Part shown: positions 1 through 64,000 of the stretch, piece after piece | Layout of the letters: each line of letters opens with the position of its first letter | Numbering within the stretch: position 1 is the first letter of the stretch | DNA from: Prorocentrum cordatum | Lineage: Eukaryota; Sar; Dinophyceae; Prorocentrales; Prorocentraceae | Reading direction: 5' to 3' | Assembly (NCBI GenBank): GCA_963575745.1 | Contig: CAUYUJ010003687.1 | Location: 12,501-76,500, forward strand | Length of the DNA: 64,000 nucleotides | Position numbers and translations under genes: made by a program | Notes under the pieces: generated by a model | Seen by the model: only the letters and a program-made list of their open reading frames with translations | Told to the model about the DNA's origin: nothing | Database searches by the model: none

Positions 1-734
1 CATCCTCCTCCTCCCCCTCCTCCTCTCCCCCCCTCCCCTCCTCATCCTCATCTCCTTCATCCTTCCCTGTTTCCTCCTCCTCTGCCCTGCTGCTCATCAC
101 CTCCTCCTCCTCCTCCTCCTCCTCCTCCTCATCCGTTCCTCTCCTCCTCCTCATCTCTTCATCCTCCTCCTCCTCCTCCTCATCCTCGCATCCTCCACCT
201 CCTCCTCCCCCTCCCCCCCCTACACCCACCCCATTTCCTCCTCCTCCTCTTCCTTCTCCTCCTCCTCCTCCGCCTCAATCCTCCTCCTCCTCCGTCCTCC
301 TCCCGCCTCCTCCTCCTCATACCTAAACCTCCTCGAATCCTCACCCTCGCTCATCCTCCTCCTCCTCCTACTCCTCCTCCACCTCGTCCTCCTCCTCCTC
401 CTCCTCCTCCTCCTCCCTCCCCCTCCATCCCTCCCTCCCCCCTTCCTCCTCCTGCCTCCTCACTCCTCCTCCTCCTCCTCCCGCTGCATCCTCCTCCTCC
501 TCCTCCTCCTCCTAACCCCCTAATCCTCCTCCTGACCACGTCCTCCCCTCCTCCTTCCTCCTCCTCCTCCTCCTCCTCCTCCTCTCTTCCTCCTCCTCCT
601 CCTCCTCCTCCTCCTCCCTCCGCCTCCTCCTCCTCCTCCTCCTCCGCATCCTCCTCCGCCTCCTTCCTCATCCTCCTCCTCCGCATCCTCCGCCTCCTCC
701 TCCTCCTCCTCCTCCTCCTCCTCCTCCTCCTCCT
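1..734. repeat. CTC/TCC triplet microsatellite array
   Basis: Almost pure pyrimidine on the plus strand, mostly CTC repeats with occasional CAT, CGC and single-base slips. The long Gly/Glu/Arg-rich open frame on the minus strand is a by-product of the triplet repeat. The array ends exactly where the spliced-leader sequence begins, so it is the left flank of the LINE. A similar CTC array resumes at the other end of the LINE near 8119. Confidence 0.95.
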
Positions 735-776
735 TCCGTAGCCATTTTGGCTCAAGTCCGTAGCGTGAGGCTCAGG
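735..776 (+). other. Genomic copy of the dinoflagellate spliced leader, plus relict second copy
   Basis: Positions 735-756 match the 22-nt dinoflagellate trans-spliced leader (core CCGTAGCCATTTTGG followed by CTCAAG). Positions 757-776 begin TCCGTAGC and end GGCTCAGG, which resembles a second leader with its middle decayed. There is no GT splice donor after the first copy, so this is not a spliced-leader RNA gene. It marks the 5' end of a reverse-transcribed, already trans-spliced mRNA. Tandem relict leaders are a known signature of mRNA recycling in dinoflagellates. Confidence 0.9.
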
Positions 777-898
777 GCTTGACGTGTGGCGGGGGGGATC
801 TCACGGCCCCCAACTGCTTTCGCCTGTCGCCAGGCACACATCCTCGACACATCCTCGAGAAAGTACCGCTGTTTTGCTCACACTGTACCCCGCGTTCC

Positions 899-2074
899 AT
901 GGCTAATGGTTCCTCTTCGCATGCCGCTGCCGCGAACAAGACCTCAGCCGTCTCGGATCGCAGGACCTGGGCCGCCCCCTGGCTTTGCCGCTGGTGTACG
1001 CACCCGCGCACAGGAGCCAAGTGGTGGAATCGTGGGGATTGCCAGCAATGTACCAGCTGTCGCGTCGCTAAGGGGGCCAGCTTCGGAGGCCCCAAGCCCA
1101 CCGACGGCCCGCCAAGTCAGAGGCCAGCCACGTCCAGTGTGCGGCGCAAAGGGGACAGTGTGCGGCCTTGGTCGGATGTGGCGGCCAAGGACCGCGAGAT
1201 CGCACAGCTCAAGGCGCAGCTCAAGGCGGCCAACGCCCCTGCTGTGGACGAGGACGCCAACGATGCCGACGACCCTCAGGGACGGCTCGCGGAGATTGCC
1301 TCGCTCCTCCGTGCCTTGGGCTCAAGCACCGACCCAGCCATCATGGGCGCGCGGGAGGCCCTGTCCAAGGAGCGGGAGGCCATCAAGCTGCGCATCGTCG
1401 AAGCGAAGCCCTACGCGGGCCAGCTCCACCACTACACCACCCGCATCGATGCGCTCGGGCAGGCGAAGGACAAGCGCCAGGCAGCGCTGCAGGACCTGCA
1501 GGAGCAGCGCCAGCGCCTGGACGACAGGATTGCCGAGACGGAAGGCCAGATCGCTGAGATCATGGCCGAGGTGCAAGAGCTGGAGGCGCTGCGCTGGAAA
1601 GTCTCGGCCAAGGCACCAACTGCTGCCCCTGGCGAGTGCTCCCTGCGCACGCTCGTGCCCGCGGTCGACATTTCGGTCGAGAAGATGGGCGAGATGCTCC
1701 AGGGCCTGGGCGCTGACGACCAGCTGGCGCAGTCGGTGGCCACGGTCTTCAGCCAGCTGCGGGCGCTGGCGGACAAGGCAGCTGCAGCAGGGTCGGACGC
1801 TTCGCCAGCACCAGGGCAACCTGCAGGAGGCAGCTCCAGTGCAGCGGCGCCCAGCGGATCTGCAAGTATGCCGACGGCGGGCCAGCAGCAAGCGGCACAA
1901 GCCAGGCCAGTTCCCATGGACACCGACGACCTGGATGAGTTGCGGGAGTTTCTGCGCAACGCCACGGGCGAGGACCCTCCGCAGGAGGAGGCGCAGGTCA
2001 GGGAGGCCATCAAGCGGATGGCCACCGCGATGGAGACACTTCAGGCCAAACGGCAGCGCACGGGTCAAGCCTGA
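899..2074 (+). CDS. LINE ORF1 protein (zinc-ribbon-like and coiled coil)
   Basis: The first ATG in frame is at 899 in a good context (CCATGG), giving 391 residues. The frame is open a little further upstream only through a TTG. The N-terminal part has a Cys-x2-Cys pair at residues 30 and 33 and a second cluster at 48, 51 and 54, separated by a Trp-Trp motif, which looks like a zinc ribbon. Residues from about 100 to 240 are charged, Gln/Leu/Glu-rich and heptad-like, so probably coiled coil; the rest is Ala/Ser/Gln-rich. The second LINE, at 31168-32235 on the minus strand, has an ORF1 of the same architecture (Cys pairs around a Trp-rich stretch, then coiled coil). By analogy with other LINE ORF1 proteins it likely binds the element RNA. 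It was assigned from its position and layout, not from a known family match. Confidence 0.75.
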   Translation: MANGSSSHAAAANKTSAVSDRRTWAAPWLCRWCTHPRTGAKWWNRGDCQQCTSCRVAKGASFGGPKPTDGPPSQRPATSSVRRKGDSVRPWSDVAAKDREIAQLKAQLKAANAPAVDEDANDADDPQGRLAEIASLLRALGSSTDPAIMGAREALSKEREAIKLRIVEAKPYAGQLHHYTTRIDALGQAKDKRQAALQDLQEQRQRLDDRIAETEGQIAEIMAEVQELEALRWKVSAKAPTAAPGECSLRTLVPAVDISVEKMGEMLQGLGADDQLAQSVATVFSQLRALADKAAAAGSDASPAPGQPAGGSSSAAAPSGSASMPTAGQQQAAQARPVPMDTDDLDELREFLRNATGEDPPQEEAQVREAIKRMATAMETLQAKRQRTGQA

Positions 2075-2780
2075 AATTCATGACAGAACAGATGTGGTGC
2101 GAGAGTCTGCGGGCCTGAGCCCAGGTTCGCAGGCTGGGGGAGACACCGCCCCGAGCCCTGGGGTGGTGGCCAACCTACCACGGCACGCGAACGTTGCGGG
2201 GCCGCGGCTTGGAGAGGAGGCCTACAGCCAGGGCCCTAATTTGGTGTCTACCGTCGCCTTAGTGCTGTGGTTCGAGGCCCTGCGCTGCCGATTGGTGGAC
2301 CAAGCGGCTTTCGTCCTCTCCTACCTGGTAAAGTTCGTGTTAGTCTTCTGGTTTGTGAAGTTCTGGACGGCCACCAACTTCAATTACGATATCCAGCTGA
2401 AGATAGGGTACCACAGCGGGCGGCTAGGGCAAGTGCTGTCGACGGGCTCCCTTGGCAGCCGCGCGGATGCGGGCTTTAAAGTCGTCCGACCTTCCCCAAG
2501 GTCCGCGCCTCGGGAGCCAACGGGACCCAGCACCGCTGCCGCTAGTCGTCGCACAAAAAAAAAAAAAAAAATAAAAAAAACAAAAAAAAGAACAAAAAAA
2601 AAAAAAAAAAGAATAAAATATAAAGAACAACCAGAAAACAGCAAAAACCACTAAACAAAAAAAAAAAAAAAAAAAAAATAGCAAGAAAAAAATAATAGTA
2701 AAAAAAAAAACGGAAAGAAAGAGTAGTAAAAAGAAAAACAAAAAAAAAAAAAAAGAAACGACACAATATAAATAAAAAGC
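2075..2780 (+). other. Inter-ORF region with long A-rich tract
   Basis: Between ORF1 and ORF2, 2075-2552 is ordinary GC-rich sequence. 2553-2780 is about 80 percent A, with A runs of up to about 24 interrupted by single G, C or T. It ends about 10 bp before ORF2 sequence becomes open (last in-frame stop at 2769). It may be a decayed, expanded poly(A) tail of an ORF1-only transcript, or an internal A-rich spacer of a bicistronic LINE. The matching CTC flanks at 734 and 8119 favour the second reading. Confidence 0.85.
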
Positions 2781-2987
2781 TCACGATGCGCTGCTACTCC
2801 CTCTTCGCCGTGTACGCTGCAGGAACGTGCGCGCGGTCCCGTAACATGGGGCCGCCCCCGTCGCTTCCGCCCTGGCCGCTATCGGGGGTTATGTTTCGCT
2901 CTGGTCGTGTGCCTGTTCGAGGGGGTGCATGCCAAAGGCTCCAACGTGAACCAGGTCCTCACCTCCAACCTTACGTCCCATGGAGCT

Positions 2988-5900
2988 ATGGTTGGAGTCT
3001 TGAGTGCGCCCTGCAGCTACAAGTCTACTCTCTGCCTGCAGGAGCATCACGGCGACGAGCAGCGCCTCCCTGAGCTCCAGAACACAGCGCGCCAGCACGG
3101 GTTTCATGGTGTATGGACTGTGGCCGCACCCACGGGCCGAGGCGGCACTTGCGGCGGATGCGCTATACTTGTACCGAAACATTTGCGGCTTGGAATGGGG
3201 CCTCTGCTGACCTCATCGACTCTCGCGCCAGGCCGAATCACGGTAGGACATGCCAGCTGGGGACCACGGGGAGGCACAGTGGTGGTCTCCATCTACTTGG
3301 TCGACTCGGTGGGGCTCAATCAAGAGAATATGGATCTGCTTACCACGCTGGCTCAATACCTGGAGGCGCTCAATGGTTTGGGACAGCCATGGATTGTGGC
3401 AGGCGACTGGAACATGGACCCAGCGAGCACACTGGACTGGATGCACTCGGTACACGGAGTTCAGCAGGCCCCAGCCCAACCCACATGCAATGCCACGCAA
3501 CCTGGCACTACCAGGGATTATTTCTGCGTCTCTGCTGCCCTGGTCGATTGGATTCGCGGATGCGAAGTCGGAGTGGCAGCGACTTTCCCGCATCAGCCTG
3601 TGCAGTTGGGGTTTCAGTACTGCGCACATGAGCAGTGGGCACGCGTCCCTGTTACACCACGTCCACTCCCGACGGTGCCGAAAGTGGGCTGTGCCAGGTT
3701 CCCACCCACACGGCAATGGGCACGGGTGCAGCAGCTCATTGATCAAGCTTCAGACGGTGTGACTTTGGCTGCGGCGTGGGATGGGGTTATTACCACTATG
3801 GAACACGAGATCCTCAACCGCAATGACATAATGGACATGACGCAGCGGGGACTTCATCACGGCCGAGCTGGTCCCGACCAATGGGTATGGAAGCGGGTAC
3901 AGGCCCTCGTACCACCGAGGCCCAAGCGGTTGAGCGCCTACCAGCAGTATGGCAAATGGTGTCAGCATCTGCGCTCCACGCACACACGCATGCTTACGGC
4001 CCTCCAGCGCATAATGGAGGAGGCAGATGCGAACCGTTTCCCTGCAAGGCTTTTGCCAGACATTTACGGCCAGCACGGGCAGTACGTCAACGGCCTAGGT
4101 AGCCCAGTCCAGGGTCAGTTCAAGGAGCAGCGGTCGTTGGCACAACTCAGTCGGGATCTTCAGGGTTTCTTCGCGCGAGTAGTACGTACTGGCTGGGTTG
4201 GGCCGCTGCTTGATTACGAAGATCGACTCCAGCTCCACAGTTACCACGACACGTTTTATGAGCCTGACTTCCTAGACAGGATCGACCGAGCGCTTGACAA
4301 GGTGAGTCGCGTGACGGAGGCCATACGCAAGTATGCTGGCATTGAATGGGCGCAGTGGGCCAAGCAAGCGTTTCAGAATGGGGCTGGCAAAGCGCACAGA
4401 TACACTAGAGTGCGTGAACTACAAGAGACGTTGCAGCATGCCGAGAAGGACCGTGGCCAACCGCACCACATGGCTGATGAATGCTTGGAGTTTTGGAAGG
4501 GTGTCTGGACCATTCATGAGGATCGAGCTGTCGCCACGCCGGCAGTTCAAGCAGATTGGGAGGAGCTACCCGAGATCACAATCGACGACATTCGTAACAC
4601 CCTCAGACGATTCAAAGCCACCACGGCGCTTGGGCAGGTATCGATTCAACCGCGCGCATTGACCCAAGTATCGGACATGGGATTGGGCGTCCTTGCATCT
4701 CTCTATCAGCAATGCGAGAAGTTGGCGTGTTGGCCGACGCAGAGGGTCACCACGGTGCTAGTGAGGCTTCCCAAGCCCACGGGGGGCCACCGCCTCATTG
4801 CGCTCATCAATACTGTGGTCCGCATTTGGAGCCGATTACGACGACGGATCTCTAAGCAGTGGGAGCTCGCCAACCCTTCTACCGCCTTTTGGGGCACGAG
4901 GCCTGGTGCGACTTCTACCGATGCTGCGTTTCAACACAACATAGCTGCGGAAACGGCGAAGCTCAATGGCATGCATACGGTCAGTGCACTGATTGACATG
5001 TACAAGTGTTTCGAGACGATACGATTTACTGCGCTGCTTGACAGGGCTAGTAAGATGCAATTTCCGATGAGATTACTTTGGATGCTGATTCACACATATC
5101 AGGCACCACGGCAGGTGCGAGCTTACGGGTCATTGTCCACCAAATTCACCTCCGCGCAGGGCATATTGGCGGGATGCTCTCACGCCTGCGCCATGGTCCA
5201 CCTGCTCCTCTGCCAGTCCTTGGAGGCCCTACGCAGTAAGTATGCGGATGTGGTGCCACGGGCTTTGATGGATGACGTCAGCTTTCAATGGATTGGGGCA
5301 GAACCTTCTCAGGCGGTCGTCCTATTTCATGCTGTTCGATGGTTTATTCGCCAGGTGCAGCCACTGGGTCTCATCATTCAGGTGGACAAAAGTGGTTGTG
5401 TGGGTGGCACTACTGCGGCGACGCGAGTGGCGAAGAAGCTTGGTGGACTTATTCGGTTTCGCTGCCACAAGCACATGCGCAATCTAGGACACGAGCTTGC
5501 GGGGGTGCGACTCAGACGTACTCAAGAGAGAAAGCGTGTCATGGGCGTCCTGGCCAGGAGGGGCAAGTTGGCGGCGTTGCAACGGGGCCGAGCCCAGGTT
5601 CACACTCTGTGGCGCACGGGCCTGTTGCCTGCTGCTGCACATGGAGCGGGAGCTAGCGGCGTCGTCCCTGCCACGCTGGCAAAGCTCCGCACGCTGGCAG
5701 GCTCTTTGGTGGGAGCCAAATCACACGCCAGTCTTACGGCTTGGCTTGCCACTCAGAGCGATGAATGGTTTGACCCGATATTCGATGTCACGACCGAGCT
5801 AATCTGCAGATACGCGATCACAGTTTGGGATGGATTGGTACCACTCAGTCAGTTACAGCGGGCGTGGGCTGCCATGATGGAATCTTGGAATGGTGAATTC

Positions 5901-7966
5901 ACGTGGGCCAGATGTAATGGGCCTCTCTCGGCGGTTTCGCTCAGCCTGCACAGGGTGGACTGGAAGATGGCGTCGGCACATATGCTATACGACGATCAGG
6001 GCACCCTCGTTAACCTTCTTACAACTACGCCTTGGGATGTGAAGCTGTTGCTGCGACAGAGCATTGGACGATGGCAGATGCTTCGCATTGTCAGCCACAT
6101 GCAACCCATAGTTGGGAATCCTCATGGAGTCTGGAGGCGAGCACTTCGCAACTCAGTTCTCAGCTTGAAGAATCCGATCCATAGAGGCTGCGCCCGCAGA
6201 TTGCTCGGCTCCGCATTGTGGCCCCCAGCGAGAAAGAAGGCTCTTGGGATCTCTGACAGTCACCAGTGCGAGATTTGTGAGAGTTCGGAGGCTGGCACGT
6301 TGGGGCACCAGTTGTACAACTGTGAGGGGGTCCTTCACCCACCTGAGGAGCTGCCTGTTGAATCCCTTTCAGAGGAGGTCTTGGAGCGCAGGGCGTATCT
6401 GCGGGGTCTTGGGGACAATGGGCTAGGCGACCCAGAGTGGGATTCTCTGGAGCTGTACGGGCTGCCTTACCATCCCATTAAGCTTTCGCCCCAACCCACG
6501 CAGAGCCCTGTGTTCCACTGGGGGGCTACGCATCTTCCCTGGGGTCGGCGGATCTACACTGACGGCTCGGGGCTCGCGAACGCGAGCCCTGAACTGCGCA
6601 GGTGTGGATGGGCCGCGGTGGAGCTGTCGGACTCTGGGCTGCCCGTGAGGGCGGTGTTTGGGCCGCTCCCTGGGCGCCAATCGGTGCCCCGTGCGGAGCG
6701 GTACGCGGGCTTGATGGCTTTCTCGGTAGCCCCCCAGGCGACCACAATATATAGTGATCATTTAGCCTTTGTGCAGGAAGGCCAGAGCTGGAGCCCCCAG
6801 CTTGCCTGTGGGTTGTCCCGACACGCGGATGTGTGGCGCCGTATCTTCCAGCTCTTCGAACAACATAGGCCACCGCCCGAGTTTGAATGCCCCCGCCCGA
6901 GTTTGAATGGGTCCCTGCCCACAGAGACATCGACGATGTCATGGCTCTGGAGCAAGGACAGATCACCCGCTACTTGGGTAACTCTTGGGCCGATTTTTTT
7001 GCGCGCCTTGGAGCCCAGGATCATCAGTACGCGCAGGTTTGTCTGGACGCGGAGAAGGCCCATTTGAAGGCCAGCAAAGCCACCCGGGGATTCTTGGCGC
7101 GCGCGGTCCATATCATTGGGGAGTACTCCAAGGCGTTTGAGCCCCCAATGACCCCCGTTGGTCAGCCCGTGGAGCGAATCAGTTTGACACTCGTGGAGCA
7201 CGAGATTTATCGCCTGCCGACTCGTGCTGAATGGCGCTGCAGGAAGTGTAATATGTCGGCCAGGAGCGAAGCCACACTGCGAGTGATGTGCAGTGGGGCT
7301 GCTAGGCGGTGCCAGGGCAGTGATCTGGAGCGCTGCCGCGCTGACATCATTTTCTCTGCCGAACCCCAGGCTCGTCTCCACACTGCGAGCAGCCCCGCGG
7401 TGTCAGATCCTGTTCCTCCCTCGCTGGGCCAGGACCCCTCCTCTCCTTCCGTGCCCGACGCCGCGGTGGGGGCTGGGTTGAACGCCATCGCTGCTCTGGG
7501 CCACAGGCCCGTCCGCCACGGTAGGGTGATCATCTGTCAGAGGTGCGCTGGATACTGGATCCTCCCCGACGGCAAATGCCGCAAGCTTGGTCGAGTGTGC
7601 GAAGGGGAGGCCAAGGTAGCCAGCACGATTCAGAATCACCGCATGTACTGGCGACACGCAGAGGTAGGTTGCCACCCCAAAACGGGCGAGGTTTTGGGTC
7701 CGTGGGATGGTGCCCTTGTTTCTGGTTCGGAGCCTGGTGCCGTTTGTTTCCCGTCTTCCGAGGCGTCTGGACCAAGGGCTAGCTCTGCGTGTTCGGCCAA
7801 CCAGGATAGTATGGAGCAAAGACACTGTGGTGGTCGTGTCGAGACGTCGTCCCGTCGTACACCACGTCCTTGCCCGCCTTCGGCAGCCTCGCTCGATGCC
7901 CGAGCGAATGCTGCGAGCACGGTTTTGTCTCAGGCCCCGTCGGAGCCTGCTTCGGACTCTGATTGA
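2988..7966 (+). pseudogene. LINE ORF2: endonuclease / reverse transcriptase / RNase H, frameshifted
   Basis: The frame is open from 2772, and its first ATG is at 2988. In order it encodes: an AP-type endonuclease (QEHH near 3040-3050, AGDWNMD at about 3400-3420, PHQPV at about 3585-3600, where the canonical Ser-Asp-His is not seen but a His remains); a reverse transcriptase with motif A around the Asp at 4995 and motif C Met-Asp-Asp at 5268-5276 instead of the usual FADD/YADD; and RNase H1 (YTDGSG at about 6555-6570, Glu in AERYAG at about 6697-6712, SDH at about 6753). A 20-bp tandem duplication at 6873-6909 shifts the frame. The last RNase H motifs (WVPAHRD and GNSWADF) lie in the next frame, which runs to the TGA at 7964. 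The C-terminus has two Cys-rich clusters (CRKC at about 7240, CQRC at about 7540), typical of nucleic-acid-binding tails. The frameshift removes the final RNase H Asp, so this copy is probably inactive in RNase H. Confidence 0.85.
6873..6909 (+). repeat. 20-bp tandem duplication disrupting ORF2
   Basis: A 17-bp word (CCGCCCGAGTTTGAATG) occurs at 6873-6889 and again at 6893-6909, exactly 20 bp apart. Twenty bases is not a multiple of three, and the reading frame changes from frame 0 to frame +2 here. Both flanking frames continue the RNase H fold, so the duplication is the sole cause of the break. Confidence 0.9.
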
Positions 7967-7975
7967 ATCAGAGTC
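7955..7975 (+). other. Perfect palindrome over the ORF2 stop codon
   Basis: GACTCTGATT and its exact reverse complement flank one central G at 7965. The TGA stop of ORF2 (7964-7966) sits at the tip. In RNA this would be a 10-bp stem. LINE RTs often recognise a 3' stem-loop, so this may belong to the template-recognition signal. That role is inference. Confidence 0.7.
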
Positions 7976-8118
7976 GGCCTCCCGCTCATACTCCACAACG
8001 CTGGAGGCCAGTCTTCGGTGCGCGGAGCACCCCCAGTCGCCAGGCCTTCACCCCTGGCCCTCATCACTGCTCGGCGCTAGTCACAGACCTGCGCCTCGGC
8101 AGCCGAAAGCCGAAAGCC

Positions 8119-8232
8119 TCCTGCTCCTGCTCATGCTCCTCCTCCTCCTCCTCCTCCTCCTCCTCCTCATCCTCCTGTTCCTCCATCTCGACGACGACGA
8201 TGACGACGACGACGACGACGACGGACGACGAG
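8119..8232. repeat. CTC then GAC microsatellites (right flank of LINE)
   Basis: CTC repeats from about 8119 to 8190 pass into GAC repeats to about 8232. The CTC part matches the array on the left side of the LINE. Confidence 0.85.
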
Positions 8233-8937
8233 GACGGGCCCCGCGGGCCCTCCCAAAGGGGCCTTCTCCGAAAGGGGGGGATGTGGCTTTTACTCGGATC
8301 CGAGGGGAAAATCTTATTGATAGGGATACGTATTTTAGGCCTCTTGGGAGGCCCCCGTCGCCACCGCCGGATTCGCCTGGAAATCCTGGTCAGAACGCCC
8401 CCCAGGAGAGGTCCTGCGAGCTGCGGCATCGGCACCTCTTGCTTTCCCAGAGGCCCCCCAGCCACACGGGACGGCTCCGCCGCTCCCCTCGCGCCACTCC
8501 CCAGATGACCCCGAGGGCCTTCTTCCTGGGGGCCCCACAGGCCAGGGTTCTGGGCCCCTCGCGGTGGCGCGAAGATAAAAAGTCGGGAGCCTTGCGACGG
8601 GGGCCGATGCAAATGGGGGTCAGCCAGAGCGCCCGATCTTGCAGGATCCTGCAGGGCCAGGGCCGCACTGGCCCGGGCGTGGGCGCAGGATCTTGCAGGC
8701 TCCTTCGCGTGGGCCCGGGCTTGGGTGCAGGATTCTTCGAGGCCTGACTGACCCGGGCCTCGATTGACCCGGGCCAGCAGCTCCCCGAAGAGGTCGCCCC
8801 TCCGCGCGTCGCGGCCTGGGCCAGAGCAGCCGCCCTCCTCCGCGGGAGGTGGGCGCGAGGGCGCGAAGGCGGCCGTGCTTCGCGGGGCGCGGGGCGCGAG
8901 GCTGGGCGGCCGCCGGAGAGCCGAGTTCAGGGGAACG
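8233..8937. other. GC-rich intergenic sequence with a short imperfect tandem repeat
   Basis: No gene is recognised. Around 8630-8770 the words GCAGGATC and CCCGGGC recur about every 45-55 bp (three imperfect copies). The long open frames on both strands are repeat and GC artefacts. Confidence 0.6.
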
Positions 8938-8938
8938 A

Positions 8939-8979
<41 letters not shown>

Positions 8980-8996
8980 GACGAGGACGAGGACGA

Positions 8997-9032
<36 letters not shown>

Positions 9033-9057
9033 AGACGAGGACGAGGACGAGGACGGG
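8938..9057. repeat. GAC/GAG microsatellite
   Basis: Continuous GAC triplets become mixed GAC/GAG triplets. They read as poly-Asp or Asp/Glu on plus and poly-Ser/Val on minus, so the open frames here have no coding meaning. Confidence 0.95.
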
Positions 9058-9085
9058 CCCCGCGTTCGCCTCCCTCGAGGGGAAC

Positions 9086-9300
9086 GAGCAATGCCACAAC
9101 TATAAAAACTTGGCGGTCCGCGCGGATTTCTCGGATCGGCGCTGGACCCCTCCGGCGGCGCCTGCGGCGCCGGCCCTGGCGCGCTCCGCGCGCGAGGGGG
9201 GGGTCCAGCGCGGATCTCCGCGCGGATCTCCGCGCGGACCTCCGAGTGTTTTTTCTCTCTGTTTCCAAGAAAAAATAAGTACAAGTGGCACGTGTGCCAT
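9086..9300. mobile_element. Foldback (MITE-like) element, copy 1
   Basis: A left arm around 9115-9155 (GGTCCGCGCGGATTTCTCGG, then GCGCTGGACCCC) is mirrored by a right arm around 9206-9243 that reads GGGGTCCAGCGCGGAT and then repeats of CTCCGCGCGGA. Outer TGCCAC (about 9094) and GTGGCA (about 9285) may be the ends. The centre is GC-rich. The arms and core match the better-preserved hairpin at 38538-38697, so this is a repeat family and not a chance stem. Confidence 0.55.
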
Positions 9301-10190
9301 AGCCCTTGCACAAAAAAGGAAGGGGGAGGAGGAGGAGGAGGAGGGGAGGAGGAGGAGGAGATAGGAGAGGGGGAAAAGGGGGCAAGGCATCGCCCTCTGG
9401 GCCCAGCAACGGGGGCCCAAGTCCCAGGTGGGGAGGGTGGGGGAGGCGGCGTGCGTCGCGACGCGGAATAAAGTGCTCGGAGCGGAGGGGGCACGGGGCG
9501 GAGGTCCCACTGGGGCGCTGGGGGCGCGGAGAGGAGGGGTGGTGGTGTGTGCCGCGACGCGGAATAAACTGTCGGGGCGGAGGGGGCACTGGGCGGGGCT
9601 TGGGGCAGAGGGTGCTGGGGGGCGACACATAGCGACACATGTCGACGCAACGCCGAAATAAAGTGGTCGGGGCGGAGGGGGCAGCGCGCTGGGCTGCTGA
9701 GGAAAGGGGAAGGGGTGGGGGGGGGGCGACGACGACGCCGAAATAAAGTCGTCGGGGCGGAGGGGGCGGTGCGCCGGGGTGCTGGGAGGCGACACATGTC
9801 GACACAACGCCGAATAAAGTGGTCGGGGCGGAGGGGGCAGCGCGCTGGGCTGCTGAGGAGAGGGAGAGGGGGGGGGGCGACGACGCCGAAATAAAGTGGT
9901 CGGGGCGGAGGGGGCGGTGCGCTGGGGTGCTGGGGAGCGACACAGAGCGACGCATGTCGACACATTTCGGCATCTAGAGACATATATCGACACGCACATA
10001 TCGACGCATAGCGACACACAGCGACACATAGCGACGCACACATGGAGACGCATAGCGGCACACAGCGACACATATAGCGGCACCTGAAGGGCACCAGGCA
10101 CACAGCGACACATATAGCGACACATGAAGGGCACAAGGCAGCTGGGGGGAGCGACGACGACGCCGAAATAAAGTGGTCGGAGCTCTAGAC
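9300..10190. repeat. Minisatellite cluster: GGA tract, AATAAA-bearing units and GCGACACAT repeats
   Basis: After a short GGA tract (9306-9362), a unit containing AATAAAGTGGTCGGGGCGGA recurs near 9468, 9561, 9654, 9736, 9808, 9886 and 10163, spaced 72-93 bp apart except for the last. Two alternative spacers alternate between copies. From about 9925 to 10140 a 9-11-bp GCGACACAT/GCGACGCAT motif is repeated on both scales. All six frames stay open over most of the block, which is a repeat artefact. Confidence 0.85.
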
Positions 10191-10264
10191 ACCCTGTGCA
10201 AGAGAATAAAAACATAAAAGAACGATACGACCACCCTTCGGGTGATAAGGAGGTTCGGGGGGGG

Positions 10265-10378
10265 GAGGAACCAACGTCTCACTCGATCGGTCTCACTATC
10301 GATCTCACTATCGGTCTCGCTCGATCGATCTCACTCACTCTCGATCTCACTATCGATATCACAATCGATCTCACAATC
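10265..10378. repeat. TCTCACTATCGA minisatellite
   Basis: About ten imperfect copies of a 10-12-bp unit (TCTCACTATCGA, with TCTCACTCGATCGG variants). It passes into the ATC array that follows. Confidence 0.85.
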
Positions 10379-10632
10379 AACGTCATCATCATCATCAAAT
10401 CATCGTCATCAACGTCATCATCAACATCATCATCATCATCATCATCATCATCGTCATCATCATCACCTCATCACCAGTATCATCATCAACATCATCATCA
10501 TCATCATCATCATCGGGACACCATCATCGTCACCATCATCATCAACACCATCACCATCGGGACACCATCATCATGATGATTGGAACACCACCACCATCAT
10601 CATCTCATCATCATCATGAACAACATCATCAA

Positions 10633-10666
<34 letters not shown>

Positions 10667-10689
10667 GGGACACCATCATCATCAGCAAC
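10379..10689. repeat. ATC microsatellite with GGGACACC interruptions (left flank of YR element)
   Basis: ATC/CAT triplets are broken at about 10515, 10559 and 10667 by GGGACACC. The same compound pattern continues at 21071, on the other side of the tyrosine-recombinase element. The two pieces therefore appear to be one locus split by the insertion. Confidence 0.95.
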
Positions 10690-10745
10690 ATGCTTCTTCT
10701 ATTCTCTGTGAGCAAGCTCCTGCTGTCTCCGCAGCTTCTCAGCCC
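10690..10745 (+). repeat. YR element split repeat A1
   Basis: A 56-bp sequence (starts ATGCTTCTTCTATTC) identical to A2 at 20822-20877, offset 10132 bp. It forms the 5' end of the element; the base before it is array sequence. Confidence 0.95.
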
Positions 10746-10781
10746 AAGTGCCCCCCCGTCGGCCGCGCGTGCGGACGCCTT

Positions 10782-11246
10782 ATGCAGGCGCTCGCACAAG
10801 CGGCTCTCGGAGGCGCTGGGGAGATCTTCTTCAGGGGGCTGCGGGCCGCGCTCTACGAGCGGCTCGTGTCTGCCCCTTTCTCTGATCTTCAGGACCCAGG
10901 GCCTCCTGCGCCGGCCTGGTCCATCCAGCAGGCGGACTCGTCCGAGGGTGAGGGGGCTTTCTGCCCCCTCCCTTCGGCGGGTTCCGCCTGCCCCACCGTC
11001 TGCCTCGGGCTGGCGGTGGATCTGAGCGGCGGGGTTTCGCCCTGGCTGCTCAGCACGGTCGTCGCCCTCCTTGGGGTGACGGCCGCGTGCAGCGCCTGCG
11101 CAGGCTGCTGCATCGGGCTGCTGGGCCCGTACGCGTGGCGGAGGCTCAGGGCCTCCGCCTGGCCGCGCGGAGCGGTTCCTGCCCCCTTTGAGCAGGACCG
11201 CCGTGCGGCGCGAGCGCTGGCTTACGGGGTTCCGCCGCGGCCCTGA
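10782..11246 (+). CDS. Small putative membrane protein of the YR element (ORF0)
   Basis: It has an ATG start and 154 residues, lying 36 bp inside the A1 repeat and 59 bp before the gag-like ORF. Residues about 86-116 are strongly hydrophobic (SPWLLSTVVALLGVTAAC, then a Cys-rich CSACAGCC), followed by an Arg-rich tail, as in a single-pass membrane protein. The N-terminal half is amphipathic and then Pro/Ser/Gly-rich. No family match is recognised. Ngaro and DIRS elements usually have no such ORF. In a GC-rich region an open frame of this length can arise by chance; the membrane segment and its placement are the main support. Confidence 0.45.
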   Translation: MQALAQAALGGAGEIFFRGLRAALYERLVSAPFSDLQDPGPPAPAWSIQQADSSEGEGAFCPLPSAGSACPTVCLGLAVDLSGGVSPWLLSTVVALLGVTAACSACAGCCIGLLGPYAWRRLRASAWPRGAVPAPFEQDRRAARALAYGVPPRP

Positions 11247-11305
11247 GCGCTCGTGCGGGCAGACGCCCAGCATTCAGGGAGCAACTCCCTCGGCTGCGCC
11301 CATTG

Positions 11306-13246
11306 ATGGCCGAGCTGCCACCAGTTGGCGGAGGGCCTCTATGGCCCGAGCTCTACCCATTCGCAGCTCCCACGGCTCGCGGCTACGCACGTTGGCGTTT
11401 AGACGACGGCGACACCAGCTGGGCAGCTATCCCCCTCGCGTCTCGAGAAGGGGGCATCCTCCTGGCCCTGCCTGGCGCCTTTCGCTCTACGGCGGAGCTC
11501 GAGGCTGCCGAGGCGGGGGGTTTTGCGGGGATGATAGGCCCCTTCCAGCTAGTGGACGCCCAGCTCCAGGGGGCCGCTTCGCGGCCGCTCGCCACTACTG
11601 CCTCCGTCCTCGTCGTGGATATCGAGGTTGCAGAGCTCGAGCTCGAGTCGCTTTACCCTCTAGAGGTCGGCGAGGACGCGGCCATCGTCCCCTTCGCCGA
11701 GGTGCGGGGCCGCGTCTATTGGCCACACCCTTCAGGGGTTCGGGTGCTTCGCGAGGGTTACGCACGCTTGCACGGCGCCCCGCCTACCGCAGGGGAGGAG
11801 CCGCTCCCAGGGGCCGATCGGGCTACTCCCTATCACTCTGCCGACGAGATGGAAGAGCCCGAAGGGTTCGCGGCCGACGAGGACGCCGAACGCCCGGCCC
11901 CAAGTGCGCGATCTCCCGCGGACGCTGGAGCGCCTCGCGGCCCGCCCCCGAAGCGCACGGGCGCAGCCGCGCCGCCACGGGTCGCGGGCCCCGCTTCGAT
12001 CGCTCCTGGTGCCCCTGCGGCGGCTCTGGACGACGGGGCTCCTATGACCCGTGCCGAAGTAGCTGCCGAAATGCGCGCTTTGCTTGCAGCCCACGCAGCC
12101 TCCACGATGGTCGGCCGACCCGAATCGCTGGGCCCCGAGCCGCCTGCTCGGAGCGATCGGCCCGAGGTGCCTCAGCTCTTCAGCGACGAAGCGGTGCGCC
12201 TCGGGCTGGACCCTGCGGGGATCGAGGCCGTCCTGTCCCACGCGCCCGTGGCCCCGCAGCGGGTCTCCGCGCGTCCCAAGGGTCCGACCTCCGCGCTGGT
12301 CTCGGCGTGGGAAAAGGCGCGCTCTCTGGCTGTCCCTCGGGCCCCTTCGTCGGGCTTCGGAACGATGGGCCCTCCGCCGCCACCTGGGTTAGCCCATCCC
12401 GCTGCGGTCGACGGCTTTGCCGAGGCGGGCGGCGCCGACGGGTTAGAGCCGCCCCATACGGCCAATCCGACGGACTTCAGCCTCATGCTACAGTGCCTGC
12501 ACCAGTCCCTCCTTCTGCAGCAGGGGCGGGGCCATCGTCCAACCGTCCATCCGCTGCTGGGGACCCTGAGCGACTCAGCTCAATCTCCGCCCGCGAGCTC
12601 GGGCGAGCCCGCGCCCGTATCGGCTCAGATGGGGGGCATTGCTCGGAGGCGCGAGTGGCAGCAAGCGCTGATACAGCACGGCCCCGACGTGCGAGGGCTG
12701 ATGAAGGAGAATCTGGCTCGCGTCCTAGGCGTGGAAGTCAGCGCCGTGACCCCCATGGCCATGCATCAGTACTTTCGGGAGCACAGTCCGTTGGGGGCTC
12801 AGCCGACGACGCACGAGTTGCTGACGCATTTCGCCTTTCTCAGCGCCGAGCTGTGGCGGGCCTGCGAAGAGGGCAATCCCGAGAGAGTCCAGACTCTACT
12901 GACGTGTCAGTGCATGTTCATCGACCAACTGGCGGGGGACCGCGGCTATCTCGAAGCCGCCTGGTTCCTCACAGGACTGGAGCCTCCCCCGTGTCGCGTG
13001 ACGAGTCTTCACACGGAGCGCGAGGCCCAGACCCCGTTTTCACCTCTGGTGGACCCTCGTTGGCTGTCGGCGCAGGGCGAATACGTGAAGGAGCTGCAAG
13101 CATTTCGGGCGCGTCTCGACGCCGAGCGCGCCGTCGCGCTCCCCAAGCACCCTCCTCACCAGCCCAAGCAGCCCAAGGTTGCGAAGCAGCCCTTCAAGAC
13201 CCAGGGTGCTTCCAAGGCGCCGAAGGCGGTGCCCAAGAAAGACTGA
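11306..13246 (+). CDS. Gag-like ORF1 of the YR element
   Basis: Starts at the ATG at 11306 (an in-frame TTG lies just upstream) and encodes 646 residues. The first 150 residues look globular, with Trp/Pro and hydrophobic beta-like segments. A disordered Ala/Pro/Gly middle follows (about 190-260). A largely helical region at about 430-600 contains REWQQALIQHGPD and ELLTHFAFLSAELWRA. The last 25 residues are Lys/Pro/Gln-rich and basic, suitable for RNA binding. There is no CCHC knuckle. Position before the RT polyprotein and a basic tail suggest a nucleocapsid role; no sequence family is recognised. The TGA at 13244 is followed at once by a small perfect hairpin (GGCGCC-TTC-GGCGCC, 13248-13262). 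Confidence 0.75.
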   Translation: MAELPPVGGGPLWPELYPFAAPTARGYARWRLDDGDTSWAAIPLASREGGILLALPGAFRSTAELEAAEAGGFAGMIGPFQLVDAQLQGAASRPLATTASVLVVDIEVAELELESLYPLEVGEDAAIVPFAEVRGRVYWPHPSGVRVLREGYARLHGAPPTAGEEPLPGADRATPYHSADEMEEPEGFAADEDAERPAPSARSPADAGAPRGPPPKRTGAAAPPRVAGPASIAPGAPAAALDDGAPMTRAEVAAEMRALLAAHAASTMVGRPESLGPEPPARSDRPEVPQLFSDEAVRLGLDPAGIEAVLSHAPVAPQRVSARPKGPTSALVSAWEKARSLAVPRAPSSGFGTMGPPPPPGLAHPAAVDGFAEAGGADGLEPPHTANPTDFSLMLQCLHQSLLLQQGRGHRPTVHPLLGTLSDSAQSPPASSGEPAPVSAQMGGIARRREWQQALIQHGPDVRGLMKENLARVLGVEVSAVTPMAMHQYFREHSPLGAQPTTHELLTHFAFLSAELWRACEEGNPERVQTLLTCQCMFIDQLAGDRGYLEAAWFLTGLEPPPCRVTSLHTEREAQTPFSPLVDPRWLSAQGEYVKELQAFRARLDAERAVALPKHPPHQPKQPKVAKQPFKTQGASKAPKAVPKKD

Positions 13247-13371
13247 AGGCGCCTTCGGCGCCCGCCACCTGGAAGGGTGGGCCTGCGGGGGGCCGGGGTA
13301 CGCCGCCGCGCACAGACTGCACCGACGCTGTTGCGGTTGCTAGGCGCGTTTGGGCACAGCGAGGGCGTGAG

Positions 13372-13421
13372 GGTAGGAATGCGCTCTTCCAGCGATGCTG
13401 TTGCGGCCCCGCAGGGAGGAG
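13372..13421 (+). repeat. 50-bp internal direct repeat of YR element, copy 1
   Basis: Matches 18491-18540 at 49 of 50 bases (single difference at 13378/18497). This copy covers the ATG at 13395 of the polyprotein. In one of its frames it can encode RSSSDAVAAPQGG, the peptide used in frame by copy 2, but here the polyprotein uses a different frame. Confidence 0.9.
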
Positions 13422-16400
13422 TACGTTCCGCCACCACGCCCTTCGCTCTGCTCCGAACCGCTTCTCGGATCCCTCGGCCATTTTGGCCGACGCTTGCCTC
13501 AGTCGAGCGCGCCCTCCAGGGGGCCTGCAGCCCCTGAGGTTGGTGTCCCTGCTGGTGCTTGCTCTCCTTCAGGCACCTCTGCTGCTCTTGCCAAAGTCGC
13601 GCCATTCGTCGCTGACTTGTCTGCCTTGCTGCGCCTGTTCCCAGGCGCGAACATTGATATCACCCACTGGGCAGCAGCGCTGTCCCAGGTTGGGATGGGT
13701 GCTCGATGTTCTCTTGGTTCTTTCTCCCGCTCATCTATGCGTGCAATGGACAGGGACGGTCCGTACCTTTTGGGGCCGCCTCCCCGCGATCCTTGGCCGT
13801 GCCCGCCTGCTCCTCCTCTTGGTCCCCCGCCTGACGGCTTGTCGGCGAGGCGCAGGGAGCGCTGGAGACTGCGGCGCGCGGCGCGGACGCTCGCGCAGTA
13901 TTCCGTTATTGCGTTGAACTGGCTCACCTTGGGTCATCCCAGCCTCGCTCCCGCCGAGGCTCGCGTCCGTGCCACGGTCTCGCCCTGCCAGGAGGGCGTC
14001 CGCACCCGTATCGAACGGTTGTGTCGGATCGCAGTTCGCCTTGCCCGTGGCGGCAAGAGCGACCTAGGTCGGGCTTTCGCCAAGTTCGACTCCACCGAGG
14101 TCTCGCTCCATGGCCTGGCCACCCATGTTGCAGCTCTGGAGGCCTCTTTCACCTCCTCTTCTTCCGTGCCTGCCCCCATGCGGCACTGCCCGACCGGCGC
14201 TCCTCCGGTGCCTGGGTCGTTGGCGACTGCGGCGGCTTGGGACTCCACCCAGGCCGAGCCCTTCGATTTGAAAGTCAGGGCATCTCGCATCAAGTGGGAT
14301 TATTCGCCAGAGTTTGATCCCGTTCCCTTCCTCTCTGACGCGCGAGTCCGCGAAGCTTTCCTCGATCCTGAGGTTATGCGGCTACCGGCATCAGAGTGGC
14401 CTGCTGGCCAGAAGGGAGCGCGCGTCCATATGGACCGCGCCGAGCTGTGGGCCCTACTCCAGAAGTGGGATGCCTGCGGCGCCCTGTACCTGACTCCTGC
14501 TTCGGACCTCGCCTGGGATGAAGCCTGTGGAGCTTTCAGGGTACCGAAGGACAGCGATTTCGACAGGCTGATCCTGAACCCCACGGTTGTGAACAGCCGC
14601 TGTGCTTCAATTTCTTCCAGCACCCAGCGCCTTGGCCAAGGTTTCCTCCTGTGCCGTTTGGGGCTGGCACCTGGGGAATGGCTGGCAGTTTCTTGTGACG
14701 ACCTTCGGGAATTTTACTACACGTTCCGCGTCCCTCCCGCGCGTGCCAGACGTAACGCCCTGCGCGTTCGCCTGCCATCCTCTCGTTTCAAGGCATTTCG
14801 AGCCTGGCGCCCCGAGCTGGAGGGTGTGGATGTCGCGCCCTGCCTCAATGCTCTGGCGATGGGCGACAACATGGCTGTGGAGATTGCCAACTCTGCGCAT
14901 GAAGGCGTCTTGCACAGCTTCGGGGCTTTGAGGCCTCACGAGCAGGTTGTCCACCGCTCGCCCTTTCCGCGGGGCCCGTTTGTCGAGATGCTGAATATTG
15001 ATGACCACACAGGTTTTCAGAAGCTCTCGTGGCGTGGCTCCGCTCCTCGCCCCGACGACCCGTGTCGCCGTGATCGTGAGGTCTTTGCCGCGTGTGATGC
15101 GGGCTACCCGCGCGTGGGCCTGATACAGCATCCAGGTAAGCGCGCGCGCGGTGAAACGCACAAAGTGGTGGTGGGCGCCGAGGTGGAGGGGCGCATAGGC
15201 ATCGTCTGCGCTCCTCTTGTGCGGACAGTGGCCCTGTGCAGGCTGACCCTGATCCAAATCTACCTCGGGATCACCACCCGCTCCCTGCTAGCCTCTCTGG
15301 TGGGCTGCTGGGTCCAGGTCTTCCTCTATCGCCGCCCGTTACTCGCCATCTTTACGCACGTCTACAACTTCTTGTCGCGCCTGGCGACCGAGGACGGCAT
15401 CGAATACGACCTGCCCCCTTATGTTCGCGACGAGCTCTTGGCCTGCACCTTCCTAGCCTTTACGGCTATAACCGACCTTCGGGCGCAGCCTTGCCCCGAG
15501 TTGTTCGGTACGGACGCGTCTCTCGGCTGGGGGGGCGTTGTCCGCGCTCCCATCAGCCCGCAGCTCTCTGCCGAGCTGTGGCGCAGATCGGAGCACGGGG
15601 GGTGGCACACGATTCTGCACAATCGGAGCCTCCTCGCCGTGCTCAGCCGCGGCGTGCCCGTGGGCCCTGAGCTCACCCAGCTGCATCACGACCTGGGGCT
15701 CCCTTCTCTTGAGCCCCCTGTCGCGCCGCGCTGGGTCACCGAGCTATCAGAGTCGCTGCGCTTTCGGCTCGCGTACAAATGGGAGTTTCGCATGCCTCGT
15801 CACATCAATATCCTTGAGACAACCGTGTATAAGAGTCTGTGCAAATACTGTTGTGTTCGCCTCCCCGACTCTCGGATCCCCGTCCTCTTGGATTCAAAAG
15901 TAGCTTTGGGCGCGACCGCGCACGGGCGCAGCAGCTCTCCTGGTTTATCACATGTTCTCTCGACCACTTTGCCCTATGTGATAGGAGGAGGTTTATATAT
16001 GGGAGGCATGTACGTGCCCACGGACGTGCATAGGGCCGACGATCCCACGCGCAACCGCGCGGTGAGGCCCCCGTCCCGTGCCCCTCCCGCCTGGTTAGTG
16101 GAAGCAGAGAGAGGAGAATTTACTCGCTTTGATTGCATCGCGTACGCCGACTCTCGCTCGGCATTCCCTACTTGTCTCTGGGGCCGTTTTGTTGCGCAGC
16201 TTGTGGCTCGAGGCCCCGAGGGGTTGCTCAGCCACCGTTGGGCGGCCGCCCCCACCCTCCCGTTGGGTGCGGGCATGGCCGCCGACGCCGCCGGCGACGG
16301 CGCCCAGGGCGACGCCCTTGACCCCTCGGGCGCCGCCGAGAGCAACAGCGAAGCTGCTCTCGCCAGCGGAGAGCGTCGCGGGCCTCGCAACGCGCTCTTC

Positions 16401-19400
16401 GCTGACAGCGGCCGGCGTTTCACGTCCACAGCAGACGCCTCGCCCAAGGCGCCTGTATTCTCGGAGGGCGGCGCGCGCGGCCCCGACCCTGCCGCCGCCA
16501 GCGCTGGTTCGGCTCCCCCAGCCGCCAAGCGCCCGCCACCCCTGGCCCTCCGCTCCAAGGCCGCAGCGGCCCCTCCGCCTGCGATCGGGGGGGGCTCGTC
16601 GCGCGTCGGCTCGCAGGAAGCGCCAAAGGGGGCCACGGCTGCTACCCCCCGCGTCTTCCAGCGAGCGGCCAGGGTGAGCGCGTCTCGCCAGCTGCTTGGC
16701 GTCGTGGACGGGGCTTCGCGCAGCACCATCGAAGCCGCCTTCAGGCGCCAGTCCTTAGTCTACCATCCAGACAGGACCCCTGCGCACTTGGGGGCTGGCG
16801 AGCGTGCAGCCCGCGCGCTCAAGTGGAAGCAGCTCTGTGACGCCAAGTCAGTGCTGCTCCAGGCGCTCTCGCAGGCCGCCGCGCCGCCCGCTGCTCCTAG
16901 CACGGGCGGTGACGGTCCTGCCGCTCGCGCCTTCGCCCAGGCAAAAGCGGCAGGGAAGGGCGCCCGCAAGGGCAAGCTGGCTCCTGGGTCGGCCATGGCC
17001 CTTCAGGCGCTCGAGGAGGCGGTCTCTTCGCGGGTCGCCCTGGCGAGTGCCGAGCTGGCCCCTCGGGCTGCCCTCCCCGCCTCGGGTGCGCCTCTCCCGA
17101 GCAGGGTTTCGTCCGCCCTCGCGACGCGGGCGGCTGAGTCCGATGCCATCCTCGCCTCCGCCGTGTCGCGCGGCCGCGTGGAGCTCGACGCGCTCCGCAC
17201 CGCGCGGGCCGACGCCACAAGGCGCACGGTGCAGGCTCCAGCACGCGGCGAAGGCGAGCGTGCCGTCGCTCGCGCCGAGCTCGCGGAGGGGATGGCCGAC
17301 CGCGCCTACTTCCGCCGCTTGCGCGAGGCCGCCAGTCGTGAGGCCGCGGGCTTGCCACGTACGGCTCCCGTCCAGCTGGGTCGGGATTGGCGCAAAACTC
17401 TGCGCGCCGTCCTGCACAACGCTGAGGTCTCGACGGGCCTCGCCAATGCGGATCGTGCCGCTCGTGCTGGGGACGCCCCCGCGTCGTCCACGGGGCGCTC
17501 CCTGGCCGATGTGGAGGCTGAGGGCCCGCGCGCCTTGGCGAGGCCTGCCGACGACCCAGCGTCCAGCTTCAGCCGTCGCGAGGGGCGCGCTGTCCGCGCC
17601 CGTTTGGGCCCGCGGGAGGAGGCTGTCGAGGACCAGCCCAATCGCGGTGGTCACGCACCACACTCCGCCTCGCGCACGGGCGCCGCGCGCAACAAGCGCG
17701 CCAAGAAGCAGCGGCGGGCTTCGACGGCGGCGCTTCCCGCCCCTGAAGAGGGAGCCGCCACGACGCCTGGCCGCAGGTCGCGTCGCACAGCTAATGCGCG
17801 CCACTGGGCAGGTGCCGCACGCCCCAGCTCCGCCGCGGGAGTGGGCCCTCCACCGCGGAGCCGCAGCCCTGCCCGCAGCCGTACGCGGTCGCCGAACCCG
17901 TACGGGACTGATCACACTTCGCCCTCGGGAGGCGGCTCCTCGCTTCCCATCGACGTCTCGAGCGCGCCTGAGGAGCCGTCGGGGCCGCCGGCGGGAGAGG
18001 CATCGGAGGGCCCGCACACTCCTGAGGGGTCCCCTCCAGCGAGCGCCCGCAGCCGTTCGAGAGCGGAGCCCGCGTGCGAGGAGGACTCTCCGACGGAGCT
18101 CGAGGACGTCGTTTTGAGTGCTCTCACTGACTCCTCGGTGGACCTCGAGCGCGTCGTGGCGGGCCTGAACCCCGAGGTCCTCCGCCGCTTGCAGGCGGCC
18201 TTCCCGCGCCGCGCGGAGACCTCTCCGCCCGCCGCTCGCGCTGCGGCTCGCAGCCGCTCTCGGGGCCGCGGCCCGCGTGCTGGCCCCGAGCCGCCGCGGC
18301 CCGTTCCCCCGCCGCCGTCGCCACCCCGTCACCACTCTAGGGGGCGTGCGGCGTCGCGCTCACGTGCGCCGCTTGGGCGTCGCGCGGTGCGCTCTCCTCG
18401 AGTCGCTCCGAAGCGTCGCCCGAGCCCCGCCACCTCGCAGCGGCCAGCCGGCTCCCGCGCGGACTCCGCTGCTCAGGCTACTCCGACTTCGGTAGGCATG
18501 CGCTCTTCCAGCGATGCTGTTGCGGCCCCGCAGGGAGGAGGGCGTGCCGCCGAGGAAGGGGGGTCTTCGAGCGGCTTCGTGCGTGGCCGAGCTTCTGAAC
18601 CCGAGCTGCCCCTCAGCGGCGCTCACAGCGGTGACGCTGAAAGCGCCGCGGCTGCAGCCTTCGCAGCGCGGCGCACGGCCTCGGCGGCCGCTGAGCAGCC
18701 CCTGCCTCCAGGGGCCGCGAGCGCCCTAGCGTGGCGCCTCAACATCGGCGGCGAGAAGATCACGGTAGTGAGGTGGGGCCCCGCCTGGCAAGCTGCCTTC
18801 CAGAGTGCGGCGTCGTGGCTGAGGACTTTCGCACCCGCAGGGGCCGCCGAGCCCGAAGGCAAGGATGACCTGCACTGCCTCCTGCGGGCCCTGCACGCCT
18901 ACAAGCGCCTGTTTCAGACAGGCGGCGCCGAGCCGATCGACGAGGCCTCGTGGCTGCATCCTTACGCGGCCGTCGTCGAGCCCGAGGCTATTCCCGCACA
19001 TGCTGACCTCCAGGCCATGGGAGCGGGCGCCATCCGTGGCATCGGGCTCGGCTCAAAGATCGAGCAGCGGCGGCGCGCGGGCAAACTGGCCTGCCTTTTC
19101 GACTTTCTGTACCACGTGCAGGACAGTCACGGCGCCATCCCAGCAGCGCTGTGGGGATCCCATTCCCCTCCGTCCGAGATCCTCGACGCCTTCGCGGAGG
19201 TGGTGCCCGTGCCTCATCATTCGGGCCTCACGTCCTCGGCAGCTCGTTCCGAGCTGGCCGAAGCAGCCGCAGCGGCGCGTGCCGAGCCGCGCCCGCCTTT
19301 TGACTGGCCGACCCTCGAGAAAGGGGACGCTCTGCCAGCCGAGATCGAAGCAGGGGCTCGCCGCGCCTACCGTAACATGGGCGGGTCCTTCAGCTCGGCG

Positions 19401-20654
19401 CGGGCGATGCTGGCTGAGGCGTCGGGGTTCGAGACCGACGGGCGGGACGCCCTCGTTCCGCCCTTCTACGCGTCCAGGCGCAGGAGGGCCGCCACACTCA
19501 TCAGCTCTCCGAGCCCTGGCCGCCCTGCGCTCATCCCGTGGTGCGTCTGCGGCCTCTGCATCTCTCTGGGAGCCGCGGCGCCGACCGCCGGCCAAGGGCT
19601 TAGTGGAGCTGCGCCGCCCGCGCCCGCTCGCCCTCCGCGCACTCCTTTCGTGCGCGATTCTCACCTCACCTCCGCGTATCTCGACCGTCGTTCGAGATCG
19701 ATTGATGCCTTCGAGCTGTGGTTAGCAGAACACACTGGCGTGCCACCCGCCACGCTTTACCGAAGCGGGATACTTCTCGCCCGTTTCCTAGCGACCTTCG
19801 GCGTGTGGCTTCATGATGCAGGTTTTCCCCATTATATTTTGGTCCACGCCATCTTGGGAATCCAGAGCGCCCATCCGCATTGGAAGGCCTTTCTGACAGA
19901 AGCTTGGGACGTAGCGAAACAATGGAAGCTTGCGGAGCCGCCAAAGCTCCGTCCCCCCTTGCCACGCGCGCTGCTGCGCGCCATGGTCGGGCTCTGTCTC
20001 GCCTGGGACTGGCCTGTGATGGCGGCACTGCTGCTCATGGGCTTCACGATGTTCCTCAGGCCTGGCGAACTGCTGGCGTCCCGCCGCTGTGACCTGTCGC
20101 TTCCGTGCGACCGTCTCGAAGTCGAAGGAGATGCTTTTCTTTCGATTCTTGTTCCAAAGACCAGAAGAACGTACCCGACGCAACATGCTCGCTGCTCCGA
20201 TCGGGGCACGGTGAAGATATTGAATCTTGTGTTTGGGAGGCTGGCTTCCACCGATCCTCTCGCCCCCTTCGGTGCGAGCGGCTTCCGTACTCGGTGGAAT
20301 CATCTGCTTTTGGCTCTGGGCGTCCCCCTTGCCAAAGCAGGTCAGGGGCTCAACCTGACGCCCGCTTGTCTGCGGGGCTCTGGCGCAACAGACTTTTATA
20401 TCGCCACGGAAGACGTCCCTCGCGTCTTCTGGCGAGGGCGCTGGCGTCAGGCTTCCAGTGCCGAACGCTACCTGCAAGCCGCCGCCGCCTCTACAGTTCT
20501 TGCTGCGCTCCCCGAGCACGCGCGGGCTCGTATCTTGTTCTTCGCCACCGCCAGCGACCGCCTCGTCGCTTCGTTCCTCCAAGTCGGCCCCGCCGCTTGG
20601 CCTGCCCTGCTTGCGGCCGCCCGCCAAAACCTTGTCACTTCGCAAGGTCCTTGA
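13395..20654 (+). CDS. YR element polyprotein: RT - RNase H - J-domain - RS linkers - tyrosine recombinase
   Basis: A single open frame of 2419 residues. About 296-620: DIRS-type RT, with fingers VPKDSDFDRLILNP, motif A Cys-Asp-Asp at 435-436, motif B Gly490 in MGDNMAVEIAN and motif C Ile-Asp-Asp-His at 535-538. About 690-890: RNase H with TDASLGWGG (Asp707), a HINILET Glu, VLLDSK, and a final Asp in VHRADDPTR. About 1096-1163: a J-domain with HPD at 1124-1126. About 1480-1500 and 1610-1680: Arg-Ser-rich stretches. About 1775-2000: an unidentified folded region (SALAWRLNIGGEK onward). About 2080-2419: tyrosine recombinase with Arg2222 (LRPGEL), Lys2255, Arg2327 (CLRGSGAT, the usual His of HxxR missing), Trp2350 and nucleophile Tyr2359. 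The first ATG is at 13395; a later Met near residue 98 is also possible. Known relatives encode RT, RNase H and YR with other accessory domains (methyltransferase in DIRS, hydrolase in Ngaro). Confidence 0.9.
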   Translation: MLLRPRREEYVPPPRPSLCSEPLLGSLGHFGRRLPQSSAPSRGPAAPEVGVPAGACSPSGTSAALAKVAPFVADLSALLRLFPGANIDITHWAAALSQVGMGARCSLGSFSRSSMRAMDRDGPYLLGPPPRDPWPCPPAPPLGPPPDGLSARRRERWRLRRAARTLAQYSVIALNWLTLGHPSLAPAEARVRATVSPCQEGVRTRIERLCRIAVRLARGGKSDLGRAFAKFDSTEVSLHGLATHVAALEASFTSSSSVPAPMRHCPTGAPPVPGSLATAAAWDSTQAEPFDLKVRASRIKWDYSPEFDPVPFLSDARVREAFLDPEVMRLPASEWPAGQKGARVHMDRAELWALLQKWDACGALYLTPASDLAWDEACGAFRVPKDSDFDRLILNPTVVNSRCASISSSTQRLGQGFLLCRLGLAPGEWLAVSCDDLREFYYTFRVPPARARRNALRVRLPSSRFKAFRAWRPELEGVDVAPCLNALAMGDNMAVEIANSAHEGVLHSFGALRPHEQVVHRSPFPRGPFVEMLNIDDHTGFQKLSWRGSAPRPDDPCRRDREVFAACDAGYPRVGLIQHPGKRARGETHKVVVGAEVEGRIGIVCAPLVRTVALCRLTLIQIYLGITTRSLLASLVGCWVQVFLYRRPLLAIFTHVYNFLSRLATEDGIEYDLPPYVRDELLACTFLAFTAITDLRAQPCPELFGTDASLGWGGVVRAPISPQLSAELWRRSEHGGWHTILHNRSLLAVLSRGVPVGPELTQLHHDLGLPSLEPPVAPRWVTELSESLRFRLAYKWEFRMPRHINILETTVYKSLCKYCCVRLPDSRIPVLLDSKVALGATAHGRSSSPGLSHVLSTTLPYVIGGGLYMGGMYVPTDVHRADDPTRNRAVRPPSRAPPAWLVEAERGEFTRFDCIAYADSRSAFPTCLWGRFVAQLVARGPEGLLSHRWAAAPTLPLGAGMAADAAGDGAQGDALDPSGAAESNSEAALASGERRGPRNALFADSGRRFTSTADASPKAPVFSEGGARGPDPAAASAGSAPPAAKRPPPLALRSKAAAAPPPAIGGGSSRVGSQEAPKGATAATPRVFQRAARVSASRQLLGVVDGASRSTIEAAFRRQSLVYHPDRTPAHLGAGERAARALKWKQLCDAKSVLLQALSQAAAPPAAPSTGGDGPAARAFAQAKAAGKGARKGKLAPGSAMALQALEEAVSSRVALASAELAPRAALPASGAPLPSRVSSALATRAAESDAILASAVSRGRVELDALRTARADATRRTVQAPARGEGERAVARAELAEGMADRAYFRRLREAASREAAGLPRTAPVQLGRDWRKTLRAVLHNAEVSTGLANADRAARAGDAPASSTGRSLADVEAEGPRALARPADDPASSFSRREGRAVRARLGPREEAVEDQPNRGGHAPHSASRTGAARNKRAKKQRRASTAALPAPEEGAATTPGRRSRRTANARHWAGAARPSSAAGVGPPPRSRSPARSRTRSPNPYGTDHTSPSGGGSSLPIDVSSAPEEPSGPPAGEASEGPHTPEGSPPASARSRSRAEPACEEDSPTELEDVVLSALTDSSVDLERVVAGLNPEVLRRLQAAFPRRAETSPPAARAAARSRSRGRGPRAGPEPPRPVPPPPSPPRHHSRGRAASRSRAPLGRRAVRSPRVAPKRRPSPATSQRPAGSRADSAAQATPTSVGMRSSSDAVAAPQGGGRAAEEGGSSSGFVRGRASEPELPLSGAHSGDAESAAAAAFAARRTASAAAEQPLPPGAASALAWRLNIGGEKITVVRWGPAWQAAFQSAASWLRTFAPAGAAEPEGKDDLHCLLRALHAYKRLFQTGGAEPIDEASWLHPYAAVVEPEAIPAHADLQAMGAGAIRGIGLGSKIEQRRRAGKLACLFDFLYHVQDSHGAIPAALWGSHSPPSEILDAFAEVVPVPHHSGLTSSAARSELAEAAAAARAEPRPPFDWPTLEKGDALPAEIEAGARRAYRNMGGSFSSARAMLAEASGFETDGRDALVPPFYASRRRRAATLISSPSPGRPALIPWCVCGLCISLGAAAPTAGQGLSGAAPPAPARPPRTPFVRDSHLTSAYLDRRSRSIDAFELWLAEHTGVPPATLYRSGILLARFLATFGVWLHDAGFPHYILVHAILGIQSAHPHWKAFLTEAWDVAKQWKLAEPPKLRPPLPRALLRAMVGLCLAWDWPVMAALLLMGFTMFLRPGELLASRRCDLSLPCDRLEVEGDAFLSILVPKTRRTYPTQHARCSDRGTVKILNLVFGRLASTDPLAPFGASGFRTRWNHLLLALGVPLAKAGQGLNLTPACLRGSGATDFYIATEDVPRVFWRGRWRQASSAERYLQAAAASTVLAALPEHARARILFFATASDRLVASFLQVGPAAWPALLAAARQNLVTSQGP
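16680..16883 (+). other. J-domain coding segment within the YR polyprotein
   Basis: Residues about 1096-1163 of the polyprotein. It reads LLGV, then a helix with AFRRQSL, then YHPDR (His-Pro-Asp at 16764-16772), then a loop with Gly-Ala-Gly and a third helix WKQLCDAKSVL. This is the helix II - HPD - helix III pattern of DnaJ/Hsp40 J-domains. It is bounded on both sides by Ala/Pro-rich linkers, as an inserted module would be. J-domains stimulate the ATPase of Hsp70. Confidence 0.88.
18491..18540 (+). repeat. 50-bp internal direct repeat of YR element, copy 2
   Basis: Second copy of the 13372-13421 repeat, lying inside the polyprotein between the RS-rich linker and the unidentified domain. Here it is translated as GMRSSSDAVAAPQGG. 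Confidence 0.9.
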
Positions 20655-20665
20655 GCACGGGTATG

Positions 20666-20823
20666 GCTGCCTCGCCGACATCGGCGACCAGACGGACTCC
20701 ACCGTCTGACGCGCGGCGCCCCGGCTTGAGCGCGCGGGACGGGCCTGCCCATTTTGGGCCGCCCCGCGCGCGCACGCCGCGGCCGCGCTCGGAGACAGCT
20801 CGCTAGCGCGCGAGCGGGAGAAT
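20666..20823 (+). repeat. YR element split repeat B1
   Basis: A 158-bp repeat beginning 12 bp after the polyprotein stop and identical to B2 (20913-21070) except at 20805/21052. Its last two bases overlap the first two of A2, defining the probable AT crossover core. Confidence 0.95.
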
Positions 20824-20877
20824 GCTTCTTCTATTCTCTGTGAGCAAGCTCCTGCTGTCTCCGCAGCTTCTCAGCCC
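20822..20877 (+). repeat. YR element split repeat A2
   Basis: Exact copy of A1, directly adjoining B1. It is followed by a 35-bp spacer (20878-20912), partly CTC-rich, before B2. Confidence 0.95.
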
Positions 20878-20912
20878 CCCTCCCTCCTCCTCCCACTCTA
20901 AGGCTGACGGGC

Positions 20913-21070
20913 GCTGCCTCGCCGACATCGGCGACCAGACGGACTCCACCGTCTGACGCGCGGCGCCCCGGCTTGAGCGCGCGGGACGGGCCTGCCCATT
21001 TTGGGCCGCCCCGCGCGCGCACGCCGCGGCCGCGCTCGGAGACAGCTCGCTGGCGCGCGAGCGGGAGAAT
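20913..21070 (+). repeat. YR element split repeat B2 (3' end)
   Basis: 158-bp repeat that ends GGGAGAAT immediately before the ATC array. It forms the 3' boundary of the element. Confidence 0.95.
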
Positions 21071-21636
21071 CATCATCATCAACATCATCATCATCATCAT
21101 CATCGGGACGCCATCATCATCGTCACCATCATCACCATCATCATCATCATCATCGGGACACCATCATCATCATCATCATCATCATCAACATCAGCATCAT
21201 CATCATCACCATCTTCGGGCCACCATCATCAAAACCAGCATCACCATTACCTCATAATCATCCTCATCATCAACATCATCATCATCGGGACACCATCATC
21301 GTGATCATCATCATCATCCACATCATCATCATCGGGGCACCATCATCATCACCACCATCATCAACAGCATCATCAACATCAGCATCATCATCATCGTCAT
21401 CATCATCGGGACACCATCATCATCAGCAACACCATCATCATCACCATTATCATCTCATCATCATCATCAATAACATCATCAGGATCATCATCATCATCAT
21501 CATCATCATCGGGACACTATCATCATCAGCAACATCATCATCAACATCATCGTCATCGGGACACCATCATCATCACCACCATCACCATCATCACCATCAT
21601 CATCAGCATCAGTATCATCATCAACATCGTCAACAA

Positions 21637-21667
<31 letters not shown>

Positions 21668-21776
21668 GTCATCATCATCATCATCATCATCATCATCGGG
21701 ACACCATCCTCATCACCATCATCATCATCATCAACATCACCATCATCATCATCATCATCATCATCAACAACATCAA

Positions 21777-21817
<41 letters not shown>

Positions 21818-21828
21818 ACATCAACATG
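21071..21828. repeat. ATC microsatellite with GGGACACC interruptions (right flank)
   Basis: About 750 bp of ATC/CAT triplets with GGGACACC-type interruptions near 21105, 21154, 21285, 21333, 21405, 21511, 21557 and 21696. It is continuous in character with 10379-10689. Confidence 0.95.
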
Positions 21829-22083
21829 CGAGGCCGCGGCGTCCGGCGAGCGGGGCGAGGGCGCTGCTTCGGGCGCGAGGGGTAGGGGTGGGGCCTAAAC
21901 CCGTGGTGCCTCCTGGGCGGGCAGCGGCCCTTTAGGCTTGCCTAAGGGGTGCCGTTGTCCCCGTGCGGCTCTTGGTTGCCCTGGTGCTCCCAGTTGTCGT
22001 GCGGGTCCAGGTTTCATCGCGGGCTTGGGTGCCTTCCCCCTGCCCAGAGCGGGGGCTGTGCGACGCACGCCGTCCGCCGAGGG
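21829..22083. other. GC-rich spacer
   Basis: Non-repetitive GC-rich sequence between two ATC arrays; no gene seen. Confidence 0.6.
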
Positions 22084-22086
22084 GGG

Positions 22087-22137
<51 letters not shown>

Positions 22138-22345
22138 GTCATCATCATCGGGACACCGACGGGACACCGACGGGACACCGGCCGGACACCGGCGGGACAC
22201 CGCGGGCCACCAGCCCCCGGAAAGGAATCATTTGGTCCAGCCGCGCCTCAGCTGGAGGCGGGGCACTGGCGGGACACCGCGGGCCACAGGCCCCCGGAAA
22301 GGAGTCATTTGGTCCGGCCGCGCCTCAGCCGGAGGAGACTTTCTT
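22084..22345. repeat. ATC tract, GGGACACCG minisatellite and a ~75-bp duplication
   Basis: An ATC array (22084-22150) passes into five copies of GGGACACCG-type units. Then comes a direct duplication of a segment containing CCCCCGGAAAGGA and TCATTTGGTCC, at about 22192-22260 and 22271-22340. This shows GGGACACC acting as a minisatellite seed next to ATC, as in the array split by the YR element. Confidence 0.85.
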
Positions 22346-22625
22346 CTCGCCCGCCCACGCAGCTTCGCCTCGCCCGCACGCACGGCACGCACGAACACGA
22401 AACCGAAACCGATTTCCCGGTAGTGGGGCTCTCCGTTCCACTTCGATCTCACCCCCTCACCTCCGATGCCATTGTTCGTCCCCCTAGAGTGGTGATGCGA
22501 AAAGCAAAAGACGATCGGGTGGGGCGAAGGCCAGTTCACCCGCGGGGGCGCGATGCGCGAGGTTAGGCGCCCTAGGGGACGTTTGACTTCTACCTGGAGG
22601 CTCCCAGCCTGCTCCCAGCCATCTC
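22346..22625. other. Unassigned spacer
   Basis: Low-copy-looking sequence without recognisable coding content. Confidence 0.5.
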
Positions 22626-22905
22626 GGAGGGCCCTCCTCCTCCTCCTCCTCCTCCTCCTCCTCATCCTCCTCCTCCTCCTCCTCCCTCCTCCCCCTCCCC
22701 CTCCTCCTCCTCCTCCTCCTCCTCCTCCTCTCTCCTCCTCCTCCTCTCTCCTCCTCCTCCTCCTCCTCCTCCTCCTCCTCCTCCCCTCACCCCCTCCCCT
22801 CCTCCCCTCCTCCCCTCCTCCTCCTCCTCCTCCTCCTCCTCCTCCTCCTCCTCCTCCTCCTCCTCCTCCCCCTCCTCCTCCTCCCTCCTCCTCCTCCTCC
22901 TCCTC

Positions 22906-22936
<31 letters not shown>
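22626..22936. repeat. CTC/TCC microsatellite
   Basis: About 310 bp of CTC triplets with few slips. Glu/Gly/Arg-rich minus-strand frames are artefacts. A short GGA tract follows at 23070-23099. Confidence 0.95.
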
Positions 22937-23100
22937 GCCGCCCCTCCGAGCGCGCCGCCGGATCTGCTTTTGGCTGCGCCTGGTCGGACCAATGCACTCC
23001 GGCCCCTGCGCGGCTCGAGACCCGCTAGCTCGCCCTGCCTCGCGGGTGTCGTCAAGAACAGCCCGCAGCAGGAGGAGGAGGAGGAGGAGGAGGAGGAGGG

Positions 23101-23520
23101 GAGGGGCAGGGGAGTGCGAAGCTTCGAGCTTCGGTTGTTTGTTCCCCTGCTGCGGGCAAGAGACCTTTAGTATCCGAGTATCAGCATCCACTGCGTCTCG
23201 GAGTTTCGGGCTCCTTTCCAAGGAGGCCTGAGAAGCAGTGGAGGTGGATAGAAGTTTGCACGTGAGTAGCGAAGCCAGATCATCATCCGTGCCTATTGCG
23301 TCTCGGGCTTTCTACCCAACCGTCCAAGACGTCGTGAATGCGGACGCAAGTCTCGAACACAACCCTAACCTTGTTCCCTTGCTGCTGTTCCTGCCAGGCC
23401 TATGCATATGTCAGATGTTAGCCACCACTGGTTGGTCGATGCATGTGACAGCCAGCACGGGACTAGGGTACACTCTAACCTCTGTGGTAAGGTCCACCTT
23501 GGCTTCGGAGCGGGGGGGGG
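23101..23520. other. Low-copy sequence with a short open frame, unassigned
   Basis: Moderate-GC sequence with a plus-strand open frame from an ATG at 23238. It has a hydrophobic stretch (LVPLLLFLPGLCICQMLA) but soon runs into the GGCCTCTTGGGG repeat. There is no recognised domain, so I do not call it a gene. Confidence 0.4.
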
Positions 23521-23529
23521 TCCTTGGTT

Positions 23530-24300
23530 CCTCTCGCAGTGGAGGCCTCTTCGGCGGCGTTTTGGAGGCCCCTTCGGGGGCCTCTTGGGGCCTCTTGGGT
23601 GCTGCCTCTTGGGTGCTTCTTTGGAGCCTCTTGGGGGCCTCTTGGGGGCATCTTGGGCAGTCTTGGGGCGCTCCTGCGCCGTTTGGCTCCTTCGGAGGCC
23701 ATCCTGTGGGCCTCTCGCGGCCGCGTTAGGGCTCTCTAGGGGTCCTCATGGGCTGTCTTGGGGGCCTCTTGGACCGTCCTGGGGGCTTAATTGGGCCGTC
23801 TTGGGGCCATATTGGGCCGTCTTGAGGCGCTCTTGCGCGGCTTGGCCCCTGGGGAGGTCGTCCTGTGTGCCTCTCGCAGCCGCCTCGGGGCTCTCTGGGG
23901 GTCCCCTTGGGCCGTCCTTGGGGGTCCCCGAAGGCCGTCTTCGGGGCGTCTTGGGGCCGTCTTGGGGCCCTCTTAGGGGGCCTCTTGTGTCGTGTTGGGG
24001 CCATTTCGGAGGCTGCTTGGGCCGTCATGGGCCCCCGAGAGTCGAAAAAGGCGAGAACGCTAAAATCCTTGAAAGACCTGGTTGGAAACCATGATTTTGG
24101 CCTCTGGAGGCGCTCTGGGGGGTCCTCTTGGGGCCCCTTCTTGGAAGCATTTTTGGGCCCTCTTGGGGCCATTTGGGACCGTCGTGAGGTCGTCTTGGCC
24201 CGTCTTGAGCCCATCTTGAGCCGTCTTGACGCACTCATGGAGCCCCAAGACACCCAAGAGGCCCAAATCGTTGATCTCCCATAGGTCTTCGTACGTTTTT
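23530..24300. repeat. Degenerate 12-bp minisatellite family (GGCCTCTTGGGG), copy A
   Basis: Dozens of diverged copies of a roughly 12-bp unit (GGCCTCTTGGGG, GGCCGTCTTGGG). An embedded non-repeat anchor lies at about 24038-24110 (AAAGGCGAGAACGCTAAAATCC, with GATTTTGGCCTCTGG downstream). Because the period is a multiple of three, all frames stay open, giving Leu/Gly/Trp-rich plus-strand and Pro/Arg/Lys-rich minus-strand pseudo-proteins. Confidence 0.8.
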
Positions 24301-24540
24301 GGGCTCCAGAAGGTGGGGGCACCCTGGTCGGCGGATCCCCTGGGGGGGTTAGGGGGGAGACATAAGAATGGAACATAACACATTTTGGACAAATTATGCA
24401 ATCATTGGATCTGTTGGATACGTTGCATTAGGACTTCCGCTCCGCTGCGCGACCTGCCTGCCTCCGGCAGCACGTCACTTCCGGACGTGGATTCCTTTCG
24501 TTTTGTGGGGCGCACGTCTGGAGCAAGTACAGTCCAGATG
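24300..24540. other. Spacer between copies A and B of the 12-bp family
   Basis: Contains a CGGCGGATCCCC / GTTAGGGGGGAGAC segment that resembles the sequence after copy C near 33380-33415. It may be the conserved end of the dispersed family. Confidence 0.4.
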
Positions 24541-24890
24541 TTGTGGGGCCTGGTGGAAGCCTCTTTGGGGCCTCTTGGAGGCCTCTTGGGGGCCTCTTGT
24601 CGGCTTCTTGGGGCCTCTTGGTGACTTCTTTGGAGCCTCTTGGGGCCTCTTGGGGGCATTTTGGGCAGTCTTGGGGCGCTCTTGCGCCGTTTGGCTCCTT
24701 CGGAGGCCATCCTGTGGGCCTCTCGCGGCCGCGTTAGGGCTCTCTTGGGGTCCTCTTGGGCCGTCTTGGGGGCCTCTTGAAAACAGTGATTTCCTCTGGA
24801 GACGCTCTGGGGGGTCCTCGTGGGGCCCTCGTGGGCCTTCTTGGGGGCTTTTTGGGGCTCTTGGGGTCATCTTGGACCGTCTTGAGCTCG
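24540..24890. repeat. GGCCTCTTGGGG family, copy B
   Basis: Same minisatellite as copy A, with the anchor GTGATTTCCTCTGGAGACGC near 24785. Two stretches are nearly identical to copy A (for example 24665-24735 against 23645-23725). Confidence 0.8.
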
Positions 24891-25069
24891 TCTTGACAGG
24901 GAATCCTGTTATTTGTGTCTATATTATTTGTGTGTCCGTGTCCTTGGGCCGCTCTCAGGGTCGCTCCGGCCCTCCAGGCAGCCTGTGAGACCGGGAGGGA
25001 GCGCGCCTGTTCGTGCCGCCAGGCGCGGTGGCGGACTGCGCGTCTACGAATGTTGCAAGTTCTTCGAGT

Positions 25070-25188
25070 CGGAGGAGGTGGAAGATGACGATGAGGATGA
25101 GGATGAAGATGATGACGAGGATGAAGAGGATGAAGGGGATGAAGATGATGAAGAGGATGAAGAGGATGAGGAGAAGAGGATGAAGAGA

Positions 25189-25283
<95 letters not shown>

Positions 25284-25745
25284 TATGATGAAGAGGATGA
25301 AGAGGATGAAGAGGATGAAGAGGATGAAGAGGATGAGGATGAGGATGATTATGATGCTGATGATGATGATGCTGATGCTGATGCTGATGCTGCTGCTGGT
25401 GATGATGCTGATTATGAAGATGATGAAGATGATAAAGATGATGAAGATGATGAGGATGATGATGAGGATGAGGATGATACTGATGCTGATGCTGATGCTG
25501 ATGCTGATGCTGCTGATGCTGCTGATGCTGATGCTGATGCTGATGCTGACGCTGATGCTGACGCTAATGCCTGACGCTGATGCTGACGCTGATGCTGATG
25601 CTGCTGCTGATGATGATGATGATGATGATGCTGATGATGATGATGATGATGATGCTGATGCTGATGCTGATGATGATGATGATGATGATGAGGAGGAGGA
25701 GGAGGAGGAGGAGGAGGAGGAGGAGGAGGAGGAGGAGGAGGCTGA
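25070..25745. repeat. GAT/GAG/GCT triplet microsatellite
   Basis: Long GAT runs mixed with GAG, GCT and GAC, ending in a pure GGA run. The Met/Asp/Glu-rich open frames across it are artefacts. Confidence 0.95.
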
Positions 25746-25899
25746 CGGCGGTGTCGGCGACGAGGGGGACGAGGGAGGAGGAGGGAGGACGAGAGAGGAG
25801 GAGGAGGTGGAGGAGGAGGAGGGCGGAGAAGATCGAAGCGGAGCAAGAGGAAGCGGAGGAACTGACTGCCTGATTCACCGAGCTGGCTCAAACACCCGA

Positions 25900-26620
25900 G
25901 CCGTGAGAGGGCAGTTTGAAGCCAGAGGGGGCGAGGAAATTTCGCCAGGAAGATGGTACCTCGCTTGTAGTTTTATACCAGGGGGTGAAACATTTCAATG
26001 GCAGCTTGAATCCAACCAAGGTGTTGAGCATATTCCCCTGGCAGTTTTCAGCCAGAGGGGTGTGGAGATGTCGGCGGTAGGTTTAGCCAGGGGGGCTGAG
26101 GACATTCCGCTGGCAGGTTAACGCTAGGGGGTGAGCATACTTAGCTGGCCATTTTAACCGAAGGGGATGAGGATAATTCGCTGGCACTTTTAAGTTAGGG
26201 GGATGAGGATACGTCGCTGGCAGTTTCAAGCCACGGAGGTGAGGAGATTTCGCTGGCAGTTTCAAGCCAGGGGGGTGATGAGATGTCGCTTGCAGTTTGC
26301 AGCCAGGGGGGTGAGGACATTTGGCTGGCAGTTTGAAGCCGTGGGTTGGTGGGTATGTCGCTCGCTGTATTTAAGCCTGGGGGTGAGGATATGTCGATGG
26401 CAACTTGAAGCCACGGGTGGTGAGGATATGCCGCTGACACTTTTGAAGCCAACGGGGAGGATACTTCGAATCCATGTTTAAGCCAAGGGGGTGAGGATTT
26501 TCCGCTGGTAGTGTTAATCGAGGGGGCAGCATATGTCGCTGGCAGTTTTCAGCCCAGGGGTGGAGGAAACTTAGTTGGCAGTGTGTCCCTAAGGGGCTGT
26601 GGATGTTCCGCTGGAGAGGT
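25900..26620. repeat. ~40-bp minisatellite array
   Basis: About 17 diverged copies of a 38-42-bp unit resembling GCTGGCAGTTTGAAGCCAGG followed by GGGTGAGGATATGTC. Confidence 0.85.
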
Positions 26621-27070
26621 CCTCCTTGAGGCTCTTCTTTGGGACGACAGTTGACGTGCGCTGCGTGCAGCCTGAAGTTCCCGCGGCAGGGCCACATCAG
26701 AAGCGCGCAGGAGACAGAACACTTGACGAGGGGAGTGAGAGTAGCGTGCGCAGAACGCAGGCACCTCGGGTTGAATGCGCGCAGTTGGCAGGCGCATCAG
26801 AGCAGCGGCACGTGCAAGATAAAACTACCGAGGTCGGCGTTCTCCGTGGCGGGTGGGAACGTCGCGCGCGCAGAGAAAAATTGACCATTGAAGTGCAAGG
26901 CCTGCAGATGATAAGTACACGTGTTGGTGACCATTTGCGAGATCGCTTCGGCAATGGCGGTGCAAGTGCGGAATCCCGTGGAATGATGACCGGGAGGGGG
27001 AGGGGATAGAGCGAGAGGAAAGACGAGGGCTACGATAATGAGAACGCAAAGACGGAGCAGGAATAAGAGG
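26621..27070. other. Unassigned low-copy sequence
   Basis: A plus-strand open frame near 26639-26884 begins with LTCAACSLKF and later has paired Cys and His residues, vaguely zinc-finger-like. The spacing fits no standard finger, so no gene is called. A GGA tract follows at 27071-27108. Confidence 0.35.
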
Positions 27071-27179
27071 AGGAGGAGGAGGAGGAGGAGGAGGAGGAGG
27101 AGGAGGAGCTTTCCCAGCTTTCCCCCTCAGCCACGGTGGCTGTCGGTCGCTCGGCGGCCGCGCGCGCTGCGCGGCCACC

Positions 27180-28640
27180 GCTCCGAGGGCCGCGTCCCTG
27201 GGGACCGCCCTCATTCCCCGCGCGTCTGGCGGAGGCGCGGGGAGCGAAGATGACGTGCTGGCCCCGCAGCGCGACGGTGATCCGCCCCCGAGATCCTCAG
27301 CACCCCGCTGCGGACCCCCAGGGCGGCCACCCTGGGCGCTCGCCGCGGCATGCCTTCCAAGGGGAGCGACAATATGACTCGTACATTGCCCCATCCCACG
27401 CAGGTGCAGGCCGCGGTGCTGCTGGTGCCAGTCGTGCTGGCTGGCTGCCAGGTGTCGGAGCTCCCATCGTCGCCGACGTTGCTCTGGTTGTCGGACGCTC
27501 AGCGGCCGCGCGCGCCGCGCAGCCACTGCTCCGCGGGCCGCGTCCCTGGGGACCGCCCACACTCTCTGCGCGTCTGGCGGAGGCGCAGGGAGCGATGATG
27601 GCGCGCGGGCTCAGCAGCGCGTCGACGTTCCGCCCCCGAGATCCTCAGCACCCCGTAGCAGAACCCCCAGGGCGGACGCCCTGGGCGCTCACCGCGGCAT
27701 GCCTTCCAAGGGGAGCGGCAATGAGGCCTGTACACCGCCCATCTTCACGCTGGTGCAGGTCGCGGTGTAGCTGGTGCCCATCATGCTGGCTGGCGGCCGC
27801 CAGGAGTCGGAGCACCCATCGTCGCCGTCGTTGTACTAGGTTCTCTGTCGAGCCTTTGCACTGTTCGTGTTCGTTGTCTTGCCAGTGTACTTCGTGCCGT
27901 CCGCCACGTGCGTTGTCTTGTCGAATACTGTCGTCGTCGTCGCTTGGAGCGGTAGAGTTTGGTGGGCGTGGGCCTTCGAATGCATCTCCACGCTGGCCAT
28001 CCGCTACCGCCCCCATGGGCCGACGCAGGGAGTACTCGTCCTCCCCCTCGGCGTGTCCCATCAGGTGTTCATAGTCGTGTCCTGGCTTGTGGTGGTCGTG
28101 CTGGTCGTGGAGCTGCTGGTTCGCGCCCAGGGCCGCGTCCCTGGGGACCGCCCCCCCTCCCCGCGCGTCTTGCTGAGGTGCGGGGAGCGTTGCTTTCTTG
28201 CTTGTCCCGCAGCGCGACCGCGGTCCGCCCCCGAGATCCTCAGCACCCCGCAGCGGACCCCCAGGGTGCGTGTCGCACTGGGCATCCGCTACGACATGCC
28301 TTCCAAGGGGAGCGGCAATAAGGCCAGTATTTTGCCCCAGTTTGTGTCGGTCATATCGGGGTCTCTGGTCGTGGTGCTGCTGGTCCGCTCTGAGGGCGCG
28401 TCCCTGGGGACCGCCCTCCCTCCCCGCGCGTCTTGCTGAGGCGCGGGGAGCGTCGCGTTCATGCTGGTCCCGCAGCGCGACCGCGGTCCGCCCCCGAGAT
28501 CCTCGGCACCCCGCAGCGGACCCCCAGGGTGCGTGTCGCACTGGGCATCCGCCACGACATGCCTTCCAAGGGGAGCGGCAATAAGGTCGGTACTTTGCCC
28601 AAGCTCATGCTGGTGTATGCGGTCGAGCTGGCCTTGCATT
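27180..28640. repeat. Four-copy dispersed tandem of a ~190-bp module
   Basis: A module running from CGCGTCCCTGGGGACCGCC to CCTTCCAAGGGGAGCG occurs at about 27190-27373, 27538-27722, 28132-28319 and 28397-28580. Internal words such as CCCCCGAGATCCTC are conserved and the sequences between copies differ. Copies 1-2 and copies 3-4 form two subtypes. On the minus strand the module stays open and would encode recurring peptides such as APLGRH and GAEDLGGG. No known family is recognised. Confidence 0.8.
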
Positions 28641-28769
28641 TGCATGTCTTGTCGGCAAAGCGCAGGCGGCGCATCGCCAGTCGGGACGGTACTCCCATCC
28701 ATCTGGTTGTCGTCGATGTCGTGGTCGTGGGCTGCCGCGGCGTCCCATTCCCGTTCCTGTGAACGTGTC

Positions 28770-30240
28770 CACTGTTGTACCCTGTCACGAAGATATAGCT
28801 CCCAGCTCCTGAAGAGTTGCGGTAGGAGCTGCTCCTGGCAGGGGTTGAAGAGATCGGCGAGTGCTTGGCGACCAGCTCGTGGTAGGCGTCGGATGTCACT
28901 ACACCGTATCTTGTCTACACCGTTGTCTATGTCTGGTTCTCCTTTGAGGCGGCGGGTGCGCTTGGAGTCCTCGGCCTTGGTGCCGACGATGTCCTTTTGT
29001 GCTGCAAAGGCCCTGATCTCCAACTGTCACTTCCTTCTCCCGCCGTGGAGGTGTCATGATCTTGTGGAGCACACCTGGCGTCGTGAAGGTGTTAGCGAGC
29101 CACGTGCTGTACTCTCGGCTGCTCTGGCGTAGGTTTCGTCGTAGCTTGCCATGCTCCTCGTCGCTCGCTTGCATGGCCGTGCTTTGCATGGCGTCGTGCG
29201 GGAGTTGGTCCGAGTGAGTGGGTCGATGTCGCCATAGGTCTCGCTGTAGTCGCGCCGTGTAGCTGGCACCCTCGTCCAGTGGTGGTAGGCCTTCTCGAGC
29301 AAGTCTGCACCCCACTGCATGTAGCTCATGTTGCCGCTGATGGCCTCGTACTTGCTGTCTTGGGGATAATAAGGTGGACAGTACTTTCTCAACACGGCTC
29401 CACCAATCAGCACTGTGTGTAGCATATCGAGTCCGTCCAGTACCGTGCTCACGAAGTGGGGTAGGTTCGAGATCATAGCCATTGCACCTGCCGACGTAGT
29501 GGGTGGGGTCCTCCAACGGTATTCTGTACGCGATGCAGTAGAAGGTCTCATGTTCTGGTCGGCCATGGTGGGGTAGTGTAGCCGAGTCCCAGGTGTCGAC
29601 CCTTGAGGCTGTGTCTACGTCTGCTGCCGCAGTGGGTGTGGCTGCCAGGCGGTCCACAAACGGTTGCTGTTGCTCTACCTTTCGGGCATAGCTCCAGTCC
29701 GTCTGGTCGTCCTGTGCTGAATTCTCTGGGGTGCCTTCGCTGTAGTCTGCCGTCGTCCTTTGAACGTCGGGGCCTGCAGCGGCAGCGGTGCGGCGTGGGA
29801 GGTCGGAGCCCTGCTGCGTGTGGTGGTTGGGCATGCAGGGGTCGCTGTAGTCGTCGCTGGGCGTGACGCACTCCTGGATGTGCAAGTTGCGGTCGGCGTG
29901 CTGAGTGTCGGGTCCGAGGTTGCAGTCGTCGATGTCGGCGTGCGGGTCGACTTCCCGCTTGTCCATGTTGTTGAGTCTGGGCGGAGGCGCTCCGGCGTCG
30001 CGGTGCTGAGTTGGGAGTTGGCGCCCGCCGTGGTCTCCCTGTGCTTCCCATCGAGCTGCATCCGCTTGGTCCAGGTCCTCTGGCTGTTCCTGCTGTTCTG
30101 GCGCTTCGTGTCGTCCTTGCTCCTTTACCCCTTCTTCTGGCCGCGCCTGCCGTTCATGGTCTTGACTGGTCGTGGTGGAGGTGGCGGAGGTCGGGGGGCC
30201 TTCGGCATGCTCAGCCTGCTTTACACCTCAGGCGATGCTT
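28770..30240 (-). other. Unassigned minus-strand open region
   Basis: Two overlapping minus-strand frames look protein-like. 29966-28899 (355 residues) is rich in Asp/His/Gln and contains FYCIAYRIPLEDPTHYVGRC. 29566-29054 contains LPHFVSTVLDGLDMLHT and NMSYMQWGADLLEKAYHHW. A further stretch near 28980-28770 has ADLFNPCQEQLLPQLF. The competing frames suggest frameshift decay, or chance. It lies just 3' of the second LINE endonuclease on the same strand, so it may be degraded ORF2 linker. No catalytic motif is visible and no function is assigned. Confidence 0.35.
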
Positions 30241-30370
30241 AAGAAAACTTAAGTTTTCGGCCAGAGTCTCGATTATTCTTAACTTTTCAATGTAACTCCT
30301 AAGATTTTGATAGAAATGTTAGGTTTTTGTTCAATTTCTGAGACCATGAATTTCTTAACCCATGATTTCT
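30241..30370. other. AT-rich spacer with a 16-bp palindrome
   Basis: Unusually AT-rich for the window. It contains the perfect palindrome GAAAACTTAAGTTTTC (about 30243-30258) and recurring CTTAA words. Confidence 0.7.
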
Positions 30371-30945
30371 TAAGCATTTCGCAGGGTGTACTCGTTCTGG
30401 CTGAAGTTGGCGTTTACCTTGCTGGCCATACCGATGTGCGGCCTCCAAGGTACGTCTTGCACTTGCCGAATGTGCCGTATCATGCGTCTGCCTCCTTCGC
30501 TGACCAGCGCGTACTTGTGGTTGCTCGTCGTACTGTCGTCCAGGAAGCACGAGGCTTGGACTACGGGGGGTGTGACCACGCTGGCGGCCCCAGGCTCCTC
30601 GGTCCCGCCCGTCTTCTCGTACTCTGTGTAAGTCAAGTTGGAGTCGCCACAGATGATCCAGGGCGTCGTGATGATGGCAAGGAATGCGGCCAGCGAGGTC
30701 AGGAGAAAGAGAAACAAGAAGATGATGAGTATATAGGTGCCGCTCATGTGCAGGGTGACTGGGGTCCAGTCGCACATGCCGATGTCGTCGTACACTCCAC
30801 GTGCGTCTGATGTTGCGCTCGAGACTGTACTTTGACTTCCCCTGTGTCGGCAAGATGTCACTTTGAGGTGGTTCTTGGTGAGGACTCCCGCGCCTCTGTG
30901 AGCACCCACCTCCCCAGTGTCGCTCGCCGTCGCCGCCGTGACCAC
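30370..30945 (-). pseudogene. LINE ORF2 fragment: endonuclease domain, second LINE
   Basis: On the minus strand, a 191-residue open segment shows the plan of a dinoflagellate LINE endonuclease: GAGVLTK, then WTPVTLHMSG, a hydrophobic run (LIIFLFLFLLTSLAAFLAII), PWIICGDSNLT (usual GDFN), a later YALVSE and VPWRPHIGM. The last motif parallels PHQPV of the first LINE; both lack the standard Ser-Asp-His. No RT follows in frame, so ORF2 is truncated or scrambled. It lies 222 bp downstream of ORF1 on the same strand. Confidence 0.6.
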
Positions 30946-31167
30946 TGCGGAGTAGCCCGCCTTCCGCAGTGAGTGCTCGGTGTCGTCAATGAGGTGCTGG
31001 CCTGGGTATGCTTCCTGCAGGGCGTGGTCATCGTACTGTTGTCGAATGCCTCTGCGCCGCAGCCACCCCCAGGCTGTTGGTCCCTTCTTAGAAATGTTGG
31101 CGCTGAAGATGTGGCGGTTGCGGTGGGTGGCGTCGCCAAACTGCCGCCGCCCACCCCGCCCTGACCG

Positions 31168-32235
31168 TCAATGTCCGACGGTGGGGGTGGCCGCAGCCGC
31201 GTCCCTCCTCTGCTGTAGGAAGGACTCTGCCGCCTTCTTCTCATGCTCCGAGTGCTTGTCTGTGGGGGTCGCAGTAGTCGGGGCTGCTGGAGTGGCTGCT
31301 GGCGTCGGTGCTGCTGGCGTTGTTGCTGGAACCTCTTGTGCTGCCTGGTCGGCCTTGCGCTTCTTGTGAGCCTGGGATATCTGCCGTCGTTCTTCCTCAG
31401 CCTGCTGCTTGGCGAGGTTGGGGTGGGCCCGCAACTGGCCAGCGAAGATCTTGGCGTTCTGTTGGAGCTGGCCCAAGACTTTCTTCTTGGCCTCCTCGAC
31501 TGCGCGCCTGCCCTCCGCGTCCATGTCAGCCTCGTATTCGAACTCCTTCTCTACCGTCTCGATCTGCACGTCGCTGGCTGAAAACAGGTCAAGGTCGGCA
31601 TCCAAGAGCTGCTCGAAGATGCCCCTCTGCGGCTTCGCCTTGCCTTCGTGCTGGATCCCCTCGATCTTCTTCTCCGCGGTGAGCACGGTGTCTGCGCGCT
31701 CGGCGAGGATGGCGCGCGCCTTGGCCGCCCTCTCCTCCGCGGCCTGCATCGTCTCGAACGCGGTGTTGTACTTCTTTTTGGCGTCCTCGAGCTCTCTCGC
31801 TGCGTCTGCCAGACGGGCCGCTCTTGAACGCTGCGGCGGCGCTGGTGTCTCAGCAGTCTGCAGCGCTGATGTGACTCCCGCCAACTGCTTGACAATCATG
31901 TCGCGGTTGGCCAGCTGGAGTGTGCCCAGCGTCTGCGTGACGTTCTGGAGCGCGCTGGCGAGCTGGGCTACTCCTCCTGCTGGACCTCCTGCCGCCTCGC
32001 TGCTGTGGCTGCCGCCCTTGGCCTTGCCCGACTGGCTGCCTGCAGGGCTCCATCGCTGTGCTTTTGGGCGCGCCACACGGCAGCCGCACGTGCACCAGTA
32101 GTCCTTCTTCGCGAGCTGCGAGTTCCACCACCATGTCTTGCATTGCCTGCAGGTCGTCCATGTTGCCCCACTGCTCGTGGGGGCTGCAGGTGGGGCGCTG
32201 CCGTGGTGCATCGTGAGGAGCTGCTCGTCTCGCAC
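31168..32235 (-). CDS. LINE ORF1 protein, second LINE
   Basis: 355 residues from the ATG ending at 32235. Near residues 34-57 it has a Cys-x2-Cys, a Trp-Trp-Trp stretch and a second Cys-x-Cys-x-Cys cluster (WCTCGC), the same arrangement as the first LINE ORF1. Residues about 85-260 are Ala/Gln/Glu/Lys-rich and strongly helical (LASALQNVTQTLGTLQLANR, later AAEERAAKARAILAERAD), a likely coiled coil. The C-terminus is Lys/Ala/Pro/Thr-rich. It is probably an RNA-binding ORF1 protein. The frame is intact although the rest of the element is not. Confidence 0.7.
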   Translation of the reverse strand: MRDEQLLTMHHGSAPPAAPTSSGATWTTCRQCKTWWWNSQLAKKDYWCTCGCRVARPKAQRWSPAGSQSGKAKGGSHSSEAAGGPAGGVAQLASALQNVTQTLGTLQLANRDMIVKQLAGVTSALQTAETPAPPQRSRAARLADAARELEDAKKKYNTAFETMQAAEERAAKARAILAERADTVLTAEKKIEGIQHEGKAKPQRGIFEQLLDADLDLFSASDVQIETVEKEFEYEADMDAEGRRAVEEAKKKVLGQLQQNAKIFAGQLRAHPNLAKQQAEEERRQISQAHKKRKADQAAQEVPATTPAAPTPAATPAAPTTATPTDKHSEHEKKAAESFLQQRRDAAAATPTVGH

Positions 32236-32415
32236 CCGTCGCAGGTACTCGCGGGCAGCCGACCGCTAGCGCCGCAGCCTGCGATGCCAGGCGGGCGAGC
32301 TGGCCCGTTCGGGTCGCCCCTGCGGGGCTGGGGGCGTCCCCTGTATGGCGCGGCTGCCGCGCCCCTCCGCGGGGCAAACTGCTGCGGGGGGTGGGGGCCG
32401 CTGGGGAGCCACCTA

Positions 32416-32645
32416 GGAGGAGGAGGAGGAGGAGGAGGAGGAGGAGGAGGAGGAGGGAGGTGAGGAGGAGTTGTGGGAGGAAGAGGAGAAGAGAGAGGGG
32501 GGGGAGGGGGGAGGGTAGGAGGACGAGGAGGACGAGGAGGAGGAGAAGGAGGAGAAGGATGACGTGGGAGAAGGACAAAAAGAGGAGGAGGAGGAGGAGA
32601 AGGAGAAGGAGGAGAAAAAGAGGAGAAAGAGGAGGAAGAGACCTT
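32416..32645. repeat. GGA microsatellite
   Basis: GGA/GAG triplets, purer on the left and degenerate on the right. It lies at the 5' side of the second LINE. Confidence 0.9.
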
Positions 32646-32749
32646 GGTCAGGCTCCCATGTCGCGACAGATCGAATGGCCTTCGGCCCATCCGCGACCGT
32701 GCCTGGGGTGTGGGTGAGAGGCCACTCGGATGACTGACGGGGTCTCGTG

Positions 32750-33320
32750 GGAGGCTTCTCGGGGGCCTCTTGCTGACAGTTTTCAGGCCTCTGGGGCCCT
32801 CCTGGGAGCCTCTTTGGGGCCTCTTCGAGGCCTTCTGGGGCCTCTTTGGTGACTTCTTGGGGACTGTTCGGGGCTGGCTGCAAATGTCCGTTCGGGTTCC
32901 CTCTCTGGGCCCCTTCTTGGGGCTGTTTCGGGGCCGTCTGGAGCGGTCTGGGGGGCCTCGTGAGCCGTCTTGGTGCCTTCTGGGGCCGTCTTGGAGCCCT
33001 CTTGTGGGCCTCTTGGGGGCCTCTGGGGCCGATATCGAGAGCCTCTTGGGCCGTCTTCGACGCTGCGAGAGCCTTAGAGGCGAATGTGCTAAAAGTCTAC
33101 GTTCCCGAAGGTAATGGGACGATGTTTGCCTCTTGGTGCCCCCTCTGGGAGGCTTTCTGGGGGGCTCTTGGAGCAGATTCGGGGCATCTTGCGCCGTTCG
33201 GAAGCCACCTTTGGCGGTTTGGGATAATCTTTCGGCGACTCGGGGCTCTCTTGGACCGTCTTGAGGGCCTCTTGGGGCTCTCTTGGCCCGTTTCGGGGCC
33301 TCCTGTGCCCCCATGATGCG
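32750..33320. repeat. GGCCTCTTGGGG family, copy C
   Basis: The same degenerate 12-mer array as at 23.5-24.9 kb. Its anchor near 33070-33130 (GAGGCGAATGTGCTAAAAGTC) parallels the AAAGGCGAG...CTAAAATC anchor of copy A. Confidence 0.8.
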
Positions 33321-34540
33321 TGCACCCGGGGGGGGGGGCGGCGTGGGCCGGGGGGGCTGGGGTCGGACTGCCGGTTTGGGGTCCCGGGGAGGGGGGTTAT
33401 GGGAGGGGGAGACTCCCACACGCCTAGGGACCCACAAGAGGTCGGCGGATTTCTTCCATTGGTTTTCCACAGGCGCTTCGTGTGTGCATCTGGGCGCAAC
33501 TGAGGATCAAACTGGGTTCGTTCATGATTCGAGGCTCCTTACGGCAAGGCTTTGGCTGTGCTCCAGAGCGACAGTGCTCAAGTGCGTGAGGATATGAGCA
33601 TACGCATTTGGAGGACCTTGATGAACATTGTCTTCCCGATTGTGATCGTTTTTTTATCCATTGTTTTGCCGATCGGCGCGGGCCCCCAAACCCCCCTTCC
33701 CCCCCCATGGAGTAGATCTTGGCCGTTCGTTGGCGCCTGCTTCGAGCGGGCGGAGTCTCCCCTGGAGGCAGCACTCTCGCAAGCAGTCGCACTGAGAGCA
33801 GGGGTCTGGAGCCAGACCCTCCTTCCCCCCCCTTCCGCCCAGTTTCGCGGTGCCGAGTTGGAGAAACGCTCACATGTCGGAGGAGATGGCCTTTCGAAGG
33901 CGGTGATACTTTTTGGGGGGATCTGCGGGGCGAGAGCGAACCTCTTCCGATAGAAGCTAAGCGGGCCGCGCACAGCTTTAATTAGCAGAGGGAGGGCAAA
34001 AGAAGGCGGGGCCTCACGTCAAGGCCGAGAGAGGGCGAAGCCCTGGGATCGAAGGCGGTGATACGTGCCAAGGTTGAGTTCTTAATCCAGTTGCGCTGCC
34101 TTGCAGGTTTGCTCCCGCGCTTGGGTACGCATGGGCCAAGGCGTGGCAGGGGTCGGAGAGAACAGCTGGAGTGAAGCACAGGCGCCTCGATGCTGTCCAC
34201 ACCGAAGGACCTTTGAGCCTCCTACCCGCGACAGGGTGAATCGGGCAATTTCTGCGTAACGTGTGAGACGGACGCTGGACGTGTGTCAAAGCGAAGATTG
34301 GTTCTCCTTATCTCTTCGTGTGAACCACCAGAACCAAGGATGGAGGTGGAGGGGAGGAGGGGAGGTGCGATGCGGAAAAGAAGGAGGAAACGAACCCCTC
34401 AGGAAATGCATAGCGCCTAGCGCCGCGAAGCGCATGTCTATGGAGCGCGCACAAGAGCAACAAGCATGTGCTGTTGGGCGGCGGACTACTGAATGTCCGT
34501 GTGGAGTTCTGGCGCGCGGGAAAGTCGGCACATCAACTGG
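33321..34540. other. Unassigned sequence with G tracts
   Basis: G-rich stretch at 33325-33420, then low-copy sequence. TCGAAGGCGGTGATAC occurs twice (about 33895 and 34048). No gene is recognised. Confidence 0.5.
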
Positions 34541-34660
34541 ACCAACACACACACAAACACAAACACACACACACACACAACAAAAAAAACACTGTGGGAA
34601 GAACACACACAAAACACACAAAAATTATTCACGAAATACACAGTGGCAAAAACACACAGT
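34541..34660. repeat. CA/ACAC microsatellite
   Basis: CA dinucleotides with A-rich interruptions. Confidence 0.9.
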
Positions 34661-35280
34661 GTGCGTTTTTGGGGAAACATATCAAAAGTTGGGCCGGCCG
34701 CGCTACAGTGCAGCAGTCACATGGAAGTGTTTTCACACCAGAGCAGCAAGGACAGGATATAGGCGAAGACATGTTTATCGCGTGCAAGCACAGAGGCTGA
34801 TGCGCTTGCAAACGAGATGGATTCCACGTCGCGTTTCCCCACCAGCCCATCAAGCACAATTCCCAATGAGGTCGTCGTCAAAAGCGGAAGTTGGAGAGCA
34901 TGAGCGAAACCAGGGAGGACACCAGCCGAACCAGAGTAAAGTTCATACAAGCTGGATGTCGATTCAGCGAAGCTGCCCTAGCATTCGTTCATTGCAGCTA
35001 GTCGTTGTTTGGTATCTGTCATCAACCTTTCACTTGGCGTAGCTTAGCCGAGCTTAACTTAGCATCGCCTGGCTTGGCATAGCTTAGTTTCACTTCGTTT
35101 TGGCGCGGCTCTGGGTTTAGCGTTCGCTCTAACGCCCGTTCAGGTTGAGGCACTAGCTTGACCTTTTGCTGAATATGCATCTGCAAGTTCATACCGCTAC
35201 ATTGTGTCTTAGTCGGCTCCGGTTTCGCTTCAGCTCCAGTTCTGGCTTTGATCATAGCTTTCGTTGAAGACGTAGCTTCA
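34661..35280. other. Unassigned, lower-GC sequence
   Basis: At 35040-35090 a CTTAGC/AGCTTA word recurs six or so times (short degenerate repeat). Nothing else can be supported. Confidence 0.5.
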
Positions 35281-35540
35281 TATTCAGCCTCGGCGTCGGA
35301 AAGCCGAAAAGGCGAGACGGCCAGAAATCCTGAAAAACCGAAAGGACAATCAATTTTCGTGCCTCTTGGGGCCCTCTTGGGACGCATCTTGGAACACTCT
35401 TGGCAAGTCTTCGGGGCCTCCTCGGCCGAGGCCACCTTGGGCATCTTGGGACACTTTTGGGCCCTCTCGGAGGCATCTTCGGCACTCTTGGGCGCTTTGG
35501 GGGCTCATGCCTGGCCGGCTGCGCGACACGCGCGCGCGAC
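35281..35540. repeat. GGCCTCTTGGGG family, copy D
   Basis: The anchor AAAGCCGAAAAGGCGAGACG at about 35298, with CAATTTTCGTGCCTCTTGGG near 35350, is followed by the 12-mer minisatellite. The anchor-then-array order matches copy A. Confidence 0.75.
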
Positions 35541-36104
35541 GTGGCCAGGGAATCCTCTTGGAAATCCCTGGGAACCGGTGGCCCAGGCCCTACAGTCAAA
35601 ACCCATAGTCAGGACGCACGGATGTCTTCAGGGTACCTTTGCGTCCTTGCCTCTGCGGCCCGTCCTTCGCGGTCTTCACTGGCCAGCCCTTCAGGGCGTT
35701 GGCGGTCCGCCGCCCAACAGGTGCCGACTTCGGCGCCCAAGGCCCTTTGCGTCCTCTCCGCTCGTCCTCATCATACATTTCGACTGTGCAATCCTGAGCT
35801 CCTCAGGCCTGCATGAGCCTTGGGGCATTCCACTGCGTGCTGCAGGCGCGGTGGCGGATCAGGACAGCGTTTTTCACGTGCGCTTGGGCACGGGGGGGTG
35901 CTCTTCCCCCCCCCGTGGGCAACGGGGGGGAGAGGGGGACAGGGGGTTCTGGACTCACCCCACTCGCGCGAGGGGAAGGGCGGGTCACCAAGCCACCCTC
36001 TTTGGCGCAAGGGAAGGGGGGACAGATTGGTCGAGGGAGGGAAGGAGGGATGGAGGAAGAGAGGTGGCGAACGGGAACGATAGGAAACATTTCCGAGGTA
36101 GACC
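35541..36104. other. Unassigned GC-rich sequence
   Basis: Contains several G/C homopolymer runs of 6-8 bases (35888-35935). No gene is recognised. Confidence 0.5.
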
Positions 36105-36290
36105 TTGGTCCTCCTTCTCCAGCTCCTCCTCCAGCTCCTCCTCGTCCTTGTCAGCCTCCTCGTCCGCCTCCTCCTCGTCCTGCTGGTCCTCCTCGTCCTC
36201 CTTCTCCTCCTCCTCCTCCTTAGCCTCCGCCTCCTCCTCCCCCTCCTCCTCCTCCTCCTCCTCCTCCTCCTCCTCCTCCTCCGGGGGGTC
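36105..36290. repeat. CTC microsatellite
   Basis: CTC/CTT triplets, with a pure run at about 36232-36280. Confidence 0.9.
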
Positions 36291-36300
36291 GGGCGGGCTT

Positions 36301-36428
36301 GGGACCAGAGTGCACCGTCCCCGAGCGCTCCAGAACGCTCAGAGCGCTCCGGCGGCGCTCTGGAGGGGCCGCGGCGCCCGATGCGTCCTCCGGAGCCGCC
36401 CGCTCTCGGAGATGTCCGCCTGGTCCCT
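36301..36428. mobile_element. Short hairpin element, family with 63481-63627, copy 1
   Basis: Ends are 8-bp inverted repeats (GGGACCAG at about 36300 and CTGGTCCC at about 36420). The core has clustered GAGCGCTCC/GAACGCTC words and GGCCGCGGCGCCCGATGCGT, shared with the second copy at 63.5 kb. It adjoins a CTC array. Confidence 0.55.
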
Positions 36429-37164
36429 GCCCGGGTCCGGGTCCTGGCTCAGCCCCAGGTCGGGGGCGGCCAAGAGGGGGATGATGACCAGGGGGGGGGG
36501 GATATCGTGGCGGGGGCCATGAGATCTCCCCAGCTCTCATGGCGCCTCTTCTGGTTTCATTACGTCCCCGCCCCCCCTGGGCCGCGCGCATGCCGCCGGC
36601 CATGATTTGTGCCCCCCTCTCGGACGCCCCCCTCTTTGGCCGCCCCCGAAGGAGGGAGGGAGGGAGGGAGGGATGGAGGAGTGACGGAGGGAGTGAAGGA
36701 GGAAGGAAGGAGGGAGGGTGGGAGGGAGGGAGAGAGAGAGAGTTATGTTGTTCCCATCGTGTTCAAAGACCACATCCCAGGCATGATTTCGAGCACCCCG
36801 AGAAATATAGAAACAGTGTCTGCCCGACACGTTGGCGAAGTGCCGAACAATGTATCGCCTCCCAGGGCCCGATGCGTGAGGACCGTCCAGTATCGATACC
36901 TTCTTGGTGCTCGAAATTCCCTCTGGCGATCAAGGCGCTGAACGTGGGCTGGAGCACCATTAAGGGAGAGGAGGATAACGCGAACGAGGACGATCTTGGG
37001 GGGCGGCCGGGGCAGTCCTCCATCCAGTCCAAGAAGCTGCTCCGGCACAAGAATCCCGCCGCCGCGAGGAGCCTTGCAGCGGCTGCCCGCGCCGCGCCGC
37101 CGCCGCAGCGCCTCGCCGCGCGGCGGGGCCTCGGAGGCTTTTGGTCCTCCTTCGAGGCTCGAGG
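36429..37164. other. Unassigned sequence with a GGA-rich patch
   Basis: GGA/GGAG repeats at 36648-36745; otherwise low-copy. No gene is recognised. Confidence 0.5.
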
Positions 37165-37800
37165 GCCGAGGAGGAGGAGGAGGAGGAGGAGGAGGAGGAG
37201 GAGGAGGAGGAGGAGGAGGAGGGAGGAGGAGGAGGGGCAGGAGGAGGAGAGGGAGGAGGGAGGATGAGGAGGAGGAGGAGAGGAGGAGGAGAGAGGAGGA
37301 GGAGGAGGGAGGAGGAGGAGGAGGAGGAGGAGGAGGAGGAAGGAGGAAGGAGGAGGAGAGGGAGGAGGAGGAGGAGGAGGAGGAGGAGGAGAGGAGGGAG
37401 GAGGAGGACGGAGGAGGAGGAGGATAAGGCCGAGGTCTGGGGAGGATCGAGTGCTGCGGATCGGGGTTCGAGAGCCCTTGCTTTGTGGAAGCGTCCTCGT
37501 GCTCTTCGGGGTCTCCAGGAGAGGCTTCTCCTCGCCACGGCCCGCCCCGAAAAATTCTGGCCGGGGTGTGCCCCGGGAGAGGCCCCAGGGGTCCAGCTTT
37601 GCGACGCTTCCAGCAGCAACGGGGTCCAGCTTTGCGACGCTCCCAGGAGGAGGAGGAGGAGGAGGAGGAGGAGGAGGAGGAGGAGGAGGGGGACGAGGAG
37701 GAGGAGGAGGAGGAGGAGGAGGAGGAGGAGGAGGAGGAGGAGGGGGACGAGGAGGAGGAAGAGGAGGAGGAGGAGGAGGAGGAGGGGAGGCGAAGGAGGA
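37165..37800. repeat. GGA microsatellites with an intervening 34-bp duplication
   Basis: GGA arrays at 37168-37420 and 37645-37800. Between them GGTCCAGCTTTGCGACGCT occurs twice, 34 bp apart (about 37588 and 37622). Confidence 0.9.
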
Positions 37801-38537
37801 GTCGGAGGAGGAGAGCGGGGGCAAGGGGAGACCGAGGGACGCGACGCTCCTAGCAGCAACGTGGGCGGCGAGCCCCGGGCCCGGCCGGCATCCGCCCCCG
37901 CAGGAGCTCCGTGCCCGGGGCCGGCCCGGACGAGGACCCGCCGGTGGGGGGGGCCAAAGATCAGGCCACGTCGGGCACGTCCCTCTCCAGGAGGAGTGCC
38001 CAAAAATAGTCAAAAAAACGGTCTGGGGACGATGTTACCACTATCTTTATCCATGTGTGGGTATTTCTGGGGGGTATGTTCGAATTTTCGCCCAACATCC
38101 GCCCGTCGGAGGACATGCCCAACCTAGAGAGAAGGTCCCCTCTCCTCGTTTTCGGTCTGCGGCGGGGCGCGCGCGCACGCCGCGCGGCACGAGGCCATCA
38201 GTCCCGTCTGCGAGGCCCGCGCGGAGCCCGGAGGCGCAGTGGGCTCGAGCAGCCTCCTCCCCCCCCTCCTCCTCCTCCTCCTTCTTCTCCTCCTCCTCGT
38301 CCTCCTCCTTCTACTACAGAGCAGGGGATCGACTACAGCCAAGACGCTGAAACAAGGAACAGCTTGGATTCGGAGGGGGCGCGACGTTCCTTGCGTCCTG
38401 CCGCGGTTGCTCCTCTGGCCCTCCTCGTGCACCCAGGCGTTTTTTGAAGAGCTTCGTTCCTCATTTGGCGTTCCCTATTTCAGCAGCCCGACTCTACAGA
38501 GCTGGTTTGCCCCAGGGTGTTTTTTGGGGGGAAGAAG
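37801..38537. other. Unassigned sequence with a short CTC tract
   Basis: CTC tract at about 38258-38312. No gene is recognised in the rest. Confidence 0.5.
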
Positions 38538-38697
38538 AACAAAACGCCATAGACATAAACTTTTTGACGCTCCGCGCGAATTTGTTGGATCCGCGTTGGG
38601 GCCCTGTTGACGCCTCTGGCGCCGCCCCTGGCGCGCTCCAGCGCAGATCCAAGAACTCCGCGCGGAGCGCCAAGAGTTCATGTTTATGGTATTTGTT
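38538..38697. mobile_element. Foldback (MITE-like) element, copy 2
   Basis: About 160 bp that can fold almost end to end. The left arm AACAAAACGCCATAGACATA, then CTCCGCGCGAATTTGTTGGA, pairs with a right arm ending TTCATGTTTATGGTATTTGT. Arms are about 60 bp at roughly 80 percent identity. The GC core (CCCTGGCGCGCTCC) is shared with the element at 9086-9300. There is no coding capacity, so it would be non-autonomous. Confidence 0.65.
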
Positions 38698-38777
38698 AGT
38701 ACTAGCCGGCCGCTCTGCGGTTGATCGGGAGTTTCTGTATATAGAAGAAGGTGCGTGCGCTTGTTGGCGAGGGTGAG

Positions 38778-38993
38778 GATGAGGTTCCTCCTCCTCCTCC
38801 TCCTCCTCCTCCTCCTCCTCCTCCTCCTCCTCCTCCTCCTCCTCCTCCTCCTCCTCCATCCTTCTCTTGCCTCCGTCTGTCCTCCTTCACCCCACAGCTC
38901 CATCATCTTCTCCTCCTCCTCCTCCTCCTCCTCCTCCTCCTCCTCCTCCTCCTCCTCCTCCTCCTCCTCCTCCTCCTCCTCCTCCTCCTCATT
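38778..38993. repeat. CTC microsatellite (two blocks)
   Basis: Pure CTC runs at 38786-38857 and 38909-38990 separated by about 50 bp of related sequence. Confidence 0.95.
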
Positions 38994-39002
38994 CCTTCTC
39001 TG

Positions 39003-40627
39003 GGCACCTCCCCCGGGGCGCGGATCCACCGGATCTGTCCGGATCTGTCCGGAAACGGTGCCGGAGGCCGCTGGGCTCCTCTGGGCACCTCCCCCGGGGC
39101 CGGTTTTGTGAGGATGTCTCAAGCGAGGGCGCCGGTTTGGGATTCGTCGGCGGATCCACCGGATCCAGCGGATCTGTCCGGAAACGGTGCCGGAGGCCGC
39201 TCTGGGCTCCATGGGCACCTCCCCCGGGGCCGGTTTGGGATTCGTCGGCGGATCCACCAGATCCAGCGGATCCAGCGGATTGTCCTGAAACGGTGCCGGA
39301 GGCCGCTCTGGGCTCCTCTGGGCACCTCCCCCGGGGCCGGTTTTGTGAGGATGTCTCAAGCGAGGGCGCCGGTTTGGGATTCGTCACCGGATCCAGCGGA
39401 TCCAGCGGATCCAGCGGATCTGTCCGGAAACGGTGCCGGAGGCCGCTCTGGGCTCCTCTGGGCACCTCCCGCGGGGCCGGTTTTGTGAGGATGTCTCAAG
39501 CGAGGGCGCCGGTTTGGGATTCGTCACCGGATCCAGCGGATCCAGCGGATCCAGCGGATCTGTCCGGAACCGGACGCGTGCCGGGAGGCCGCTCTGGGCT
39601 CCTCTGGGCATCCCCCCCGGGGCCCGTTTTGTGAGGATGTCTCAGGCGAGGGCGCCGGTTTGGGATTCGTCACCGGATCCAGCGGATCCAGCGGATCCAC
39701 GGATCTGTCCGGAAACGGTGCCGGAGGCCGCTCTGGGCTCCTCTGGGCACCTCCCCCGGGGCCGGTTTTGTGAGGATGTCTCAAGCGAGGGCGCTGGTTT
39801 GGGATTCGTCACCGGATCCACCGGATCTGTCCGGAAACGGTGCCGGAGGCCGCTCTGGGCTCCTCTGGGCACCTCCCCCGGGGCCGGTTTTGTGAGGATG
39901 TCTCAAGCGAGGGCGCCGGTTTGGGATTCGTCAGGCGGATCCAGCCGGATCTGTCCGGAAACGGTGCCGGAGGCCGCTCTGGGCTCCTCTGGGCACCTCC
40001 CCCGGGGCCGGTTTTGTGAGGATGTCTCAAGCGAGGGCGCCGGTTTGGGATTCGTCACCGGATCCACCGGATCTGTCCGGAAACGGTGCCGGAGGCCGCT
40101 CTGGGCTCCTCTGGGCACCGCCCCCGGGGCCGGTTTTGTGAGGATGTCTCAAGCGAGGGCGCCGGTTTGGGATTCGTCACCGGATCCACCGGATCCACCG
40201 GATCTGTCCGGAAACGGTGCCGGAGGCCGCTCTGGGCTCCTCTGGGCACCTCCCCCGGGGCCGGTTTTGTGAGGATGTCTCAAGCGAGGGCGCCGGTTTG
40301 GGATTCGTCACCGGATCCAGCGGATCTGTCCGGAAACGGTGCCGGAGGCCGCTCTGGGCTCCTCTGGGCACCTCCCCCGGGGCCGGTTTTGTGAGGATGT
40401 CTCAAGCGAAGGCGCCGGTTTGGGATTCGTCGGCGGATCCACCGGATCTGTCCGGAAACGGTGCCGGAGGCCGCTCTGGGCTCCTCTGGGCACCGCCCCC
40501 GGGGCCGGTTTTGTGAGGATGTCTCAAGCGAGGGCGCCGGTTTGGGATTCGTCGGCGGATCCAGCGGATCTGTCCGGAAACGGTGCCGGAGGCCGCTCTG
40601 GGCTCCTCTGGGCACCGCGCCGGGGGT
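39003..40627. repeat. Tandem array of ~122-bp units with nested 9-bp GGATCCASC repeats
   Basis: About 12 units. Each has GGAAACGGTGCCGGAGGCCG, TGGGCACCTCCCCCGGGGCC, GTGAGGATGTCTCAAGCGAG and GGTTTGGGATTCGTC, then one to four copies of a 9-bp GGATCCAGC/GGATCCACC motif. Unit length is 122 bp plus steps of 9. One unit near 39230 lacks the GTGAGGATGTCTC block. Identity between units is very high, so the array is young. All the open frames across it are repeat-driven. Confidence 0.95.
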
Positions 40628-42105
40628 GAGGATGACGGTAGGTCCACAGAAACTCCCTCAAATTATATTTTTGCTTGTTGAATCTGCAAAAGACGTACAT
40701 CTACGAAGCACCTGCGCAAATTTCGCAGCAGTGAACGAACAACAGCAACAAGTCCGGGGTAAATCAATTCTGTGGTCATTCTCCTATTCGAAGGATGACA
40801 CCCAGCTAGCTCACCTGGAGGCCCAATTATCCAACCGTTCCCCCCCCCCGCTTTCCCCCACGGAATTATTTCATCGATGAATTGGTCGGTGCTAGCGATG
40901 TCGTTCTTCCAACCTTCGGGAATGTATGAATTCATCTGAGTGCCTCTGGTAACGCCGGGGGGAGCGATCATTTGGGCTCAAGGTTACCATCGTATTCTTT
41001 CTTTGGTTCAGGGTTGAATTCAAGGCTGCCCTCGTATCGCAGATCAGCAACGACCACCACAACAAACGCTCGACCAACTTGCAGCAACAAGCCGGCGCCA
41101 ACTGAGACCAACCATCACAGGATGGGAGTGCATGCGAACGGCTATCCGCAGACGACGCACGATGGCGAGATGGTGGCTACAAGCAAGTTGCAACGGGGTA
41201 GACAGCGCAGAACGCCAACCACTCATGCTGAAAGGACGATGTGCACATTTCTCGCACCAGATTCTGTGGCATCGACGGGACCAAGGCTACTATTGTTACA
41301 AGTGCGGCAGCACTGCCAAGCAGCACGTCAGCGAGAAACTCGAGCAACAGTGCATCCCTCCACCGCCCAGCCGAGCCGACTATGTGGTGCGGGCCAAGGG
41401 GAAGCACGCCTAGAATAACCAGCTCTGCATTAAGCATAGCTACGAGAGCCAGAACTCACTACTCATTTCTTCACAATCCGAATCGCTACGCGATAATATC
41501 AGACAGGCTACGCCTGATATCATGCGATGCGAGAACTTTGTTCGATCGTTGAGAACTGCATTTGTTTGTAGCACGATTGTGAACTACGTGAGATCCGACG
41601 GCACTGGAGGTGACCCTACGCTTCGAGGAGCCCGACCCAGCACGATGTATTTGATAACATATATGCAAGTTGAGTTGCTGAAGACCGTATGGGACCAGAA
41701 CTACGACTACAGCCCCGACGGACAAGCACGACAGACATGCGTGCGCTGTCCAGCCGCTGCGACCCCGACCATGCAGACTTCCCAACACACATTGAAAAAT
41801 CAGCCACTCCGAGAGCCCTCGACGCCAGCACGAGGTCGATTAAATCGAAAGGCTTTGCCTTGAAGGGTATGAGGGCTAGCGCCATAAACTTGTCATGTAC
41901 AGGGCTGTTCGTCCAGCAACGAAGATAAGCGCATGTTGCGTTCCAGAACTTCAGAGACCTGCTCAACTGAGACTGGAGCGCCAACGCAGCGCCAGCACGA
42001 CACAACACCAGCACCGGCGCCGACAGAACAGGCGCAGTCCAGCCGCTGCGACCTTTCGTGCACGACTCGGCCCCTCACGGGGCCAAAGTTCTCAGAGTGG
42101 ATTGG
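40628..42105. other. Low-copy sequence with a possible LINE C-terminal remnant
   Basis: Lower GC than its neighbours. A plus-strand segment at about 41230-41413 reads HRRDQGYYCYKCGSTAKQ, then a Cys, PPPPSRAD and GKHA. This resembles the Cys-rich C-terminal tail of dinoflagellate LINE ORF2 proteins, but is isolated. A minus-strand stretch near 41780-41900 (DKFMALALIPFKAKPFDLID) is also protein-like but unassigned. Confidence 0.35.
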
Positions 42106-42660
42106 GCCACGCGCCGCGAAACCAAAAACCGAATCGACCGACGCGACACCTTGCGGGGCTGCCCCGCGGCGCAACCCCTGGGCCACAACGGCCCCGCCAT
42201 CGGCGCGCCAGGCATGGCGCCGCAGGCGACAAAGGGCCGACACCGACGAGACCCGACGCCACGCGGAGCACCCCGCGGCGCCACCCTTCGGCAGAACGAC
42301 CCGCGAGCGGCATGCCGACGCGGCAGGCCCTAGCGGGCGAGAGGGCCGACGCCAGCAGACGACGCCCAGCAGGCCCGCCCCGCGGCGGCACTTATGGGCC
42401 AGCCGACCGACCAAACCGACGCGACGCCAGCTGGACTGCCCCACGGAGCAATCCCATGGCCACCGACCCCGCCAGCAGCGCGCCAGTCCAGGCACCGCTA
42501 AAGGGGAAGACCGGCCAGACCGACGCGACGCCCTGCCGGGCGGCCCCACGGCGACAACCCCCTGGGCCACCGACCCCGCCATCAGCGCGCCAGATCTGGC
42601 ACTGGGGACGGACCAGCGCCGACACGACGCGATGCGGCCCCACGGCACCACCCTGGGCAG
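42106..42660. repeat. ~108-bp degenerate tandem repeat
   Basis: About five units. Recurring words are ACCGACGCGACACC, GGGGCTGCCCCGCGGCG, CCCTGGGCCAC and CCCCGCCATCGGCGCGCCAG, with drift between copies. All frames are open for that reason. Confidence 0.75.
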
Positions 42661-43895
42661 ACTGAGTGACCGATGATGAGACAGAATGAGCAGACGAACT
42701 GGTGCGAAGTGCTGATGAAGACCACTGGACAATAATCACAACCAGTGACCGACAAGCCCACGCAGCCTGCATGGCAACCATGAACATGCCCAACTAGTGG
42801 CGCGGCCCCCAGTCGGGTACTCTATTAGATCGGGCAAAAGAAGAAGATGGACGCTTAGCCCACCGCCTAACTACGCCCACTGGGCCACGCCCAGCCCGGC
42901 CCACCCTGGAAGGCGGCGCCGAGGCCTGAGGCGGCCAGCGGCCCGACAGGCAGCCGCGAGAAATAGCGTCGTCCTCGGGGAAATCCAGGTTGAAATCCCA
43001 GGGCCCTGCATCCCCGCCTTGCATCGCCCCCGTGGATTTTGACTGCGCCGTCGCGTTCCCGCCTCCACCCAACAGGGGGGCGCAGGATGGGCGGGTGAGA
43101 TCTGCGCGGCGGCAGGGGCAGGGGGCGCCCGGCCGGCGCCGGGGGGGTCCCGGAGGCCGCGGCGCGAAGACGGCGCGGGCCGGGGGGCGCGGTCTGGATT
43201 CCTTGAGCGGCTTGTCCCGTGGGGGCTCTACGCGGTTGCTCGAGCGCCCGGGGGGGGTGCTCAGCGACGGCCCCCGTTTCCGTGGGAAGTCGGGGATCTC
43301 CGCCGCCGAACGGGGCGGCGCCGGCCGCGTTTCGGGGAAAGCGCCTCCCCCGATCCATGGATTTGGCGACCGCGCGCCAAATCCAAGGATCGCCAATCCA
43401 CGTTTGCGCGCCCCCGAGATACTGGGCCCTCGATGTCGGTTGCCCATCCTGGCCCCCCGTCGCGTAACTCTGCGTAGCTCCGCCGCAGGGCGGTCTTCGC
43501 GCTGGTGAAGAGCTCGAAGCTGTTAGCGTTGTCCATTCTGCCCGTCACGCGCAGCTCCTCGCCGCGCCGCCAAGCGCCCCTCCCCCCCCCCCCCGGGCGC
43601 GCCCGGGGGGGCGTCGGGGGGGGGGGTCTGCTCCGAAGGCGACGGGGCTGATCGGACACCCTCGCGCCTCCAGAAGGCTTAGAACGTGCCTCAGTATACC
43701 CGAGGCCTTCCGAGCCTTCCGAGAAGAACCCGCCCCCTCTGCATCCCCCCCCGGGCTCGCTGCCAAGAGGCGCCCCCGCCGCTTTTGGTCGCGAGGCGCG
43801 GGGGCATCGAGAGCGCGGGGGGGGGGGGGGGCCTTCGGGCGCGGCCGAGGGCGCGAGAGGATTGCGGGGGGGGGGCGGGGGGGGGGGCCAGTGTA
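42661..43895. other. GC-rich unassigned sequence
   Basis: Very GC-rich, with C and G homopolymers of 8-12 bases (43577-43630, 43815-43890). No gene is recognised. Confidence 0.5.
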
Positions 43896-44683
43896 AGCCC
43901 GAGAGCGAGAGCCTTCAACAAAGTTGGAATAAACCTTCTCTCCGCTGGGAGACAACCGTTTGAAGGCCCTGAAGCATGCTGGAACGTTGCTCTCGGGGCT
44001 CCAACGCAACGAATTAACCTGGCCGCCGCGCCCCCCCGATCGCGAGTCTTGCCGGAGCGCGATTCCTTGGGCCCCGGCGCCGCGAATCAAGGTAACTGTT
44101 GCGCCCTTCTAGTCATTAATCTGTTCAACACGCGATTTCTGGCACTGTTGACCGTGGGGGCCCTTGAAACTCTAGCAAGCTTCAAGAAGGAATGCGCGCG
44201 GCGCTCAGGCGAGAGCAACATTTTGAGAATGGGGCTGCCCTCAATCCGCGAAGTTCTCGCAGGACCCCCAAGCGAATGCTCGCGGCGCTAAGGCGGAAAC
44301 CGCGCGTGGACAACGGCCCGCCCTCAATCCGCGAAGCTCGGGCGAGGGCCGCATTTTGAAAGCCGCCCGCCCTCGATCCGCGAAGTTCTGGCGAACGTGC
44401 GAAACGAATGCGCGCGGCGCCCGGGCGAGAGCCAAATCCTGAAAACGACCCGCTCTCAATCCGCGAAGTTTTTGCGAAATGTTAAAACGAATTAACGCGG
44501 CGCTAAGGCGAGGGCCATTTCGAAAGCCACCCGCCGTCCACCCGCGAAACTGCCGCCAATTTCCCACGTTTCAGAACCAGAAACTGCGAGGGCGCCCCAG
44601 GCGAAACGCGTCGCCCGCCCTGGAGACGGGCGTCGGGGCGCGACGGGGGGAAGTCGCCGATGAGGAAAACGAATGGAGGAAGA

Positions 44684-44715
<32 letters not shown>

Positions 44716-44887
44716 GAGGAGGAGGAGGAGGAGGAGGAGGAGGAGGAGAAGGAGAGAGGAGGAGGAGGAGGAGGAGGGGGAGGAGGAGGAGGAGGAGGAG
44801 GAGGAGGAGGAGGAGGAGGAGGAGGAAGGAGGAGGAGGAGGAGGAGGAGGAGGAGGAGGAGGAGGAGGAGGAGGGCGGGGAGGAGGA

Positions 44888-44918
<31 letters not shown>

Positions 44919-45320
44919 GAGGAGGAGGAGGAGGAGGAGGAGGAGGAGGAGGGGACCAGTGTAAACCCAAGATTTCGTGGCGATTCTGAACTGCGCCAGG
45001 GCCCCATTCCTGGGGCTTCAACTCCGCGGGCCATTGAAGCTGTTGCGCGCTGACAGTCCTGGATCGCTCCGAAACGCAGTTTCGGGTCATTCGCGGTGCG
45101 TTGACTACGTGGGCCCGCGGAAGTCTCGCGCGCGTTCAGGACGAGCGCGCGGCGCTAAGGCGAGGGCCACGTTTTGAAGAGGAGCCGCCGTCAATCCGCC
45201 CACGCGCCTTGCGAGCGTTTAAAACGAATGTGCGCGGCGCCAGGGCGAGAGCCACATTTCGGAAAACGCCCGCCCTCAGTCCGCGAGGTTCGTGCAAATG
45301 CTCGAAGCGGGCGCGCGCGG
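43896..45320. repeat. Compound dispersed repeat family (70- and 80-bp modules) with GGA tail
   Basis: An ~80-bp module with GCGCGGCGCTAAGGCGAGAG, TTTTGAAAACG and CCCGCCCTCAATCCGCGAAG recurs about five times at 44190-44560 and again at 45140-45310. A second module with GGCGATTCTGAA and CCATTCCTGGGG occurs at about 44960-45010. The first block ends near 44640 in GGGGCGCGACGGGG and runs into a GGA microsatellite (44690-44952). Confidence 0.75.
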
Positions 45321-45910
45321 CGCTATGCGACTGGCCGAGGGGGCGCGCGCGCGCCCCCTGCGCGAGAAATCAAAGCGCGGAACAAGCTCGAAACCAATGC
45401 TTTTGAAAAAGGTCAGGTTAAAAGTGGCGAGGGCCCGGGGGCCCGCAATAAGTTTGGGCGAAGTTCGGCGGCGACGAAGTTCCACGTGTCCCGAGCGCGC
45501 GTGATTTTTCGTGAGCCCCCGACTGGTTTCGACCCGGCCGTCCTCTGTCGAGTTCTACCCCGCCCGCCTGGGCTCCGACTGTTGCGCGACGTGCGCGACG
45601 CTTTGATCTGGGGCGTTGTTGAATCTTGAAACCTAATGCGAGCATGTTTTCGATTTTTGTTGTCGAACTTTGTCCAGGCCCCGTTTGAACCTTTGAGCTT
45701 TGTCCCCCCCCCCGAAAACTCTGCCGGTTTCGAGCTCGGGCGTTCCTGTTTTCGAATTCGGACCTCGACTTCTTTCCCCGCCCGAACCTAAGCCCTGCGT
45801 ATATAATATTAGAATGTCAATAATTACCCTGGCGACGTACCCAACCACTGGGCAATGCGGGGCATGAGTAGCTTGGGAGACGTTATGCGGAAGTGATGAC
45901 GTGGCATGGG
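45321..45910. other. Unassigned sequence
   Basis: Partly lower GC (45630-45900); no gene is recognised. Confidence 0.5.
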
Positions 45911-45914
45911 CTCG

Positions 45915-47145
45915 TATATTTCTGCGAGCGGCATTCGCGAGGCTCGCAGCTCTTCAAGGATTGCGAGGTCCCGCTCAGATCTGCGCGGTGCCTCACTCCG
46001 CTGGACCCGCCACCAGCCTTTGGAAGTAGCAACAGTTTCCCGGATCGCAGCCCCCCAGGCGCGCGGTGCCTCACTCCGCTGGGCCCGCCAGCAGCCCTTG
46101 AAAGCGGCGACAGTTTCGCAGATCGCAGCCCCCCAGGCGCGGCGAGGTCTTGCTCAGATCCGCGCGGTGCCTCGCTCCGCTGGACCCACCAGCAGCCCTC
46201 GAAAGTGGCGACAGTTTCGCAGGTCGCAGACCCCCCTCAGGCACGGCGAGGTCTTGCTCAGATCCGCGCGGTGCCTCGCCCCGCTGGACCCACCAGCAGC
46301 CCTCGAAAGTGGCGACAGTTTCGCAGATCGCAGCCCCCCAGGCACGGCGAGGTCTTGCTCAGATCCGCGCGGTGCCTTACTCCGCTGGACCCACCAGCAG
46401 CCCTCGAAAGTGGCGACAGTTTCGCAGGTCGCAGCCCCCCAGGGATGGCGAGGTCGAATTTGGGTCCGCGCGTGGCGTCACTGTGCTGGGCGCCCCGGCA
46501 GGCCTCGAAAGTGGAGACAGTTTCGCAGGTCGCAGCCCCCCCAGGGAAGGCGAGGTTTAATTTGAATCTGCGAGTGGCGTCACTGTGCTGGGCCCCCCAA
46601 GCAGACCCCGAAAGTGGCGACAGTTTCACAGATCGCAGCACCCCAGAGATGGCGAGGTTAAATTTGGGCCCGCGCGTGGCGTCACTCCGCTGGGCCCACC
46701 AGCAGCCTTCGAAAGTGGCGACAGTTTCGCAGATCGCAGCTCCCGAGGGATGGCGAGGTTTAATTTGGTTTCGCGCGTGGCGTCACTGCGCTGGGCCCCC
46801 CAAGTGGCGACAGTTGCACAGATCGCAGCCCCCCATGGATGGCGAGGTTTAATTTGGGCCCACGCGTGGCGCCGCTGTGCTGGGCCCCCCAGCAGGCCTC
46901 GAAAGTGGCGACAGTTTCGCAGATCGCAGCCCCCTAGGGATGGCGAGGTTTAATTTGGGTCCGCGCGTGGCGTCACTGTGCTGGGCCCCCCGGCAGGCCT
47001 CGAAAGTGGCGATAGTTTCACAGATCGCAGCCCCCCAGGGATGGCGAGGTCTAATATGGGTCCGCGCGTGGCGTCGCTGCGCCGGGCCCCCCAGCAGGCC
47101 TCGAACGCAGCGACAGTTTCACAGATCGCAGCCCCCCGCAGGCAA
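45915..47145. repeat. ~98-bp tandem array, two subfamilies
   Basis: About 13 units sharing CTCGAAAGTGGCGACAGTTT and CGCAGATCGCAGCCCCCCAG. Units up to about 46440 carry GGTCTTGCTCAGATCCGCGC; later ones carry GGTTTAATTTGGGTCCGCGC and TCACTGTGCTGGGCCCC. All frames are open, which is a repeat artefact. Confidence 0.9.
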
Positions 47146-48075
47146 GACAGGAGGAGGCAGGCAGGAGTCGGGGGGAAGGAAGGTGGAGACCACAGTCCCG
47201 TATTCAACACGAATACCCAACCAAGGAGGGTTGGGAATTAGAAATCCCAGGAAAGCCCATCGCCCCCCTCATCAGCCAATCACGACGCCAAGGCGAGAGC
47301 CACAGTTTGAAGAGCATCTGCCTTCAGTCCGTGAAGCTCGCGCAAAGGTTTGAAACGAATGCGCGCGGCGCTAAGGCGGCGCCCGCATTTGAAGACGACC
47401 CGCCCTCAATCCGCACGCTCGAAACGAACGCGCGCGGCGCTGAGGCGAGAGTCGCAATTCGAAGACCACCCGCATTCACTCCGCGAAGCTGTTGCCAACT
47501 CCTAGGCTACAGGCTCATGGGTGGTGAAGAAGTCTCAGGCGAAACTCCCAGCCCGCCTTTCCGGCCTCGGGGCGCGACAGGTAGAAGCGTTTCATCCAGA
47601 AAAGAAATGGGGGAGGCAAGGAGGGGGGGGGAGGCACAGGATGACCCGTGGATGCCAGAGACCCCCCCCCAAAACCCCCTCTTCCTAGGCCCCTACAAGG
47701 ATTCAATTTCATTGACGGAAATGTCCCGTTGGGAGACACCCGCTTGCAGATCCTGAAGAGTGCCAAAACACCATTCTCGGGGGTCTAAAGCCATGAATCA
47801 CCCTGACCGTTGCGTCCTGGCGATTCTGAATCTTGCCAAAACGGCATTCCTGGGATTTCAACGCCGCGAATCAACGCATCTGTTGCGCCCTGGCAATCCT
47901 GGGTCGTCCCTTGGCATTCTTTTCGGTGCGCTACCTTTAAACGTTCGTGAACTCATCGCAAATGTTTAAGACGAGTGCGCGAGGCGCTGAAGCGAGAGCC
48001 ACGCGCTGAAAAGGGCCCGCGCTCAATCCCCGAAAATCATGCCAGTTTCAAGCCGAGCGCGCGCGGCGCGACGCG
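47146..48075. repeat. Second set of the compound 70/80-bp repeat family
   Basis: 80-bp modules at about 47290-47490. An end segment at 47500-47640 parallels 44540-44690 (a GGCGCGACAGG word, then a purine-rich tail). The 70-bp module is tandem at about 47755-47905 (TGCCAAAACACCATTCTCGG, then TTGCCAAAACGGCATTCCTG). Another 80-bp module lies at about 47970-48050. Confidence 0.75.
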
Positions 48076-48519
48076 CTGGTCGTTGAACGCGCGCATGCCT
48101 CGATTTCCGGACCCCAATCTACTTCGACCGCCCGGCATTTCACGAGTCGATGCGTTGTTGTGTTTTGCTATTATTTGGGAGGGTCTGGGCCCAATCTATT
48201 CCCACCGCCTTCTTAATTCAGGCCATTGCCTATTTCTCCCGACCGGCGCGCAAAGTCGGGGCGTTGACCTAGCGGCAGATAGGGAACGAAACTTTTTTTT
48301 CCCCAGAGAAGTCCGCGAAATCTGAAGGAACGGCCGAACCGATTCCTAGCGGCGTCCCGCCATGATTTGCCTTCGCGGTTAGAGCCCCGCCCCCTCGGCC
48401 AGGATTCCCAGGGGCGCCCGCCCGCCCCCCCCGCCGCCGTTCCAATATCAAACGCAAAACGCAGCCCGCAACCTGCGCGTTAGGAGCGTCTGGCTAGCCT
48501 AGACAGGACGCAGCCCCCC
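48076..48519. other. Unassigned sequence
   Basis: Short T run at 48293-48300; no gene is recognised. Confidence 0.5.
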
Positions 48520-48880
48520 AGCGAGCGCGCGCGGCGCGACCCTCCGGCGGCAAAAAGCAAGGAACTGGACCTCAATGCGCCCGCCTTCCGACGCGGTTGC
48601 GCCTGCGAGCCCTGACTTGCGCCGACGACAGCTGAGGGCCCGCCCCCGACCTGCAGAATCGTGGCAATTTTGCGAGCGGCGCCAAGGCCCGCTTTGTCGA
48701 GGGCCAGATTTCGAAAACCGCCCGCCCTCCATCTGCGAAGCTTTCGCCAATTTTTCAGATTCGAGATCGCGGGTGGCGACGAGGTCTCGCGCGAAAAGCC
48801 CCGCCCGCCCCTCCGACAAACCTCTGGGCGCGACAGGGGGGATTTTCTCACGTGGAAGGGGGGCGAAGGAGGGGGAGGGC
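48520..48880. repeat. Third copy of the compound repeat end segment
   Basis: One 80-bp module (48680-48745), then the end segment with GGGCGCGACAGGGGG at about 48828 and a G/A-rich tail to 48880, like the copies ending near 44690 and 47640. Confidence 0.7.
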
Positions 48881-49110
48881 GACTTGAAGTCATGGCGCCG
48901 GCGCGCCATGACCCCGTCAGTGGGCCCAGCTTCAGGGGGGCACCGCCCTGATGGGCACGGTGGTCCGATGGCGCGAATGGCTGAGCTCGGCCTGGGCCGC
49001 GCTGAACGAGGTCGCCCTTGCTTGGGAACTGGCCAGAGTCGCGGGAAGGCCGCAGGAGGGCCAGCGAGGGTCGCCAGGGCAGTCACAGCGTGACCCACCA
49101 GTGAAATCAA
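48881..49110. other. Unassigned spacer
   Basis: Nothing recognisable. Confidence 0.5.
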
Positions 49111-49112
49111 CA

Positions 49113-49151
49113 GCGTATATATATATATATGTATATATATATACATATATT
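49113..49151. repeat. TA microsatellite
   Basis: TATATA with two short interruptions. Confidence 0.95.
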
Positions 49152-51700
49152 CATGTTGGAACCTGCCGGAGCAGCGCGAAAGCCTCCGGAGGGCCCCGAG
49201 ACGCTTCAAGTCGGTCACAAAATGGCCAGCAAAACATATCTACAGCATAGATTCTCATCTGTCGGGCAGGCCACGCCCAGGCGCGTAGGACTTCGCAAAC
49301 CAGGGAGTGCGTTCGCCCTGCCCCTTGAGACGAGCGAGTGGTGCAGCTGGAACTCGGCGCGCGCCGGGCGCGCCATGGGGGGTTCGTTGATCGAAAAATG
49401 CCGCGAAGCGCGCGTCTGCGTCGCGCGGAGGCGCGTGGCTCGCGCGGCAGAGCGTGCGGGATGCGCCCGGTAATTGAGCATGGCATCGCTGTGCTTCAAA
49501 AAGGTGGGGGCGCGCGGGTGGTTCTCAAGCGATTGCGGGCGCGTTCTCTCGTCGGCCCCCTGGCCGGGACAGAGCAAGACAATGGCGGGCCCCCTTCGGG
49601 GGGGGGGGAAGTGGGAGGGCGACGAATGGGGCAGCGGAAATGTCGCGATTTTCGGCGCCGCGCCGCCCTCCTGAGGTTGGGCCGGCATCCCCCGGAAAAT
49701 ACATGCGCTCGTGGATGGGCCGGCGCGCCCAAGCGCTGTCTTGCGCGGGCGGCCGCGACTCCGCCTCCAGCGGCCATCGAGGATCCTTGAAGGGGGGGAT
49801 TGGTCTCTGATCGAGTGCGGCGGGATTGCGGGGGCCAATTCCCGAATGTCAAGATTGGCGGGGGCGACAAACATTTGTTGCTTCAGTGCGCGACCAGAGA
49901 CTCATGGCCAGCGGCGAGAAGAGACGTCGCGCGAAAGTGCCGCTTTTTGAACCATCAGGTTGGAGACCTATCAAACTCTCCCGGGCCCGAGCCGCCAGGG
50001 GCCTTGCCCTGGGCCCCTCGCGGGCGGGGCGCCCTCGCTGCAGCCGCGCTGCTGCGAAGGGGGGGGCGTCGATTGCGACGTTCGGGGGCGCGGCAAGGTG
50101 GGGGAGAGCGCGGTCGTCGCGCCCTTCCCATTAAAAGGGCGGTTTCAGCTCGGCCCCGAGCCCCCCCCCCCCCCCACGCCCGGCAAAAGGGGCGGGGGCG
50201 GGGCTTCGGAAGCGCCCCCCCTCGATCCCAACCTCTTCCATCGGCGGGCTTTCCGGGGCCGGGGGGGCCCGAGCTGCGGGGGGGGGGGGGCGATGGCCAG
50301 CCTGGGCACCCCGAGGGGGGAGGGGGGCTTCGGAAACTCGCCCCCCCCCGCCCCTTCCGCAGCTGCGATTGCCGTGCCGAGAGGGTGGGTGCCAAAGCAA
50401 CCCCCTTCCTCTCCGGGCCAAAGGTCGGCGCGGGCCCCCCGCGGAAAGAGGGCGGGGCTTCGGGGCTATCGCCCATGTATCATTCCCGGGGCCCGAGGTC
50501 AGCTGTGGCTTCCTTTTCGAAGGGGGGCGCTTCGGAAGCTGCCCCCCTTCGCTGAGCTCGCCTTGCCGGGGAGGGGAGAGGGGGGGGGGGTCGCGCCCCG
50601 AAGCTGCCCCCCCGCTCTTTCTGCGCGGGGCGACGCGCCGCGCAGCCCCAGCTGCGGGCTGCTCCTCCGTGGCGGCCGCCGGGGCCGCGCCCCGCGAAGC
50701 GCGAGCCCGGGCGGCCGCGTGGCCGCTGTCGCGCAGACGCGCGGGCCACGGCCGCCCAGGCACCAGCTGGCCCGAGGCGTCGGCGCGGGCTGCCGCCGCC
50801 CCTCGGGTCGGAGGGCGCCAGGTCGGAGGTTCATTTCTTTTCGCGGACGGGATGGCGTTGCCGAAGGGGGCGGCGGGGGTGTCGAAGGCGTTTTTTTGCC
50901 CGGGTTTCATTCGTGCTCGGCTCTGCAGGGGGGCGGGTGAGGGCCTCGGAAGCCGCGCCGCCCCTCGCCCTGGCGGCCCATGGGCCCCCCTCCTCCTGGT
51001 GGGCCGACGACGCGCCGGACGCCCTGGGGCGTCTTTCTGGCGGGCGCCCTGGCACGTCGCGAAATGCGAAATTCGTCGGCGCGCGTGACGTCTCTGCGGC
51101 GGCCTTTCCAGCAGCGGCCCCTGGAGCCATGGGGCGTCAGATCTGGGGCGAGATGGCCGCCGAGCGCGCGAGCCGCGCTCGCGGGGCGCGCGGGCGCGAC
51201 GTGCGGGCCAGTTCGCCGACGCTTCCCAGGGGCCTGGCCATGCGCCGATGCCCTCACAGTGCCCCCATCCAGCCGGGAGCGCCCAGGCTGACGGGAGGAG
51301 AAGGAATTCGGTCGCCCCTCGCGCGCCCGCGGGCTCAGCGCGCGCAGGATCGCGGACCCCCCCCTCGCGCGCGGCCGCGCCCACGCGCCAGCCTGCGTCC
51401 GCGAGCGCCAGAGCGACCTGGGGGGCCGCGTCGCTCGAGCGACCGGCAGGTTTTACTTGGAGGGCCCGACTTGGGAGTTGCAGTCGAGGCAGGTTTGCCG
51501 CCAGCGCCCGCGGCTGCATCGAGGGCTAGCTCGTCGTCCTGCGCTGGGGTTCAGGGTGGCGGTTCGGGCAATTGTGCTGCTGGGCGGCAGAGTTTCGGGT
51601 TCGGGCAATTGCGTCGCCTGGCCGGGATTGCGAGCCAGCCCAGTGACAGGGGCGGCGCCGAGACGAACGGCGCGACTAACCACCGACGCATCGGCCGGCA
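49152..51700. other. Very GC-rich, G/C-tract sequence without recognisable genes
   Basis: Many G or C runs of 7-12 bases (for example 50161-50176 and 50278-50290). Open frames exist on both strands in several registers simultaneously, as expected of 70 percent GC DNA. I find no domain or motif. Confidence 0.5.
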
Positions 51701-54450
51701 ATGCGACCCCCTCCGATTGGATTCGCTTTGACACCGCCACGTCGCCACAAGCGCTGCGCGGTGGCCCGCGTGAGACGCGCGCGAGAAGTGCGCCAGCTGC
51801 GCCCCGGGCGGTGGCGCGCCGCCGAAGAGGAGATGGCGCGAGCACTACGCGCGGCCAACGTTGCTCGGGACATCCTCGACCTCATCTCCACGGTGGCCAG
51901 AAACTGTAGTACACGACGTAAGTCGCAACCAGGGGCACGCCAAACCATGCCCACATTCCGCCTCTCGACGCGATTTATCGAGCACGCCGAGCGCGATATC
52001 CCTCACCACAAGGACCGCGTGATCACGCGCTTGATCTGCTGCGCCTCGCGATGGCGCAACGGCCAGGATATCGATTCCAGGCGCGACGCGACGCTGCTCG
52101 CTGCCGCCGACCGACCGCGGGTCCAATTATCCGGCGCGATGGAGAAGTTCATCGTGGGTGGCGAGGGCGGCGCGGCCCCGACGCGCTTCCTGGAGAAGAT
52201 GAAGAGGCGAACAGTTCAGGTGGATATCAGAGCTCCGCGACAGCACGATCGTTTCATCGAGCGCCGCGGGGCTATAGACTGCGCCATGCACTTCGCGCCG
52301 CAGAGGGGCAGCTAGAGCGCGAAGGTGTCGCCGCCAACTTCGACTCTATGCTTGCCCAGGCAATGCGCGCGGGCAACGGACTCGCCCGCGTTGGCGGCGC
52401 TGCGCCGCGCGACGTCGCCATCGGAAGGCAGCCCCCTATGCTGCCACCACTGGGAGCAGACGAGTCGGGCGAGGCAGCTGGCGATTGCGTCGCGGGCGCG
52501 GGCCCCGCTGCTGGGCTGGCAGCGCAGCCCGGCCGATTGCAGCGGCGAGTCCGAAAAATCGCATTGCAACGCGTGTCGAGTCGGCCCGCGCCCTCGCGGC
52601 AGCCGCGCTCGCCGCGGCGCCCAGACAGAGTCGCTTAAAGTTGGCGATCAGGCAGAGATCCATGGGCCACCCAGCACATAGGGCGCATCTGGCTGGGCGG
52701 GCCCTGGGGCCATCGCGTCTGTCGGCCTGGCTCCAGGCGAGGTTGCAATCGAGTGCCGCCGAGCCGACGTAGTTTGCAGGCTGCAGGACGCCATGCCGTT
52801 TACCGGTGCCGTCTTCGACGACGTGGGCACCTGCTTGGCAAGAGTCGGCCTGGCCTGGGACCGAGCGGGGGGAATGTCTGGAGCACGTCGTTCTGGGCTC
52901 TGGCACCAGGGCCTTCGGCCACCGGCAGGACGTAGTGGGCGTTCAGATCACCGCGCAGACGCGGCCACGTCCAGACATCCTCGAAGCTCTACGCCGCGTA
53001 TTTTGCAGATGCTTTCATCTGCCAGGCGTTCGTGCCGCGCGTCTGCTGCGCAGCCAGAAATGCGGGGGATTGGCCCGGCTGCGCCCGCAGCCTAATCTTG
53101 CGGGGCCCTCAGAGTCCAGGTGACATTCAGCAGAGGCACCTCGACGGCGTCAAGTTCGACGCCTGCGCCCTCGTCGGCGAGCAGTGGAAGGGCGCCCGCG
53201 TCATCTAGTTCGACTTGGGCGACGCGACGCTCGTGGCAGCAGACGCAGGACCAGGTCCAGATGGGGCGTTCGACGATTGCTTCAACGACGCTCCAGAGGA
53301 CGCTGCCAGCACCTCTGAAGGGGGCCCCCATCAGCAATGTCGGCCATGCCGGAGGAGACCGCCAGCGACTTTTCTGGCAACATCCAGCAGGTGACGTTGG
53401 CGGCTTGGCGTGAATTTCGAAGAGGCAGAAGATCTGGCCCTGGAGCTTGCGGAGCCGGAGAGCGACGACAGCCCGCAGATGTCCTGCGCTGCTGTCGAGG
53501 ACGCCGCGGCCGGTCTTGGCCGCGGACCACGCGAGTGGCCCCAGCCTCTCAGTGCCAGCGCCAAGGCATGTACTCCACCGCTGATATTTGACCGATACCG
53601 CCGATGATCCCATTTTTGGAGGTACGGTTTTTCTGTTGGCGGATCCAACGCGTAAGTTGATATTACATATGCGTTTCAGAACAGACGTTGCACTCCATCG
53701 CCCTCAACTGCGATTGAGCCGTGGATGCAGGTCAGGTCGACGTAGTCGCATGATGAAGCGCGAGCAACAATTCAATGCTTACCAGCCAATCGGGACCGAA
53801 CCCACCGCGCCTCTGGAGAGTGTCGAGGGCTGCGGCCCGCGGCAGCCCCTGGACGGGCGCGCGTTGATTTCCTTGTTGGGCGCGGGCAGAAGTGAGATGA
53901 ACCAACGTATGCCAGCGCTCTCATTGCCTGCGTGTCCAGACAGGGAATTGCAGGTCCGCGCTCGCCCCTCAGGGCCTGGTCTCGTTCCGAACAAACACTG
54001 CTGTCCATTTAAACATTTTGCGCGGTGTGCCTTTGGAGGCCTCGCGATGGCCATCGGGGATTCCTTGCAGCGCGAGGCGGTGCGAGCATCGCGCGGGCGC
54101 GTTGGCGGGTGATCTCGCTATCTGATTGGCGCGGCTGGTGTTTTTTCGTGATTTTCGTTTTGCGCGTGCAATGTGCCCGACGTGGCCACTGTGCCTCGCG
54201 CGCCTGGCGCCCCGCTGGTTTGCCTGGCGCGCGCGCGCGGTGCGCGCGCTTGCCGCCGTTAGCCTTCGATGTATGTTTGCCTTTGTCCCCTGCCCTCCCG
54301 CATTTTGGGCCCTCGCTTTGAATTCGCGGCGCTTCGCGCCGCATCCTTTCTCCTCTACTCTCCCCCCCTCACCTCGCCCTCCTCTTCCTGATCCTCCTCC
54401 TCCCCGCTTCGTTCCCTCATCGCCCATCCCCTTCCATCTTGCGCGGTGGG
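51701..54450. other. Low-copy sequence with discontinuous coding-like patches
   Basis: A plus-strand frame at 51701-52315 includes MARALRAANVARDILDLIST and FRLSTRFIEHAERDIPHHKD. Another frame near 52310-52440 has LEREGVAANFDSMLAQAMRA. The protein-like look switches frame within a few hundred bases. Around 53100-53600 short acidic stretches appear in yet other frames. No family is recognised; decayed coding sequence or chance are both possible. Confidence 0.3.
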
Positions 54451-54469
54451 TTTTCGGTTTGTAGCCGCG

Positions 54470-55560
54470 ACGAGGCAATTTCAGCACGCCCGTCACGCCG
54501 CACGCTGTACGTTGTCCCCGCGCGGATTTTCATTGAAAGTCCCCGTGGCGCAAATCCCATGCCGATGTCGCGACAAGTCTAGCACGCGTTATGGCCCCGT
54601 GCGCATCCTTGCCGACGCGTCGCGGTCGCGCGCCGCCTCGCCGACCATGCCAAAACCATTTTCACAAGGTCGGTCGCCCCAGAAGGAGCTCAACCGAAAT
54701 CCCGCAGAGCACAGGCCGCACGCCGCCGCCCAGACTCTTTGAGGGCCGTTTCTCTCGCGGTTCGCGTCTCCATATTTTTTGGAGTTTCATTGAAAGCCCC
54801 TTGTGGCACAGGCCGCGAGCCGCGTTCGGGCCATTTCAAAACGCCCGCCACGCCATTCGTGGCCCCATAGGGAATTTTGTGGGATAGGCCGTTTGCCACT
54901 GCCTAGACCGTTTTAGTTCATTCAATGCACGGTTCGCGGACACCCGCGGAGCTGTGCCAAATTTATGGATGTTGCGCAGGACGCGTGCCACCGCGCGGAC
55001 CGTCGCAGCGCGCCCATCGAACGGTTCGTCGCCGAATCATACGAAACCCCATCGAAGGCGTTTGTAGCGCAGGGCGCATGCTGCCGCTCAGACTCTTTTA
55101 AAACGCCAGCCATGCGTTTCGTGGCAACATAAAGGGGTTCCGCCGAAAACGCTGGTGACACAGGCCGCACGTCGTCGCCCGGGCCATTTCCGCGGCCGCA
55201 TGAGGAAACTCCACTGCAGGGTCGTCAGGCACAAACCGCACGCCGCCACCCAGACCATGTAGCACGCACCCCATCACGGTTCGTGGCCCCGTAGGGAACT
55301 CTGCCGAAGGCGTTTGTGGCACATGCCGCACTGCGCCGCACAGACCATTTCAGCACGCGGCCAACGTGTTTTGTTGCCAAATGTGGAGCACAGACCGCAA
55401 GCCGCCGCCCCAAGCCAATTCAGCGCTGCCTCGCACGATTCGTGGGCCCATTGGGAGTTCAACCGAAGGGTTTCGCGGCGCAGGTTGTTTGCCGCCACCC
55501 AGACCATGTAAGCACAGTCTTCACCCGCTTGGTGGCTTCATGGGGAGCTCCACCAGAGGC
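54470..55560. repeat. ~90-bp degenerate satellite, block 1
   Basis: About ten diverged copies of a unit resembling TTCGTGGCCCCATAGGGAAC, TCCGCCGAAGG, GTAGCACAGGCCGCACGCCG and CAGACCATTTCAGCACGC. The first few copies are the most diverged. Confidence 0.8.
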
Positions 55561-56055
55561 CGCTGTGGTAAATTTCGCATGCGGTCTCATTGTGTTCGCG
55601 CGTGTCGGGCGGTCTTGTCTATTTTCGCGCTGCCTTCAGAAAGTGTTGGCTCTTTCGCTAGGTTCAATCTGTATTGGAGGGGCAGAAGGGAGACGTCGGA
55701 AAAACCAGACCAGCACGATGAGGACGATCGATGGCGGGGTCACTAGTTGAAGGGTGACGCGGGCGAGGGGCGCCTCCGATGAGGGGCATTCAGAGTATTT
55801 TTGTTAGCACGTGGGCGAGCAGTGCCTCACAGTTACAACATATTTTGGTGAGGCTCGGAGCTGTCACAGTGCGTGGGCGGACGGCATTGGAGGCAGGATC
55901 GACGAGGGGGGCGTAGGAGCAGAAACGAGGGGGAACGTGGGGGAGAGACAGGGGCGGCGGGCAGGGCAGGGGGGGGGCAGAGGGCTCTGCGGGGAAGCCC
56001 ATGGAAGGCTCCGCGAGGGCTCCCATGGGCCCGCGGTGGGTCCGGACTCCCCCGC
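55561..56055. other. Unassigned sequence between satellite blocks
   Basis: G-rich at 55900-55985; no gene is recognised. Confidence 0.5.
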
Positions 56056-56137
56056 CCGCGGTGGGTCCGGACTCCCCTCGGCATCGTTTTTTTACACGTC
56101 TGGGAGGCCTGCCGAGGGGAGTCCGAGCCCACCGCGG
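56056..56137. repeat. 28-bp-arm inverted repeat (hairpin)
   Basis: Left arm 56056-56083 (CCGCGGTGGGTCCGGACTCC onward) pairs with 56110-56137 at 26 of 28 positions, with a 26-base loop containing seven T. Further direct copies of GGTGGGTCCGGACTCCCC lie at about 56034 and 56161. Confidence 0.85.
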
Positions 56138-56785
56138 CCCCCAAGGGCGCTCCCGCGGCGGTGGGTCCGGACTCCCCTCTGCAGTGGTTTTTGACATGTC
56201 CGGAGGGGCCTGGCGCGGGCTCGGCATGGCCCCCCAGGGCTCTCGAGTCCGTTGCGACTGGGGATCCAAAGCGCTGTCTGGGTCCCAGAGTTGTCGTGTC
56301 GTTGGGGGCATGGGCGGGGGAGTCAACCGATGCTGCCTCCAGATTATGACACTGGGTGTGCGAAAATGAGCTGATGGAGCCTGCGCGGGGCCTGCAGTGG
56401 GCCGTCATGGAGCTGTCTTGATGTCTTGCATCAGTGCCATATCAGGATTTTGTGTTTTTTCTCTCGGGGGCGTCTTGGCGACTGCCTGGTGCCCCATGGG
56501 GGATCAAGGGAAGGTCTTGGTTTGCGTTGCCGCGGACTCGGCTTGTCTTCGAGCCGTCCTTCGCCTGCCTTGGAGGCGACGCGGAGGCATGTGAGCCATC
56601 GGAAGAGTAGTGCGATGGAGCTCTTGGAGGCCGTCGTTTTGTTCTAATTATCCTGTCTGTTGGGTCCTCGTTGTGAGCCCGCAGCGCTGAGCGCCTCCTC
56701 TCCTGTCTTCCCCCCCTCTACCGCCGCCTCCTACTCCAAGCCGCTTCAGCTCCTCTTCGTATATTTTTTTTTGCATGGTGGATCT
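56138..56785. other. Unassigned sequence
   Basis: No repeats or genes are recognised apart from the extra hairpin-arm copy at about 56161. Confidence 0.5.
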
Positions 56786-56789
56786 TCGC

Positions 56790-57960
56790 TTTGTCTCCGC
56801 CAATGCAGTTTCCGCACGCCGTCCGAACGATTCGTGGCCCCATAGGGCCCCGCCGAAGGCCTCCGTAGCACAGGCCGCTTTCCGCTGCCCGATGCCAATT
56901 CAGCACGCACCCCACACGGTTCGCGGTCGCATAAGAAGGTGACACCGAAGATTCTCGTAGCAAAGGATGCGTGCCGCCGCTTAGACCATGTCAGCACACC
57001 CTTCGTTCGGTTCGTGGCCCCATAGGATGCTTCGCCGAAGTCTTTTGTAGCTCGGGCCGCTTGCCGCCGCCCAGACAACTTACGCACTCCCCTCGACCAG
57101 TTCGTGGCCGCATTGGAAGTTCCACCGGGGGCCCTTGTAACACAGGCCGCCTGCCGCCGCGTAGTCCACTGAAGGTCTTGCTTCGCACCGCTCGTGGCCC
57201 CAAAGAGAACCCCGCCCAGGTTTTTTTTGGCATAGGCCGCATGCTGCCGCCCAGACCGCTTCACTGCTGTATTCGCACGATTCGTGGCACCATGGGAAGT
57301 TCGGCCGAACATTTTTGTTATTGCGCAGGCTGCGTGCTTCCGGCCATACATGTTCAAATCAATTATCGCGCGCGTCGTGGCCTCATTGAGGTTAACGCTG
57401 AAAGTTGCTGTTGCGCGCGCCGCACGCCGTCGCCGAGAGCATAGCAGCACGTTTTCACGCGGCTCGTGGCTCCACAGGATGCAACGCAGATGGCTTTTGT
57501 GGCACAGCCGCTTGCCCGCCCAATCCACTTCAGCACCCCCTCACACTGTTCGTTGCCCCACAGGGAGCTCGACCGAAGTTTGTCGTTCCAGCACAGGCCG
57601 CACGCCGCTGCCCAGGCCATTTCATGTTTTAGCTCTTGCAATTCGTGGTCTCATACGGAACCTCGCCGAAGGCCCTTGTAGCGCAGGCAACTTTGCGTTG
57701 TTTGGGCCATATCAGCACGCCCTGACACGGTTTGTGTTCCCATAGGGAACGTCGCCAGAGGTTTTGAAGCACTGCCGCCGCCGAGACCGTTTCAGTCCTT
57801 TCTTCATTCGGTTCGTGGCATCATAGGGAGCTCCACCGCCGGCCATTGTAGCACAGGCCGCGCGCCGCCGCCCGGACCATGTCAGTACAGTCTTCATACG
57901 CTTCGCTCGTGGCCTCCAAGGGGGGTGTACCGAGGGTTTTTGCGGCACACTTCGCATTCG
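56790..57960. repeat. ~90-bp degenerate satellite, block 2
   Basis: About 13 copies of the same unit as block 1. CGTGGC-C-CATAGGG words recur near 56831, 57015, 57105, 57194, 57285, 57377, 57468, 57560, 57645, 57735, 57815 and 57910. The 90-bp period keeps the minus strand open; there it would encode a ~30-residue repeat with GATNR and AACATK motifs (minus-strand frame 57528-56746). Confidence 0.85.
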
Positions 57961-58635
57961 GGCTCGATGTGCTAGTTTGTGTTGCATGCGCGCTGCGTTC
58001 TTCAAGGGTCTGCCTCTTCGCAAAAATAAGTATGTGAGTCCGGGTTCGTCGTGGCGCTTTTCTGCGAATGCGTGGAGCTGCTCCCTGAAAGAAGACGAGT
58101 CTCGCGTTTGGACGGCCTGCAATGTCAGTCATGCCAACCTTGCAGCGCGCACCCTCTTGAACCTAGCGTGAGACGTGCCTTCACCGTCAGCTCCGACCTT
58201 GGGCGAGACACGCGCGGCGCTGCAGACATTCCGCAAAGCCGACTTCACCACGAGTGTGCGGGAGGCGCGCTAATCGCAAATAGTTGGGTACGCCATTGCC
58301 AGACGCGCAACAAAACGCAACATTGGTTGCATCGCTGCGCGACGAAAGCGTAAAACCGTGCTCCGGCCGAAAGCATTACATGACAGCAACACCGTGACAC
58401 ATGATGCAGCCAACTCTGACCACCGTCGGGGGACGCGGTGGGTTCGGTCCCGATTGCTTGGTAGTTTCTCAACAATTTGGTGTTGCAAACGGTAATGATG
58501 GCGCATTATACAGCGCGCGAATGTAGTCCTATGCGTTCGCGTTCTACGTTGAGGCCCTTCGCCCCGGCTCCCGAGCCATCCGCTTGAGGGTTCAGACCGG
58601 GGTCTAGATGTGCATATTAGCAAGAGCGTGTTCTA
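57961..58635. other. Unassigned sequence
   Basis: GGGTTCGGTCCCGATTG at about 58438 is shared, in reverse orientation, with about 53790-53815. No gene is recognised. Confidence 0.45.
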
Positions 58636-58639
58636 CCGC

Positions 58640-58902
58640 TGCTGGCGGAAAACCGGGGGGGGGTCACTGGGGGTTCCCAACCCGCCCCCCCCCCCCCCCC
58701 CCCCGCCTCGAAAACCGAGGGGGGGTCACTACCTGTGCGAACCCCTCCAACCCCCCCCCCCAGAGAGTCCATCATGAAGGGGGGGGGGGGCGCTGCCGGT
58801 TCGAGCCCCCCCCTTCGAAAACCGAGGGGGGCCACTACCGTTTCGAACCCCCCCCAACCCCCTCCCCCCCTCGCCGCCGGCAAACGATTCCCGCTCCTCG
58901 GG
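58640..58902. repeat. G/C-tract inverted repeat, left arm
   Basis: Four imperfect units of a C/G-tract sequence containing CGAAAACCGAGGGGGG, CACTACCG and TTCGAACCCCCC, ending CGCCGCCGGCAAACGATTCC. Reverse-complement of the right arm at 59815-60115. Confidence 0.85.
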
Positions 58903-59814
58903 ACAGTTGGGCGATGCTGGGACAGTGGTGGGAACGGTGGCGGCGGGGACAGCGGCGCGGGGACAGTGGGGCAGTGGCGCGGACAGCGGTGGGGACGGTG
59001 GCGGCGGGGACAGTGGTGAAGGGGCAGCGGGACAGCGGTGGGGACAGTGGGACAGTGGTGGGAGCGGTAGTGGCGGGAACAGTGGTGAAGGCGGTGGTGA
59101 GGGCAGTGGTGGGACAGTAGTACAGTGGGGAAAGTGATGGGGACAGTTGGACAGCGATGGGGACAGCGGGGACGGTGGACAGCATAGTGGGACAGCGGCG
59201 GGACAGTGGGACAGTGGTGGGTGCACTGAGACAGTGGTCGGGGCAGTGGGGAAAGTGGAGAGAGTGGGGCCGTGGTGGGAAAATGGCGGGGAGAGTGGGG
59301 ACAGTGTGACGCTGGTGGGGGCACTGGTGGGGACAGCGGGGACAATTGTTGGAACTCTAAGGACAGTGGGACTGGTGTGGGGGCGGCGGTGGTGGGGACA
59401 GCGGTGTGGGGACAGTGGAAATGTGGTAGAAACAGTGGACAGTGGAGGGTCCATGGTGATGGGGGCAGTGAATGAGGGCGGTGGCGAGGACGGCGGGGCA
59501 ATGGGACAGAGGTAACAGTGGGGGCAGTGGTGGGACAGCGGGACAGTGGTGGGATTGTGGGACAGCTCAGTGGGACAGCGGCGGGGACAGCGGGACAGTG
59601 GGGACAGTGGGGCAGTGGTTGGGGCCGTGGAGAAAGTGGGGAGAGTGGAACCGCGGTGGGGGCAGCGGCGGGGACAGTGGGGGCAGCGCCACGGCGGCGG
59701 GGGCACTGGCGGGGACAGCGGGGGCGGTGGTGAGGACAGCGGGGACAGTGGTGGTGAGGACAGTGGTGCTGGGGACAGCAGTGGGGGATGTGGTGCGGAC
59801 GGTGGCAGGGGCCC
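58903..59814. repeat. GGGACAGTGG minisatellite
   Basis: About 900 bp of 9-15-bp units around GGGACAGTGG and GGTGGGGACAGCGG. It forms the loop between the two inverted arms. Confidence 0.95.
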
Positions 59815-60115
59815 GGGAGTCGTTTGCTGGCGGTGAGCGCGGGGGGGGGAGGGGGGGGGCTCGAGCCGGCAGTGGCCCCCCCGGTTTTCTGGAGGGGGGG
59901 GATACGGGGAGGGGGGTTCTAACCGGTAGTGACCCCCTCCCGGTCTTCTGGATCGAGAGGGGGGGGGGTTCGAGCCGGCAGTGGCCCCCCCCTGGTTTTC
60001 TGGAGAGGGGGGGGGTCGAACTGGCAGTGACCCCCTTCCGGTTTGCCGGAGGGAGGGGGGGCTCGAACCTGCAGTGGCCCCCCCCCCCGGTTTCCGGAAG
60101 AGGGGGGGTTAGGGG
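59815..60115. repeat. G/C-tract inverted repeat, right arm
   Basis: Begins CGGGAGTCGTTTGCTGGCGG, the reverse complement of the inner end of the left arm with three differences. Five units follow with GGTTCGAGCCGGCAGTGGCC and GGTTTTCTGGAGGGGGGG. Confidence 0.85.
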
Positions 60116-62894
60116 AGGGGGGGTTGCCGATGGGGGGGGGGTCCAGCAGGGGGATTTTCGGAGGGGGGTGGGGCCCAGGTTCCAGGGGAAGGGGGGGAAT
60201 TATCCAAGGTAAAGTGGCGGTGGATCACGCTCTCTCGCATATTGCGGCTTTGCGGACACCGTGGCGGGGGCTCGCAGGCCATCTACGCCTGCGTGGTATG
60301 CTGGCCGCAGTCGCGGATATGGGTATTCATTTTGGGGTCTTCCTTCTGTTTTTATCCATATCCACTGCTGGCTGCTTGGGCGGGGTGGCCCGTGAGTGCT
60401 CGCGCCCTGGCCTGGCGTTCCGGCTCGTTGGGCGGCCCCCAGATGGCCCGCGGCGTCGCAGGCGTGGGGCCGGCGACGCCGCGGCGCATCCATGGCATGG
60501 CGCAATGAGGCCGCTCGAAGGCTCTGCCGAGGTCAGGCTCGACGACTCTGAACAGCAGCGGTCGCGGTGCACTCAAGCATGCCGCCCCATTGCTGGGGAC
60601 CTCCGCTTGGAATGTGGACGATGGCGCTCCTGCTCGGTCACGTCTTGCTGGCCTCGTGGCCTAACCGCCCCGGTCGCGCCGCGCATCCCTGCCGCGGAGG
60701 CGATCGGTCCTGTTGCGCGCGGAGCTGTCGGGAAAAATCCCCGCCAGCACCGGATGTGGCAATATATCGCTGGTACATCTACGCAGGGCGCCGCTACTGC
60801 CTGCGCGGCGCAGCCCAGGGCGACTGCGCCTCGCTGGAGGAGGGCGAACGAGGAAGACGCGCGGAGTTTTACCTCGCCCCAGAGGTGCGCGAAGCCTTCC
60901 CGAGCTTCTATGAGAAAACGTTCGGCATTTATGTTGCTAGCGATTCCTGGGCAGCCGTGCTCAGCGCGCGCCGCCGTCAAGATCGCGGCCATCGAGCGCG
61001 ACGCCGATGCCCCATCCAAGGGGCCCAGGCTGGCCAATGAAGTGGCAGCAGCCATCTTCGAGCAGCTCACCACCTGGGTCGAGCGCACATGCTTCGAACG
61101 GCGGCCGCTCATGGGCGCGCGAAACGCCGCGACTCCAGGCGCGTTTTTAATTGGGAGCGCCGGTAAGGTCCCAGCGGCAAGACCGCGCGGATCATCCGGT
61201 GCCGCACGGCGCACAAAGGTTTCCGCGGCATAGACGGCTGCGCCCTGGGGATTTTTCGCGGGGGCAGCGAGGCGCGCCTCGCAGCGCGCGCTATCCTCGG
61301 GGGCGGCGCGTCGCCTGGACAGGGTCTACGTCGCCGTGGACGTCGAGGGGGCCCCCCTGCAGGTCATGACCAATGCCGAGATTCACAGGAGCAGGGTGAA
61401 GCACCGCGCGAGGTGACATGCACCCTGCCACTCGGCAGTGCAGCCATCCTCGGGCAAATGCCCGGCTGCGAGTCCGTCGACGATAGGGCCGATTGCTTGC
61501 GCCGCAGCAAGCTGGGCACGGGTTGAGCCTCCTCCATGAAACTCGCCGAGGTCACGAGCTCACCAGAGTTCAGCGCCAGACCCGCCAGGTGTGGCCCAGA
61601 GCTCGAGGTCAAACATGAGGCGCGCGGCGATTGGGTTGCCGGCGAATGAGGGCTTATGCCCACGTTGTCTAAGCGAGTTGAAGATCTGAAGATCGCGGGA
61701 CAAAAGGGGCGCGTCGATCGGCTGATCGGCCGCGTCGAGAGCGTCTCCGGCAAGATGAAGGACAACGACGACGACTTCACGAACTGCGGGGCCCGGGCTT
61801 GCCAACACCGCAGCGCCGACGGCGCCGTGGCGTCCGACCAGGATGAGTACATGGACGTTCTGATACCGATCATTCACGTCGACTCGGTCAAGGCGAAGGC
61901 CGACGAGCCAGCAGGGGGTCGAATTCCGGACCTCTTCGTCTCCTTGCTGGGAGCCACTACTTGGGTCCTGCTCGCCCGGCGCCGCGTCGCAGCGTGCGTC
62001 GTAGAGTTGCAGAGGGGCGAGATCAAGCTGGTCATGATCATGCGCCGCGCGATGCAACTGAACTCAATGGCCCTCGCCAAGTAGGAGATCGAGGTGCGCG
62101 TTGCTGGTCCTGCCATGGGATGCGCTGGCCAGATCTGCGCGCGCAGCGACGGGTTCTTCAAGGGGATGGCGGAGACGCGGCGCGGAATGCGACGCGCCGT
62201 TTACACGCGCTTGGGCAAGTGTCGCAGCACCGGCAAGGAGGTCTGCCGCACTTGCTCGACGCGGTAGCCCGCTCGCACAAACTTGCGCGCAGGTCCTCGT
62301 TCGGCCCCGAACTGCTCGCAGCATGCGGCGCAGCTGACGGTTTGCAGGCCCACTTTCGGCGCGTCGCGATGCCGTCCATGGTTCAGTCTCAGCCAGCGAG
62401 ATCAGGGAGCTGAGAGAGGAGGGAGGCTACGCAGTTCCATCAACCCTGGTCGTGGGCGGGATGTCCGTCTTCGCGGCCCTAGCCATGGGTCACGTTCGGC
62501 CGCCGTCAGAGAACTGCATGACAGGCCGCCCGCGGCGGCTATCGGGCCAACTCCGCGCCGGGCAGATCGTGCGCATGCTTTGGTGCGACGCGCGGCGCGC
62601 GAGGGCCGACCCCGCGACGGAAGGGGGCATCGGCCGTGAACTCACCTTCGACGCAATGAACGGGAATCGCAGCTACGACCACGGCACTGTCAAGCTGAGC
62701 GACGAGAGGCAAAAGGAAGGCTGCGCCCAGTTCCCATCGCAGCAATCTCACCTGGAACGTGGGCGACTCGCCGGGCTGAGACACCGAACCGTCCATCATC
62801 GAGCCATCTTGGCTTGAGGCGATGCCGGCCTGGGTTTGCACGGCCATGTCGTGGAGTCCTGGCGTCAGAATCTGAAGAGAGAATCAGATACATA

Positions 62895-62895
<1 letters not shown>
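60116..62895. other. Low-copy sequence with discontinuous coding-like patches
   Basis: Protein-like stretches appear in different plus-strand frames: AEFYLAPEVREAFPSFYEKT (about 60860-60920), LANEVAAAIFEQLTTWVERT (about 61030-61090), a 142-residue frame from an ATG at 61656 (RVDRLIGRVESVSGKMKDND) ending at 62084, and STLVVGGMSVFAALAMGH (about 62440-62495). No family is recognised, and frames switch without clear splice sites. A degraded intron-poor gene or chance are both possible. Confidence 0.3.

Positions 62896-62896
<1 letters not shown>

Positions 62897-62931
<35 letters not shown>
62897..62931. repeat. TA/GA microsatellite
   Basis: TA dinucleotides followed by GA dinucleotides. Confidence 0.95.
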
Positions 62932-63480
62932 CGATCGCATCTAGGGAAATGTGTTCGCGAAGGCGACAAGAGTCATGCGAGTGAGCGAGTTGCTTCCATG
63001 AGCTACGTTGGTGAAGCAGCAGGCTGCCGGAAAATCGAGCTTGCAATTTTGCGGCGCAGCTCCAAAAATAGTCTGCTGCTGTGCAACTGTTCGCCAGCGA
63101 GCGCAACTTTTCATAAGGAACGTGGTCCGCAGAACGTTCCCTGTCTCAGTTCGTTTTTGCTCCGTTGGTTCAGGCTCGGCTTGCGGGTGTGAGCCGACGA
63201 GGCGCAGTCCGATTCGCTTGAGCACCAGAGTCGAATTATATTTTGCTGATGTGTTATGCCGTAGCGTTCTGCCTTTTCCGCCGTCGCTCTGGCTCATGGG
63301 CACGGCGGGGCAAAATCCAACCTGCCGTGCCCTTGTATGTCGCGTCTTAGCCCGGCAGAACCGTGTTAAACTGCTCACGCCACGACAACGGGAAAGTTTT
63401 TTTAATTTCAACTTATCCACTGTTTTCCTCCTCCCTCCTCCCCCTCCCCTCCTCCGCTTCTCTCCTTCGGACGGGGCCAA
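62932..63480. other. Unassigned lower-GC sequence
   Basis: No gene or repeat is recognised; a short CTC-rich patch lies at 63422-63460. Confidence 0.5.
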
Positions 63481-63627
63481 GACGAGGGTAAATCCGTTCC
63501 AGAGCGTTCCGGAACGCTCTCAGAGCGTTCCATAACGCTCTGAGACGGCCGCGGCGCCCGATGCATCCTCCAGAGCCGCCAGATTTCAGAGACTCTCGAT
63601 TCATAGTCTCCCGAGTTTACCCTCGTC
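63481..63627. mobile_element. Short hairpin element with 12-bp terminal inverted repeats, copy 2
   Basis: Perfect 12-bp inverted ends (GACGAGGGTAAA at 63481-63492, TTTACCCTCGTC at 63616-63627). Inside are a perfect 18-bp palindrome (GAGCGTTCCGGAACGCTC, 63502-63519) and a 9-bp-stem hairpin (63521-63542). GGCCGCGGCGCCCGATGC and the bases after it match the element at 36301-36428. Its 147 bp and lack of coding capacity suggest a MITE. Confidence 0.65.
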
Positions 63628-63960
63628 CTGATCTTGTCTTACTCCCTCCGAATGGCTTTTCCGCCCCCCCGGCCACGCGCAAAAGGGGGTATATGGGGGA
63701 AGGGGGAAAGGTTCGCCAAACCACCCCGGTTTAGAAGGCGCGGGTTTCGTCTGTATATGTAGGGCCAGCGCCTTGAAAGAAGCAGCCTCTTTCTCAGAAG
63801 CCCCTCTTTCTCTCTGCGCGCCGCCCCCCCCCCCCCCCCGCCCCAGGACGCGATCCCCCCGCCGCCGTGCCCCGTGAGAGCGCCCTCGCCCCTGGCGCTG
63901 CGCCCGGGTTCGCGGCTGAAGGACCGTCTTCGCCCGCCGCCCGCCCTCTGCAGGATGTGT
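63628..63960. other. Unassigned sequence
   Basis: A C run of about 17 lies at 63822-63839. No gene is recognised. Confidence 0.5.
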
Positions 63961-63961
63961 G

Positions 63962-63964
63962 TGC

Positions 63965-64000
<36 letters not shown>
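63962..64000. repeat. GT microsatellite at window edge
   Basis: GT/GC dinucleotides running off the end of the window. Confidence 0.95.

Follow-up and report, generated by a model that had tools for sequence, protein, structure and literature searches.

What does a J-domain of the Hsp40 (DnaJ) type do inside the polyprotein of a retrotransposon, and how did it get there? The question is raised by a locus of the dinoflagellate Prorocentrum cordatum (assembly GCA_963575745.1, contig CAUYUJ010003687.1, positions 12,501 to 76,500; this whole analysed stretch of 64,000 nucleotides is called the window below), where the initial annotation, made from the sequence alone, had placed such a domain at 16680..16883. 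We know of no co-chaperone domain inside a retrotransposon polyprotein; methyltransferases are reported as accessory domains of tyrosine-recombinase retrotransposons, and the Ngaro elements among them carry a hydrolase. Among the matches listed in the open-licence PubMed Central literature, there was no report of a J-domain-bearing retrotransposon. The word "DnaJ" is absent from the main text of PMC6338049, PMC5890265, PMC3783388, and PMC8547959, and "chaperone" from that of PMC5890265, the available text of which reports a methyltransferase as an accessory domain of such elements.

The domain lies in a single retrotransposon of ~10.4 kb, which spans window positions 10690–21070 (Table 1) and is surrounded by ATC/ACC microsatellite. 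The repeats at its ends are split direct repeats in the order A1-[ORFs]-B1A2B2, the internal repeats being situated downstream of the tyrosine recombinase (YR), as in Ngaro elements; the B1-A2-B2 arrangement was found also in copy L051, the right flank of which is other sequence. A search of window 9500–22500 for inverted repeats (≥30 nt, seed 14), expected of a DIRS1-like element, gave no pairs. Reverse transcriptase (RT), RNase H, and YR were recognised through alignment to P0002, a Symbiodinium protein of 2234 aa, the Pfam scan of the window pol having reported DnaJ alone and no RT, RNase H, or YR. The Ngaro-type set of RT, RNase H, and YR without a methyltransferase is present, judging from the similarity to P0002 and from an RNase H free of an insert. 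The DNMT domain that marks the pol of SymbioDIRS-Dnmt3 was not found: RNase H is unsplit in the window element, and its pol gave no Pfam match to DNMT or any other methyltransferase, Pfam being equally silent on relatives with a methyltransferase-like look by eye. Since A-ORFs-B-A-B repeats are combined here with the lack of a methyltransferase-like insert, the element appears to be better named Ngaro/SymbioDIRS-like than DIRS; the initial assignment thus stands as to a tyrosine-recombinase retrotransposon and is amended as to the class.

The C-terminal end of the gag-like ORF1 (dN/dS 0.154) is alike, with small changes only, in four other copies. The frame of pol ORF2 extends further 5′ in other copies than in the window, which may be partly mechanical, since the extended frame overlaps gag in another frame. 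A 61-nt direct repeat (93% identical) occurs, in differing reading frames, at the gag–pol junction (window 13372–13432) and within pol (18491–18551), and it is present in 4/4 other near-full copies. Elsewhere in the window (2772–7061, forward strand), a frame of 1430 codons matching RVT_1 (E 2.9e-8) and Exo_endo_phos (E 3e-4, under the cutoff) represents a LINE-type element.

Table 1. Features of the J-domain-bearing retrotransposon, in window coordinates
Feature	Position	Strand	Remarks
A1 terminal repeat	10690..10760	+	First 56 nt common to A2
Gag-like ORF1	11306..13246	+	Frame open from 11192; ATG 11306 a likely start
Pol ORF2	13377..20654	+	One open frame, 2425 codons
Reverse transcriptase	14274..15476	+	43% identity to P0002; motif C IDDH by eye
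RNase H	15477..16139	+	Second block 49% to P0002; without the ~300-residue insert of outside relatives
Ala/Pro-rich, fast-evolving linker before J	16140..16676	+	dN/dS 0.377 and 0.41
J-domain	16677..16874	+	Pfam DnaJ 16692–16856; HPD 16764–16772
Linker after J	16875..18746	+	Part (pol 1214–1414) absent in copy L051
Second constrained segment, pol 1791–1990	18747..19346	+	dN/dS 0.146; without Pfam match
Tyrosine recombinase	19614..20582	+	34% identity to P0002 C-terminus; R..R..W..Y by eye
B1 repeat	20666..20823	+	From direct-repeat comparison
A2 repeat	20822..20892	+	From direct-repeat comparison
B2 repeat	20913..21070	+	99% to B1; marks the right-hand end, before ATC microsatellite

Judging from profile and sequence matches, the segment of pol residues ~1101–1166, between RNase H and YR, is a J-domain. 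On a 268-aa piece of pol, the Pfam DnaJ profile (PF00226) matched with E 8.6e-7 and 29.4 bits, above the curated cutoff (27.8 bits); with the complete ORF of 2425 aa, the score was 25.6 bits (E 1.4e-5), i.e., under this cutoff. The match covers pol 1106–1160 and stops at profile position 53 of 63. The best sequence match among solved structures was the J-domain of the Williams-Beuren syndrome region 18 protein (2yua, E 4.9e-5), which we take to be DNAJC30, followed by DNAJB1 (E 6.2e-5). The annotated domain was therefore borne out by the very Pfam comparison proposed for it; its placement between RNase H and YR in one open frame agrees with the similarity to P0002, and the Ala/Pro linkers described around it were recovered as linker surroundings.

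Copies of the domain were sought in the organism's own genome (4.13 Gb searched) with an 88-aa J query, which yielded 848 candidates. The 150 that were scored are the best-matching ones, so they are biased towards intact, well-kept copies. All 150 were free of stops and matched the J query over its entire length at ≥94% identity, and 21 of them, the window included, were 100% identical to it; with J present in 150/150 scored copies, a private insertion in one copy is ruled out. Selection was estimated on 20 of these copies, spread across the identity classes and aligned together with the window (n = 21). The J core gave a dN/dS of 0.110 (bootstrap 0.05–0.20), or 0.109 (bootstrap 0.04–0.22) without copies L043 and L044. 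It is clearly more constrained than the linker before it (0.413, or 0.410 without the same two copies; lowest 66-codon block 0.325). For the linker after J, the value over all 21 copies (0.411) is inflated by L043 and L044, misaligned past a deletion, and without them it falls to 0.216 (bootstrap 0.08–0.48; lowest 66-codon block 0.089). As J does not clearly exceed this second linker in constraint, some of the constraint on J may not be specific to it. The HPD triplet, located between helices II and III, was intact in 21/21 copies of the window family, frequent synonymous change notwithstanding; the Tyr directly before it was replaced by His in one copy.

Domain-wise estimates, obtained from three near-full copies and the window (L052, nearly identical to the window, stays outside these pairs), were 0.027 for RT, 0.036 for YR, 0.055 for RNase H, 0.069 for the N-terminal part of pol, and 0.085 for J. 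The linkers gave 0.377 (pol 922–1095), 0.145 (1170–1410), and 0.355 (1411–1790). The value was 0.146 in pol 1791–1990, possibly another accessory domain, and 0.184 in the segment 1991–2079. In copy L051, 201 linker residues (pol 1214–1414) are gone and J is retained. Overall, selection maintains the J sequence in the window family, a chance open frame being ruled out by the dN/dS values, and HPD, proposed in the initial annotation for a test of purifying selection, proved to be conserved in this family.

A different picture emerged from other families of the same genome. With 138 aa of the P0002 RNase H as the query, 3754 own-genome candidates were obtained, of which 150, falling into several open-frame size classes, were scored, and seven representatives were read downstream of RNase H. 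One of these (L059) belongs to the window family, and six lie outside it. All seven harbor a J-like segment at the equivalent place, six in frame and L053 in a shifted frame. In the six representatives scanned, DnaJ was the sole Pfam family up to E 10, every match being under the curated cutoff (E 3.6e-6 in L059, 1.2e-4 in L058, and 7.4e-4 in L055); the weak matches of L056 (0.011), L054 (0.021), and L057 (0.044) are backed by position and mutual similarity. The triplet is HPD in L059, L055, and L058, HPG in L056, RPD in L057, and HPA in L054 and L053. These variants are not confined to single copies: RPD was found in 8/8 stretches of the L057 class, and the 12 stretches of the L054 class, 10 of them readable, showed seven HPA, three HPT, and no HPD. 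A pattern of the L056/L058 type, to which other triplets are invisible, gave 91 matches, i.e., 43 HPD and 48 HPG; the triplet of the L055 class comes from one copy read. Outside the HPA/HPT count, the J-like segment of L070 is more divergent, its triplet being RPG and its last helix having CNAK instead of CDAK, and no J-like segment was found in L069. All six aligned element J sequences retain the last helix, W..[LF]CDA[KR]. Loss of HPD from other copies, named at the outset as grounds for refutation, was thus seen in several sister families and in none of the 21 window-family copies read. The role initially suggested for J, a putative recruitment of Hsp70 for the folding of RT or integrase, is weakened as a general explanation, since entire sister families have retained the J-like segment without HPD.

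The J segments of these families are only 31–52% identical to each other (86% between L056 and L058), their RNase H 83–96% (99% between L056 and L058). The contrast is sharpest between L058 and L054 (RNase H 96%, J merely 31%) and reflects either fast divergence or an exchange of J segments between families. As J is far more divergent between families than RNase H, its partner or role does not seem to be strongly fixed across them. All eight own-genome entries of the RNase H tree group into one clade (support 100/99), and the nearest outside entries are P0005 and P0006 (92/88, an unstarred branch); if HPD is ancestral, it has been lost at least three times on this tree.

The PF00226 matches also include a dispersed family of this genome (L010–L020, L023–L025), in which the J-domain precedes what by eye looks like a WW segment; most copies carry the canonical HPDK. 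Possibly a further mobile or amplified gene, this family was set aside as a relative of the element, having no match to the element gag, RT, or YR. At L026:3735–8000, NUDIX and DnaJ domains were observed together in one 1422-aa open frame.

Beyond this genome, three relatives of pol length, all of them Symbiodinium proteins, were found, and a protein-database search with the RT-to-J segment returned 57 relatives. The database seems to lack the own proteins of this genome, because no near-identical protein was returned. None of the 57, 30 of which hold both RNase H and YR, gave a DnaJ match at E ≤ 1, with the reservation that HMMER filters drop most matches above ~0.1 and a J-like segment as weak as that of L057 might escape. 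The scores of an unfiltered profile built from six element J sequences did not exceed 5.9 bits in 60 relatives, vs. 16.8–27.7 bits in 6/6 cellular J controls from the own genome. The J region alone found nothing in the protein database at E ≤ 0.001 (candidates of ~385–1225 aa), nor did one scan of viral contigs give a match. With 0/57 by Pfam, J as a feature of the outside group is ruled out, its absence referring to the sampled relatives, and the combination of J, RT, and YR is as unusual as initially suggested.

The relatives differ from the window element in what they carry around RNase H. The gap between the second RNase H block and YR measures 27–100 residues in 29/30 relatives and ~1150 in the window. 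It amounts to 452 residues in P0060, where it looks methyltransferase-like by eye (residues ~840–1290); this region of P0060 occupies the place that J has in the window element. In 33/33 relatives holding both RNase H blocks, RNase H is split by an insert of 266–341 residues, vs. ~23 in the window. The inserts inspected were labelled "methyltransferase-like" by eye on the basis of known motifs; Pfam named none of them.

The best explanation as a whole, to which we would give about an even chance, is a single capture of J, acting as an Hsp70 co-chaperone in cis where HPD is present and as a docking module where it has been lost. The J-homologous segment occupies the same position throughout a single clade of the families read and is absent from the sampled relatives; its capture probably took place once. 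A cellular J-domain would have been inserted, most simply in one event, between RNase H and YR of a Ngaro/SymbioDIRS-like pol, and J would have been exchanged for the methyltransferase-like insert of the outside relatives; we infer both the swap and the single capture from the comparison of these sequences. In families with HPD, J in cis would tether host Hsp70 to the large pol or its RNA/cDNA complex, and the tethered Hsp70 could help in the assembly, release, or import of either; such co-chaperone action is plausible where HPD remains. In the HPD-less sister families, the segment may have been kept as an Hsp70-independent, J-like docking module, a role suggested by its likeness to kinetoplastid Pam18. 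The full scenario, in which a methyltransferase was swapped for a co-chaperone J, which some families use on Hsp70 in cis and which has several times turned into an HPD-less J-like module, is tentative, its chances being somewhat short of even.

One rival, which we consider rather unlikely, is that the J-like segment is Hsp70-independent in all families, providing a helical docking surface for pol or the integration complex, and that HPD persists in some of them by descent only. Such a role would accommodate the absence of HPD from all copies read of several families, the preservation of the last helix in 6/6 sequences, and the high divergence of J between families, and J-like proteins of this kind have a precedent in the available literature (see below). 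Persistence by mere descent is hard to reconcile with HPD in 21/21 window-family copies amid frequent synonymous change and with the 43 HPD matches elsewhere, and in L070 the last helix itself is altered. The high divergence of J between families and the substitution of HPD in several of them could also mean that J is an unneeded passenger, captured with host sequence and decaying at unequal rates; the dN/dS of 0.216 in the linker after J (without L043 and L044), not clearly above that of J, points the same way. We regard this as improbable: the dN/dS of J is 0.085–0.11 (upper bootstrap ~0.2) vs. 0.41 in the linker before it, L051 keeps J despite losing 201 neighbouring linker residues, and J is open in 150/150 scored copies, albeit in a best-matching set biased to intact ones. 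Similarly improbable is a role of the J-like segment against a host restriction based on Hsp70 or linked to stress, with its divergence driven by conflict, as the identity of J and RNase H between most families (31–52% vs. 83–96%) might suggest: the window family (dN/dS 0.11) shows no signs of positive selection, an equal contrast would arise from recombination between families, and no host factor is known.

If a captured J indeed acts on Hsp70 where HPD remains and serves for docking where it is lost, the sister families of one genome represent a natural experiment on Hsp70-dependent vs. Hsp70-independent J function. The element makes it testable whether retroelements recruit Hsp70 in cis. 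The role of a J-domain after HPD loss becomes testable as well, as this triplet varies between close relatives among the families of one genome (HPD 43, HPG 48 matches).

Among the known systems, SymbioDIRS-Dnmt3 of Symbiodinium (de Mendoza et al. 2018), as described in the available text of PMC5890265, combines the repeat order A-coding-B-A-B with a pol-internal accessory domain. The window element resembles it as a dinoflagellate RT/RNase H/YR element with the same repeat order and an accessory domain within pol, but this domain is a DNA methyltransferase in SymbioDIRS-Dnmt3 and a J-domain, with no methyltransferase-like insert, in the window element; in addition, YR is encoded in a separate ORF in the former and within the pol ORF in the latter. 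Ngaro elements are characterized in the available text of PMC4157794 and PMC8547959 by the A1-[ORFs]-B1A2B2 order, internal repeats downstream of YR, and the lack of a methyltransferase. In its structure, the window element shares the split direct repeats downstream of YR and the lack of a methyltransferase, but it possesses a J-domain and is larger (~10.4 kb vs. 6–7 kb for the Cafeteria elements in PMC8547959).

With the J-domain proteins (DnaJ/Hsp40), the element J shares the sequence pattern of helix II, HPD, and helix III. Unlike them, it resides within a retrotransposon polyprotein, has its last helix at a greater distance from HPD, matches the Pfam profile up to position 53 of 63, and has sister families without HPD. 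According to the available text of PMC11349236, interaction with Hsp70 requires HPD, and the J-like domain of Trypanosoma brucei Pam18 is degenerate, with HSD in its place, the authors arguing for its Hsp70 independence; Pam18 and Pam16 of this organism, in spite of the altered HPD, are still essential and have been repurposed for mitochondrial DNA replication. The J segments of the sister families would be comparable to Pam18/Pam16 as J-domain descendants with an altered HPD, the latter being cellular proteins of the mitochondrial membrane and the former proteins of a mobile element.
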